Made by a program: the position numbers and the translations under genes. Shown piece after piece: positions 1 through 46,722 of a DNA stretch of 46,722 bases. Under the pieces are notes generated by a model. It was not told the DNA's origin, did not search any database, and saw only the letters and a program-made list of their open reading frames with translations. Location: assembly GCA_030427245.1 (NCBI GenBank), contig JAUHXA010000058.1, forward strand, positions 1 to 46,722, written 5' to 3'. This stretch comes from Bacteroidia bacterium (GTDB lineage: Bacteria > Bacteroidota > Bacteroidia > Chitinophagales > UBA2359). Position 1 is the stretch's first letter; each line of letters starts with the position of its first letter.

Positions 1-69
1 TCTGATAACTTGCACGATTTTTTTTAAGAAGTAGGAAGTATGACTTAAACACCTAAACACAAAAAAAAT

Positions 70-142
70 GGAGGGATAGCTCAGATGGTAGAGCGTCTGT
101 TTGAAGCACAGAAGGTGGTCGGCTCGGCACCGACTCTCTCCA
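70..142 (+). tRNA. tRNA-Phe (GAA)
   Basis: The cloverleaf folds fully: acceptor 70-76 pairs with 135-141, the D stem is GCTC/GAGC, the anticodon stem TCTGT/ACAGA closes a seven-base loop TTGAAGC, and the T stem is GTCGG/CCGAC. The anticodon at 103-105 is GAA, so it reads Phe codons. CCA is not encoded. Oddities are a T loop of CTCGGCA, which lacks the usual T54 and A58, and G at position 37 where Phe tRNAs normally have A. The gene may be divergent, and Phe identity is inferred from the anticodon only. Confidence 0.82.
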
Positions 143-264
143 CTATTCATAATCGGAACAGGAATTTAGGGTTTCGGAGGAATGGCTCATTTATAGTGAA
201 GCTTGGGAGTTATAGACACTCTATACAAGAAATTCCTCTGAATCCACAAATTCTTGTTCAATTT

Positions 265-337
265 TGCCCTGTGGTGTAATTGGTTAGCATACGAGCCTTT
301 GAAGTTCGTGGTCAGAGTTCGAATCTCTGCGGGGCGA
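265..337 (+). tRNA. tRNA-Gln (TTG), copy 1
   Basis: The anticodon stem CGAGC/GTTCG closes the loop CTTTGAA, giving anticodon TTG. The T arm is CAGAG-TTCGAAT-CTCTG with a canonical loop, and acceptor 265-271 pairs with 330-336. The first pair is a weak U1-G72, in keeping with the weak first pair of bacterial glutamine tRNAs. CCA is not encoded. This copy and the next two are identical, including about 60 bp on each side. Confidence 0.9.
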
Positions 338-597
338 CTCATAAGAGCAACAAGAATTTAGGGATTCGGAGGAATTGCTCGTTTATAATAATCGGAACAG
401 GAATTTAGGGTTTCGGAGGAATTGCTCATTTATAATAATCGGAACAGGAATTTAAGATTTCGGAGGAATTGCTCATTTATAATAATCGGAACAGGAATTT
501 AAGATTTCGGAGGAATTGCTCATTTATAGTGAAGCTTGGGAGTTATAGACACTCTATACAAGAAATTCCTCTGAATCCACAAATTCTTGTTCAATTT

Positions 598-670
598 TGC
601 CCTGTGGTGTAATTGGTTAGCATACGAGCCTTTGAAGTTCGTGGTCAGAGTTCGAATCTCTGCGGGGCGA
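598..670 (+). tRNA. tRNA-Gln (TTG), copy 2
   Basis: Identical in sequence to the copy at 265-337 and embedded in the same B (upstream) and C (downstream) repeats. It starts 333 bp after copy 1. The longer spacing reflects three A units in front of it. Confidence 0.9.
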
Positions 671-836
671 CTCATAAGAGCACCAAGAATTTAGGGATTC
701 GGAGGAATTGCTCATTTATAATAATCGGAACAGGAATTTAGGGTTTCGGAGGAATTGCTCATTTATAGTGAAGCTTGGGAGTTATAGACACTCTATACAA
801 GAAATTCCTCTGAATCCACAAATTCTTGTTCAATTT

Positions 837-909
837 TGCCCTGTGGTGTAATTGGTTAGCATACGAGCCTTTGAAGTTCGTGGTCAGAGTTCGAATCTCT
901 GCGGGGCGA
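837..909 (+). tRNA. tRNA-Gln (TTG), copy 3
   Basis: Identical to the two preceding tRNA-Gln genes. It starts 239 bp after copy 2, with a single A unit between the flanking C and B repeats. Downstream are one C unit, two A units and one B unit without a fourth tRNA. Confidence 0.9.
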
Positions 910-1130
910 CTCATAAGAGCAACAAGAATTTAGGGATTCGGAGGAATTGCTCATTTATAATAATCGGAACAGGAATTTAAGATTTCGGAGGAATTGCTCA
1001 TTTATAATAATCGGAACAGGAATTTAAGATTTCGGAGGAATTGCTCATTTATAGTGAAGATAGGGAGTATAGATGCTCTATACAAGAAATTCCTCTGAAT
1101 CCACAAATTCTTGTTCAAAATTATATCAAA

Positions 1131-2009
1131 ATGGAAAAAGCATACAAAATTGCGGCTCTATCTGTGAAGCAACGTTTTGCGGAGCATCAGCCTGAATACT
1201 TGGAGGTATTGAAGCGGATACGAAAGGGGCAAGTCGTGGTGTTTTCGGGAGATTACGACCAAGCCGAAAAGGTGTTGGAAGTCTTGGGGATTTCTGCGGA
1301 GGTGAATCCTGGCAAAAGTGGTTTGATGAAGGCGGATATTGCTTTTGTGAACTGCTCGGGTAAGTACAGTGGCGTTTTGCTGAACAACATTGAAGCGTTT
1401 GTTCGGAAAGGAGGCTGGTTGGTGAGTTCGGATTGGGCTTTGGACAAGATTTTGGAAACGAAATTTGAGGGCATGGTTCGTTGGAATCAGAAGAATACGG
1501 GAACGGAGGTGATTTCGGTTGAGCCTACGATGGACAGCCTTTGGTCGGATATAGTGGTCTTGGGAGCTGACCCTCAATGGTGGTTGTGGGGTAGTCATCC
1601 GATTGAAGTCTTGAACCACGATAAGGTGAAGATTGAAGCGGCAAGTCACGATTTGTTGGTCAAATACGATGCGCCTGTGGTGGCGGTTCGTTTTGATTGG
1701 GAGGCTGGTCATGTGTTTCACGCTATTGGACATTTTTGGGCGAAAAACAGCCATACGCCAACGATTCGTCATACGGGACCTTCAAGGGATTTTTTGAAGG
1801 CGGGGATGAAGTTGAGTGTGGATGGCATTGCACGAGTGGCTTCAAGAGCCAAGTTTGACTTGGATGAGGTGAATTTTGCGAATGTGCAAAGTGCGGCTAC
1901 GGCTACGGAATTGGTGGCGCAGTTGTGTGTTTTGGCTACGAAGGATAAGGTGAAATTGCAGGAGACGACGGGCTTGTTGGAGGTTGTGGCTGATTGGTTG
2001 AAAAGCTAA
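1131..2009 (+). CDS. Uncharacterised protein, possible GATase1-like fold
   Basis: This codes for 292 residues with no signal peptide or membrane segment, so it is probably cytoplasmic. The open frame extends upstream to 1041, but that part translates repeat units A and B. ATG 1131 is the first codon after the repeat and is the likely start. Residues 30-110 alternate hydrophobic strands and helices and include a VVVFSG strand and an F-V-R-K-G-G-W-L-V-S-S-D-W segment. That resembles glutamine-amidotransferase/ThuA-like folds, but no Cys-His-Glu triad can be assigned. A DPQWWLWGS motif near residue 155 and an A-P-V-V-A-V segment near 197 look like family signatures. I do not recognise a characterised member. 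The 5' leader is formed by a large A-B hairpin of the tRNA array, and a bidirectional terminator follows. Confidence 0.8.
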   Translation: MEKAYKIAALSVKQRFAEHQPEYLEVLKRIRKGQVVVFSGDYDQAEKVLEVLGISAEVNPGKSGLMKADIAFVNCSGKYSGVLLNNIEAFVRKGGWLVSSDWALDKILETKFEGMVRWNQKNTGTEVISVEPTMDSLWSDIVVLGADPQWWLWGSHPIEVLNHDKVKIEAASHDLLVKYDAPVVAVRFDWEAGHVFHAIGHFWAKNSHTPTIRHTGPSRDFLKAGMKLSVDGIARVASRAKFDLDEVNFANVQSAATATELVAQLCVLATKDKVKLQETTGLLEVVADWLKS

Positions 2010-2032
2010 ACTTCAATAAAAATAGATGATAG

Positions 2033-2070
2033 AACCCCTTCAAGGAGAAATCTTTGAGGGGTTTTGTTTT
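2033..2070. terminator. Bidirectional rho-independent terminator
   Basis: AACCCCTTCAA at 2033-2043 pairs with TTTGAGGGGTT at 2053-2063, and a T-rich tract follows on the plus strand. It lies between two convergent genes ending at 2009 and 2080. Confidence 0.8.
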
Positions 2071-2079
2071 TTTATGTAT

Positions 2080-2250
2080 TTATTGCAGTATTTCTTGCAT
2101 TTCCCAAGAACCCATTAAGGGGACAGTTTTTACTTTTGTTTTGGTAGAAAGGTCTGGAACAGATGACTTTGAAGTTTGGTTGTTGTCACTACAGGATGTT
2201 ATCCAAAATACGAAAGTTAGAAGAAGTAGAGATAAAATGGAACGAGGCAT
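2080..2250 (-). CDS. Small putative lipoprotein
   Basis: This codes for about 56 residues when read from the internal ATG at 2250. The frame is open to an ATG at 2289 (69 residues), but starting at 2250 puts M-P-R-S before a hydrophobic stretch (ILSLLLLTFVFW) and a lipobox-like I-T-S-C, as expected for a lipoprotein signal peptide. The mature part is about 37 residues, rich in Ser, Thr and Lys, with no recognised domain. It could be a real small lipoprotein or a remnant of a longer one. It is convergent with the preceding gene and shares its terminator. Confidence 0.5.
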   Translation of the reverse strand: MPRSILSLLLLTFVFWITSCSDNNQTSKSSVPDLSTKTKVKTVPLMGSWEMQEILQ

Positions 2251-2398
2251 AAAGGTATTTGCTTTTAGTTGAACTGCAATGTATTTCATGTTAAAAAGAG
2301 CCTTTTTAAGCTGCTCTTAGTTGCAAGCAGGACTATTTTTTCTGCCAATTTCCTGATATAACTTCCTAATCCACTAACAATCAGTATAGAGAGAAGAA

Positions 2399-2716
2399 TT
2401 ATCTACACAAGGAAGGTTTGTATTTGCTACACCATCCGCAAGGTGAGCAGTAATCATCTTGAGCCGCCTCTGATATACTAATTTTTTCGATTTCTGCTCT
2501 GCAATTGTTTAACCCCCTACAATCGCCTTTGATGTGGTATTTTTCGGCATATTTCCCTCTACAAACCCACACCTCTGACTCAGGGCTTGGTAGTTCTGAT
2601 ATTTGAGTAGAAATAAGATGTTGATTAGAGAAATTAGTATTCTTGATAGAATTGGAGTAGAGAATCGTACCGCTTAAAAGCGCAAGGGATAAAGTGAGTA
2701 AACGTAGTTTTTTCAT
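2399..2716 (-). CDS. Secreted cysteine-rich small protein
   Basis: This codes for 105 residues from ATG 2716, which begins M-K-K-L-R-L-L and is followed by a clear signal peptide. The frame extends to 2791 but adds only a non-signal leader. The mature C-terminal half carries VCRGKYAEKYH, then C-R-G-L-x-x-C, then C-S-P-C-G-W-C. This resembles a small domain common in Bacteroidota and phage-related proteins, with pattern C-x-G-x-Y-x-x-x-Y-H-x(5)-C-R-G-L ending in a C-x-x-C knuckle. I know of no biochemical function. Paired cysteines and a histidine suggest metal binding or disulfides. It stands alone on the minus strand. Confidence 0.75.
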   Translation of the reverse strand: MKKLRLLTLSLALLSGTILYSNSIKNTNFSNQHLISTQISELPSPESEVWVCRGKYAEKYHIKGDCRGLNNCRAEIEKISISEAAQDDYCSPCGWCSKYKPSLCR

Positions 2717-2850
2717 AATAATATATTTCATAAAGAAAGGGTCATTGAAATACATACGATATTTGACATAGATTGGTTTTAATGAAGCCACAAAATATAA
2801 TAGTACAGTACAACTTCAATGATATTTCCTCATTTGAATAACTTCCAAAT

Positions 2851-2983
2851 CATACTACTGTACATTTTTAATTTAACCACAAAAGGCACAAAGAAAACAA
2901 AAGTAAAGAACTGAAATTCAATAACCTCTTTTGTGCCCTTTTGATACTTTTGTGGTTCAAAAATCATTTTGTACAGTAGTATG
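2851..2983. mobile_element. MITE-like palindrome with near-perfect 9-bp flanking duplication
   Basis: Terminal inverted repeats CATACTACTGTACA (2851-2864) and TGTACAGTAGTATG (2970-2983) match perfectly over 14 bp. Inner arms continue the palindrome with AACCACAAAAGGCACAAA on the left and its imperfect complement at about 2927-2958. The flanks CTTCCAAAT (2842-2850) and CTTCCAATT (2984-2992) differ by one base and directly abut the inverted repeats, as expected for a target-site duplication. There is no coding capacity, so mobilisation would need a transposase in trans. Confidence 0.75.
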
Positions 2984-3001
2984 CTTCCAATTGGTAAAAC
3001 A

Positions 3002-3034
3002 TAAAAAAGCCCGCAATTCTCGAATTACGGGCTT
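3002..3034 (-). terminator. Rho-independent terminator of the TPR gene
   Basis: On the minus strand AAGCCCG (3034-3028) pairs with CGGGCTT (3013-3007), extended by AATT/AATT, and is followed by a run of T. It lies 38 bp after the TPR stop codon. Confidence 0.85.
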
Positions 3035-3071
3035 ACCTTAAAACCAAAATAAAATCTATTTTAAACCTCTT

Positions 3072-4448
3072 TTAAAGTATAGCTTTTGCTTCTTTTGTTA
3101 GTTCATTGTTCATCTTGGGATTCAATGCCATAGATTCTTTCATCAAAGAAATACCATCTGTTTCAGCACCTGTTTTGTGCTTCACCAAACCTGCCAAACA
3201 AAGTAGTTCAGGGTCTTTGAAGTTGGTTTGAAGGGCTTTGTCAATGTGTTTTGCAGCCGCTTCGTAATTTCCTTGTTTGTAGTAAATTTTTGCCATTGCT
3301 TGGTTCACAGTGATGTTGTTCGGGCGTTTCTGATATGCACGCTCGGCGTAGGTCAATGCTTTTTCAGGATTATTACCCAAAGTCAAATAGATGTTGGACA
3401 ATTCCAAATCCATGTTGTGGCCACTTTCTTGGTCTTCTTGAAGCATTTCTACCAATTCTGAATTGAGTTTGTTCACTTCCTCTGTGTTTCCTTCCTCCTG
3501 ATTTACTTCTGCTAAAGTTTGATAGAATGAAAATTCGGGCATTACTTCTGTCGCTTCGTTCAGTAGCTTTTTAGCTTCTGCATAGTTGCCTTTGGCCATT
3601 TCGATTTTAGCCAAACCTGCCGTAGCAAAGGCATAGTTGGGACGTTCACCCAAAGCAGTTTTGTACTGTATGGTGGCATTTTCTAAGTCCCCATAGTTTC
3701 GATACAAATCGCCTAAAGTGATGCGAGCCCAAGCAGTAGCCTCATCACCAGGAAGTCCAGCAGATACCGCCAACTTCATCGCTTCAATCGCTCCTTTGTA
3801 GTCACCATGCAATTCACGCAAGTAAGAAACTCTGGAATAAGAGCGCAAATCAGGGCGAATACTCACCATTTTGTCTGCCATTTTTACCGCTTCTGCATAA
3901 TTACCCAGTTCTACATTGGCATCACACAATGCGCCATATACTTGTGCGTCATGGTCTTCTACTAACAAAGCTTCTTTGCTAACTGCCATGGCTTTTTCAA
4001 ATTCGTGTTGCGATAAATAAACCGAGGCTTTGCTCACCAAAGCTTGAAAGTACATTTGTTTTTGCTTTCCACTAGGTTTTTGAGCAATCACATAATCTAA
4101 AATTTCCAATGCCGCAGGATAGTAATAAGGGTGTTCACCTGTAATACGAGCCTCCTGCATATACAACAGCGCCAAGTAAATAGATGATTTGTGATCAGCA
4201 GGATTCTTTTTCATTTTGTCCTGCAATTCTTTGGCTGTTTTCTGAACGTAATCCCACTCGCTGAGTTCTGCAATTGCACCCTCTCGCTTCAATAATTGTG
4301 GAATTTCAAAATCCGAAACAGCAGTATTTGCTTCTTTTGTTAGGTTACTCGCATTTGCAGTTGTTGTGCTGCTTTCTTGACAATTTGTAAATGAAACGGT
4401 CATCAATACAAGAAGAGCTAATAGATATTTTTTGATGATGATTTGCAT
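3072..4448 (-). CDS. TPR-repeat lipoprotein
   Basis: This codes for 458 residues. The N-terminus M-Q-I-I-I-K-K-Y-L with a hydrophobic core and S-F-T-N-C is a lipoprotein signal, with the modified Cys near residue 24. From about residue 60 to the end there are some ten degenerate 34-residue tetratricopeptide repeats, with typical A-x-x-x-Y-x-x-A and P-x-x-x-x-A-x-x-x-L-A spacing. TPR arrays are protein-interaction scaffolds, so this is probably an envelope-anchored scaffold. It lies 247 bp downstream of four same-strand DUF4331 genes. A terminator-like hairpin and a palindrome separate it from them, so co-transcription is uncertain. Confidence 0.9.
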   Translation of the reverse strand: MQIIIKKYLLALLVLMTVSFTNCQESSTTTANASNLTKEANTAVSDFEIPQLLKREGAIAELSEWDYVQKTAKELQDKMKKNPADHKSSIYLALLYMQEARITGEHPYYYPAALEILDYVIAQKPSGKQKQMYFQALVSKASVYLSQHEFEKAMAVSKEALLVEDHDAQVYGALCDANVELGNYAEAVKMADKMVSIRPDLRSYSRVSYLRELHGDYKGAIEAMKLAVSAGLPGDEATAWARITLGDLYRNYGDLENATIQYKTALGERPNYAFATAGLAKIEMAKGNYAEAKKLLNEATEVMPEFSFYQTLAEVNQEEGNTEEVNKLNSELVEMLQEDQESGHNMDLELSNIYLTLGNNPEKALTYAERAYQKRPNNITVNQAMAKIYYKQGNYEAAAKHIDKALQTNFKDPELLCLAGLVKHKTGAETDGISLMKESMALNPKMNNELTKEAKAIL

Positions 4449-4494
4449 TGTTATAAATAATTTAAGATGTGTTATTTTGTAATTTTTGTAAAGA

Positions 4495-4617
4495 AAATAG
4501 AACGCAGATATTTATTGAAAAAGTGAGGTATCTCCACAGGAGTCAGACAATGTGCAGTCGTCAAAACCCTGCTTTTTAGAGAACTATTGTTTTGCAGCAA
4601 TTATCTGCATTCTATTT
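4495..4617. repeat. Palindromic repeat, MITE/REP-like
   Basis: AAATAGAACGCAGATA (4495-4510) is inversely repeated at 4602-4617 with one mismatch. The arms enclose 91 bp with no ORF. The GCAGATA/TATCTGC termini resemble an abundant non-coding palindrome family seen in many Bacteroidota genomes (recollection, not searched). No target duplication is evident. Confidence 0.6.
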
Positions 4618-4620
4618 ATT

Positions 4621-4660
4621 TAAAAGGCAGGAGATAAGTGATTCTTAGCTACTTATCTCC
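4621..4660 (-). terminator. Rho-independent terminator after the last DUF4331 gene
   Basis: GGAGATAAGT (4630-4639) and ACTTATCTCC (4651-4660) form a perfect 10-bp stem with an 11-base loop. On the minus strand it is followed by TGCCTTTTAAAT. It begins 36 bp downstream of the stop codon. Confidence 0.75.
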
Positions 4661-4695
4661 CTTAGCTAATCTTAGATTCAGAATAAATTTACTCT

Positions 4696-7275
4696 CTACT
4701 GTTTCAAAATTTTGGTACTTGCTACTTCTCTTCCATCTGTGATGGTCAAGATGTACATACCACTATTTGCAGCAGAGAAGTTGATTTGATGCTTGTTTTC
4801 TCCTTTTGTAGCAGTTGCCTTATCTGAATAAAGCAATTTACCTACTGCATCGTAAACATGGATGTTTACTTCATTGTCGCTATGGTAGTTGTAGTAAAGC
4901 GCTATGACACCGTTTGCAGAAACAGCCTCTACCCTATCAATCGTCAAGTTGATGTTGCGTTCTCCTCTATTCAAGGCAATTGTTTTGAAGGTTTCTGACT
5001 GACCATTGAAGTCCATTTGCTTCAATCGGTAGTAAGAAGTTCCAACAGGTGCTTGTCTATCCATGAAGTTGTAACTATTTGAAGTAGAAACACTTCCTGC
5101 GCCTACTATCTTAGTAATCGCTTCAAAATCGTTTCCATTCAAAGAACGCTCCAAAATAAAGTAAGCATTGTTTGTTTCGGTAGCAGTCACCCAAGACAAG
5201 AAGTTTCCTTCTTTTTGGACTTCTCCTTCAAAGGATAACAACTCAACAGGTAATTTGGTACAAGCGATGATATCAGAAATAAAGGACACTTCACAACCGT
5301 TTGCATCTACTACATAGATTTCATAGTTGATTCCGTCTGCCAATGGGCCGAGGATGAAAGGTTCTTGGTTTCCTACTTCTCCATTGAAGTTACCAGAAAC
5401 GGTGTAAGGCTCTTGACCTCCATCAATCCACACATCAACGGTGAATATACCATTTGCTTCATCACAAATCACTTGATTTTGAATCATCACAGCACATTCT
5501 ACTTCTTCAATGATTTCTTTACCACTACCAGGACCTGTACCACTCCAAGGCATCGCTACGTAAGGGAAAGCAGATTGGAAGTCAGCATCATTTTCATTGA
5601 CACCAGTTGAGTAAGTATATACGTCCAACAAGTCATCACTTACAGGATTCATACCATCAAAATCGTCGTACCATAAACCGATTGCAGCCAATACGATACC
5701 AGAAACGGCTTGTAACTCTATGCGTGTAACATCATCTTCTAAACGGCGGCCATTCGGGAATCCATCCATATTAGGAATAAACTCAAGGTCCGCATTTCCA
5801 TTGAATCGCTCATCAAGTAGTCCCAATACAGCAGCCTGAACAACACCTAAGTTGCTAAAGTCTTCGCTGTCTCTTGGAGTTGCAGGAACGGCCATATTTA
5901 ATCGAAGCATGTCACCACCATTCGGTAAGAAGTTGTGGATAAATGGTTTTCCAGGAGTCAAAGGGTTTCCGCCCATTTTACCTGTTGCTAATTGGTAAGG
6001 AGGAAAGTTAGGTGCTCCTGTGTGGAAAATAGGCCATAAATCCACTGAACGTGGTGCGCCAGCTTTTGGCAACAATAAAGTACCAAATACAGCATCATCT
6101 AAAGCGGTTCCAGCCAAAGCAGGATTTCCTTTCAATACATACAAACCGTCTTGTCCATTTCCAAAGTCAAAAGGTTCTAAACCTAAAGCACTCGTCAAAC
6201 CTGGTAAAGAAGCACGTTGAATTCGCAAAGGAGCAAATGCAGGTACTGCGCCACCAAACTGATCGTCGTCCATATACAATGCCAATTCAGGATTGTAGAA
6301 ATATTCAAAATGATCGGGATTTTCATTATAAGGAGTTCGGGCATTCCACTCATCTTTTGCACCAATGGGAATAACTGCCTCATTGGTCAATGGCATACCT
6401 AATCTGGAAACTTGCACCCAGTCGCCTTCGAAGGACATGTTTCCCCCAGCACCAAGTGTTCTGATTTGAGGGCGACTAGCAGAAGCCCAAACACCTATTA
6501 CAAAATCACCATCTAAAATATTTGCAGCCTCACCAACTCCTTTTCCATCTTTCTGTAAGGTAGAAATAGGAATCTGTAAAGCGATTGTATGTGTATTCAA
6601 AAATGCAAGACCATCTACGGGTTCGCCATTTTGACGTGGCAAATCACCTAAGTCAAATACGCCACCTAAATCTACAAAGAAAGGGTCGTCTACAGGGCCG
6701 CAAAATACGGTTTCACCTGTTGAAGCAGTTGTGATAGCACTTTGCATAACACTTGCATAATCCATTGCGCCTAAGCCAACACCTGAAGTAATAGAGCGAG
6801 GGCCTATGTTGTTGGGAGGTACAACCCCATCCATGACGATGGTTTCAAAGTTCATTCCACCGTCGGTGCTTCTTTCGAGCGTGTAAGTAGCTTTGATGTT
6901 TTGTGCCCCCAAACGAATATTGAAGAAAGTCGTAGGATCTTCATTCGTTCTGGTAAAAGTCGCTCGGTAAACGATGTCGTCGCCTGGAGTAGCAGTATCA
7001 TTGTCAATATGAATTTCGTATCGAACGTTTTCGCCAAAAGTATAATAGTTGGGACCTCCGTGTGGCAACTCTGCAGGAATATAGTTTGCAATAATGGTAA
7101 CAGAGTTGGGATCATCTGGGCTTACAAAAGCATAGACATCTGTGTTGTCAGCCAAAGGATCGTCGGAGATAAGAGGAGCCTCTCTGTGACTGGAGGCAAA
7201 TGCCATTAGTGGCACCAGTATTAAAAGCAATAGTTGAATTGCCTTTGATGATATATTAAATTTTATTGATTTCAT
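4696..7275 (-). CDS. DUF4331 protein with T9SS C-terminal sorting domain
   Basis: This codes for 859 residues. A signal peptide (hydrophobic core near residues 15-27) ends just before S-S-H-R-E-A-P-L-I, the usual mature start of DUF4331 proteins. The DUF4331 domain fills residues 28 to about 610 and contains L-A-D-N-T-D-V-Y-A-F and W-P-I-F-H-T-G-A-P. A linker domain with C-x-V-x-I-x-N-Q-V-I-C and C-E-V-S-F follows, then a beta-rich L-P-V-E-L-L-S-F segment. A type A sorting domain fills about the last 80 residues, ending S-T-K-I-L-K-Q, so surface secretion by T9SS is predicted. It is the distal partner of the second short-long pair and starts 52 bp after the preceding gene. The molecular function of DUF4331 is not established. 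Confidence 0.92.
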   Translation of the reverse strand: MKSIKFNISSKAIQLLLLILVPLMAFASSHREAPLISDDPLADNTDVYAFVSPDDPNSVTIIANYIPAELPHGGPNYYTFGENVRYEIHIDNDTATPGDDIVYRATFTRTNEDPTTFFNIRLGAQNIKATYTLERSTDGGMNFETIVMDGVVPPNNIGPRSITSGVGLGAMDYASVMQSAITTASTGETVFCGPVDDPFFVDLGGVFDLGDLPRQNGEPVDGLAFLNTHTIALQIPISTLQKDGKGVGEAANILDGDFVIGVWASASRPQIRTLGAGGNMSFEGDWVQVSRLGMPLTNEAVIPIGAKDEWNARTPYNENPDHFEYFYNPELALYMDDDQFGGAVPAFAPLRIQRASLPGLTSALGLEPFDFGNGQDGLYVLKGNPALAGTALDDAVFGTLLLPKAGAPRSVDLWPIFHTGAPNFPPYQLATGKMGGNPLTPGKPFIHNFLPNGGDMLRLNMAVPATPRDSEDFSNLGVVQAAVLGLLDERFNGNADLEFIPNMDGFPNGRRLEDDVTRIELQAVSGIVLAAIGLWYDDFDGMNPVSDDLLDVYTYSTGVNENDADFQSAFPYVAMPWSGTGPGSGKEIIEEVECAVMIQNQVICDEANGIFTVDVWIDGGQEPYTVSGNFNGEVGNQEPFILGPLADGINYEIYVVDANGCEVSFISDIIACTKLPVELLSFEGEVQKEGNFLSWVTATETNNAYFILERSLNGNDFEAITKIVGAGSVSTSNSYNFMDRQAPVGTSYYRLKQMDFNGQSETFKTIALNRGERNINLTIDRVEAVSANGVIALYYNYHSDNEVNIHVYDAVGKLLYSDKATATKGENKHQINFSAANSGMYILTITDGREVASTKILKQ

Positions 7276-7327
7276 TTGTTATGTTATTTACTGTTTAGTT
7301 GAATATTGTTTGAATTTGTATTTTGCC

Positions 7328-9112
7328 TTACTGTCCTACTTCCGTGCCTCTCCAAGGCATTGCTAAGTATGGGAAGGAGCTTCTAAATGGAGCATCGTTT
7401 TGGTCCACTCCAGTAGAGTAAGTATAAACATCCAACAAATCTTGAGAGACAGGATTCATACCATCAAAATCATCGTACCACAAGCCGACAGCAGCCAACA
7501 CGATACCAGAAACTGCTTGTAACTCAATGCGTGTTACATCATCTTCTAAGCGGCGACCATTCGGGAATCCGTCCATATTTGGAATGAATTCAAGGTCTGC
7601 GTTTCCATTGAAGCGAGGGTCTAACAATCCCAAAACAGCTGCCTGAACAACACCTAAGTTGCTGAAGTCTTCGCTGTCTCTTGGGGTAATAGGTACTGCC
7701 ATATTCAATCTCAACATATCACCACCATTCGGTAAGAAATTGTGAATAAATGGTTTTCCAGGTGTCAAAGGATTGCCACCCGTTTTGCCTGTTGCCAATT
7801 GATAAGGAGGAACATTGGGTGCACCAGTGTGAAAAATAGGCCACAAATCTACAGAACGTGGAGCTCCTGCTTTTGGCAGCAATAAAGTACCAAATACCGC
7901 ATCATCCAACGCAGTTCCTGCCAATGCAGCATTTCCCTTCAATGGGAATAAACCATCTTGTCCATTTCCAAAGTCGAAAGGATCTAATCCCAAAGCGCTT
8001 GTTAAACCTGGCAAAGAGGCACGTTGGATGCGAAGAGGGGCAAAAGCTGGAACAGCACCACCAAATTGCTCATCGTCCATATACAATGCCAATTCAGGAT
8101 TGTAGAAATATTCAAAATGGTCAGAATTTTCATTATAAGGAGTTCTTGAGTTCCAATCGTCTTTTGAACCAATAGGAATCACTGCTTCGTTGGTCAATGG
8201 CATTCCCAAACGAGACACCTGAACCCAATTACCTTCAGTAGTAGGCTTTGTACCATCTGTATTAAGGGTTCGCATTGCTTGACGGCTCGCAGAAGCCCAC
8301 ACACCAATCACAAAATTTCCATCTAAAATATTGTCTGCCATATTAACACCCATTCCATCTTTTTGAAGGGTACTGATAGGAACTTGAATCGCAATAGCAT
8401 GGCAGTTTACACCACCCAATCCGTCACGAGGATTTTCTCCTTGACGAGGCAAGTTGCCCAAATCAAATACAGCTCCTAAATCCACATAGAAAGGATCATC
8501 TACAGGTCCACAAAATACGTTTTCACCAGTTGAAGCTGTTGTAATAGCATTGTTTGAAAGATCTGCATAGCTTGTAGCACCTAAACCAACACCACTCTCA
8601 ATAGAACGAGGTCCAATATTAGTTGGAGGAACAACACCATTTTCTACAATTGTTTGAAAAGTTGTGCCGCCGTCCATACTTCTTTCTAAAGTATAAGTTG
8701 CTTTGCGGTTTTGTGCTCCCAAACGAATGTTGAAGAAAGTAGTCGGGTCTTCGTTGGTGTGCGTAAAAGTTGCACGATAAATAATGTCGTCGCCTGGAGT
8801 AGCAGTATCATTGTCAATGTGAATTTCATAGCGGATATTTTCTCCAAATGTGTAATAATTAGGACCGCCTTGTGGCAGTTCAGCTGGAATGTAATTCGCT
8901 ATTATGGTAATCATATTTGGATTCTCTGGGCTTCTAAAAGCATACAAATCCGTATTGTCTGCCAATGGATCATTGGCAATTAGTGGAGCTTCTCGGTGAC
9001 TAGAAGCTTCAACAGGAACAGTAAATATTCCGAATGTCATCAAGAGACATAGGAACATCAACCATAGACTTTGGGTAATCCCCATAAAATGAGGTGACTT
9101 CGCTGAATACAT
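7328..9112 (-). CDS. DUF4331 protein, short form without sorting domain
   Basis: This codes for 594 residues: a signal peptide (M-Y-S-A-K-S... with a hydrophobic core ending V-P-V-E-A) followed by S-S-H-R-E-A-P-L-I and one complete DUF4331 domain. The domain ends at the usual S-F-P-Y-L-A-M-P-W motif, and the protein stops 9 residues later. No T9SS domain is present, so it probably stays in the periplasm or is exported differently from its neighbour. By eye it is very similar to the first 600 residues of the neighbour and, especially in the signal peptide, to the protein encoded at 12109-13866. The leader just before the ATG is shared with that gene. It is first in the second pair and is preceded by an ECF-type promoter motif. 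Confidence 0.92.
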   Translation of the reverse strand: MYSAKSPHFMGITQSLWLMFLCLLMTFGIFTVPVEASSHREAPLIANDPLADNTDLYAFRSPENPNMITIIANYIPAELPQGGPNYYTFGENIRYEIHIDNDTATPGDDIIYRATFTHTNEDPTTFFNIRLGAQNRKATYTLERSMDGGTTFQTIVENGVVPPTNIGPRSIESGVGLGATSYADLSNNAITTASTGENVFCGPVDDPFYVDLGAVFDLGNLPRQGENPRDGLGGVNCHAIAIQVPISTLQKDGMGVNMADNILDGNFVIGVWASASRQAMRTLNTDGTKPTTEGNWVQVSRLGMPLTNEAVIPIGSKDDWNSRTPYNENSDHFEYFYNPELALYMDDEQFGGAVPAFAPLRIQRASLPGLTSALGLDPFDFGNGQDGLFPLKGNAALAGTALDDAVFGTLLLPKAGAPRSVDLWPIFHTGAPNVPPYQLATGKTGGNPLTPGKPFIHNFLPNGGDMLRLNMAVPITPRDSEDFSNLGVVQAAVLGLLDPRFNGNADLEFIPNMDGFPNGRRLEDDVTRIELQAVSGIVLAAVGLWYDDFDGMNPVSQDLLDVYTYSTGVDQNDAPFRSSFPYLAMPWRGTEVGQ

Positions 9113-9336
9113 AGTTAAAGTATTTAGAATTAATAAATGAGGTTAATAAAAGAAATAAAATGAGGAACTTGTGATGGTTATCGCTTATTGAACATACAGA
9201 ACAGCATCGTTTTTTTAGAAAAATGATTTGTTATATGTTTCTTTACGAAAAACGACTCATCAACTTTTATTGTACTTCTCTTTTTATTTGTTGTATTTAC
9301 ATAAACACAACTACTTATTTGTTGTGTTCGGTTTTA

Positions 9337-9364
9337 CTTACGAGAGAAAGGATGATTTGGATTA
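9337..9364 (-). promoter_or_regulatory. Predicted ECF (SigK-like) promoter P2
   Basis: On the minus strand TAATCC (9364-9359), 16 bp, then CGTAAG (9342-9337). It has the same elements and exactly the same spacer as three other sites in this region. It would start transcription about 220 nt before the short DUF4331 gene at 9112. Confidence 0.7.
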
Positions 9365-9400
9365 CGAAGAATAAAAAAAAGAAAAAATTATTTGAAAACT

Positions 9401-9465
9401 GAAAAAAGAAAAACCTTTCTTATTGCACTGTTTCTATCCAATACAAAGAGAAAGGTTTCTTTTTG
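9401..9465. terminator. Rho-independent terminator, both strands
   Basis: AAACCTTTCT (9411-9420) pairs with AGAAAGGTTT (9449-9458) and is flanked by A-rich sequence on the left and T-rich on the right. It can therefore end minus-strand transcription leaving the gene at 9518-12052. The loop is long (28 bases). Confidence 0.7.
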
Positions 9466-9517
9466 AAATCATGTCATTTTATAGACTTCAATGATTTCAT
9501 ACAGTCTTTCAGCTATA

Positions 9518-12052
9518 TTATTTGGTGACAACTAATTTCCTGTGTGTAATCGTGTTGCCATTGCGGTCGTTCAATCGGGCTATGTAAACACCTGCGGGTA
9601 ATTCGCTTACATTCAATGGGATTTGGTAAGATTCGTCTGAATTTACCTCACCATTAAATACAGTAGCCAATCTTTGCCCAGCCATGCTGAATATTTCCAA
9701 ACTTACTCTCTGACTCTCACCAACATAAAATTGAAGGTTGGCAGTAAAGTTGGCAGGGTTTGGAGAAATTTGGAAGAAAGCATCATCCATATCTGCAATT
9801 GCAGCTTTTCGACCACGACCGCGACCACCGCCAGTGTTTCCACTTCCTGCAACTGGTACGAAGAAAGTCTTTACAGTAGTATAATTTCCGTCGGTAATGG
9901 TAACAGTATAATTCGTAGAAGTCAAACCACTAATATCTTGTGTAGTTGCTCCATTTGACCAAGAATATTCGTAGTCGCCAGAACCACCTGATACACTTAT
10001 ATCCAATGCTCCATCGTTAGCAGCAGCTGCACTCTCAATAGTCGTACTTACCAAAGTAACCGTAAGTAAGTCTCCGCCAATTCCACCACTAATGGTAGAA
10101 GAACACCCGTTTGCATCTGTTACCATCAAGGTAAAGCTTGCGCCAATACCTACGGATAAGCGTACTTGATCAGTACCCAGCTTTCTGAAAATCACATTTC
10201 CAGAGCGCTCAACAAAGTTGACTTCAAAAGGAGCAGCTCCTGAAAGCGTCAATGTATAGGTATCAAAATTAGAAGCTGATGTTTGTTCAATACTGATATC
10301 ACAATCTTCAGCATTCTCAATTTCTGTGCCTCCACAAGCACCTGTTCCAATAAATGGAGCAGCTACATAAGGGAAAGCAGACTTCAATGATTTGTCATTT
10401 TGTTCAATACCAGTAGTGTAAGTCAATACGCTCAACAAATCATCGGTAACACCTGCACCATCATCATACCACAAGCCAATTGCAGCCAATACAATACCAC
10501 TCACTGCTTGCAATTCAATTCGAGTCACATCATCTTCCAAGCGACGTCCGTTTGGAAATCCATCCATGTTGGGAATAAATTCCAAATCAGCAGTTGTATT
10601 GAATCGAGGATCGGTCAAACCTAAAACAGCTGACCATACCAAACCCAATGAACTAAAATCATCACTGTCTCTTGGGGTTGGAGGTACTGCCATGTTTAAT
10701 CGAAGAACGTCTCCACCTGTAGGTAAGAAATTGTTGATAAATGGTTTACCTGCTGCCAATGGGTTTCCTTCTTTACCTGTTGCCAATTGATAGGGCGGAA
10801 AATTAGGTGCTCCTGTGAAGAAAATAGGCCACAGATCTACAGAACGAGGTGCGCCAGCTTTTGGCAACAATAAGTTACCAAAAATTGCATCATCTAAAGC
10901 AGTACCATCTAAAGCAGGATCTCCCTTCAATACAAACAAACCATCTTTGCTATTTCTGAAGTCAAATGCACCAAGTGAGGCAGTCTGAATACGCAAAGGG
11001 TCAAATGCAGGTACTGCTACTGCAAACTGACTTTCATCCATATACAATGCCAACTCAGGATTGTAGAAGTACTCAAAATTAGCAGGATCTTCTGAATAAG
11101 GTGTGTCTGCATTCCATTGGTCTTTAGCTGCAATCGGAATCACTGCTTCGTTGGTCAATGGCATACCTAAGCGAGATACTTGTACCCAACCTTGACTCTC
11201 ATCAACTGTTACAGTACCGTCTCCATTCAAGGTTCTGATTTTTGGACGACTTGCAGAAGCCCAAACACCAATCACAAAATCACCATCTAAAATATTGGCT
11301 GCTTGACTTGCGTTTTTACCATCTTTCTGCAAAGTAGAAATGGGAATTTGAAGTGCAATTGAGTGAACATTGAAACAAGCCAAACCATCTGTGGCAGGAG
11401 GGCTGTCCAATCGAGGCGCATCTCCTAAATCAAAGATTCCACCTAAATCCACATAAAATGGATCATCGGCAGGACCACAAAACACTTTTTCTCCTGAACT
11501 TGCAGTAGTAATCGCATCTTGAATGATAGAGGAATAATCTTGCGCACCCAAACCAACTCCTGTTTGGATAGAACGAGGTCCGATATTGTTTGGAGGAACT
11601 ACTCCGTCCGTAACAACAATCTCAAAGGTTGCACCTCCATCTACACTACGCTCCAATGTGTAGGTTGTTTTTAGGTTTTGAGCACCTAAACGAATATTGA
11701 AGAAGGTTGTACCATCTTCATTTATTTGGTCAAAAGTAAAGCGGTAAATGATGTCATCACCAGCTGTACCTGCATCATTATCAACATGGATTTCGTAGCG
11801 AATATTTTCGCCAAAATTGTAATAATTAGGTCCACCATGTGGCAATTGACCAGGAATATAATTGGCAATAATGGTGACGGTTTCGGGATTGTCAGGACTG
11901 ACAAAGGCATAAACGTCTGTATTGTCTGCCAAAGGATCATTGGCAATAAGAGGTGCTTCTCGGTGACTCGAAGCCTCTAGTGCTGTGTAGCCAAGACATG
12001 TCAATACGACTGCCCATAGCATAAAGCGGGTTAGAAAATTGTTAAATTTCAT
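9518..12052 (-). CDS. DUF4331 protein with SprB repeat and T9SS sorting domain
   Basis: This codes for 844 residues. A signal peptide ends L-E-A before S-S-H-R-E-A-P-L-I, and the DUF4331 domain runs to about residue 585. Then come a G-A-C-G-G-T-E-I-E-N-A-E-D-C linker, a beta-rich domain and a SprB-type repeat near residues 675-735 (G-G-S-G-D-Y-E-Y-S-W-S-N-G-A-T-T). A short basic G-R-G-R-G-R-K linker and a type A sorting domain (S-P-N-P-A-N-F... to V-V-T-K) complete the protein. The SprB repeat and sorting domain predict a cell-surface product of T9SS. It starts 56 bp after the gene at 12109-13866 and is the long partner of the first pair. Its C-terminal part is unrelated in detail to that of the other long paralogue. 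Confidence 0.92.
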   Translation of the reverse strand: MKFNNFLTRFMLWAVVLTCLGYTALEASSHREAPLIANDPLADNTDVYAFVSPDNPETVTIIANYIPGQLPHGGPNYYNFGENIRYEIHVDNDAGTAGDDIIYRFTFDQINEDGTTFFNIRLGAQNLKTTYTLERSVDGGATFEIVVTDGVVPPNNIGPRSIQTGVGLGAQDYSSIIQDAITTASSGEKVFCGPADDPFYVDLGGIFDLGDAPRLDSPPATDGLACFNVHSIALQIPISTLQKDGKNASQAANILDGDFVIGVWASASRPKIRTLNGDGTVTVDESQGWVQVSRLGMPLTNEAVIPIAAKDQWNADTPYSEDPANFEYFYNPELALYMDESQFAVAVPAFDPLRIQTASLGAFDFRNSKDGLFVLKGDPALDGTALDDAIFGNLLLPKAGAPRSVDLWPIFFTGAPNFPPYQLATGKEGNPLAAGKPFINNFLPTGGDVLRLNMAVPPTPRDSDDFSSLGLVWSAVLGLTDPRFNTTADLEFIPNMDGFPNGRRLEDDVTRIELQAVSGIVLAAIGLWYDDGAGVTDDLLSVLTYTTGIEQNDKSLKSAFPYVAAPFIGTGACGGTEIENAEDCDISIEQTSASNFDTYTLTLSGAAPFEVNFVERSGNVIFRKLGTDQVRLSVGIGASFTLMVTDANGCSSTISGGIGGDLLTVTLVSTTIESAAAANDGALDISVSGGSGDYEYSWSNGATTQDISGLTSTNYTVTITDGNYTTVKTFFVPVAGSGNTGGGRGRGRKAAIADMDDAFFQISPNPANFTANLQFYVGESQRVSLEIFSMAGQRLATVFNGEVNSDESYQIPLNVSELPAGVYIARLNDRNGNTITHRKLVVTK

Positions 12053-12108
12053 TATATATATTTTATATTTTATTTAAAATTGATTTAGATAAAGAGGAGG
12101 TTCTCCAT

Positions 12109-13866
12109 TTAGAAACCTTCTGTTCCTCTCCAAGGTGCTGCTACATAAGGAAAGCTTTCTTGAAATGGTTTGTCGTTGGCTTCAACACCCGTTGTATAAC
12201 CAAGTACGTTCAACAAATCTTCGGTTACAGGATTTGTACCATCAAAATCATCGTACCACAAACCAATTGCAGCTAACACAATACCGCTCACTGCCTGCAA
12301 TTCAATACGAGTCACATCATCCTCCAAACGACGACCATTTGGAAAGCCATCCATATTCGGAATAAATTCGATATCGGTATTGGCAAATTGTGGATCCAGC
12401 AAACCTAAGACAGCCGCTTGTACCAATCCCAAGGAACTGAAAGCATCATCATCACGAGGAGTTGCAGGAACGGCCATATTCAAACGGAGCATATCTCCAG
12501 CCGAAGGCAAAAAGTTATTGATAAAAGGTTTGCCTGCTGCCAGCGGGTCACCGTTTTTACCTGTGGCTAATTGGTAGGGTCTAGCATTGGGAGCACCTGT
12601 GTAAAAAATAGGCCACAAGTCAACCGAACGTGGAGCACCAGCTTTGGGAAGCAATAACCCTCCAAAAGAAGATTCTGCTAATACAGTTCCGTCCAATGCA
12701 GGTGAACCTTTTAGAATGAATGCACCATCTGCACCATTTGTAAAGTCAAGTCCCAATCCCAATGAGTTTTTCTGAATACGCAAAGGGGCAAATGCAGGAA
12801 CTGCACCACCAAATAAATCATCGTCCATATACAATGCCAATTCAGGGTTGTAAAAATGCTCATAAAGGGCTGCATCTTCGCCACATGGGCTTAGTGAATT
12901 CCAGTAATCTTTTGACATAATCGGAATGACAGCTTCGTTGGTTAAAGGCATTCCCAATCGAGACACTTGCACCCAAGTCCCACTATCTTCAATCAAATCT
13001 CCACTGCTGTTCAATGTTCTTACAGAGGGGCGGCTTGCAGAAGCCCAAACACCAATGACGAAATCTCCGTCTAATATATTGGCTGCTTGGCTCACATCTT
13101 TACCGTCTTTTTGCAAGGTCGAAATAGGTATTTGTAGAGAAATGGTATGGCAGTTGAAACCACCCAATCCATCTCTTGAATTTCCTGTTTGACGGGGAGC
13201 GTCTCCCAAATCAAAAATTCCGCCTAAATCTACAAAGAAAGGATCGTCAACAGGGCCGCAAAATACGGTTTCACCAGTTGAAGTGCTTGTTATGGCCGCA
13301 TCCATCAAGTCTTCATAGCTATCTGCACCCAATCCAACTACAGTGTTTTGGCTTTCGATAGAACGAGGTCCAATATTGTTTGGAGGAACGATACCATCTT
13401 CTACAATGGTTGTAAAACTTGCACCACCATCCATACTTCTTTGAAGCGTGTAGGTAGTTTTTAGGTTTTCGCCGAATCGTATATTGAAGAAAGTAGTAGG
13501 ATCTTCATTTTCTTTTGAAAAAGTAAATCGGTAAATAATTTCTTCACATGCTGCACTTGCATCATTGTCAATGTGAATTTCGTAACGAATGTTTTCGCCG
13601 AATGAATAGTAGTTGGGGCCTCCTTGCGGAAGTTCTGCGGGAATGTAGTTGGCGATAATCGTTACTGTGTTTGGATCATCTGGACTTACAAAAGCATAAA
13701 CATCTGTGTTGTCTGCTAAGGGATCGTTTGAAATAAGTGGGGCTTCTCTATGGCTGGATGCTTCAATAGGTGTATTGAATATCCCTAAGGATAATGCAAT
13801 ACCTAGAATCATTAACCACATACCCTTAACACTGCCAAGAGGTTGGAGTAACTTTAATGAAAACAT
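12109..13866 (-). CDS. DUF4331 protein, short form without sorting domain
   Basis: This codes for 585 residues. The signal peptide (M-F-S-L-K-L-L... ending N-T-P-I-E-A) is followed by S-S-H-R-E-A-P-L-I and a single DUF4331 domain ending S-F-P-Y-V-A-A-P-W-R-G-T-E-G-F. It lacks any sorting domain. It is the first gene of the first pair and is transcribed from promoter P1, about 85 nt upstream. Signal peptide, length and leader sequence match the short paralogue at 7328-9112 better than the long ones, so the two short genes descend from one ancestor and the whole pair was duplicated. It lies divergent to the RskA-like anti-sigma gene. Confidence 0.92.
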   Translation of the reverse strand: MFSLKLLQPLGSVKGMWLMILGIALSLGIFNTPIEASSHREAPLISNDPLADNTDVYAFVSPDDPNTVTIIANYIPAELPQGGPNYYSFGENIRYEIHIDNDASAACEEIIYRFTFSKENEDPTTFFNIRFGENLKTTYTLQRSMDGGASFTTIVEDGIVPPNNIGPRSIESQNTVVGLGADSYEDLMDAAITSTSTGETVFCGPVDDPFFVDLGGIFDLGDAPRQTGNSRDGLGGFNCHTISLQIPISTLQKDGKDVSQAANILDGDFVIGVWASASRPSVRTLNSSGDLIEDSGTWVQVSRLGMPLTNEAVIPIMSKDYWNSLSPCGEDAALYEHFYNPELALYMDDDLFGGAVPAFAPLRIQKNSLGLGLDFTNGADGAFILKGSPALDGTVLAESSFGGLLLPKAGAPRSVDLWPIFYTGAPNARPYQLATGKNGDPLAAGKPFINNFLPSAGDMLRLNMAVPATPRDDDAFSSLGLVQAAVLGLLDPQFANTDIEFIPNMDGFPNGRRLEDDVTRIELQAVSGIVLAAIGLWYDDFDGTNPVTEDLLNVLGYTTGVEANDKPFQESFPYVAAPWRGTEGF

Positions 13867-13955
13867 AGTTAAGTATTTAGAATTAAAATAAAAAGATAAA
13901 ACTGAAAAGAAGATGAATAACCTTTAGAATTGTTTTTCCTTCTTGCTCAAGCTCA

Positions 13956-13983
13956 CTTACGAGAAAATGGTTTGTTTGGATTA
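13956..13983 (-). promoter_or_regulatory. Predicted ECF (SigK-like) promoter P1
   Basis: On the minus strand TAATCC (13983-13978), 16 bp, then CGTAAG (13961-13956). Expected initiation is about 80-85 nt before the ATG at 13866. It lies back to back with the plus-strand copy at 14029, so both divergent units share one control region. Confidence 0.72.
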
Positions 13984-14028
13984 TACTATATTGAAAAAAA
14001 GTTTTTTTATTTATTTTTGGAACCTTGG

Positions 14029-14056
14029 TAATCCAAAGCTTTGTTTTTATCGTAAA
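14029..14056 (+). promoter_or_regulatory. Predicted ECF (SigK-like) promoter P3
   Basis: TAATCC (14029-14034), 16 bp, then CGTAAA (14051-14056). It lies about 100 bp upstream of the RskA-like gene, suggesting that the sigma factor induces its own inhibitor. Confidence 0.7.
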
Positions 14057-14159
14057 TAAATTCAGACCCAACACTTAATTAACCCAATTAAAAAACCTTT
14101 ATAAAACTTAAAATAGACATTCTATAACACTACTTTTTGTCTAACATTACATTATTATT

Positions 14160-14966
14160 TTGAATATACAAAACTATATATCATCTGGCATCCTTGAATT
14201 TTATGCAATGGACGCTCTTTCTGTAATTGAAAAACAGGAAGTTGAGTCAATGATGGAAAAGCATGAGGAGTTAAAACTTGAATTGTTAGAGATTCAAAAG
14301 ACTTTAGAATCCTATGCCTCCCTTCATTCTATTCCTCCGCCCTCAACCATTCTACAATTAGTGGTTGAAACCGTTACTAAAGACGGGGTTTCTTCGAATA
14401 AGCAGCCTGTGGCGAATATTGCTGCGTTGAGGCGAATTCAACATTTCAAATATATTGCAATAGCTGCCACCGTTTTATTGGTTTTAAGTGCAGCCCTAAA
14501 CTGGAAATATTATCTCGCACTCGAAAAAGCCAATACTGAGATTGCATTTTTAAATCAAGAACAAGAAAAACTTGTCAACAACTTCAATAGTATGCAGGCA
14601 ACATACGATGTGGCAAGTGTGGAATTGGAGGTTTTGCAAAATCCAGATAATAAGATTGTGAAAATGTCAGGCACTGAAAACCATCCTGAATCTATGGCGT
14701 ATGTTTATTGGAATGTAGAATCACAAGAAGTATATGTAAAAATTGGAAACCTTCCTGCACCTCCTACTCAAAAACAATATCAACTATGGGCACTAAAAGA
14801 CGGTATTCCTATTGACGCAGGTGTCTTTGATGTGGAAAAAGGATTGTTGAAAGTAAAAGATATTGAAGCTGCTGATGCTTTTGCTGTAACGCTTGAACCC
14901 CAAGGTGGTAGCAAACAGCCTACTTTAGAGGATTTACAAGTCATAGGCGAGATTAAGTTAATATAG
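14160..14966 (+). CDS. RskA-family anti-sigma factor
   Basis: This codes for 268 residues: a cytoplasmic N-terminal sigma-binding region (residues 1-70, with an I-S-S-G-I-L-E-F-Y-A-M pattern), one transmembrane helix (about 97-118), a short coiled coil and a C-terminal RskA domain. The RskA domain contains Y-V-Y-W-N and Y-Q-L-W-A-L-K-D-G-x-P. Such proteins hold ECF sigma factors at the inner membrane until regulated proteolysis. The start is a TTG at 14160: a stop lies five codons upstream in frame, no ATG is available, and the truncated paralogue at 15062-15328 aligns from its own ATG. It is divergent from the DUF4331 genes and is preceded by the ECF-type motif P3. A 16-bp terminator stem follows. 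Confidence 0.88.
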   Translation: MNIQNYISSGILEFYAMDALSVIEKQEVESMMEKHEELKLELLEIQKTLESYASLHSIPPPSTILQLVVETVTKDGVSSNKQPVANIAALRRIQHFKYIAIAATVLLVLSAALNWKYYLALEKANTEIAFLNQEQEKLVNNFNSMQATYDVASVELEVLQNPDNKIVKMSGTENHPESMAYVYWNVESQEVYVKIGNLPAPPTQKQYQLWALKDGIPIDAGVFDVEKGLLKVKDIEAADAFAVTLEPQGGSKQPTLEDLQVIGEIKLI

Positions 14967-14983
14967 TACCTGATAAATGACTA

Positions 14984-15027
14984 AAAAAATACCCTGTTTT
15001 GGTAAATCCAAAACAGGGTATTTTTTT
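14984..15027. terminator. Strong bidirectional terminator
   Basis: AAATACCCTGTTTTGG (14987-15002) and its perfect complement (15008-15023) form a 16-bp stem with a five-base loop, flanked by A and T runs. It separates the convergent full-length and truncated anti-sigma genes. Confidence 0.92.
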
Positions 15028-15061
15028 AGGGAGTTGATCTAATAATATTGTTTTTGGCATT

Positions 15062-15328
15062 TTACTGCCTCCTTCTTCTACCTTTTGGTGTATTTGAATC
15101 CAATTGGTTAATGGAAGATAAAATCTTATTTTTCAGATGTGGTGGAGGCATTTTGGAAAAACTATTCGCATATTCTTCAAGTGTATATTGAATAGCATTA
15201 ACTTCTGCTTGAATAACCTCATTCATGGAGCACAATTTTTCTACTTCAAATTGCTCAGACTTTGATATTATTCCCATGCAATAAGCCTCTAAAATGCCTG
15301 TGTTGATATAATCATTAATTGTTGGCAT
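15062..15328 (-). CDS. Truncated RskA-like anti-sigma protein (sigma-binding part only)
   Basis: This codes for 88 residues. It aligns over about 70 residues with the N-terminus of the full-length anti-sigma factor at 14160-14966 (I-N-D-Y-I-N-T-G-I-L-E-A-Y-C-M against I-Q-N-Y-I-S-S-G-I-L-E-F-Y-A-M, and a shared M/I-P-P-P). It then ends in a basic tail, K-G-R-R-R-R-Q. The transmembrane helix and RskA domain are absent, and the 95 bp to the next gene hold only a terminator, so nothing degenerate remains. It lies 256 bp downstream of the sigma gene on the same strand, where an anti-sigma gene is expected. It may be a soluble, signal-independent inhibitor, or a decaying duplicate. Confidence 0.8.
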   Translation of the reverse strand: MPTINDYINTGILEAYCMGIISKSEQFEVEKLCSMNEVIQAEVNAIQYTLEEYANSFSKMPPPHLKNKILSSINQLDSNTPKGRRRRQ

Positions 15329-15399
15329 GATGATTTAATTTTCTTTGTAAATATTAGTTTTCAGGAAAACAGGTAAAACCGCTTAAACAATAGGGGGTA

Positions 15400-15437
15400 T
15401 TTATAGTGGGTGAAATCCAATCACCCTAATCTATAAA
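15400..15437. repeat. Two-step palindromic hairpin in the sigma/anti-sigma gap
   Basis: The outer stem TTTATAG/CTATAAA and inner stem GGGTGA/TCACCC are separated by a small asymmetric internal loop and capped by AATCCAA. It could be an operator or an mRNA structure between the sigma gene and the truncated anti-sigma gene. There is no T run, so it is a poor terminator. Confidence 0.6.
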
Positions 15438-15584
15438 ATAAGATGGAGTTTTCTTTTGTTGGTTTAAAAGGTAGGTAAAATTGGGGTATCTGTTTCTGTA
15501 TTAAGGGAGAAATAATTGGGAACTTTAAATTAAAAACGCTACTTTATATCTTTTTGTTTTACTTTGCAGAAAATATATATTGTT

Positions 15585-16169
15585 TTACATCAATTTTCGC
15601 AACTCTCTTATTGCAATTCTTACACGGGACTTGACTGTTCCCAAAGGAATGTCAAATTGATCTGCAATTTCTCTTTGAGTGTAACCTTGAAAATAAACAA
15701 GGTCTATGATTTGTTTCAATGTAGGATCCAATCTTTCAACAATTTTACGTAGACCGATTGTTTGAATGTTGGTTTCCGTACTCAATATATCAGGGGTATA
15801 CACTTGTTCACTTATACTGTCTGTTCTTGAGTCTGCACGAAAAGCCTTTGAACGAACAAAATCAATAGCACTATTACGTGCGATGTTGAGCATCCATGTA
15901 AAAAATCGCCCTTTATTTGAATCATAGCCCTCTATGTTCTTCCAAATCTTGACAAAAGTATCTTGTAATATGTTCTCTGAATGATGTTGAGAGCGTGTAA
16001 TTCGCATGATTACACCATATAATGCTGCAGCGTAATTATCATATAATAGATTTAAAGCAACTTTATTATGTGCTTTCAATAGAGCAACCAACTGTTTTTC
16101 TGATATGTTAGGGTTGTTTTCCAAGTGATGATTACTTTGTAAAGTCTTAGTAATATTGGTTGAGTTCAT
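15585..16169 (-). CDS. ECF RNA polymerase sigma factor, SigK-like
   Basis: This codes for 194 residues. Region 2 spans about 42-110, with L-Q-D-T-F-V-K-I-W and F-F-T-W-M-L-N-I-A-R-N. Region 4 spans about 140-190, with Y-F-Q-G-Y-T-Q-R-E-I-A-D and P-L-G-T-V-K-S-R. Region 3 is missing, as in extracytoplasmic-function sigma factors. Two RskA-type genes next door place it with the SigK/RskA group. It probably directs transcription from the four TAATCC-N16-CGTARR sites. A CAATCC element lies at 16211-16206 before its own gene, but the matching -10 is poor (GGAAGT), so autoregulation is uncertain. Confidence 0.92.
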   Translation of the reverse strand: MNSTNITKTLQSNHHLENNPNISEKQLVALLKAHNKVALNLLYDNYAAALYGVIMRITRSQHHSENILQDTFVKIWKNIEGYDSNKGRFFTWMLNIARNSAIDFVRSKAFRADSRTDSISEQVYTPDILSTETNIQTIGLRKIVERLDPTLKQIIDLVYFQGYTQREIADQFDIPLGTVKSRVRIAIRELRKLM

Positions 16170-16475
16170 TATGAATAATAATTACTTCCTCAAAAATAAC
16201 AATTTGGATTGAAAAATACGATTATTGCGATAAAAGTGCACAAAAATTAATCCTTGAATAATCCATCTATCAAGAAATATCGTAGGTATCGATATAAATC
16301 AAAGAAAGGTAACAAGCAACCTTTAACTTAGTTCATCTGAATAAGCAATTCCAACAACTATTTATCTTCTATTCATTAGTTCTCTTGTCTCATTAATGAC
16401 AACCAGCTTATAGAAAATAGTCTAAGATTGCATTACAGTATTTCATCTAAATTCCCTAAAAAAATATTATCAATC
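16170..16475. other. Divergent control region between sigma factor and TonB receptor genes
   Basis: These 306 bp carry the ECF-type motif P4 on the plus strand and an incomplete match on the minus strand in front of the sigma gene. There is no other ORF or RNA gene that I can support. Confidence 0.6.
16259..16286 (+). promoter_or_regulatory. Predicted ECF (SigK-like) promoter P4
   Basis: TAATCC (16259-16264), 16 bp, then CGTAGG (16281-16286). It keeps the spacing of P1-P3 but has one deviation in the -10 element and lacks the A-tract after the -35 element. It would transcribe the TonB receptor with a leader of about 180 nt. Confidence 0.58.
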
Positions 16476-18827
16476 ATGTATTTGACCAACCCTACTGAAA
16501 AAATCACTATTCATTCATCAATTCAATCTGTTGCCTCAAAGATATTTGCTTTTTTTAAATATTTTAGAATATTAATAGTATTTAGTTTGATGTTTTTGTC
16601 ATTCAACTGCCTTTTCGCCCATCACGGGATGATAAAAGGAACTGTTTATGACAGTGAAACCCAACTTCCCTTGATAGGAGCAAACATTTGGCTCAACAAT
16701 ACCGAACAAGGCGCAGTTACCAACGAATTTGGCATCTACCGTTTTCAGCATTTGGCTCCAGGTATCTATCAAATCAGTATATCCTTCATTGGTTTTGAGG
16801 CTCAAGAATTTGCCATTGAAGTAAAGGACGAAACCACGGTTACACCTAAGACCTACCTCAAAACAAGCAGTTTGCAGCTTAATGAAGCAGTTGTAAGGGC
16901 GAGTGGCAGTATGAAAGACCAACTCAGCAGTATTCAAGCAATAGATGTGGCACTCCGTCCTGCCAATTCTTCACAAGACATTCTTCGGGTTGTGCCAGGG
17001 CTTTTCATCGGTCAACATGCAGGGGGCGGCAAAGCCGAGCAGATTTTTTTGAGAGGCTTTGACATCGATCACGGCACCGATATTCGCCTCACCGTAGATG
17101 GGATGCCTGTCAATATGGTCTCTCATGCTCACGGTCAAGGATATGCGGATCTCCATTTTTTGATTCCCGAAACAGTGGGTTTTACCCAATTCGACAAAGG
17201 TCCTTATTATGCTAGTCAAGGAGATTTTACAACAGCCGGCTATGTGAACTTCCGCACCAAAAATGCAGTCGACAAAAGTATGGTCAAACTCGAAGCAGGA
17301 CAGTTTGATACCAAACGAGCAGTGGCGCTGATAGATGTACTCGGCAAGGACAACAACGAGCGTAAACAAAGTGCCTACATCGCCTCAGAATACCTATTCG
17401 CCAATGGTGCCTTTGAAAGTCCTCAAAACTTTCGACGCATCAACCTCATGGGCAAATACCATCAGCACTTCAACAACGATAAAATATTGACTGCAACTTT
17501 CTCTCACTTCAACAGTCAGTGGGATGCTTCTGGGCAAATTCCACAAAGAGCCGTTGACAGTGGTTTGATTGGCCGTTTTGGAGCAATTGACGATACGGAA
17601 GGCGGCAATACGAGCCGTACAAATCTCAATTTGCAGCTTACCTCCTTTACCGAAAATGGTCATCTTTTCAAAAACCAATTCTACTATTCACACTACGATT
17701 TTGAACTCTATTCCAATTTCACTTTCTTCTTAGAAGACCCCGAAAATGGCGACCAAATCCGCCAAAAGGAAGACCGACACATTTTCGGCTACAATACGAC
17801 TTTCAATTTGGAAAAAAGCTTGGCAAATCGTCCACTCTATACCGAAATCGGGGCGGGCATTCGCTTTGACAACAGCGATGAAAACGAGCTTTCACACACC
17901 AAAAACCGCACCACTATATTGGAGCGAATAGCGTATGGCGATATTGACGAAACCAATCTCAATGCGTATGTAGATGTCACTTGGGATTTCGCTAAAAAAT
18001 TCAGCCTCAATACGGGATTGCGTTATGATCAGTTTCAATTTGAATATGTAGATTTTCTTCAAACAAATTATGATCGTCAATCTCAAAACAAAGGTATCCT
18101 TGCCCCCAAAATCAGTTTGTTTTACGACTTGAACAAAAAAATGCAACTGTATGGTAAGGCAGGAGTGGGTTTTCACTCCAATGATGCACGGGTAGTGGTC
18201 GCTCAAAATGGCACTCAAATCCTTCCCAAAGCTTTTGGTACAGACATTGGGCTATTGTGGAAACCAATAGACAATCTTTTGGTCAATGTAGGCGCATGGC
18301 GCTTGAATTTAGAGCAGGAATTTGTCTATGTAGGAGATGCAGGCGTAGTCGAGCCGAGTGGCGAAACCGAGCGTTTTGGTTTGGATGTTTCCCTCCGTTT
18401 TCAGCCAACGGATTGGCTCTACTTGGATACAGATCTTAACCTCACCGAAGCCAAAGCAATAGGTGAACCTGAAGGAGCAAATTATATTCCATTAGCTCCT
18501 CTATTCACAAGTATTGGTGGTTTGACTGTCCGACATCCTTCTGGCTTCAATGGCAGTTTGCGTTACCGATACATGGGCGACCGTCCTGCAAATGAGGACT
18601 ATAGTATCACGGCCACAGGTTATTTCATTTTAGATGCAGTGGTGAAATACACCCACAGTCGCTTTGAAGTTGGAATTTCTGTTGAAAACCTTATGGATGT
18701 AGAATGGAACGAAACCCAATTCGATACAGAATCTCGTTTATCAAATGAACCCAATCCTGTTTCAGAAATTCACTTTACACCAGGGACTCCGTTTTTTGGA
18801 AAGGTAGGGGTTGGAGTATTCTTCTAG
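16476..18827 (+). CDS. TonB-dependent outer-membrane receptor
   Basis: This codes for 783 residues from ATG 16476. The frame opens at a TTG at 16428, but the ATG is preferred. A long N-terminal leader precedes a signal peptide (I-L-I-V-F-S-L-M-F-L-S-F) that ends before A-H-H-G. A carboxypeptidase-regulatory-like beta-sandwich follows (G-T-V-Y-D-S-E-T-Q-L-P-L-I-G-A-N-I). Next come a plug domain (V-P-G-L-F-I-G, I-F-L-R-G-F-D-I-D-H-G-T-D, H-A-H-G-Q-G-Y-A-D) and a 22-strand-type barrel ending in phenylalanine (K-V-G-V-G-V-F-F). The His-rich plug loop could bear on metal substrates, but that is a guess. It is divergent from the sigma gene and carries ECF motif P4, so it probably belongs to the DUF4331 regulon. 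Confidence 0.9.
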   Translation: MYLTNPTEKITIHSSIQSVASKIFAFFKYFRILIVFSLMFLSFNCLFAHHGMIKGTVYDSETQLPLIGANIWLNNTEQGAVTNEFGIYRFQHLAPGIYQISISFIGFEAQEFAIEVKDETTVTPKTYLKTSSLQLNEAVVRASGSMKDQLSSIQAIDVALRPANSSQDILRVVPGLFIGQHAGGGKAEQIFLRGFDIDHGTDIRLTVDGMPVNMVSHAHGQGYADLHFLIPETVGFTQFDKGPYYASQGDFTTAGYVNFRTKNAVDKSMVKLEAGQFDTKRAVALIDVLGKDNNERKQSAYIASEYLFANGAFESPQNFRRINLMGKYHQHFNNDKILTATFSHFNSQWDASGQIPQRAVDSGLIGRFGAIDDTEGGNTSRTNLNLQLTSFTENGHLFKNQFYYSHYDFELYSNFTFFLEDPENGDQIRQKEDRHIFGYNTTFNLEKSLANRPLYTEIGAGIRFDNSDENELSHTKNRTTILERIAYGDIDETNLNAYVDVTWDFAKKFSLNTGLRYDQFQFEYVDFLQTNYDRQSQNKGILAPKISLFYDLNKKMQLYGKAGVGFHSNDARVVVAQNGTQILPKAFGTDIGLLWKPIDNLLVNVGAWRLNLEQEFVYVGDAGVVEPSGETERFGLDVSLRFQPTDWLYLDTDLNLTEAKAIGEPEGANYIPLAPLFTSIGGLTVRHPSGFNGSLRYRYMGDRPANEDYSITATGYFILDAVVKYTHSRFEVGISVENLMDVEWNETQFDTESRLSNEPNPVSEIHFTPGTPFFGKVGVGVFF

Positions 18828-18888
18828 GACAGCAAAAAACAAATTCGTGGTAAGGTCTGTAGAGCCATTTTGAAATAAATCATAAATC

Positions 18889-18943
18889 CATACATCCATC
18901 TTATTCGATAACTACTTTTGTACGTTATTCAGATGGATGTATG
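18889..18943. terminator. Long hairpin between convergent genes
   Basis: CATACATCCATCT (18889-18901) and its perfect complement (18931-18943) form a 13-bp stem with a 29-base loop, followed by ATTTTCT. It lies between the TonB receptor and the hydrolase, which converge, so it probably terminates both. Confidence 0.6.
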
Positions 18944-19075
18944 ATTTTCTGAGGTCTCAAGGCAAGTAGTGATGTGCGACTTTGAGAACAACAAGGAATA
19001 AAAGGTCTTTATTAAGTGCCCTCCTATTACTTCTTACAGAAAAACGCATTAACACCTTAAAGTATTAATGCAGAA

Positions 19076-20059
19076 CTAAATAGACAAATACGGTTCACCG
19101 CTTGTCACCTCTTCCAAAAATTCTTCTACCGATTGCATCCACAAGTCGTGTTCATTTCTGCAATAGGATTGGTGTCCGCTTTCTTCAAATATTTTGAGGC
19201 GTTTGAAGCCCGAAAGAGAGTGGTAAATATTTTCGGTTTCTTCCATCATCACCCGACTATCCAGCTTGCCGTACATCAACAAAGTGGGTGTACGAACCGA
19301 CTTAGCATAGTCTTCTGGATTGTGCTGGAATGCCCAAAAACCATTTTGCAATCCTCCCCAAAGTACCAGCAATTGAGAGGTCGGAAAACTCGGCGCATTA
19401 AGAACGGTGAAGCGGTTTTGAATGGTTTGTTCCATCGAACCAAAAGGACATTCCACCAAAATGGCAGTTGGATCAATCTCCGAAATACTCAAGGCTCGCA
19501 AAATCGCCGCTGCTCCCATCGAAGCTCCAAACAACACGATGTTGTTCGCAAGGAGTTCTTCTTGTGCATAATAATAAGCATAAATTACATCTACCGCCTC
19601 TCCATATCCAATACTTGTACTTTCCCCCTCCGAGCCGCCATGCCCCAAAAAGTCTATCATTAAAGCATTGTAACCCATCTCATTGAAGCCATAAGCTTCC
19701 TCCAACTGCAAGGACTTGACTCCCAAATATCCATGAAACAGAATCACCGTTCCTTGGGCATTTTCGACTGGCAACAACCATCCCTCTATCTCCTTATTAC
19801 CTCTCGATGGAAAGGTCACTCGTTCGTAGTTTTTGTTGGGCAAAACTTCGTTTTGGGGTTTGGGATGGTCAACACCAAAGGGAATCAATGCCAATTTGTC
19901 CATCATGGTCAATTGTTCGATGCCTTTGCTCTTTTCTATTTTTTTGTCTTCAAGGCTGAAATGAGTGAATTTGTAGGCGTGTATATAGGTGAGAACGTTC
20001 AAGAGAATGAACAGCCAAATAGTTATTCTTAGGAAAAATTTGAAGCGAGATTTTTTCAT
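19076..20059 (-). CDS. Membrane-anchored alpha/beta hydrolase
   Basis: This codes for 327 residues from ATG 20059. An upstream ATG at 20197 would add 46 residues. The chosen start gives a short basic leader and one N-terminal membrane anchor (I-T-I-W-L-F-I-L-L-N-V-L-T-Y-I). The hydrolase core has the oxyanion motif H-G-Y-L-G, the nucleophile elbow G-A-S-M-G, an acid in G-K-L-D-S-R-V and the catalytic His in E-S-G-H-Q-S-Y. This is the layout of serine esterases and peptidases of the BAAT/FrsA-like group with an external catalytic domain. The substrate is unknown. It is followed by a terminator-like hairpin and lies 190 bp after the permease gene. Confidence 0.85.
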   Translation of the reverse strand: MKKSRFKFFLRITIWLFILLNVLTYIHAYKFTHFSLEDKKIEKSKGIEQLTMMDKLALIPFGVDHPKPQNEVLPNKNYERVTFPSRGNKEIEGWLLPVENAQGTVILFHGYLGVKSLQLEEAYGFNEMGYNALMIDFLGHGGSEGESTSIGYGEAVDVIYAYYYAQEELLANNIVLFGASMGAAAILRALSISEIDPTAILVECPFGSMEQTIQNRFTVLNAPSFPTSQLLVLWGGLQNGFWAFQHNPEDYAKSVRTPTLLMYGKLDSRVMMEETENIYHSLSGFKRLKIFEESGHQSYCRNEHDLWMQSVEEFLEEVTSGEPYLSI

Positions 20060-20249
20060 TCTTGAAAAATATTGGATGACTTGATTGGAAAAATGGGGTA
20101 TTAATAACAATGAAATTAGCGGAAAAATTGTTTTTGTAAGAGCTGCAATGTTTTTGTATCGAAAATTTGTGCCGTTTACTCGTTTGAGAATGTTCAATTA
20201 ACAAACACCTCAATTCTCCCCTCCCTGCTCCCTCATCCTAAACCTAAAA

Positions 20250-21563
20250 TCACTTCGCCCATTTAAACCACCCAAAACTCACCACCAAAATCCCCACATA
20301 AATCAACGCCAACTGAAAGTTATACACCGTAATGGCAACCAAGGCAACACTCGCAATCACCAAAGCCACAATAGGTGCAAAGGGATACAAAGGCACTTTG
20401 AAAGGGCGTTCCAAATCGGGTTCTTTTTGCCGCAAAACCAAGAGAGAAACCATCGAAACAATGTAGAGCGTCAAAGCTCCAAAACACGCAATTGTGATGA
20501 TTTCACCTGTTTTGCCCGTCAACAAAGCTACTACTCCAACCCCCATATTGAAGACCAAGGCATTGGCGGGTGTATGAAAACGCTTGTTTACCTTACCCAA
20601 AGCAGCGGGGGCAAATCCTTCTCTACCAAACTCAAAAGTCGCCCTTCCTGCTGCCAAAATGATGCCATGAAAAGAGGCAACCAAACCAAACAAGCCAATG
20701 GAAGTCACCAAATGATACAAAATATGTGACTCACCTACCGCATGAGCCATCGCTAAAGGAAGCGGAGAATCAGAAGCCTCTGCACCTGCTGATGGAAAAA
20801 CGATGCTTTCCCAACCATTGATGCCGACTGCCGAACTAAAGGTCAAAATGCACAAAATCACCAAGGTCAAAATAGCCGAACCAAAACCAATCAGCACATT
20901 TCGCTGTGGGTTCACTGTTTCTTCTGCCACATTTGCCACACCTTCAATCGCCAAGAAAAACCAAATCGCAAAGGGAATCGCTGCAAATGCGCCTGCCCAA
21001 CCATTGGGCAAGGGATTGTGTGTGAGGTTTTGCCATTCAAAATGAGGCATTGCAGCGCCTGCAAAAATCAACAATTCCAAAACAGCTATCACCGTAATGA
21101 CCAACTCAAAGGAAGCGGCTGCTCGTACTCCATAGATATTCAAGCCCGTAAAGACCAGATAGGCGATGACTGCAATGAGTAAAATGGAGACAGACGGTAT
21201 GAAGATATTGAGGTATGCCCCGATTGCAAAGGCAATTGCAGGAGGCGCAAAAATGAATTCGATGTTTTGAGCCATTCCTCCTAAAAAGCCCCAATTTTTG
21301 CCCAAAGCTCTAAGAGCATAGTCGAAAGCACCGCCCGCTTTAGGAATTGCACAGGCGAGTTCGGTGTAGCTAAAAGTGAAAGCGAGGTACATGATGATGA
21401 TGAAAAAGGTCGCTACTGCCAATCCGAGTGTTCCGCCTTTTTCGAGTCCCAAGTTCCAGCCAAAGTACATACCCGATATGACATAGCCAACTCCCAATCC
21501 CCACAACATCAATGGGCCAAGAGTGCGTTTTAATTGAGGAGAATCGGTTGTTTTTGTGTTCAT
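20250..21563 (-). CDS. APC-family amine/amino-acid permease, ethanolamine permease type
   Basis: This codes for 437 residues with about 12 hydrophobic helices. The segments G-M-Y-F-G-W-N-L-G-L-E-K-G-G-T-L-G and F-S-Y-T-E-L-A-C-A-I-P-K-A-G-G-A-F-D-Y-A, and the F-A-P-P-A-I-A segment near residue 105, match the Eat ethanolamine permease group of the APC superfamily. That group imports ethanolamine with protons. No ethanolamine ammonia-lyase or microcompartment genes lie nearby, so the substrate call rests on sequence resemblance alone. It sits downstream of a zinc-finger gene with a 119-bp gap that holds a small palindrome. Confidence 0.85.
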   Translation of the reverse strand: MNTKTTDSPQLKRTLGPLMLWGLGVGYVISGMYFGWNLGLEKGGTLGLAVATFFIIIMYLAFTFSYTELACAIPKAGGAFDYALRALGKNWGFLGGMAQNIEFIFAPPAIAFAIGAYLNIFIPSVSILLIAVIAYLVFTGLNIYGVRAAASFELVITVIAVLELLIFAGAAMPHFEWQNLTHNPLPNGWAGAFAAIPFAIWFFLAIEGVANVAEETVNPQRNVLIGFGSAILTLVILCILTFSSAVGINGWESIVFPSAGAEASDSPLPLAMAHAVGESHILYHLVTSIGLFGLVASFHGIILAAGRATFEFGREGFAPAALGKVNKRFHTPANALVFNMGVGVVALLTGKTGEIITIACFGALTLYIVSMVSLLVLRQKEPDLERPFKVPLYPFAPIVALVIASVALVAITVYNFQLALIYVGILVVSFGWFKWAK

Positions 21564-21585
21564 CTGTTTCGATTGTTTTGTGTTT

Positions 21586-21615
21586 GTAGAGACGTTTTTA
21601 ATAAAATGTCTCTAC
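21586..21615. repeat. Short palindromic REP-like element
   Basis: GTAGAGAC (21586-21593) is inverted at 21608-21615, with a further TTTT/AAAA pairing inside. The core resembles GTAGAGACG palindromes common in several bacterial groups (recollection). It lies just upstream of the permease start. Confidence 0.55.
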
Positions 21616-21682
21616 GTATTTGATTTCGGAAAACAGGGTTCCCTATTCTTAAATTTTGTCACACATACCACCGAACACCACC

Positions 21683-22330
21683 TCAAGAATTAAACACATA
21701 AAATTTTCCCATAATCGGCTTCATCCCTTTCACAGCCGCTTTCCAATAATACAAGCCCGTTTCAAAAGGTGATTGTTTGCCGAGGCTGATGATATAGTTT
21801 CTTTCGTTTGCAGCCAATTCAACAGGAGGTATGACCTTGCGGCGATTTTGGTTTTCGATTTGCAGCAAAATAGGCAATTTTGCAGTTGTTTCAAATCGGA
21901 ACTCAATGCTGTTTAAAAACAGTTCGTCAGGTCGGGGTCGCAAGACCTTCAATTGAAGATTAACTGAAGCTGTTGAGCGAAAAGTCAAACTCTGCTCGAT
22001 TATTTTCTCATAGCGAGAAACAGGTTTTGCAGCCGCTTTGATTTCTTCAAGTAGCTTGTCCAAATCCATCGGATTGCTCGACAAACGCAAATGACTTTCT
22101 TGCCTATCAAAGTAAGGATGCGCTTCTAACTCACTGTAATCCTTGTCCTTGATGAACAAAGCCAGATTCATGATGTCCTCGTCACATTCCTCACATTCAC
22201 TCAGATGTTCGTATAAAGCAGCAGGCAGTACATCTACCTTGTCAAGTTGAATCGCTTCTGCATACAGCATCCTTGCCTCCTCGGTGAGATGCTCGTTTTC
22301 AAAAAAATGATTGTCGTTTATTGTATCCAT
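21683..22330 (-). CDS. Putative zinc-finger anti-sigma-like protein
   Basis: This codes for 215 residues. Near residues 42-53 the motif H-L-S-E-C-E-E-C-D-E-D-I resembles the H-x3-C-x2-C zinc site of anti-sigma (ZAS/HC2) domains. There is no clear membrane segment. The C-terminal 100 residues look beta-rich (F-R-F-E-T-T-A-K-L-P-I-L-L-Q-I and G-L-Y-Y-W-K-A-A-V-K-G). It follows the divergent sigma gene by 81 bp on the same strand, the usual order for a sigma/anti-sigma pair. A regulatory role is inferred from this motif and position. Confidence 0.72.
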   Translation of the reverse strand: MDTINDNHFFENEHLTEEARMLYAEAIQLDKVDVLPAALYEHLSECEECDEDIMNLALFIKDKDYSELEAHPYFDRQESHLRLSSNPMDLDKLLEEIKAAAKPVSRYEKIIEQSLTFRSTASVNLQLKVLRPRPDELFLNSIEFRFETTAKLPILLQIENQNRRKVIPPVELAANERNYIISLGKQSPFETGLYYWKAAVKGMKPIMGKFYVFNS

Positions 22331-22411
22331 TGCTCCTATTTTTTGCTCCGAAATATACTACCATAGACGATAACAAAAACCCCTTTTGGAAAAAATCGGA
22401 CTACTCCTTTC

Positions 22412-23458
22412 TTACTTTCCACGATAATACCCATGAACAAAATCCTCCAAACTAAACTGACGGGCTTGCTGAACGCCAATAGCAGTAAATATAGCGATCA
22501 ACAATTTTTTTTCTGATGAAACATATCGTTTCCGCAAGGTATCCGCCTTCAATATAGTATTGTGTTTCCAGCCAATTATCTCCGCCAAACCTTCAAAGAG
22601 TTTGCCTTTGGTCAAGTGTTGGTAATCTATCCCAAAATAGCTCAAAATTTCGACCACCACATCATCCGTACAGTTCTTCCAAAACTCAAAAACGTCCTGA
22701 GAAATCAACAATAACCGTTGATTGACCTTCAAACAAAGTACAAAATCTTGTCGGGCTTTAGTAGGTTGTTTTCGAAGACAAATCTCAAAAATACTTTTCT
22801 GCAATTGATCCGCTTCTTCGGCTGTCACCGTATCTTCCGCCGTTTGATGAGCATACCAATGCACCTCCCCTACCGAATCCAAATTGCTGATGTCGTCGTA
22901 ATCTACAACTGATTGTTGCTTTTGATGAACTCTGGTCAAACGCTTGTAAGTTTCATGTAAAAGATTGCGAATGACCGTTTTGAAGTAAGTACGAAACAGT
23001 GATTTTCCTTCAAACTGTACCAACTTAGGCAATATGCGTCGAAGCAATACCTCATTGAGTTCCTGCACAATTTCGCTCGCTTCCAATTGCTGCAAACTCC
23101 CCCGACTTTGATAAATCAAGGTTTCTTTGTAAATCAACTTTTGGTATTTGATGATGATGCGATTGGGTTGGTCAGAATAGAGCAATTGAAGGTCTTGCTC
23201 ATTGCAGAGTTGATTGCAGATGCTTCTCACCTTTCGCACCAACAAGCCATAAACAGTCGTTTGAGGTTTGCCTTTGTAGTTTTGAAGGTCAGTCAGCAAT
23301 ACCTGTGCTATTTTTTGCTGAACTTGGGCTTCATTTTTTATCCTCAAAAAACCTTGATTGGCATATTCTATCAGCCATTTTTGAATGACAGAAGCATGTT
23401 TTTCAATCAATATTTTGGGGGAATGTTGTAGTAAATAAAGATCGTCTTTTGGATTCAT
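22412..23458 (-). CDS. Divergent, extended sigma-70-family protein
   Basis: This codes for 348 residues, nearly twice the size of a normal ECF factor. Residues about 105-180 resemble sigma region 2: E-I-V-Q-E-L-N-E-V-L-L, then F-R-T-Y-F-K-T-V-I-R-N-L-L-H-E-T-Y-K-R, which parallels the F-x-x-W-L-x-x-I-A-R-N helix. The C-terminal half has a possible region 4 (L-T-K-G-K-L-F-E-G-L-A-E-I-I-G-W-K-H-N-T-I). The N-terminal 100 residues are an unassigned helical extension. It precedes a zinc-finger gene, supporting a sigma/anti-sigma pair. The alternative is a non-sigma DNA-binding protein that has kept only the fold. Confidence 0.72.
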   Translation of the reverse strand: MNPKDDLYLLQHSPKILIEKHASVIQKWLIEYANQGFLRIKNEAQVQQKIAQVLLTDLQNYKGKPQTTVYGLLVRKVRSICNQLCNEQDLQLLYSDQPNRIIIKYQKLIYKETLIYQSRGSLQQLEASEIVQELNEVLLRRILPKLVQFEGKSLFRTYFKTVIRNLLHETYKRLTRVHQKQQSVVDYDDISNLDSVGEVHWYAHQTAEDTVTAEEADQLQKSIFEICLRKQPTKARQDFVLCLKVNQRLLLISQDVFEFWKNCTDDVVVEILSYFGIDYQHLTKGKLFEGLAEIIGWKHNTILKADTLRKRYVSSEKKLLIAIFTAIGVQQARQFSLEDFVHGYYRGK

Positions 23459-23494
23459 AGTTTTTAGCAGTCAGGTTTACATCATCTAATTTAG

Positions 23495-24268
23495 TTATTT
23501 TTTTTCAAACCGACGATTTTTTGCCATCCAAATCAACACCAAACCCCCAATCACCAAAGGAATACTCAACAACTGCGTATAAGCTGCATCGGCTTTGAAA
23601 AACTCCAATAAAGCCCGCAAGCCAAAGGTCAAAACAAAGAATACACCTACCAGAAAACCATCTGGCAAGTCTTTCTTTTTGTGAAACAAATACATCAATA
23701 ACGCAAAAACGCCTGTGAGCATCAAGGCCTCATATAGTTGGGAGGGATGTCGGGGATAGTCATCTACTTTGGCAAACACAAAAGCCCAAGATACATCGGT
23801 TACTTTGCCATACAATTCGGAGTTGAACAAATTCCCAATTCGAATAAAAGCTCCCAACAATGGGGTTACAACAGCAGCTCTATCCAAAACCTGAATAAGA
23901 GGTACTTCCTTTCGAGAACGAGCGTATAAATAAAGGGCTACCAAGACTCCAATCACTCCTCCATGACTCGCCAATCCTCCATGCCAAATCTTCAAAATTT
24001 CGATGGGTTGGCGCATGTAAAAATCCAAATTGTAGAACAACACATCTCCCAGTCGTGCGCCGATTACACCTCCAAAAAACACATATTGCACTAGGTCTAT
24101 AACCGTTTCTTGGTCAAATCCACTTTTGCGGTACAAATAGCGCATCAACACATAACCAACTATGATAGAAATTGCCCACATCGAACTGTACCACAACAGT
24201 TTGAATTTACCAATTTGAAGAATAGCAGGGGCTGCATCCCAAGTAATATAAGAGAGTATATGGTTCAT
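23495..24268 (-). CDS. lgt: Prolipoprotein diacylglyceryl transferase
   Basis: This codes for 257 residues with about seven membrane helices. The diagnostic segments are V-I-G-A-R-L-G-D-V-L-F-Y, H-G-G-L-A-S-H-G-G-V-I-G and I-R-I-G-N-L-F-N-S-E-L-Y-G, which include the Lgt signature and its essential His and Arg residues. The enzyme moves diacylglycerol from phosphatidylglycerol to the lipobox cysteine of prolipoproteins in the inner membrane. Several lipoproteins in this window would be substrates. It lies between the divergent sigma gene and nth on the minus strand. Confidence 0.96.
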   Translation of the reverse strand: MNHILSYITWDAAPAILQIGKFKLLWYSSMWAISIIVGYVLMRYLYRKSGFDQETVIDLVQYVFFGGVIGARLGDVLFYNLDFYMRQPIEILKIWHGGLASHGGVIGVLVALYLYARSRKEVPLIQVLDRAAVVTPLLGAFIRIGNLFNSELYGKVTDVSWAFVFAKVDDYPRHPSQLYEALMLTGVFALLMYLFHKKKDLPDGFLVGVFFVLTFGLRALLEFFKADAAYTQLLSIPLVIGGLVLIWMAKNRRFEKK

Positions 24269-24381
24269 ATTTTTTTGTAGTAATTCGGTTGTCAGGTGTC
24301 AGTAAATTAAATAAGCGATCCCTTATCATGTTTTTACATCCCTCCTCTTTCTTCTCACTTCTTTCGTTCAAAATCAATCCA

Positions 24382-24999
24382 TTATCCAACTTTGCTGCAA
24401 ATCGGACATTCATCTGCATTGTGCCCTCTTGCGGGGCAATATTCTCGACCGAAAAAAATGATTTGTAAATGTAATTTATTCCACGATTCTTTTGGAAATA
24501 TTCGCTTCAAATCTCGCTCGGTCTGCACCACATTTTTACCACTCGTCAAGCCCCAACGAATGGCCAAGCGATGAATGTGCGTATCCACAGGAAAAGCAGG
24601 TTGGCCAAAAGCTTGCGACATAACCACCGAAGCAGTCTTGTGCCCTACACCTGGCAATGCCTCCAAATCCTTGTAGTTTTGCGGCACTTGCCCACCGTGT
24701 TTGTCCAGCAAAATCTGGGACAAACCATGTATGGCTTTCGACTTACGAGGCGACAATCCACAAGGGCGAATAATCGCTTTGATATCCTCCACCTCACAAT
24801 TTACCATATCTTGCGGAGTGTTTGCCATCTCAAACAATTGTGGAGTCACCTGATTCACTCTTTTGTCGGTACATTGAGCAGACAAAAGAACGGCAATCAA
24901 TAAGGTGTAAGGGTCTTCATGTTGAAGGGGAACATCTACGGTAGGGTAAAGTTCTTCTAATTTTTCTTGGATAAAATCGGCTTTCGCTTGTTCGGTCAT
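24382..24999 (-). CDS. nth: Endonuclease III-family DNA glycosylase/AP lyase
   Basis: This codes for 205 residues. The helix-hairpin-helix is L-P-G-V-G-H-K-T-A-S-V-V with the catalytic Lys, and the catalytic Asp is in F-P-V-D-T-H-I-H-R-L-A. The enzyme removes oxidised pyrimidines and nicks the AP site. The iron-sulfur loop is unusual. Instead of C-x6-C-x2-C-x5-C it reads C-P-A-R-G-H-N-A-D-E-C-P-I-C and the protein ends four residues later, so only three of the four cysteines are present. A Bacteroidota variant with another ligand, or loss of the cluster, is possible. It is first in the nth-lgt minus-strand series. Confidence 0.94.
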   Translation of the reverse strand: MTEQAKADFIQEKLEELYPTVDVPLQHEDPYTLLIAVLLSAQCTDKRVNQVTPQLFEMANTPQDMVNCEVEDIKAIIRPCGLSPRKSKAIHGLSQILLDKHGGQVPQNYKDLEALPGVGHKTASVVMSQAFGQPAFPVDTHIHRLAIRWGLTSGKNVVQTERDLKRIFPKESWNKLHLQIIFFGREYCPARGHNADECPICSKVG

Positions 25000-25465
25000 G
25001 TTTTTTCGAGAAAGATTTTTTTGGTATGTATTGTTTTAATTGAACCGAAAGGTAAGGAAAAAATTGTCATGATAGTGTTTTTTGAAGACAATAAAGGATT
25101 AGTCATACAACCTCTCACTCTATTTTCCCTACTTACTATTATAATGTGTAGATGCTAAATCTACATTAACATTTAGCAAAATCTTTGTAGAAAACTTGAA
25201 TAGTTTCTTAAAAAAAAACTATATTGTTGGCTAAAATATACCAAAAACCCATTTTGATTGTTTTACTCTCCTTAATGACTTAGTTATGATGTTTAATCGA
25301 ATATCAATTTAATCCACATCATAATTACACTCCTATTTTGCCATTCTTTATTACCTATACTAACTATTACCCATACCAATTTCTAATTAAAAAAACGAAA
25401 AACGTAGAATAAACATCTTTTAGCTAAAATATAGCATTATTTTTTTACTTATTTTAAAAATTTAT
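25000..25465. other. AT-rich divergent intergenic region
   Basis: No credible gene is present; a short plus-strand frame here overlaps nth and lacks features. A 12-bp perfect palindrome TTTTAGCTAAAA lies at 25418-25429, 37 bp before the TonB receptor. A related GGCTAAAATATACC occurs near 25226. These could be operator half-sites. No clear TAnnTTTG box is visible. Confidence 0.5.
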
Positions 25466-28201
25466 ATGAAACAATTATCAACAATTTTTTTAGCATTGTT
25501 ATTCATGCTACCGTTTGCAGCAAATGCCCAAACGATTTCAGGCAAAGTCATGTCAGAAGAAGGGGATCCTCTTATTGGAGCGACTATTGTGGTTTCTGGA
25601 ACCACTACAGGGACTATTACAGATGTGGATGGCTCTTACTCACTCAAAGTAAAAGCAGGGGTTTTGACAGTAGAAGCAAGTTATATTGGTTTTGAGTCAC
25701 AAACCAATAATATAACCATTGCTGAAGGTCAAAGTATGACTTGGGATGTGACATTGGTAGAGGGCTTAACCTTTGCAGATGTAGTGGTAACGGGTACACG
25801 TACTGCTCCTCGTTCTTCAACAAGCACTCCCCTACCTATTGATGTGGTAGGATCTAAAGAATTGGCAATGACAGGTCAAAATAGTTTTGACAAAGCATTG
25901 ACCTACCGTATTCCATCCTTTAACTCTGTGAATACACCTGTAAACGATGCAACTTCGCTTTTAGACCCTTACGAAATCAGAAACATGGGGCCTTCTCGTA
26001 CCTTGATTTTGATCAATGGTAAGCGTAAAAATACCAGTGCATTGCTTTATACACAAACTTCTCCAGGTCGTGGTGAAACAGGTGCAGACATTTCTGCGAT
26101 TCCACAAGGAGCGATTAAGCGTGTAGAGATTCTAAGAGATGGTGCTTCTGCTCAGTATGGTTCTGATGCGATTGCAGGGGTTGTAAACGTTATCTTGAAA
26201 GACGATGCAGAGAATGGAAGTGTTACTGTTTCTGGAGGTTTGACCAGTGAAGGAGATGGTGAAACCTATGGTATCATGTTAAACAACGGTTCTAACCTAG
26301 GAAAAAGTGGGTTTATCAACTATACGATTGATTTCTCGAGAAGAGACCAAGCAAACCGTCCGGGTGTAGTAGATGCGGAAGGAGAAGCAGGAGATTTTGG
26401 TGCTGACATTGCAGATGTTCAAGCATTCTTGGCTATGATGCCAGATGCAGGAAACATCAACGGTTCGCCTGAAACGACTTCGGCTAAAGCTGCAATCAAT
26501 TTTGGAAACAAAGTTTCTTTGAATACAGAATTGTATGGTAATGCTGCGTATGTTTATAAGAAAGTAAACAGCTTTGCGAATTATAGAACACCATATTGGA
26601 GAACTTTGGACGACTTCCCTTACTTGGCAGATTTCTTCCCGAACGGACCTAATGGCGAATACGTAGGTTATGTTCCTACTTTCGATGGTGATTTGAATGA
26701 TTACAATGCGACTTTGGGCTTCAAAACTGAGAAAAACGACTGGTTGGCAGATGTAAGTTTTACTGTTGGTGGAAACGAACAAACTTATTTGGTACGCAAC
26801 TCTCACAACAGAAACAATACATTGAATCCTGATGGAACGAACAAATACCGTGAAAACAGTCCACTTATTTTTGATGTAGGAGGTACAAGGTTTACACATG
26901 CAGTCGGTAACATTGACGTATCCAGAAGATTGTCTGACAAAGTAGGTATTGCATTCGGTTCTGAGTTTAGAAGCGAGACTTTTACGGTTATTGAAGGCTC
27001 TGAATCTTCTTACGAAGATGGTGGTCCTGACTCTTTTTCTGGTAATGATCCAAGAAACTCTGGTTCTTTCAACCGTTTCAACTTTGGTGGATATGCAGAC
27101 ATTGCTTTGGATTTGACCGATGATTTCTTGATCAATGGTACGATTCGTGCAGAAAATTACAGCGATTTTGGTAGTGCTTCTGTTTGGAAAGTAAGTTCTC
27201 GCTACAAATTTGCAGAAGACAAAGTAACACTTAGAGCTTCTGCCTCTACAGGTTTCCGTGCTCCTTTGTTGCACCAAATTTATACTCAAAAAGCTCAGTA
27301 TAGTTTCGTTCCAGGGTCAGGTATTCAAGTAGGTGGTTTGATCAACAACGTTTCGAGAGAGGCTCGCTTATTGGGTTTACCATCTTTGAAGGCGGAAGAA
27401 TCTAACAACATAACCGTAGGTGTGGGTATCCGTCCAAACTACAACTTGAGCATCACATTGGATTACTACAATATTTCTGTAACAGATAGAATTATCTTGA
27501 GTACCGAAATTGGCGCAACGGATGCAGGTGACACTGCTTTGGATGCGATTTTGTCTGCTAACAACCTTTCTGATTTGAGTTTCTTTGTGAATGCTTTGGA
27601 TACTCGAACTTCTGGTATTGACTTCGTAGCCAACTACAAAGGTCTTGAATTGGGTAAAGGTAGCTTAGGTTTGAACCTTTCTGCCAACTACACACTTCAA
27701 AATGAAAGAGACGGTGAGGTGAAAAACCCAACATTGGTAGAACAAGCGGGTCAAACGGTATCTAACGCAACACAGGAAGCGCTGTTCTTTACTTCTCGTC
27801 CTAAATTCAAAGTGATTTTTGGTATTGACTACGCTGTTGATAAATTCAGTGTTGGACTCTACAATACCGTATTTGGGCCAACCGAATTCAGACAACAAGG
27901 TTTGGATCCAGGTCTTTATACAGAGTTTGCAACCAAAGTTGTTACCGACTTGAACTTGAACTATCAAATGACGGATAAAATCGGAATCGGTGCCAACATC
28001 AACAACTTGTTGAATGTATTGCCAGAATGGGAATTCAAAGCAGATGCAGGTTCTGAAGCACTATTGAACGATGCTGCTTTCTTGAAAACCCAATCTAACT
28101 TGATTACCTTCAATCAGCGTTACTCTCAAATGACTTATGATGGATATCATTTCAGTCAGTTGGGTACTATTTTCAACTTTGCATTGAACGTTCAGTTGTA
28201 A
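25466..28201 (+). CDS. TonB-dependent outer-membrane receptor
   Basis: This codes for 911 residues. The signal peptide M-K-Q-L-S-T-I-F-L-A-L-L-F-M-L-P-F-A-A-N-A is followed by Q-T-I-S-G-K-V, a carboxypeptidase-regulatory-like domain at about 22-110. The plug is at about 115-250 (V-V-V-T-G-T-R, I-R-N-M-G-P-S-R-T-L-I-L-I-N-G-K-R, L-R-D-G-A-S-A-Q-Y-G-S-D-A-I-A-G-V-V-N-V). The barrel ends F-N-F-A-L-N-V-Q-L. The family imports siderophores, vitamins or glycans with energy from TonB. No SusD partner follows, so a SusC-type glycan role is unlikely. It stands alone, with a terminator after it. Confidence 0.94.
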   Translation: MKQLSTIFLALLFMLPFAANAQTISGKVMSEEGDPLIGATIVVSGTTTGTITDVDGSYSLKVKAGVLTVEASYIGFESQTNNITIAEGQSMTWDVTLVEGLTFADVVVTGTRTAPRSSTSTPLPIDVVGSKELAMTGQNSFDKALTYRIPSFNSVNTPVNDATSLLDPYEIRNMGPSRTLILINGKRKNTSALLYTQTSPGRGETGADISAIPQGAIKRVEILRDGASAQYGSDAIAGVVNVILKDDAENGSVTVSGGLTSEGDGETYGIMLNNGSNLGKSGFINYTIDFSRRDQANRPGVVDAEGEAGDFGADIADVQAFLAMMPDAGNINGSPETTSAKAAINFGNKVSLNTELYGNAAYVYKKVNSFANYRTPYWRTLDDFPYLADFFPNGPNGEYVGYVPTFDGDLNDYNATLGFKTEKNDWLADVSFTVGGNEQTYLVRNSHNRNNTLNPDGTNKYRENSPLIFDVGGTRFTHAVGNIDVSRRLSDKVGIAFGSEFRSETFTVIEGSESSYEDGGPDSFSGNDPRNSGSFNRFNFGGYADIALDLTDDFLINGTIRAENYSDFGSASVWKVSSRYKFAEDKVTLRASASTGFRAPLLHQIYTQKAQYSFVPGSGIQVGGLINNVSREARLLGLPSLKAEESNNITVGVGIRPNYNLSITLDYYNISVTDRIILSTEIGATDAGDTALDAILSANNLSDLSFFVNALDTRTSGIDFVANYKGLELGKGSLGLNLSANYTLQNERDGEVKNPTLVEQAGQTVSNATQEALFFTSRPKFKVIFGIDYAVDKFSVGLYNTVFGPTEFRQQGLDPGLYTEFATKVVTDLNLNYQMTDKIGIGANINNLLNVLPEWEFKADAGSEALLNDAAFLKTQSNLITFNQRYSQMTYDGYHFSQLGTIFNFALNVQL

Positions 28202-28260
28202 GATTGTTTTGACAATAGAACAGTCGCTGAATTTATTTAGTAGACTTAGATTTTAAATAG

Positions 28261-28301
28261 AAAGCCATCGGAGGATCATTTCATTCGATGGCTTTTTCTT
28301 T
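28261..28301 (+). terminator. Rho-independent terminator
   Basis: AAAGCCATCG (28261-28270) pairs with CGATGGCTTT (28286-28295) and is followed by TTCTTTTTT. It lies 60 bp after the TonB receptor stop codon. Confidence 0.9.
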
Positions 28302-28565
28302 TTTGCCTAATCACAAAAGACATATAGCATAATAAAATCTAAAACAAAAAATCCATAATATCTACCAGAACTGTAATTAAAAATTAAAAACCACTTGTCA
28401 GCCTTCAATTCTAAAAGCATCTTAATTCATATCAATCCTTACAATCAAAAAATTACACAATCACATTTTTACATTTTGATTCCAAAAAGCGGTTAAAAAA
28501 ATGCAAGCACAAATTTCCCTACCAAAAGTTAGCGAAAGTGCTTTCAAATAATAGTCTTTTAATAG

Positions 28566-28573
28566 TATATTTG
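28566..28573 (+). promoter_or_regulatory. Candidate Bacteroidota -7 box before aceE
   Basis: TATATTTG fits the TAnnTTTG consensus of housekeeping promoters in Bacteroidota and lies 35 bp before the ATG. A TTTG-like -33 element is only weakly present. Confidence 0.45.
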
Positions 28574-28607
28574 TCGCTTAAACAGATTTCAAAAATACAA
28601 AGTAAAT

Positions 28608-31289
28608 ATGCAGGACGCACCTATTTTGAATGATTGGCAGTTGGAGCAACAAGAATGGCTCGAAGCATTGGAAGAAATAGTGGAAGCACATGGAAAGGAA
28701 AAATCGGCAGAATTGTTTCAATCACTGCGTCATTGGTTGGCTCGAAAGGGCGTGGCAAACAGTGGCGAAGCCCTCAATACTCCCTACTTCAATACCATCC
28801 CTCCCGATGAACAACCCGACTATCCTGGTAATTTAGAACTCGAACAAGAGCTGGAAAACATCCTCAAATGGAATGCTCAAGCTATGGTTTTGCAGGGCTA
28901 TGATAAGGGAGTTGCTTTAGGTGGACACATTGCGACCTTTGCAGGAGCAGCGACTTTTATTGAAGTATTGTTAAACCATTTTCTCCGCAGCAAAACCGAA
29001 GACTATGGCGGTGATTCATTTATGTTTCAAGGTCATGCTTCACCAGGATTGTATGCAAGAGCTGCAATGGAAGGACGTTTAAGTGAAGAAGCGATTGCAG
29101 ATTTTCGACAAGAAACCATTGGTGGGGTATCTTCTTATCCGCATCCTCGCCGAATGCCCGACTTTTGGTCAACTCCTACGGTGAGCATGGGATTGGGACC
29201 ATTGATAGCGATTTACCAAGCTCGTTTCCAAAAATACTTGGAACACCGAGGTTTGAAGCCCAACAATGGCGGCAAGATTTGGCACATCATCGGAGATGGA
29301 GAAATAGATGAACCCGAAATTTTGGGTTCTATCAACGTGGCTTCCCGCCAAAACTTAGACAACCTTGTATTCATCGTCAACTGCAATCTGCAACGACTTG
29401 ACGGTCCTGTACGTGGAAACGGCAAAATCATTCAAGAGCTGGAGCGTTCGTTTTTAGGTAGCGGTTGGAATACCTTGAAGTTGATTTGGGGCAGTGAGTG
29501 GGACGAACTGTTTGCCAAAGACGAAGATGGCATTTTATTGAAGCGATTGACCGAAATGGTGGATGGCAATTTCCAAGAATTGAACACCCTTCAAGATGGA
29601 GCATTGATTCGCAAAAAATTGGTGAATGGAGACGAAAAACTGGAAAAATTGCTGGCAGATTACAGCGATGAAAAAATCAAAGATTTGAAGCGAGGTGGGC
29701 ACGACCGTAACAAAATTTTTGCTGCTTTTACAAATGCTGCTAATTCCGACAAACCGACTGTTATCTTAATCAAAACGATTAAGGGTTATGGTATGGGCAA
29801 GTCGGCAGAAGGATTGAATACGGCACATCAGGTAAAAAACTTGCAGCAAGACGACCGAATTTACACCAAAAATCGCTATCAAATTCCCCTCACCGACGAA
29901 GAAGCTTTGGCTGCAAAGTTTTACTTTCCAGATGAAGACAGCGAGGTGATGCAATATATGCACGAAAGACGCAAAGCATTGGGGGGTTATATCCCTTCAC
30001 GCTCAGAAGAATATACGCCTATTGAAGCTCCCGATAATGAGACGCTTCAACCCTTGTTTGAAGGAAGTGAAAGTTCGGGCGGGAAAGATTTTTCTACCAC
30101 AGCAGCGGTTGTGCGTCTATTAACCCAACTCCTCCGAAAATCTTCTATCAAACAATACGTCGTGCCTATCGTTCCCGATGAAGCACAAACATTTGGGATG
30201 GAATCCATCTTCAATTCTGCCAAAATCTTCAATGCCAAAGGGCAATTGTATGAGCCAATGGAGATAGGGATTTCGGTTATCAAATACAAGGAAAGTAAAA
30301 AAGGACAGGTATTGCAGGAAGGCATCAACGAGGCAGGGGCAACAGCTTCTTTTATTGCAGCAGGTACTGCTTATGCGACACATGGCATCCCGACGATCCC
30401 TTTCTACATCTACTACTCAATGTTTGGTTTCCAAAGGGTACAAGATTTGATTTGGGCAGGTGCAGACATGCTTGCCAAAGGATTCATGTTGGGAGGAACG
30501 GCTGGTCGAACGACTTTGAATGGGGAAGGATTGCAGCATCAAGATGGTCATTCACATTTGATGGCACTGACTGTACCTTCTATTTTGTCTTACGACCCTG
30601 CTTTTGCTTATGAGTTGGCCATCATCATTCAGGATGGTATTCGCAGAATGTATGTCGAAAACGAGAAGATTTTTTACTACATTACGGTTTACAACGAAAA
30701 CTACCACATGCCTTCAATGCCTGAGGGCGTGGAAGAAGGCATTTTGAAGGGAATTTATAAATACAAGACCTCCGAGACAAAAGTCAGTAAAGGCAAAAAA
30801 GTACATTTGTTGGGTTCTGGTTCGGGAATTGTTCAGACCCTTCAAGCGGCAGAAATTTTGGAGGAAATGGGCATTGCAACCGATATTTGGAGTGTGACAA
30901 GTTGGAATGAACTTTATCGTGAAGCGATGGCTTGCGACAGATGGAATCTCTTACATCCCGATGCAAAAGAAGAGAAAGTACCTTATATTCAAGAAGTTTT
31001 GAAAGGTGAAGAAGGTACTTTTGTGAGCAACAGCGATTGGATGAAACTAACTTCTGGTGCTTTGTATCCGTGGATGCCTGAAGGTTTTGTAGCTTTGGGT
31101 ACGGATGGGTTTGGATTGAGCGACAGCCGTGAAAACTTGCGGGATTACTTTGAAGTGAGTGGTAAGTACATCGCTTACACTGCTTTACGCTCTTTGCAGA
31201 AAAAAGGAAAAGTGACGAAAAAGGATTTGAAAGCCTTTATGAAGAAACATGGAATTGAAAGTGACAAATTAGACCCTATGAGTGTTTAG
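28608..31289 (+). CDS. aceE: Pyruvate dehydrogenase E1, homodimeric type
   Basis: This codes for 893 residues, close to the 887 of the Escherichia coli enzyme. Thiamine-diphosphate binding is seen in G-D-G-E-I-D-E-P-E-I-L-G followed by N-L-Q-R-L-D-G-P-V-R-G-N. The AceE-specific Y-P-H-P-R-R-M-P-D-F-W segment and E-G-L-Q-H-Q-D-G-H-S-H are also present. It decarboxylates pyruvate and acetylates the lipoyl group of E2. The E2 gene follows after 143 bp. No E3 gene is in the window. Most Bacteroidota that I know of use the two-subunit alpha/beta E1, so the homodimeric form is notable. Confidence 0.96.
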   Translation: MQDAPILNDWQLEQQEWLEALEEIVEAHGKEKSAELFQSLRHWLARKGVANSGEALNTPYFNTIPPDEQPDYPGNLELEQELENILKWNAQAMVLQGYDKGVALGGHIATFAGAATFIEVLLNHFLRSKTEDYGGDSFMFQGHASPGLYARAAMEGRLSEEAIADFRQETIGGVSSYPHPRRMPDFWSTPTVSMGLGPLIAIYQARFQKYLEHRGLKPNNGGKIWHIIGDGEIDEPEILGSINVASRQNLDNLVFIVNCNLQRLDGPVRGNGKIIQELERSFLGSGWNTLKLIWGSEWDELFAKDEDGILLKRLTEMVDGNFQELNTLQDGALIRKKLVNGDEKLEKLLADYSDEKIKDLKRGGHDRNKIFAAFTNAANSDKPTVILIKTIKGYGMGKSAEGLNTAHQVKNLQQDDRIYTKNRYQIPLTDEEALAAKFYFPDEDSEVMQYMHERRKALGGYIPSRSEEYTPIEAPDNETLQPLFEGSESSGGKDFSTTAAVVRLLTQLLRKSSIKQYVVPIVPDEAQTFGMESIFNSAKIFNAKGQLYEPMEIGISVIKYKESKKGQVLQEGINEAGATASFIAAGTAYATHGIPTIPFYIYYSMFGFQRVQDLIWAGADMLAKGFMLGGTAGRTTLNGEGLQHQDGHSHLMALTVPSILSYDPAFAYELAIIIQDGIRRMYVENEKIFYYITVYNENYHMPSMPEGVEEGILKGIYKYKTSETKVSKGKKVHLLGSGSGIVQTLQAAEILEEMGIATDIWSVTSWNELYREAMACDRWNLLHPDAKEEKVPYIQEVLKGEEGTFVSNSDWMKLTSGALYPWMPEGFVALGTDGFGLSDSRENLRDYFEVSGKYIAYTALRSLQKKGKVTKKDLKAFMKKHGIESDKLDPMSV

Positions 31290-31432
31290 TTTTAAAGGGC
31301 TTTATTGTTATATGGCTTTGTGGTCGTATTGTTGAGTAGATGTAGAGCAATTCGACTGTACAAACCATGCCGCAATAAAACAATTTAGCAATTCAACAGT
31401 AAAACAATTCAACAATAAAACAATAAAATAAA

Positions 31433-32737
31433 ATGAGTTACGAATATAAACTTCCTTCTCTCGGCGATGGCGTTACGGGTCAGGTAACTGAAATATTGGT
31501 AAGCGTAGGCGACCAAATCGAAGAAGAGGATACGCTGATGATTGTCAGCACCGATAAAGTAGATGCTGAAATGCCGAGTGATGTGGCAGGAACAATAGAG
31601 GAAATTTTGGTGAGCGTGGGTGATGAGGTGAAAGAAGGTGATTTGTTGGTCAAAATCAATGCGGGCGGCGAAAGCAGTTCGGATACTGACAAGGCACAAG
31701 AAACTCCTAAAAAAGAGGAGAAACCTGCTGATCCAACTCCTGCAAAGGAGACTGCTAAAACAGAAACGCCAAAAGAGGAAGAGAAACAGGCTGCTTCTTC
31801 ACAACAAACGGGTGGGGATACGAATTATCGCATGTCGCCTTTGGCTCGAAAAATCGCACGAGAATTGGGCGTAGATTCTTCTACTTTGAAGCCTTCGGAT
31901 GGCAATCGCATCAAGGCAGAGGATGTGCTGCAGGCTGCAAAAACAAAGCAAGATCAATTGGAGAAAGCGGCAAAAGCTCCTGCAAGCAGTGGCGGTGGTG
32001 TAGCATTTCAACCTTTACCCAATTTTGAGAAGTTCGGCAAGGTAGAACGCAAAGCTATGAGCCGAATCAATGCGGTAACGGCAGAGAACATGCACTATAG
32101 TTTTTCGGTGATTCCACATGCTTGGATTTCTGAAAAGGCAGACATTACCGACATTGAAGCGATGCGTCAACAATACAAAGGCAGCATCAAGGCAAAAGGC
32201 GGAAGTCTTACTATTACTGCTATTTTGGTGAAAGCCGTAGCTGTTGTCCTCCGCAAAATGCCGCAATTCAATGCAAGTATTGACATGGAATCCAAAGAAT
32301 TGGTCTATAAAGACTACATCAACATTGGTGTGGCAGTTGATACGGATAGAGGATTGTTGGTGCCTGTGATTCGGGATGTCGACCGCAAAGGTTTGACCGA
32401 AATTTCCATCGAATTGTCCGAAATGTCTAAGCGTACTCGTGAAGGCAAAAACAATCTAACGGATATGGAGCGTGGAAGCGGCAACTTCTCTATTTCCAAT
32501 ATTGGCGGGATTGGCGGTACGGATTTGAAGCCGATTGTCAATTCTCCTGAAGTCGCTATTTTGGGTGTTACGGCTTCTGTGATGGAACCTCGTTGGAATG
32601 GCAGTGAATTTGTGCCTCGATTGATGATGCCGATGCACATTGGTTTTGATCACAGAGTCATCAATGGGGCAGATGCGATTCGATTCTTGGTGGAATTGAA
32701 GAATATTATGGAAGATCCGTTTTTGGGATGGTTTTAA
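31433..32737 (+). CDS. aceF: Pyruvate dehydrogenase E2, dihydrolipoamide acetyltransferase
   Basis: This codes for 434 residues. One lipoyl domain (1-80) has its lysine in S-T-D-K-V-D-A-E-M (Lys42). An acidic, Lys/Glu/Pro-rich linker (about 82-128) follows, then the E1/E3-binding domain (about 132-168, R-M-S-P-L-A-R-K-I-A-R-E-L-G-V-D). The catalytic domain holds D-H-R-V-I-N-G-A (His407). The Asn in that motif is also found in AceF-type enzymes that partner homodimeric E1. With a single lipoyl domain it is shorter than the three-domain E. coli protein. It is almost certainly co-transcribed with aceE and ends at a strong terminator. Confidence 0.94.
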   Translation: MSYEYKLPSLGDGVTGQVTEILVSVGDQIEEEDTLMIVSTDKVDAEMPSDVAGTIEEILVSVGDEVKEGDLLVKINAGGESSSDTDKAQETPKKEEKPADPTPAKETAKTETPKEEEKQAASSQQTGGDTNYRMSPLARKIARELGVDSSTLKPSDGNRIKAEDVLQAAKTKQDQLEKAAKAPASSGGGVAFQPLPNFEKFGKVERKAMSRINAVTAENMHYSFSVIPHAWISEKADITDIEAMRQQYKGSIKAKGGSLTITAILVKAVAVVLRKMPQFNASIDMESKELVYKDYINIGVAVDTDRGLLVPVIRDVDRKGLTEISIELSEMSKRTREGKNNLTDMERGSGNFSISNIGGIGGTDLKPIVNSPEVAILGVTASVMEPRWNGSEFVPRLMMPMHIGFDHRVINGADAIRFLVELKNIMEDPFLGWF

Positions 32738-32800
32738 TGGAGGAAGTAAGAAGTAGAATGAGAGACCGCTTCGCTGTGAGAATACAGAGTACAGAAAAAT

Positions 32801-32840
32801 AAAAAAGGGGAATTGCTTTTTGAGCAACTCCCCTTTTTTT
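32801..32840 (+). terminator. Rho-independent terminator after the E2 gene
   Basis: AAAAGGGGAATTGCT pairs with AGCAACTCCCCTTTT with one mismatch, followed by T residues. The A-run on the left may also let it work for the minus-strand gene at 32953-33114. Confidence 0.9.
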
Positions 32841-32952
32841 TACAAATCTGTTACGTAGATAAGATTAACGAAAGATTTCAAACTCCACATTCTACCTCTT
32901 TCATTCTTCATCCTTGATCTAACGTTGTACTTATTTTTTTGATAGTTTAGGA

Positions 32953-33114
32953 CTATTTTTTCTTCTTAGGAGGAGCAGGTTTTGCCCCTTTCTTACCAGG
33001 CATTTCTACTGTTTTCTTGCTATTCGCATCACGAATCGCTTTCTTTTTAGCTTTTTCAGCTTCTTGATTCTTTTTTGCTTGGTTGCGTTTCTGTTCTTTA
33101 CTTAAAGTTGGCAT
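32953..33114 (-). CDS. Small lysine-rich protein, 53 residues
   Basis: The frame ATG 33114 to TAG 32953 codes for 53 residues, of which about 19 are Lys. It begins M-P-T-L-S-K-E-Q-K-R and ends P-A-P-P-K-K-K-K. The first two thirds are predicted helical and strongly basic; the tail is Gly/Pro/Lys-rich. There is no signal peptide. This composition suits a nucleic-acid-binding or ribosome-associated protein, but I recognise no characterised homologue. It stands alone, divergent from the DUF262 operon and convergent with the E2 gene. The intact frame and typical composition support a real gene. Confidence 0.7.
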   Translation of the reverse strand: MPTLSKEQKRNQAKKNQEAEKAKKKAIRDANSKKTVEMPGKKGAKPAPPKKKK

Positions 33115-33349
33115 ATTGTTAATGTTTAAAAAGTTTTTAATAAAGGTTATAGGTCAATATCAACTGCAAATTTCAGAGTGTTTCAGTCCATTTGCATAAT
33201 TGATGATGTATAGACCAACTTTTGGTTTTTGGTCACAGGTTTTGAGAAGTTTTTTTTGAAGGAAATGAAAAAAAAATTAGAGTCTGAACCAATACTTCAA
33301 TTTTTCGCTTATATTTAGGTAAGTAAAAGTAGTCACCAATTTTTTCTAA

Positions 33350-34471
33350 ATGCTTATTCAAAAAGAAAATACCGCTTTTTCCGATTCAGAAGTCATTGTT
33401 ACAGATGAAGATACAAGGCAAGAGGAACAAACTTCAAATGGAGGTTTGTATCCTTATGATGCCACCAAAGTCGATATTGACATTCGGGAAGACCCTATGA
33501 CAGTCTATGAGTTGATGCGGAAATACAAAAAAGGTTCACTCATCATCAATCCCGATTACCAACGAAATTTGGTTTGGAAACGCCAACAAAAAAGTCAATT
33601 CATTGAATCTATTTTGCTCAACTTTCCCCTTCCTCCTTTTTACCTCAATCAAAACATATTGGGAAAATACATCGTAGTAGATGGCTTGCAGCGCATTTCG
33701 GCTATGTACGAATACACAACCGACCAATTTTCTTTGAAGGGATTGGAAGTATTGAAACATTTGAATGACAAGCATTTTTCGGAACTTCCCGGCAGGCTTC
33801 AAGCCAAAATGGAAGATAAAAAACTGAATCTTTATATCATCAAACCCTCTGTACCGATTGAAGTGGTCTATGATATTTTTTACCGAATCAATACAGGCGG
33901 AACACAACTCAATCGACAAGAAATCAGAAACGGTATTTTTATCGGACAATCCACTGAACTCTTGAAGGAATTGGCTGAAACCGACTATTTTAGAAAGGCG
34001 ATTGGAGAAGGGATTTCTCCCAAAAGAATGAAAGACCGAGAGGCTGTTTTGCGTTATTTAGCCTTCAAAATATTTGATTACAAAGAGGACTACAAAGGCA
34101 ATATGAGTGACTTTGTGGAAGATGCTATGCGGAAAATCAATTTGATGGAAAAAGATGCGATAGAAAAATTGAAGGAAGATTTTGAAAGGGTGATGAAAAA
34201 GACTTATGAGTTTTTTGGAGAAAGAAATTTCCGCTTACCTACCGAACAAACCAAAGGCAGAATCAACATTGCGATGTTGGAATCCATTGCCTACTTTTTT
34301 TCCAAACAATCGGATGATTTCCTTCAAAAACACCGCACAACAATTATGGACAACTTTGACCTTTTGTTGAAGGATGAAACTTATTTGGAAGCCATCAAAA
34401 CTTCAACGGGCGATAAAACCAAAGTGAATAACCGCTTTCAAAAAGTTGAAAAAATATTGGGGAACGTATGA
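33350..34471 (+). CDS. DUF262 (GmrS/ParB-like) protein
   Basis: This codes for 373 residues. The DUF262 signature is N-P-D-Y-Q-R-N-L-V-W (68-77) followed by V-V-D-G-L-Q-R-I-S-A (109-118). This is the ParB/sulfiredoxin-type nucleotide-binding pocket found in GmrS-type restriction subunits, where D-G-Q-Q-R is usual. Here one Gln is Leu. Y-R-I-N-T-G-G-T-Q-L-N-R-Q-E-I-R-N-G is also typical of the family. The C-terminal half is helical, and no DUF1524/HNH nuclease domain is attached, unlike GmrSD. It overlaps the next gene by 4 bp (ATGA), so the two are translationally coupled. The context suggests a sensor or regulator in a defence operon. Confidence 0.92.
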   Translation: MLIQKENTAFSDSEVIVTDEDTRQEEQTSNGGLYPYDATKVDIDIREDPMTVYELMRKYKKGSLIINPDYQRNLVWKRQQKSQFIESILLNFPLPPFYLNQNILGKYIVVDGLQRISAMYEYTTDQFSLKGLEVLKHLNDKHFSELPGRLQAKMEDKKLNLYIIKPSVPIEVVYDIFYRINTGGTQLNRQEIRNGIFIGQSTELLKELAETDYFRKAIGEGISPKRMKDREAVLRYLAFKIFDYKEDYKGNMSDFVEDAMRKINLMEKDAIEKLKEDFERVMKKTYEFFGERNFRLPTEQTKGRINIAMLESIAYFFSKQSDDFLQKHRTTIMDNFDLLLKDETYLEAIKTSTGDKTKVNNRFQKVEKILGNV

Positions 34472-35727
34472 TTACCGAAATAAGACTCAAAAACTTCAAG
34501 GTTTTCAAAGAGGAAACCATTTTTCCTACCAATCGCTTGACTTTACTGACGGGAGTAAACGGGGCAGGGAAATCTTCCATGTTGCAGCCTTTGTTGTTGA
34601 TGCGGCAATCTATTGAATATGATGAACGGACAACCCAAATCTTATTTAATGGGAGTTGTGTGGAGTTGGGAAGTTTTATGGATGTGAAAAATGCAGAGAC
34701 ACCGAGGGAAGAAGCGATTATTTTTGGATTTGAAGTAAAAAAGGGCGATTGGCAAAAAGGAATTGTTTATGAATTAGAAGATACTAGTTTTGACGGAGAT
34801 GTAGGTACAATACAAACAATTATTATAGATAGTAAAATAAGAATACAACACAATGAAGGATGGCACTATGTTAATGCAAAAAGTGTGCAAGATACTATCA
34901 TCATCTTACATAATTTATCTCCAATTGAAGATGACATCCATGAAGATATACTAACAAATATTTTTTCTTCTAAAGAAGTATATCGAGGCTATGCGGATAT
35001 TGATAATGCCACTTCCGTTCATACTCTTCACTACATAGCCGCCGACAGAATCGGCCCCAAACCCTACTATGAAAAACAAACTTTAAGTAAGTTCCCCAAT
35101 GTAGGAGCAAGAGGAGAAAATACCGCCAATGTGCTGTATAGAATGGAAGATGAATTGGTCAATGAAAAACTCTATTTAGGAGAAGATGCCCAAACATTAA
35201 TTCAACAAACAGAAGAATGGCTCTCTGAAATTTTGGGAGGCGCAAAAGTAGAATTAAAGGGAAAAGAAAGAGAACATGCCGTTTTGAGTTTATTGTTGAA
35301 TACCGACTCTTCCTCCAATCGCTACCGTCCTTCTAATGTGGGTTTCGGCTATACCTACATTCTCCCTATCATCGTTTCGGGTTTGATAGCCAAAGAAGGA
35401 GAAATATTAATCGTAGAAAATCCCGAAGCGCATTTACATCCCAAAGCACAATCCAAACTCGCCCAATTTCTCGCCAAAGTAGCGAGTTGTGGCGTACAGG
35501 TTTTTATTGAAACACACAGTGAACACATTTTGAATGGAATTCGGTTGGCAATTGTCAAAGAAGAAATCGAGATTCAAAACGATAATGTAACCGTCTTGTA
35601 TTTTCAAGACGATGAAAACGAGCGTTTTGTTGAAATTCCCATTCGAGTAGATGGAGGGATAGATAAATGGCCCGATGGATTTTTTGACCAAACCGACAAA
35701 GACCTTGAACGCATATTGGGAATTTGA
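34468..35727 (+). CDS. DUF3696-type AAA/ABC ATPase
   Basis: This codes for 419 residues. Walker A is G-V-N-G-A-G-K-S (29-36). Residues 288-302 carry S-N-V-G-F-G-Y-T-Y-I-L-P-I-I. Walker B is I-L-I-V-E-N-P-E-A-H-L-H-P (313-325), and a switch histidine lies in E-T-H-S-E-H-I-L-N-G (about 348-357). This is the SMC/RecF-like ATPase of the AAA_15/AAA_21 and DUF3696 type, common in anti-phage systems such as Septu and OLD/Gabija-like loci. There is no nuclease or Toprim domain, so the effector must be another protein. It overlaps the DUF262 gene by 4 bp, and the next ATG starts 3 bp after its stop codon. Confidence 0.92.
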   Translation: MITEIRLKNFKVFKEETIFPTNRLTLLTGVNGAGKSSMLQPLLLMRQSIEYDERTTQILFNGSCVELGSFMDVKNAETPREEAIIFGFEVKKGDWQKGIVYELEDTSFDGDVGTIQTIIIDSKIRIQHNEGWHYVNAKSVQDTIIILHNLSPIEDDIHEDILTNIFSSKEVYRGYADIDNATSVHTLHYIAADRIGPKPYYEKQTLSKFPNVGARGENTANVLYRMEDELVNEKLYLGEDAQTLIQQTEEWLSEILGGAKVELKGKEREHAVLSLLLNTDSSSNRYRPSNVGFGYTYILPIIVSGLIAKEGEILIVENPEAHLHPKAQSKLAQFLAKVASCGVQVFIETHSEHILNGIRLAIVKEEIEIQNDNVTVLYFQDDENERFVEIPIRVDGGIDKWPDGFFDQTDKDLERILGI

Positions 35728-35729
35728 TT

Positions 35730-36755
35730 ATGGAACTATTTATCAATGACTATTCGCTGGAAGACCAATATCTTCACTATGAAAAGGATGAAGATTTTGA
35801 CAAAGCCTTGCTGCAATTCATTGGCACTCTAAAAGCTGTTGCCCAACAAAAACAGGTCTATAAACAACTCACCATCTATGCTGAAACTACTCAATTGAGA
35901 GATTTTATTCGTTCTATTAGCCAACAAAAAGACCAAAGCCCTAAAACAGTTTTTCTGCGTACTTTGGACAGATTAGGAGTTAGAAATTGGAGGAAAGAGC
36001 AAGTCCATACAACTGAGTGTCAATACGTGAGTTTGGATTTGCAGCAATTGGGAATTGATGATATTCGAGGACAATTGTGGGCAGAAGTAGCCGAAAGAAC
36101 ATTAAAAGGTAGAAACTGCCTATTACTCAATTTCCCCAATTCCGTTTTTTCTGTAAATCGATACATCACCATTATAAAAAACGAAGGTCAGAATCCGCCT
36201 GTTTTGGTGAATTTGGATTGGGCAGACAACAAAGTGGCGGTTCATATATGGGTTCAAATTAACTTGGAAATCAGTACCGTAGTTGAAGATTCACAACATT
36301 TGAAAGCTATTCACAACGCTTTTTTAGAATCAAAAAAATTGCAGGAATTTGATTGGAGTTCCTGGAAGCCTTATTTTCACGAAGACAATTACAAAACACA
36401 AGATTTAGGAACACTTTTTCCCTTTATAGAATTGTCGGATTTATTGGTAGAAAATAGCAATTGGAGTTTGTTTGAAAAGGAACTGAACACTTTGAAGCAA
36501 GAGGAACGAATTGGAAAAATTGAAGCGATGGGAAGGCAAATCGCCTTGATAAATGGTTGGGAATACTCTAATCAACTCAGTGAAAGGAACAACAGAAAGA
36601 TTTATTTACCTTCCATTCAATCCGCTAATTTTTACTTAGCTCTTGATACACAACATGGTGAGTTTGAAGTGCATGACAAAAATGGTGTTCATCTTGGTTC
36701 AGTTATGTTTAATCATTTCGTAAAAAAGCCTAAGAGTCACCGTATTAGTGTTTAA
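35730..36755 (+). CDS. Candidate effector with colicin-E3-like ribonuclease C-terminus
   Basis: This codes for 341 residues from ATG 35730; a TTG at 35724 would overlap the previous stop. Residues 1 to about 290 have no family that I recognise (mixed alpha/beta, no signal peptide). The last 36 residues contain D-T-Q-H-G-E-F-E, then G-V-H-L-G-S, then H-R-I-S-V. Asp306, His309, Glu313 and Arg338 fall at the spacing and order of the catalytic Asp510, His513, Glu517 and Arg545 of colicin E3, which cuts 16S rRNA in the decoding centre. This comparison is from memory of the colicin sequence. The homology is inferred, and the full cytotoxin domain is not proven. It is third in the DUF262-DUF3696 operon with no cognate immunity gene beside it. 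Its 3' end overlaps the convergent agmatinase gene by 11 bp. Confidence 0.85.
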   Translation: MELFINDYSLEDQYLHYEKDEDFDKALLQFIGTLKAVAQQKQVYKQLTIYAETTQLRDFIRSISQQKDQSPKTVFLRTLDRLGVRNWRKEQVHTTECQYVSLDLQQLGIDDIRGQLWAEVAERTLKGRNCLLLNFPNSVFSVNRYITIIKNEGQNPPVLVNLDWADNKVAVHIWVQINLEISTVVEDSQHLKAIHNAFLESKKLQEFDWSSWKPYFHEDNYKTQDLGTLFPFIELSDLLVENSNWSLFEKELNTLKQEERIGKIEAMGRQIALINGWEYSNQLSERNNRKIYLPSIQSANFYLALDTQHGEFEVHDKNGVHLGSVMFNHFVKKPKSHRISV

Positions 36756-37815
36756 TCCCTTGCCCACTCCAATTAATCAACTTATACAAAACCCTCGCCC
36801 CCACATTCGCATCCCATTCATCTGCCTCATGATAAGCATCAGGCGACACCTCACACAAGTCAAAACCAATGATTTCCCTTCCAGAAAGCACCAGTTTTTT
36901 CAACAAATAAAACACCTCGTACAATTCAAATCCACCTGCAACAGGCGTTCCCGTATTCGGGCAGAGATTGGGCTTCAAACCGTCAATGTCGAAGCTGATA
37001 TAGACCTTTTGAGGAAGTACTGCAATGATTTCATCACACATTGCAGCCCAAGTAGTCGACCTTTCCATTTCGACTTTTTCCTTGATGTCCCAATCGTAAA
37101 AACAGGTGATACGTTTTGGAAAACGATTGATGTATTCCACTTCCGCCTCACAAATATCCCGAATCCCCACCATTACCAATTTACTCACCTCTTTGTTTTG
37201 CAGTGCATTGTGCATAATCGAAGCATGAGAATATTGGAAGCCTTCAAATGCTACCCGCAAATCAGCATGAGCATCAATTTGAAGAATCCCAAAATCATCG
37301 TATTTCGTAGCCAAAGCTTCCATCAATCCCAAAGGGGAACTATGGTCGCCTCCCACAATGCCCACCAATTTGTTATCGTCCAACAATCGCAAAGATTCCT
37401 GTTTGCCCCATTCCTTCAAAGCCGTACATTGCAGATTTACTTCTCCCAACAATTGCTGCATTTCAGCCGATTCTTCAATATTTCCGCCTTCCTCCAAAAA
37501 TTCAATATATCGAGCCGCCTTCTCTCGGTACACTTCATTTTTTTGCTGCCAATCTTCCGAAATCGGCAACATATACGCTCCAATTTTCCAAGCATCCTCC
37601 ACATCCGAATCGTACAAATCGACTTGCGCCGAAGCCTCCAAAATCGCTTGCGGTCCACTTGCTGTTCCTGCGCTGTACGAAACCGTCACCTCCCACGGAA
37701 CAGGCAATAATACCACCTTTGCGTCTTCATAGTCAAAGGGCAAACCAAATAAACGCCCATTGGCACAGGCGTAAGCATTGGGGTCGAAAGCATTGATTTT
37801 TTGTTGTTTGTTCAT
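36745..37815 (-). CDS. speB: Agmatinase-family ureohydrolase
   Basis: This codes for 356 residues from ATG 37815. A frame extending to 37965 runs into the upstream gene and adds unconserved sequence. The binuclear manganese site is visible in G-G-D-H-S (155-159), D-A-H-A-D-L-R (181-187) and S-F-D-I-D-G-L-K-P (about 270), with Glu in F-D-L-C-E-V-S-P. The family hydrolyses agmatine to putrescine and urea. Neighbouring arginine decarboxylase and deoxyhypusine-synthase-like genes support agmatine as the substrate. It is the last gene of the polyamine cluster, 53 bp after the previous stop, and overlaps the convergent effector gene by 11 bp. Confidence 0.92.
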   Translation of the reverse strand: MNKQQKINAFDPNAYACANGRLFGLPFDYEDAKVVLLPVPWEVTVSYSAGTASGPQAILEASAQVDLYDSDVEDAWKIGAYMLPISEDWQQKNEVYREKAARYIEFLEEGGNIEESAEMQQLLGEVNLQCTALKEWGKQESLRLLDDNKLVGIVGGDHSSPLGLMEALATKYDDFGILQIDAHADLRVAFEGFQYSHASIMHNALQNKEVSKLVMVGIRDICEAEVEYINRFPKRITCFYDWDIKEKVEMERSTTWAAMCDEIIAVLPQKVYISFDIDGLKPNLCPNTGTPVAGGFELYEVFYLLKKLVLSGREIIGFDLCEVSPDAYHEADEWDANVGARVLYKLINWSGQGIKH

Positions 37816-37868
37816 AACATTTACGTAGTAAAATCTGCGAAACATCTGCTTTATCAGCGTCATTTGTG

Positions 37869-38852
37869 TTACCAGTTCAACAGCCAAGCAAATATCAAAG
37901 GTGCAACAATCGTAGCGTCCGACTCGATAATATAACTCGGCGTATCTACCTCCAATTTTCCCCAAGTGATTTTCTCATTTGGAACAGCCCCTGAATACGA
38001 GCCATAACTAGTAGTTGAATCCGAAATTTGGCAGAAATACCCCCAACATTTGATGTAGTCTTTCTCTAAGTCTTGGGTCAACATCGGCACAACACAAATC
38101 GGAAAATCACCTGCAATTCCTCCACCTATTTGGAAGAAACCAATGCCTGTATCACCCATATTTTGCTCGTACCAATCCGCCAACCAAATCATGTATTGAA
38201 TCCCCCCCTTCAAAATATTGGTGCTAATTTCCTTTGTGATACAGTGACTTGCAAACATATTGCCGAGCGTAGAATCCTCCCATCCTGGCACTACGATTGG
38301 AATGTTTCGCTCACAAGCCGCCAACATCCACGAATTTTTTGGGTCAATTTGATAGTACTGCTCCAATTTGCCACTGCGAATGAGTTGGTAAAAATATTCG
38401 TGCGGAAAATAACTTTCTCCTGCTTCATGAGCTTTGAGCCAAATTTCCATCATCGAGTCTTCAATTCGGCGCATTGCCTCCATTTCGGGAATGCACGTAT
38501 CCGTTACTCGATTGTAATGGTTTTGAAGCAAATCCCATTCGTCCTGCGGACTCAAATCTCGATAATTAGGGATTCGCTTGTAAAAATCGTGCGCCACCAA
38601 ATTGAAGATGTCCTCTTCCAGATTTGCACCTGTGCAAGTAATCACGTCTACCTTCCCTTGACGAATGATTTCCGCCAAAGACTTACCCAATTCGGCTGTT
38701 GACATCGCCCCTGCAAGCGTAATCATCATTTTGCCGCCCTTGTCCAAATGCGCCTGATAACCTTTTGCAGCATCTACCAAAGCAGCAGCATTGAAGTGAA
38801 GGTAATGGCTTTCAATAAATTGAGAAACAGGTCCTTTTTGTGTATTTTCCAT
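37869..38852 (-). CDS. Deoxyhypusine-synthase-like protein (probable polyamine enzyme)
   Basis: This codes for 327 residues across the whole deoxyhypusine-synthase fold: T-L-A-G-A-M-S-T-A-E-L-G near residue 45, I-T-C-T-G-A-N-L-E-E-D near 72, and I-T-W-G-K-L near 299 with the lysine that forms the enzyme-substrate imine. Bacteria lack eIF5A, so these homologues usually act on free polyamines, for example as homospermidine synthases. It lies between agmatinase and arginine decarboxylase, which together would supply putrescine. Homospermidine formation from putrescine is an inference; aminobutyl transfer to another amine is possible. Confidence 0.9.
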   Translation of the reverse strand: MENTQKGPVSQFIESHYLHFNAAALVDAAKGYQAHLDKGGKMMITLAGAMSTAELGKSLAEIIRQGKVDVITCTGANLEEDIFNLVAHDFYKRIPNYRDLSPQDEWDLLQNHYNRVTDTCIPEMEAMRRIEDSMMEIWLKAHEAGESYFPHEYFYQLIRSGKLEQYYQIDPKNSWMLAACERNIPIVVPGWEDSTLGNMFASHCITKEISTNILKGGIQYMIWLADWYEQNMGDTGIGFFQIGGGIAGDFPICVVPMLTQDLEKDYIKCWGYFCQISDSTTSYGSYSGAVPNEKITWGKLEVDTPSYIIESDATIVAPLIFAWLLNW

Positions 38853-39299
38853 TGAATTGTATTGCTTTGATAAATTAATAAAATTACAAATATTAAGTGC
38901 CTTGCATAATTAACTGTAACGGAAGTTTCTTTAGACGGTAAAGTGTAATCTTTAAGGAAACGAAAAGGTGACATCTCACTATCTAAAGAAACTTTTGAAA
39001 CAATGTACTTAATACACTGTAACGGAAATTTCTTAATATCCTTCTATGACAAAATTCGTGCATTTACATCCCCCTAAGTCCCCCTTCAAAGGGGGAGTTT
39101 CCTCACTATCAGTGTATTCCCCCTTTGAAGGGGGATGTTGCGCCAGTTTTGTCACATTGTCAAAAAACTTTCGTTACACTGTACTTAAGCTTTATAAGAA
39201 AGTAAACATTTCGTACAAAATTTTCAGTCTACCCTTCAAAGTTTTCTTTCACCACTAATAACCAAACAATATAACAGTACGGCAATCCAACAACAAATC
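38853..39299. other. Repeat-rich intergenic region in the polyamine cluster
   Basis: These 447 bp contain two related inverted-repeat blocks (38917-39002 and about 39010-39190), described separately. There is no ORF of note. It breaks the polyamine genes into a decarboxylase unit and a two-gene unit. Confidence 0.6.
38917..39190. repeat. Nested inverted-repeat cluster, MITE-like
   Basis: The first block pairs AAGTTTCTTTAGA (about 38922-38934) with TCTAAAGAAACTT (38982-38994). The second block is nested: CTGTAACGGAAATTTCTT near 39017 pairs imperfectly with AAAACTTTCGTTACA near 39166-39178. Inside it TGACAAAA (about 39047) pairs with TTTTGTCA (about 39147), and TCCCCCTTCAAAGGGGGA (39079-39096) is matched by a second CCCCC..GGGGG palindrome at about 39119-39135. 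GTAACGGAA begins both blocks, so they are related copies. Confidence 0.7.
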
Positions 39300-40697
39300 T
39301 TAGTATCCCAAAATTTTCAACATTTCCTCTGCCGTTTGTTCGGGCGCATGTTGCCAATGTCGAAGCTGCCCATTTTCGTCTCGGTTTGCAATAATGTGTT
39401 GAGGCGAAGGAATCAAGCAATGTTGAGTGCCGCCATAACCACCCAAAGCCTCTTGATAGGCTCCTGTGTGAAAGAATCCCAAATAAAGTGGTTCTTCAAC
39501 TCCTTTATAGCGAGGCATATAGACCTGCCCTACATGCACCTCCGAATTGTAATAGTCGGCATTATCGCAACTCAAACCGCCAATATTGACCCTTCCAAAC
39601 TCGTTGTTCCACTTGTTAATCGGCAGCAATATGAATCGCTCATAAATACCCCAAGTATCTGGAAGTGTATTGATTAATGAGTTGTCAATCATGTACCAAC
39701 GTTCCGAATCGTTTTGCTGCTTCTGCCCCAAAACCGAAAAAACAGTTGCCCCACTTTCTCCAACAGTATATTTTCCAAACTCAGTAAAAATTTCAGGATG
39801 TGGGATATTCTCTTCATCACAAGCAGCTTTGATTTGTCCTACAATTTCGGAAATCATGTATTCGTAATCGTATTCAAAACCCAAAGAATTTTTGATGGGC
39901 AAACCTCCACCAATGTTGATGGCTTTCAAGGTAGGGCAAACTTTCCTCAATTCACAATAGAGCTTCAATGTACGCTTCAATTCTCCCCAATAGTGCATAT
40001 TGTCTCGGATGCCTTTGTCCACAAAAAAGTGCAACATTCGAAGTCGAAACTTGGGATTGTTGGCTATTTTATTTTGGTAAAAAGGAATCACTTCTGAATG
40101 TCGAATCCCCAAACGAGAGGTATAAAACTCGAAGTTGGGTTCTTCCTCCGTAGCCACCCTTAGCCCAACATTGCAAGGGTGTTTTTCGACCATTTGCTCA
40201 TAAGCATCCAACTCTTCCGCATTGTCGCAGACAGGCACAACATTGTAGAAACCATCGTTGATCAACTCACTGATTTTACGCAAATAACGCTCGTTTTTGA
40301 AGCCATTATTGACGATAATCGTATTTTTTTGAACCTTTCCTTCAGCGTGAAGCTTTCGGAGCAAATCTATATCAAAGGCAGAAGAAGTTTCCAACTGAAC
40401 ACCATTTCTCATTACTTCTTCCAAGACATGTTTAAAATGACTACTTTTGGTGCAGTAACAATAGCGATAATTGTTTTGATAGTTGTGCTTTTCGATGGCT
40501 TTCTGAAACAGATTTTTGGCTTTCTGTATTTGACTCGAAATCTTCGGCAGATAGGTCAATCGAAAAGGCGTACCATAAGTGTCTATGAGTTCTTTTAGTG
40601 GAATATCATTGAAGTACAGGTAGCCATCTACTACTTCAAAACCTTCTTGTGGAAAGTAATAGGTCTGGTCAATTAAATCAGCATATCTATTTATCAT
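39300..40697 (-). CDS. speA: Arginine decarboxylase, SpeA-like PLP fold III enzyme
   Basis: This codes for 465 residues. The alanine-racemase-like barrel starts at about residue 45, with the PLP lysine in Y-C-T-K-S-S-H-F-K (Lys84), where SpeA has a comparable Lys after a Tyr/Cys-rich strand. The glycine loop is I-N-I-G-G-G-L-P-I-K near residue 265, and the C-terminal active-site cysteine segment is G-G-L-S-C-D-N-A-D. It lacks the insertion that makes E. coli SpeA 658 residues long, as in other short Bacteroidota homologues. It converts arginine to agmatine, which the downstream agmatinase would use. Diaminopimelate or carboxynorspermidine decarboxylase activity is less likely given the neighbours. 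Confidence 0.85.
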   Translation of the reverse strand: MINRYADLIDQTYYFPQEGFEVVDGYLYFNDIPLKELIDTYGTPFRLTYLPKISSQIQKAKNLFQKAIEKHNYQNNYRYCYCTKSSHFKHVLEEVMRNGVQLETSSAFDIDLLRKLHAEGKVQKNTIIVNNGFKNERYLRKISELINDGFYNVVPVCDNAEELDAYEQMVEKHPCNVGLRVATEEEPNFEFYTSRLGIRHSEVIPFYQNKIANNPKFRLRMLHFFVDKGIRDNMHYWGELKRTLKLYCELRKVCPTLKAINIGGGLPIKNSLGFEYDYEYMISEIVGQIKAACDEENIPHPEIFTEFGKYTVGESGATVFSVLGQKQQNDSERWYMIDNSLINTLPDTWGIYERFILLPINKWNNEFGRVNIGGLSCDNADYYNSEVHVGQVYMPRYKGVEEPLYLGFFHTGAYQEALGGYGGTQHCLIPSPQHIIANRDENGQLRHWQHAPEQTAEEMLKILGY

Positions 40698-40731
40698 TAC
40701 AAATATTCTAAGTTTTACTGTATTAGGTAAA

Positions 40732-40820
40732 AAAGAAAAAATAACTTCCCAACCAATATTCCCTTTTTGAAGGGGTTGGGGTATGTTAACAAAAGAAAAC
40801 GGGGAGTTATTTTTTTTACC
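40732..40820. repeat. Alternative hairpins between arginine decarboxylase and acylase genes
   Basis: AAAATAACTTCCC (40738-40750) can pair with GGGGAGTTATTTT (40801-40813), or its CCC can join CCCAACC (40748-40754) pairing with GGTTGGG (40774-40780) around a CCCTT/AAGGG hairpin. The two folds exclude each other. A T run follows the distal arm on the plus strand. Confidence 0.5.
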
Positions 40821-40873
40821 CTTACTAAGGGGCGCAAATATCTACAAAACACATCGGATTGAATACAATTATT

Positions 40874-42976
40874 ATGATAAATTCCACTACAAATTTCATA
40901 TTTTTTTTGATGTTAATAGGTATGGTTTCCTGCAATCAACCCATACCCCAAAGCACCAAACTCGAACAGATTCAAATCGTTAGAGACCAATGGGGTGTCC
41001 CTCATATCATCGCTCCAACAGATGCCGATGTAGCCTATGGTTTGGCATGGGTGCAATGTGAAGACGACTTCAATACTTTGCAGGAACAAATGTTGGCGAT
41101 TAAGGGGATGTTGGGAGAAGTAAAAGGTCAACAAGGAATTGTAGTGGATTTTGGAGTAAAATTCATGGGTTTGCGGGAAATCGTGGAAGAACGATACGAA
41201 AAAGACCTAGCCTCCGACTTTCGGAAAGTGCTTCAATCTTTTGTGGATGGGGCAAATGCTTACGCTGCTTTGCATCCCGATGAAGTATTGCTGAATGGTT
41301 TGTTTCCCTTGACGGGAAAAGATGTCATTATAGGCTATTTACTCGGCATGGTAGATGTGTCGGGCGCAGGTAAGGATTTGCAGCGAATCATGAACGGCAA
41401 AATCAAAAACGATGTGCCCAAAGGCTCCAATGCCATCGCCATCAGCCGCAACAAAACAACCGACAACAAAACCTACCTTGCCATTAATTCACATCAACCC
41501 CTTGAAGGTTGGTATTCTTGGTACGAAGCCCATCTCATGAGCGATGAAGGCATGAATATTTTGGGTGGTACGTTTCCGGGAGGAGCGACTATTTTTCATG
41601 GGGCAAATGAAAACTTGGGTTGGGCGCATACGGTCAATCATGCCGACTTTTCGGATGTCTATCAACTCTCTATGAATCCAGACAAGGCCCTTCAATACCG
41701 CTTCGATGGTGAATGGCTCACCTTACAAACGACTCGTTATTGGTCGTGGCTCAAGCTTTGGAAATTCATCAAAATCCCCATCCGCAAAACTATTTATCAA
41801 AGCAAATACGGTCCGACTTTTGAAACCGAAAACGGCTTTTTCTCTTGGCGATATACCGTCAATCTCGACATCAGAGCTGCCGAACAATGGTATAGAATGA
41901 ACAAAGCCAAAAACCTCGAAGAATTTAAAAAGGCCTTAGAGATGCAAGGAATTCCTTGTACCAACATAGTTTATGCCGACCGAGAAGACAATATTTTCTA
42001 CATCAGCAATGGTCGAATTCCCATTCGAAATCCTCAATATGACTGGCAGCAAGTTCTTCAAGGTGACACCTCTTCAACACTTTGGAAAACAAATTACTAT
42101 CCTATTGATAGTTTGCCGCAAGTTCTGAATCCACAATCGGGTTATGTATTCAACACCAACAATACGCCTTTCTCGTCGAGTGATAGCCTAAACAATCCTA
42201 CTGAAAATGAACTCAATAAGCTGTTGGGCTATCTGCCTACTCATGCCGAAAACAATCGTTCTGCCAGATTTTTGGAATTGATTTCGGAATACGATAGCTT
42301 GAATTATGAGAACTTCAAACGCATCAAATTCGACCAACAATATCCTTTACCTTTGGCTCATCCTAAAATGAAAAACTTGGAACTGCTGCTTCAATTGGAT
42401 GCTTCAAAACATCCTCAAATTGCGGATGCAATTCAATTACTGCAATCATGGGACAGAAAAAACAACAAAGAAAACACAACTGCTCCATTGTTTATTTTGT
42501 CGCTCAACAATTTGATGGATTCCCTGAAAGCCGCAGATGTGTACCGCATTGGCAATCACATTACAGAAGCTCAATGTGTGGCAGCTATCGAAAAAGCAGT
42601 AGCAGAATTGAAGGAGGATTATCAGAATATAGAATTGCCTTTGGGTACACTGCAAAGGCACATTCGAGGGGAGGAAAACATTCCGCTTGGCGGTGCACCC
42701 GATGTGTTGGGAGCGATGTATTCTAAAAAGCAGGAAAATGGTCAGTATAAGGGAACTGCGGGAGAATCTTACATCGAATTGGTGCGATTCAGCGATAAAG
42801 GGGTCGAAATAGAAAGCATCAACGCCTACGGTACTTCTGCAAAACCAAATCGTCCACACCACACCGACCAAATGCAACTATTTGCAGAGCAGCGATTGAA
42901 GAAAATGACCTTGGATAAGGAACAGATTTTGGCGGAAGCGGACACGATATATGCGCCTTTGAAGGTCGTGCAATAA
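40874..42976 (+). CDS. Penicillin-acylase-family lipoprotein (Ntn hydrolase)
   Basis: This codes for 700 residues from ATG 40874 (a TTG lies at 40859). A lipoprotein signal ends M-V-S-C with the modified Cys at 20. An alpha-subunit region (21-184) contains D-x-W-G-V-P-H-I and A-Y-G-L-A-W-V-Q-C-E-D-D-F. Autocleavage is expected at G184-S185 in K-G-S-N-A-I-A-I, making Ser185 the N-terminal nucleophile of the beta subunit. F-H-G-A-N-E-N-L-G-W-A-H-T supports the family. Members hydrolyse amides such as penicillins, acyl-homoserine lactones or acylated peptides. The substrate here is unknown. It is monocistronic with a terminator shared with the convergent AAA gene. Confidence 0.92.
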   Translation: MINSTTNFIFFLMLIGMVSCNQPIPQSTKLEQIQIVRDQWGVPHIIAPTDADVAYGLAWVQCEDDFNTLQEQMLAIKGMLGEVKGQQGIVVDFGVKFMGLREIVEERYEKDLASDFRKVLQSFVDGANAYAALHPDEVLLNGLFPLTGKDVIIGYLLGMVDVSGAGKDLQRIMNGKIKNDVPKGSNAIAISRNKTTDNKTYLAINSHQPLEGWYSWYEAHLMSDEGMNILGGTFPGGATIFHGANENLGWAHTVNHADFSDVYQLSMNPDKALQYRFDGEWLTLQTTRYWSWLKLWKFIKIPIRKTIYQSKYGPTFETENGFFSWRYTVNLDIRAAEQWYRMNKAKNLEEFKKALEMQGIPCTNIVYADREDNIFYISNGRIPIRNPQYDWQQVLQGDTSSTLWKTNYYPIDSLPQVLNPQSGYVFNTNNTPFSSSDSLNNPTENELNKLLGYLPTHAENNRSARFLELISEYDSLNYENFKRIKFDQQYPLPLAHPKMKNLELLLQLDASKHPQIADAIQLLQSWDRKNNKENTTAPLFILSLNNLMDSLKAADVYRIGNHITEAQCVAAIEKAVAELKEDYQNIELPLGTLQRHIRGEENIPLGGAPDVLGAMYSKKQENGQYKGTAGESYIELVRFSDKGVEIESINAYGTSAKPNRPHHTDQMQLFAEQRLKKMTLDKEQILAEADTIYAPLKVVQ

Positions 42977-42981
42977 AAAAC

Positions 42982-43017
42982 AAAAAGGCAGCCATCTGTT
43001 TGATAGCTGCCTTTTTT
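42982..43017. terminator. Bidirectional rho-independent terminator
   Basis: AAAAAGGCAGC pairs with GCTGCCTTTTT (with ATC/GAT extending it) around a short loop. It lies between the convergent acylase and AAA-peptidase genes. Confidence 0.92.
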
Positions 43018-43051
43018 TGAATTTAAACTTCGAGTTTATCCTTGCATTTCC

Positions 43052-45091
43052 CTAATCTTCTTCCTTCTTCAATCCCAACTGAATGACTTTCTTAAACTTG
43101 AAGTAATCATTCTGTTCTTTGAAGCCTTCCGTTTTCACCCATTCCTCATTGCTGTACTTCACCAAGTAGCCTTCAATTTCATCTTTAGTCATACGAGAAT
43201 GAGAAGTCAAATAGTTCGCCATTTGCAGCAAGAGGTGACGATTGTTTTCAAGCAGCTTTTCGGCTTGTTTTTCACATCGTTTAATCAAGCCCAAAGCCTC
43301 GTTTTCATGCTCATCCTTGTGAAAGAAAAAGTCGTTGAACTCGGATTGCATCACTGCAACTTTGATAGGGTCTTTACCCATTGCATAAGATTTAATGGCA
43401 TTGTTTGCCAACTTCGTCGCTTGGATAATGTCTTGACGCACACCAGAAGAAGTATGGTCTAAACCGAAAATCAACTTTTCTGCTACATATCCACCCAAAG
43501 TAATCGTGATGTTTTTCTCAATCAATTCACGGGTCAAAATATGCTCAGGAAAATTGATTTTACAAAAACCCGCCGCTTCGTTGTCGACCGTTCGAGTGAC
43601 CACCAAATCGGGAACAATGTGCAGTGTCAAAGCCGCCAAAATAGCATGTCCACATTCATGCACCGCAATGTGCGCCTGAACATCATCGTCTTTGGCTTTT
43701 CGCAGTTCGTGAACCTTTAAATTGACCTTATAAGCCTTTTCTATAATCAACTGCCCGACCAAATCGTAAAAACCAATTTCGTATTGATTGTTTCGATATG
43801 CCCAAGTAATATGTGAAGGCTGCCAATCGTTTTCAATCATATCACACACAATCTGACTGATATACGAATCCACCAAATTTTTGATGGTTGTCAGTACAGG
43901 ACGTGCGCCTTGAGTCGGAAAAACGCCCTCTTTGTAGATGATGTCAATAATGGTCTCGTCAAAATCCAATCGAAGTTTGAAGCGTTCTTGAATGGCCTTG
44001 TTCATCTCCTCCAATTTTCGCTCAATGAAGATGCGGTAATTTTCGGCATTGAAGGCAGGGTAAATGATGTGGTTGTTTCCCAATCTGGCAATTTGCTCGT
44101 TTCGGAAACGGTGCTGCAAAGCGGATTTAATGTCTGCAATGGTAATTTTCAAAGTACTTTTGTGGAAATCGTCTGCGCTAATATCGGGATTGATATTGTA
44201 GCTCATGTAGTAGGCTTCATCCAAATTTCCAATCACAAAAATCAGCCCCTTAGACAAATCCATCAACTTCATCGAACCTTCATAGTTCACCGCATCGTAC
44301 AAGAAATCCACCAATTCTTCAATACTCATTCGCTTCAATTCGTCCTTGATGTCGAGTGAAGAAGTGTATTTATCTCCTACAAGTGAGTTCAAACCGCCTA
44401 CAAAATCGGCAGAAGAAAAGTAATTGGCTTTCAGTTTTTTGCGTCCAGAATTGTAGCCAAAGAAGCCAAAACCTCTGAATATTTTCGCAAAAGCCTCATA
44501 GTTTTCCACTACCTTTCCGTCTGCTACTTCTACTCCAAATTCGATACATTTGTTGAGGAGCTTGATGGCTTTGTAGCCACGATTGATGTAGTATTGACTG
44601 GGAGAGGCATTGTAATAAAACTTACCAGAATCCAGCAATTCCCAGATAATTCGGAGCTTGTCTCTGTCGACTTCCGCACCAGATTCGTTGATGGTTCGGG
44701 CAAACTGAAATTCATCTAAGCAGATGATACATTCACGCTGATGATGGTGCTGCAAATCTTGGGTAAACATGGACTTTAGCCAAGAACCACTTGTGTTGGT
44801 GCTGCCAAATTCACCAATGTCAATGTGCAGATAGGCTTGCATGATATCCAATATCTCTACCAAGCGCCTCACCAATGCAGTTTTTCCTGTGCCAGTCATT
44901 CCCCAAAGGTTGATAACTGTCGGACGCATTTGAGTATCTGGAAACAAATACCAAGGATACATTAGACTGATGACCTCATCAATGATGTGATCCAATCCAA
45001 TGAATTCCTCCTTGAGTTGTTGTTTCACAAATTCAAGGGTTTTCTTTCGTTTTAAAATGTACTGTTTTAAGTCGGGATTCTTCATGTTCAT
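43052..45091 (-). CDS. Clp-type AAA+ ATPase fused to an M41 (FtsH-type) metallopeptidase
   Basis: This codes for 679 residues. Walker A is G-M-T-G-T-G-K-T (64-71) and Walker B C-I-I-C-L-D-E (121-127). A large insert runs from about 150 to 280. Sensor 1 lies in F-V-I-G-N-L-D-E (286-292), an arginine-finger region in H-R-F-R (327-330), and a Clp/HslU-like sensor 2 in T-Q-G-A-R-P (393-398). The C-terminal third is an M41 peptidase: H-E-C-G-H at 478-482 and a third zinc ligand, Asp554, in V-R-Q-D-I-I-Q-A-T-K. Unlike FtsH there are no membrane helices, and the AAA module is of the ClpA/B D2 type rather than FtsH's classical AAA. It is probably a soluble ATP-dependent protease. No partner gene is adjacent. 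Confidence 0.88.
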   Translation of the reverse strand: MNMKNPDLKQYILKRKKTLEFVKQQLKEEFIGLDHIIDEVISLMYPWYLFPDTQMRPTVINLWGMTGTGKTALVRRLVEILDIMQAYLHIDIGEFGSTNTSGSWLKSMFTQDLQHHHQRECIICLDEFQFARTINESGAEVDRDKLRIIWELLDSGKFYYNASPSQYYINRGYKAIKLLNKCIEFGVEVADGKVVENYEAFAKIFRGFGFFGYNSGRKKLKANYFSSADFVGGLNSLVGDKYTSSLDIKDELKRMSIEELVDFLYDAVNYEGSMKLMDLSKGLIFVIGNLDEAYYMSYNINPDISADDFHKSTLKITIADIKSALQHRFRNEQIARLGNNHIIYPAFNAENYRIFIERKLEEMNKAIQERFKLRLDFDETIIDIIYKEGVFPTQGARPVLTTIKNLVDSYISQIVCDMIENDWQPSHITWAYRNNQYEIGFYDLVGQLIIEKAYKVNLKVHELRKAKDDDVQAHIAVHECGHAILAALTLHIVPDLVVTRTVDNEAAGFCKINFPEHILTRELIEKNITITLGGYVAEKLIFGLDHTSSGVRQDIIQATKLANNAIKSYAMGKDPIKVAVMQSEFNDFFFHKDEHENEALGLIKRCEKQAEKLLENNRHLLLQMANYLTSHSRMTKDEIEGYLVKYSNEEWVKTEGFKEQNDYFKFKKVIQLGLKKEED

Positions 45092-45300
45092 ATATTCTGC
45101 TGTATAAACCTAATTTTGAGCAAATTAGTTTCCAAAAACAAGATTAATTGCAATTAATTTTCATGAGATTATGTTATGTGCAGAGCGGTTAAGGAGCAAC
45201 ATTAAACATCGTTTTTCTTCCTTCTTCAAGTAGTCTCTCTACCATTGAGATGTATGTAATGTATTCGGTTATATGATTTGTGAGGTCTGATCTGTGCGCC

Positions 45301-46401
45301 TTATGCCAACAAATCCGATGCAATAATACTGGGGCCCTCTCCTACCCTATCCGAAATCCAATAACGGTCTTCGCAATGCTGCAACAATTCTGCTTCAATA
45401 AAATCTTCAACAGCTTTTTTGGAAGAAGAAGGATACAATACATGGACATTGGGGCCTGCGTCTAAGGTGAAAGAAACAGGATGCCCCGAAGATTGGCGGA
45501 AATCTCGGATTTTTTGGATGATGGTGAGTGTATTGGGTTTCATCAAAATAAAGGAAGGGCTGGAAGTCATCATTAGGGTATGTAATGTCAGGGCTTCCAT
45601 TTCAACTACTTGTATAAATTTTTCATGGTCTCCCGACTTCAAGGCTTCTACGATTTGCAGCACATTTTGGTTGGCTTCTTTGTAGCGAGTAGCCGCATAA
45701 GGATTGCCTTCCATCAAAGTATGACCTGCTCGACTTGATACCGATTTGGTACTGCTACTGACAATCAAAATGGCATCTTCAAACTTTTGAAAATTGGGAT
45801 GTAAGTGCTGTGCAAAGGGAAGTGCATATTTGTCTGAACTTCCATTGATTTCGGGATGCCTGCCCCAAACGGATAATTTGGGAAAAACCGACCTTGCAGC
45901 ACTCCCTGAACCCAGGCGAGACACATAAGAGGCTTTCTGCCAAAATTCGGCATCGCTTTGTGGGCTCCCAAAAAGCTGCTGTTCAATGCTGCAAAGACAC
46001 AATGCCAATGCACTCATGCTTGAAGCGGAAGAGGCAATTCCTGAAGAATGAGGAAAAGAATTGGAGGATTTGATGCTTAGATGCAATTGGACGAGAAAGG
46101 GAAAGATGTCGGTAATGGAAGCCAAATATTTACGGATTTTTTCGGCAAAGGCTTCATTGGATTCTCCTTCAAAACGAAAGTCTATGGATATGCCTTTCTT
46201 TTTTTTCATTCCATAGAGAACCGATGTTTCCGTATAGGCTTGGGAGAGGGTGAAACTGATGGAAGTGTTTCGAGGCAATTGTCGCCCATGTTTACCCCAA
46301 TACTTCACCAAAGCAATATTGGAAGGGCTTCGCCATACAATGGGCTGATGTTCAATTCTGGGGAGTTCTTTGGTGAGTTTTAAATCTAAATTTTGGTACA
46401 T
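45301..46401 (-). CDS. mvaD: Diphosphomevalonate decarboxylase
   Basis: This codes for 366 residues of the GHMP-kinase fold. P-S-N-I-A-L-V-K-Y-W-G-K-H opens the protein, the phosphate loop is H-S-S-G-I-A-S-S-A-S-S-M-S-A-L-A, the active-site Arg is in G-S-G-S-A-A-R-S-V, and the catalytic Asp is in T-L-D-A-G-P-N-V-H-V. It makes isopentenyl diphosphate from mevalonate diphosphate, the last step of the mevalonate pathway. Isoprenoids are therefore probably made by mevalonate, as in some Bacteroidota, rather than by MEP. Other pathway genes are not in the window. A TACCTTTG box lies 35 bp upstream of its ATG. Confidence 0.94.
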   Translation of the reverse strand: MYQNLDLKLTKELPRIEHQPIVWRSPSNIALVKYWGKHGRQLPRNTSISFTLSQAYTETSVLYGMKKKKGISIDFRFEGESNEAFAEKIRKYLASITDIFPFLVQLHLSIKSSNSFPHSSGIASSASSMSALALCLCSIEQQLFGSPQSDAEFWQKASYVSRLGSGSAARSVFPKLSVWGRHPEINGSSDKYALPFAQHLHPNFQKFEDAILIVSSSTKSVSSRAGHTLMEGNPYAATRYKEANQNVLQIVEALKSGDHEKFIQVVEMEALTLHTLMMTSSPSFILMKPNTLTIIQKIRDFRQSSGHPVSFTLDAGPNVHVLYPSSSKKAVEDFIEAELLQHCEDRYWISDRVGEGPSIIASDLLA

Positions 46402-46435
46402 ACGAAGATGTTGATTGGTGTCACAATGTTTCTCG

Positions 46436-46443
46436 CAAAGGTA
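46436..46443 (-). promoter_or_regulatory. Candidate Bacteroidota -7 box before mvaD
   Basis: On the minus strand TACCTTTG matches TAnnTTTG, 35 bp before the mvaD ATG. No clear -33 TTTG is seen. Confidence 0.45.
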
Positions 46444-46539
46444 AATAAAACCTTTTACTTCTATTTGCTCACATTTTTTTGATAAAAATAGGTCGTTGGG
46501 AAAGAAAATATGTTAAGTGCTATCCCTAAGCACTGCTTA

Positions 46540-46568
46540 TGGTCAAGGGCTGCCTTTTCCCTTGACCA
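46540..46568. repeat. Perfect 10-bp stem hairpin
   Basis: TGGTCAAGGG (46540-46549) pairs perfectly with CCCTTGACCA (46559-46568) around a nine-base loop. There is no T run after it, so it may be a repeat element or the edge of a unit lying beyond the window. Confidence 0.55.
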
Positions 46569-46722
46569 ACAACAACTACGAAGATAACTCCGCCTATATA
46601 GTGCCTGACCGAAAACAGGCTTTATTTAAAAAAAACGGATTAAAAAAAAACATCTATGATGATGTTTTTCTGAATTTTAAGACATTTTTTTTCTAAATCA
46701 TTAACATAGAGTGTATTATGTT

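Follow-up and report, generated by a model that had tools for sequence, protein, structure and literature searches.

Within 7 kb of a 46,722-nucleotide stretch of DNA from a Bacteroidia genome (contig JAUHXA010000058.1; hereafter, the window), the same two short sequence blocks recur four times at fixed spacing, around genes for an ECF sigma factor and an RskA-like anti-sigma factor, which raises the question of whether these are promoters read by that sigma factor and what such a circuit would control. The account that we favor, with a probability of roughly 0.8, is that the sites are sigma-read promoters, that one of them provides feedback through rskA, that in many relatives the corresponding promoter is embedded in the sigma gene, and that the arrangement has been split in the window.

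The four copies of TAATCC-N16-CGTARR listed in the initial annotation are all exact, with coordinates and strands as given there (Table 1). Four matches compare with 0.02 expected, and four or more arose in none of 100 shuffles, an expectation that flatters the motif because the pattern was derived from these same sites. A matrix built from 39 intergenic sites in relatives, with the window sites left out, nevertheless places them at ranks 1 to 4 in 46.7 kb, the next-best score being 14.8 bits; among 100 window-length Markov control sequences, the best score was at least 18 bits in five and at least 20 bits in one (maximum, 21.5). We regard the TonB-receptor site as the weakest because a smaller, earlier matrix (31 sites) put it only at rank 7, with 14.0 bits, which is noise level. 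The claim that each site lies upstream of a different transcription unit is borne out by the distances from CGTA to the start codon, which separate four units: 91 nt (start at 13866) and 226 nt (start at 9112) for the DUF4331 pairs, 105 nt (start at 14160) for the rskA-like gene, and 143 to 191 nt (start at 16428 or 16476) for the TonB receptor. For the sigma gene itself, the matrix finds no site in the window above noise, positions 16182 to 16213 (minus strand) holding a -35 element only. No site of its own was seen in the window for the TPR lipoprotein-like gene, and the promoter of pair 2 may serve it as well. A further candidate at 2750 to 2782 (minus strand), upstream of a small secreted cysteine protein (AAAACC-N16-CGTATGTA), scores 14.7 bits, again noise level, and was not adopted.

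Table 1. Sites and genes of the window discussed in the text
Feature	Position	Strand	Basis
Site TAATCC-N16-CGTAAG, DUF4331 pair 2	9337..9364	-	Exact match; 25.6 bits, rank 1
Site TAATCC-N16-CGTAAG, DUF4331 pair 1	13956..13983	-	Exact match; 24.2 bits, rank 2
Site TAATCC-N16-CGTAAA, rskA-like gene	14029..14056	+	Exact match; 20.3 bits, rank 3
Site TAATCC-N16-CGTAGG, TonB receptor	16259..16286	+	Exact match; 18.0 bits, rank 4, weakest
TPR lipoprotein-like protein	3072..4448	-	43% identical to L048 family member
DUF4331 protein with T9SS sorting tail, pair 2, second gene	4696..7275	-	Domain match
DUF4331 protein, pair 2, first gene	7328..9112	-	Domain match
DUF4331 protein with T9SS sorting tail, pair 1, second gene	9518..12052	-	Domain match
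DUF4331 protein, pair 1, first gene	12109..13866	-	Domain match
RskA-like anti-sigma factor, TTG start, RskA_C domain	14160..14966	+	PF10099, NF052375
ECF sigma factor, SigK-like, 194 aa, no Cys	15585..16169	-	Domains; best solved relative SigK
Linker segment ADSRTDSISEQVYTPDI of the sigma factor	15786..15836	-	Aligns with relatives' embedded promoter
TonB-dependent receptor	16428..18827	+	Domain match

A genome-wide scan, proposed as a check on the motif, gave a divided answer. The exact form occurs five times in the 7.58-Mb genome, four of them clustered within 7 kb of the window, and the pattern read backwards occurs four times. A relaxed form (spacer of 14 to 18, CGTA only) yields 40 matches against 37 for its reversed control, so that the motif alone is not specific and it is clustering and position that matter; we thus rejected genome-wide counts as proof of specificity, relaxed patterns being no commoner than their reversed controls. 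A related pattern has 15 of its 20 matches inside open frames, and its reversed control is higher (39). The fifth exact match (L001), some 100 nt upstream of a queG-like gene, is not claimed as a regulon site; a different site, scoring 27.5 bits and located 60 nt ahead of a CHRD-domain gene, is taken as the fifth in the genome.

Position was assessed among relatives, in which the motif consists of the same two blocks with a spacer of 16 or 17. A de novo count of dyads in the regions preceding 75 of their DUF4331 leaders ranks AATCC-N17-CGTA first (25/75). With a leave-one-locus-out matrix applied to operon leaders and inner operon genes, sites of at least 14 bits are observed ahead of 42 of 79 DUF4331 leaders and 13 of 44 TPR leaders, against 6 of 380 other leaders, none of 14 TPR genes inside operons, and none of 151 other inner genes; the TPR family itself is present in 58 of 80 DUF4331 loci. 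Exact sites also point at the gene, with 27 sense and 1 antisense among the 79 DUF4331 leaders and no such bias among the 380 others (6 sense, 7 antisense). The third base after CGTA, which was not part of the search pattern, is T in all 55 intergenic sites and in all 51 sites within sigma genes. What counts against the promoter account is that 37 of the 79 DUF4331 leaders have no site of at least 14 bits and that 6 of the 380 unrelated leaders do have one. In a first scan, no member of the four query families lay within 1 kb of 20 of 53 N17 matches and 10 of 21 N16 matches, part of which were later found ahead of TPR genes. Conservation ahead of orthologues, pointing at the genes, supports the proposal of an ECF regulon under a SigK-like sigma factor; the motif behaves as a promoter motif would, with no transcript start mapped.

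The initial annotation's placement of a SigK-like sigma gene among the sites holds up, with qualifications as to how SigK-like it is. The protein exceeds the cutoffs for PF04542 and PF04545 and consists of sigma regions 2 and 4 only, joined by a short linker; it scores 101 bits against TIGR02937, the sigma70-ECF family (cutoff, 42.9). SigK (NCBIfam NF007228) is its best family but at 120 bits falls short of the cutoff of 226. Its closest solved structure is SigK (4nqw_A; E value of 2.8e-21 with the single protein), and in a profile search 4nqw_A (1.6e-32) is nearly equaled by RpoE (2q1z_A; 4e-32). Cysteines 133 and 183, whose conservation is put at 94% for ECF18 and 56% for ECF19 in the accessible part of the source (PMC7509140), form a SigK-family trait that the window protein, lacking cysteine altogether, does not meet. 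The SigK-family trait of an adjoining RskA-type anti-sigma gene is met, the two genes being convergent and about 620 nt apart; the RskA-like protein scores 78.4 bits against PF10099 (RskA_C; cutoff, 29.4) and 107.3 against NF052375 (cutoff, 100), and a single-sequence search of solved structures returned no match to it at an E value of 1 or better. Because the genome contains 33 sigma-like matches, the link to this particular sigma factor rests on synteny, with sigma and rskA beside the targets, and on co-occurrence: the sigma factor is present in 65 of 70 DUF4331 genomes and in 98 of 228 genomes without DUF4331. Neither these counts nor the codon counts below are corrected for phylogeny. The SigK/RskA-like reading is supported by domains and synteny, without a mapped start site. 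As for the targets, the AlphaFold2 model of DUF4331 (mean pLDDT of 49) was too poor for a structure search, so no fold-based function can be offered, and no paper on DUF4331 by name was found in the open literature searched.

The site ahead of the window's rskA matches a promoter-like element inside the sigma gene of many relatives, in which rskA lies directly downstream of sigma and co-directional with it (74/74). Exact AAWCC-N16/17-CGTA occurs within the codons of the linker between sigma regions 2 and 4 in 21 of 44 sigma genes of a first set (synonymous shuffles: mean of 1.0, maximum of 4), in 49 of 74 from new order-level genomes (mean of 1.5, maximum of 6), and in 24 of 27 nonredundant genes from other orders of the class (mean of 0.8, maximum of 5). 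Counted anywhere in the sigma gene, exact sites number 23/44 and 51/74 in the first two sets, in which eight other spacings gave 0 or 1 each. The exact linker site is absent from 25 of the 74 order-level and 3 of the 27 other-order genes, and it is present in only 2 of 10 sigma genes from other classes of the phylum. An exact site lies upstream of the sigma gene in 10 of 74, which indicates that direct sigma autoregulation also occurs. Constraint is observed at the DNA level: apart from Trp and Met columns, no columns of the sigma gene are more uniform at the third codon position than the five promoter columns. The same linker region accommodates two registers, largely by family, N16 being read as K(N/I)Q and N17 as KT(D/E). 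In the window, where sigma and rskA are split and rskA has its own intergenic site, the linker keeps the peptide, and its codons ACA...CAA GTG no longer spell the promoter; the window is the only case on which loss after a gene split rests. A second sigma-rskA pair in the same genome (46% identical) has no site.

Other explanations must be weighed against these data. The sites might be promoters of a different ECF sigma factor, with the SigK-like gene a mere neighbor, a possibility left by the many sigma-like matches in the genome, by the missing site at the sigma gene itself, and by the fact that just 21 of 80 DUF4331 loci, a good many of which are short contigs, contain the sigma family; we nonetheless find it improbable, since 24 of 27 genes of this sigma group from other orders carry the embedded motif, as against none of six other ECF sigma genes, and the sigma factor accompanies DUF4331 across genomes. 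That the two blocks are not a promoter and are instead bound by a transcription regulator is somewhat harder still to credit: two short blocks at near-fixed spacing, with no start sites known, would suit such a protein, whereas AATCC and CGTA are neither inverted nor direct repeats of each other, the spacer differs by one base from lineage to lineage, a variation that sigma promoters tolerate, the sites are oriented toward DUF4331 genes, and the linked regulator is a sigma/anti-sigma pair.

The element within the linker invites two further objections. It could serve a small RNA or a truncated fragment of sigma4, with most transcription of rskA coming from the operon promoter; the predicted start lies at least about 200 nt before the sigma stop codon and would yield a long leader containing the sigma4-coding part. 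Against this, the window's stand-alone rskA carries an intergenic site and rskA directly follows sigma in 74 of 74 relatives, and we rate this alternative no higher than the regulator site. Least convincing to us is that the motif is a by-product of selection on a linker peptide, K(N/T/I)..(L/I)(D/E)xxV, that the sigma factor needs. The window sigma retains this peptide despite the loss of the DNA motif, so that the peptide may matter to the protein independently of the promoter; protein-preserving shuffles, however, recover a mean of 1.5 sites against the 49 observed in 74 genes, the linker Val codon is GTA in 84 of 89 genes compared with 33 of 89 at another, equally conserved Val, and the codon just before it, which has no preferred residue, carries a wobble C in 84%.

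We therefore retain the reading of the four sites as promoters, with AATCC as the putative -35 element, a spacer of 16, and CGTA followed by NNT as the putative -10 element, which the window's SigK-like sigma factor would read. Release of sigma by the membrane-bound RskA-like protein would turn on the DUF4331 operons, the TonB receptor, and the CHRD gene, together with rskA and not the sigma gene, and the circuit may thus be an envelope response with a built-in shut-off. Recognition by this sigma factor, transcript initiation, the direction of feedback, and any signal are inferred only. In many relatives, sigma and rskA would form one operon with the rskA promoter placed within the linker codons, and we read this element as a conserved feedback promoter for the anti-sigma gene, a reading without experimental support; in the window, the genes appear to have separated, rskA having a promoter copy in the intergenic DNA ahead of it and the embedded copy having decayed. 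We also consider it likely, with less assurance than the account as a whole, that this is a dual-coding SigK-like gene throughout the class (presumably Bacteroidia), in which the linker is its own sigma factor's promoter for the anti-sigma gene, the peptide is shaped by promoter DNA in two registers (KNQ for a spacer of 16, KTD for one of 17), and, upon a split, rskA has a free-standing copy while the embedded one decays.

These data provide a promoter consensus and a predicted regulon (DUF4331, TPR lipoprotein-like, TonB receptor, and CHRD-domain proteins) for a sigma/anti-sigma group that spans several orders of one class and for which no description was found in the open literature searched. 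In many relatives, one stretch of DNA appears to double as protein code and feedback promoter; if true, this would clearly exemplify how a regulatory DNA element can constrain the linker of a protein, with autoregulation turned into negative feedback on sigma.

A close known system is SigK-RskA with MPT70/MPT83 of M. tuberculosis, known also from Yersinia enterocolitica. The SigK promoter consensus is CCATCC and CGAATA, for which no paper stating it was found in the open literature searched, compared with AAWCC and CGTANNT here. As in that system, the window pairs an ECF sigma factor whose closest solved relative is SigK with an RskA-type anti-sigma factor, and secreted or envelope proteins encoded beside the pair are among the regulon members; the accessible part of PMC7509140 describes an mpt83-sigK-rskA cassette that is conserved and has a SigK site. 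That same part has M. tuberculosis sigK autoregulated via Rv0449cp (PMC7509140), whereas in the window it is rskA, not sigma, that carries the site. The window also differs in its targets, which are DUF4331, TPR, TonB, and CHRD proteins, and in a sigma factor without cysteine.

SigH of C. glutamicum belongs to a different sigma group from the SigK-like factor. As far as the available portion of the source goes, a sigma-dependent promoter upstream of its anti-sigma gene, with transcripts beginning 62 and 66 nt before rshA, drives rshA alone and is proposed to shut the response down (PMC3489674), a precedent for the logic of an anti-sigma feedback promoter. Unlike the present case, SigH-RshA concerns one species, and that portion gives neither the placement of the promoter relative to sigH codons nor a class-wide, codon-constrained linker element (PMC3489674).

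For an anti-sigma promoter inside a sigma gene, the open literature searched yielded the C. glutamicum paper and, among the titles and abstract openings returned, none describing a class-wide case, which does not establish its absence in print. Staron, in 2009, reportedly sought ECF promoters upstream of sigma genes, by way of autoregulation. Rhodius, in 2013, likewise found ECF promoters through autoregulation, looking upstream of sigma genes, according to the part of that paper available (PMC3817407). The present motif resembles the surveyed promoters in having two blocks and a variable spacer; a promoter within the sigma coding sequence, however, escapes an upstream search, and because the surveys looked where only 10 of 74 of these sigma genes have an exact site, this group could be missed.

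All four copies of TAATCC-N16-CGTARR that the initial annotation had placed before different transcription units are present in the window, and the genome-wide scan it proposed finds this exact pattern 5 times in the 7.58-Mb genome, with 4 of the matches in 7 kb of the window. A relaxed form (AAWCC-N16/17-CGTARNTR) has 20 genome matches, no excess over the reversed control (39). Only 5 of these 20 fall in no open frame of ≥100 codons, namely, the four window sites and one on contig 39 that has the top score of the 20 (27.5 bits) and a CHRD-domain protein encoded 60 nt downstream. This protein is likely a fifth regulon member, and a relative's CHRD protein (L033, with plastocyanin and T9SS domains) likewise carries a site. 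The fifth exact TAATCC-N16-CGTARR match of the genome precedes a queG-like (epoxyqueuosine reductase) gene.

Coordinates of the motif sites and associated genes
Feature	Sequence	Position	Strand	Context
Motif site	window	9337-9364	-	before DUF4331 pair 2
Motif site	window	13956-13983	-	before DUF4331 pair 1
Motif site	window	14029-14056	+	intergenic, before rskA-like gene
Motif site	window	16259-16286	+	before TonB receptor
Weak motif, AAAACC-N16-CGTATGTA	window	2750-2782	-	14.7 bits; ~35 nt before possible start of small protein
DUF4331 genes	window	4696-13866		two tandem pairs, each a short protein and a T9SS sorting-tail protein
rskA-like anti-sigma gene	window	14160-14966	+	convergent with sigma gene
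SigK-like ECF sigma gene	window	15585-16169	-	~620 nt from rskA
Motif site	contig 39 (L280)	138453-138481		before CHRD-domain protein
Exact motif	contig 103 (L001)	~1500-1530		~100 nt before queG-like gene
HupE/UreJ family gene	L058	3122-3793		in a DUF4331 locus

Because the pattern had been derived from the four sites themselves, we sought independent evidence. With a matrix built from 39 intergenic sites of relatives, these sites are the top four of the 46.7 kb; the TonB receptor site is the weakest and ranked seventh with a smaller training set. The weak motif at 2750-2782 is at noise level, and the small secreted, Cys-containing protein behind it has no Pfam match.

The relatives are loci on named contigs, the best 80 of 494 relatives found with an alignment of the window's four DUF4331 paralogues. 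By record title they are mostly Bacteroidetes, many of them Saprospiraceae or Lewinella-like, the exceptions being L037 (Saccharospirillaceae), L051 (“bacterium”), and L086 (Rhodothermales). Since many contigs are short, the numbers of loci with each family are lower bounds: DUF4331, 79; TPR lipoprotein-like, 58 (the L048 member and the window's own protein share 43% identity); RskA-like, 22; sigma, 21; TonB receptor, 19; and HupE/UreJ, 8. One DUF4331 pair within reach is their usual state. The HupE/UreJ family membrane protein, presumably metal uptake-like, accompanies DUF4331 in 8 of the 80 loci, a hint of metal handling; the DUF4331 structure model was poor, so no function was drawn from it.

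A scan of these 80 loci (1.24 Mb) counted 53 copies of NAATCC-N17-CGTA and 21 of the N16 form, with 6 to 18 for eight other spacings; without any prior motif, AATCC-N17-CGTA emerged as the commonest 5+4 dyad, in 25/75 regions upstream of DUF4331 leaders (first genes of transcription units). A leave-one-locus-out matrix (spacer 16 or 17, ≥14 bits) was positive for leaders of DUF4331 (42/79), TPR (13/44), TonB (3/7), rskA (2/6), and sigma (2/20) and, inside operons, for 4/58, 0/14, 1/9, and 3/17 genes of the first four families. Other genes were positive in 6/380 leaders and 0/151 positions inside operons, and control spacings yielded at most one per class. Exact sites were sense rather than antisense by 27 to 1 in DUF4331 (n = 79), 10 to 1 in TPR (n = 44), and 3 to 1 in TonB leaders (n = 7), with 6 to 7 in others (n = 380). 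Judged by sequence, this enrichment and orientation imply that the motif marks transcription-unit starts in the gene families shared with the window.

In several relatives, a matrix match fell inside the sigma gene, before rskA. Matches of ≥15 bits occurred in 13 of the 42 nonredundant sigma genes first tested (mean 0.45, maximum 3, in 200 synonymous shuffles), all at one spot in the sigma2-sigma4 linker, on the sense strand, 211 to 280 nt before the gene end. A new set combined 60 regions down the sigma ranking (already sampled genomes skipped) with 30 ranking loci; of these 90 sigma genes, 74 remained once those sharing >93% identity with another new gene or with one of the first set had been dropped. 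All 74 are directly followed by rskA, and in 57 (a row count) the linker position outscores the rest of the gene. The linker holds the exact pattern AAWCC-N16/17-CGTA, 12 to 34 codons past the region 2 Trp, in 49/74 (shuffles: mean 1.45, maximum 6 in 200 runs) and in 21/44 of the first set before deduplication (mean 0.96, maximum 4); two further genes per set have the exact pattern elsewhere or lack the Trp landmark. Eight other spacings gave 0 or 1, and the antisense strand 0 and 1 in the two sets. The linker pattern recurs in 24/27 nonredundant genes from other orders of the class (mean 0.83, maximum 5), with the site shifted by ~11 codons toward the gene start in two, and in 2/10 from other classes of the phylum (mean 0.10, maximum 1), where more near matches occupy the same spot; six other ECF sigma genes had no embedded pattern. 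Twenty extra sigma regions were the analyst's pick from listed places. An exact site lies upstream of sigma in 10/74 genes. Three genes without an embedded site (L270, L274, and L275) also have one upstream of sigma, and L251 has both.

Conservation of the linker peptide could in principle produce such a pattern, and codon usage across an alignment of 101 sigma genes (the 74 plus the 27 from other orders) bears on this alternative. The linker Val is GTA in 84/89, versus 33/89 at the GTVK-motif Val, which is conserved to the same degree. Excluding Trp/Met columns, third bases among the 175 well-filled columns are most uniform in five, all of them promoter columns: AAA for K, AAC for N, a C-ending codon without any preferred residue just ahead of Val, GTA for Val itself, and then a T-ending codon. 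This last agrees with a T three bases after CGTA, absent from the search pattern, in 55/55 intergenic and 51/51 sigma-gene sites. Moreover, the −35 block shifts by one base relative to the reading frame between families: the spacer is 16 (K-N/I-Q) in families f20, f8, and 6/7 of f3 and 17 (K-T-D/E) in 14/15 of f17 (two of the counted sites are not in the linker). Protein constraint does not readily account for two registers that spell a single DNA motif. AAACC is found in 90% of sigma-gene sites, and AATCC in 71% of intergenic sites.

The window itself is an exception to the embedded arrangement. Its linker peptide (RTDSISEQVY) is kept, with codons ACA for T, CAA before Val, and GTG for Val; the putative embedded promoter is lost. 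Decayed linker codons together with an intergenic rskA site are what would be expected if the embedded site serves to drive rskA, which this split pair fits as a single case.

The sigma factor consists of regions 2 and 4 only. Its description as SigK-like holds insofar as its best solved relative is Mycobacterium tuberculosis SigK, but it scores below the NCBIfam SigK cutoff and is without any cysteine, whereas PMC7509140 gives two cysteines as conserved among ECF18 (94% of members) and ECF19 (56%). The anti-sigma has an RskA_C domain; according to PMC7406223, a class I anti-sigma is encoded near only 6% of the ECFs of Bacteroidetes, making this group unusual for its phylum. Among 298 genomes of the order, the sigma (E below 1e-50; ≤10 candidates scored per genome) occurs in 65/70 with DUF4331 (match below 1e-70) versus 98/228 others; neither this nor any other count is corrected for phylogeny. 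A second sigma-rskA pair of the genome (contig 164, L120; sigma 46% identical) has no motif site at 15 bits. Assignment of this sigma to the sites rests on synteny and co-occurrence, without experiment.

Most likely, though no experiment supports it, RskA would keep sigma at the membrane until a signal of undetermined nature frees it; the freed sigma would transcribe envelope genes and rskA, and newly made RskA would terminate the response. Earlier ECF promoter surveys searched upstream of sigma genes (PMC3817407), so an embedded promoter could have escaped them. The same feedback logic is known from Corynebacterium glutamicum SigH-RshA, in which rshA alone is transcribed from a promoter that depends on SigH (PMC3489674); what appears different here is the promoter's position in linker codons and its conservation across orders.
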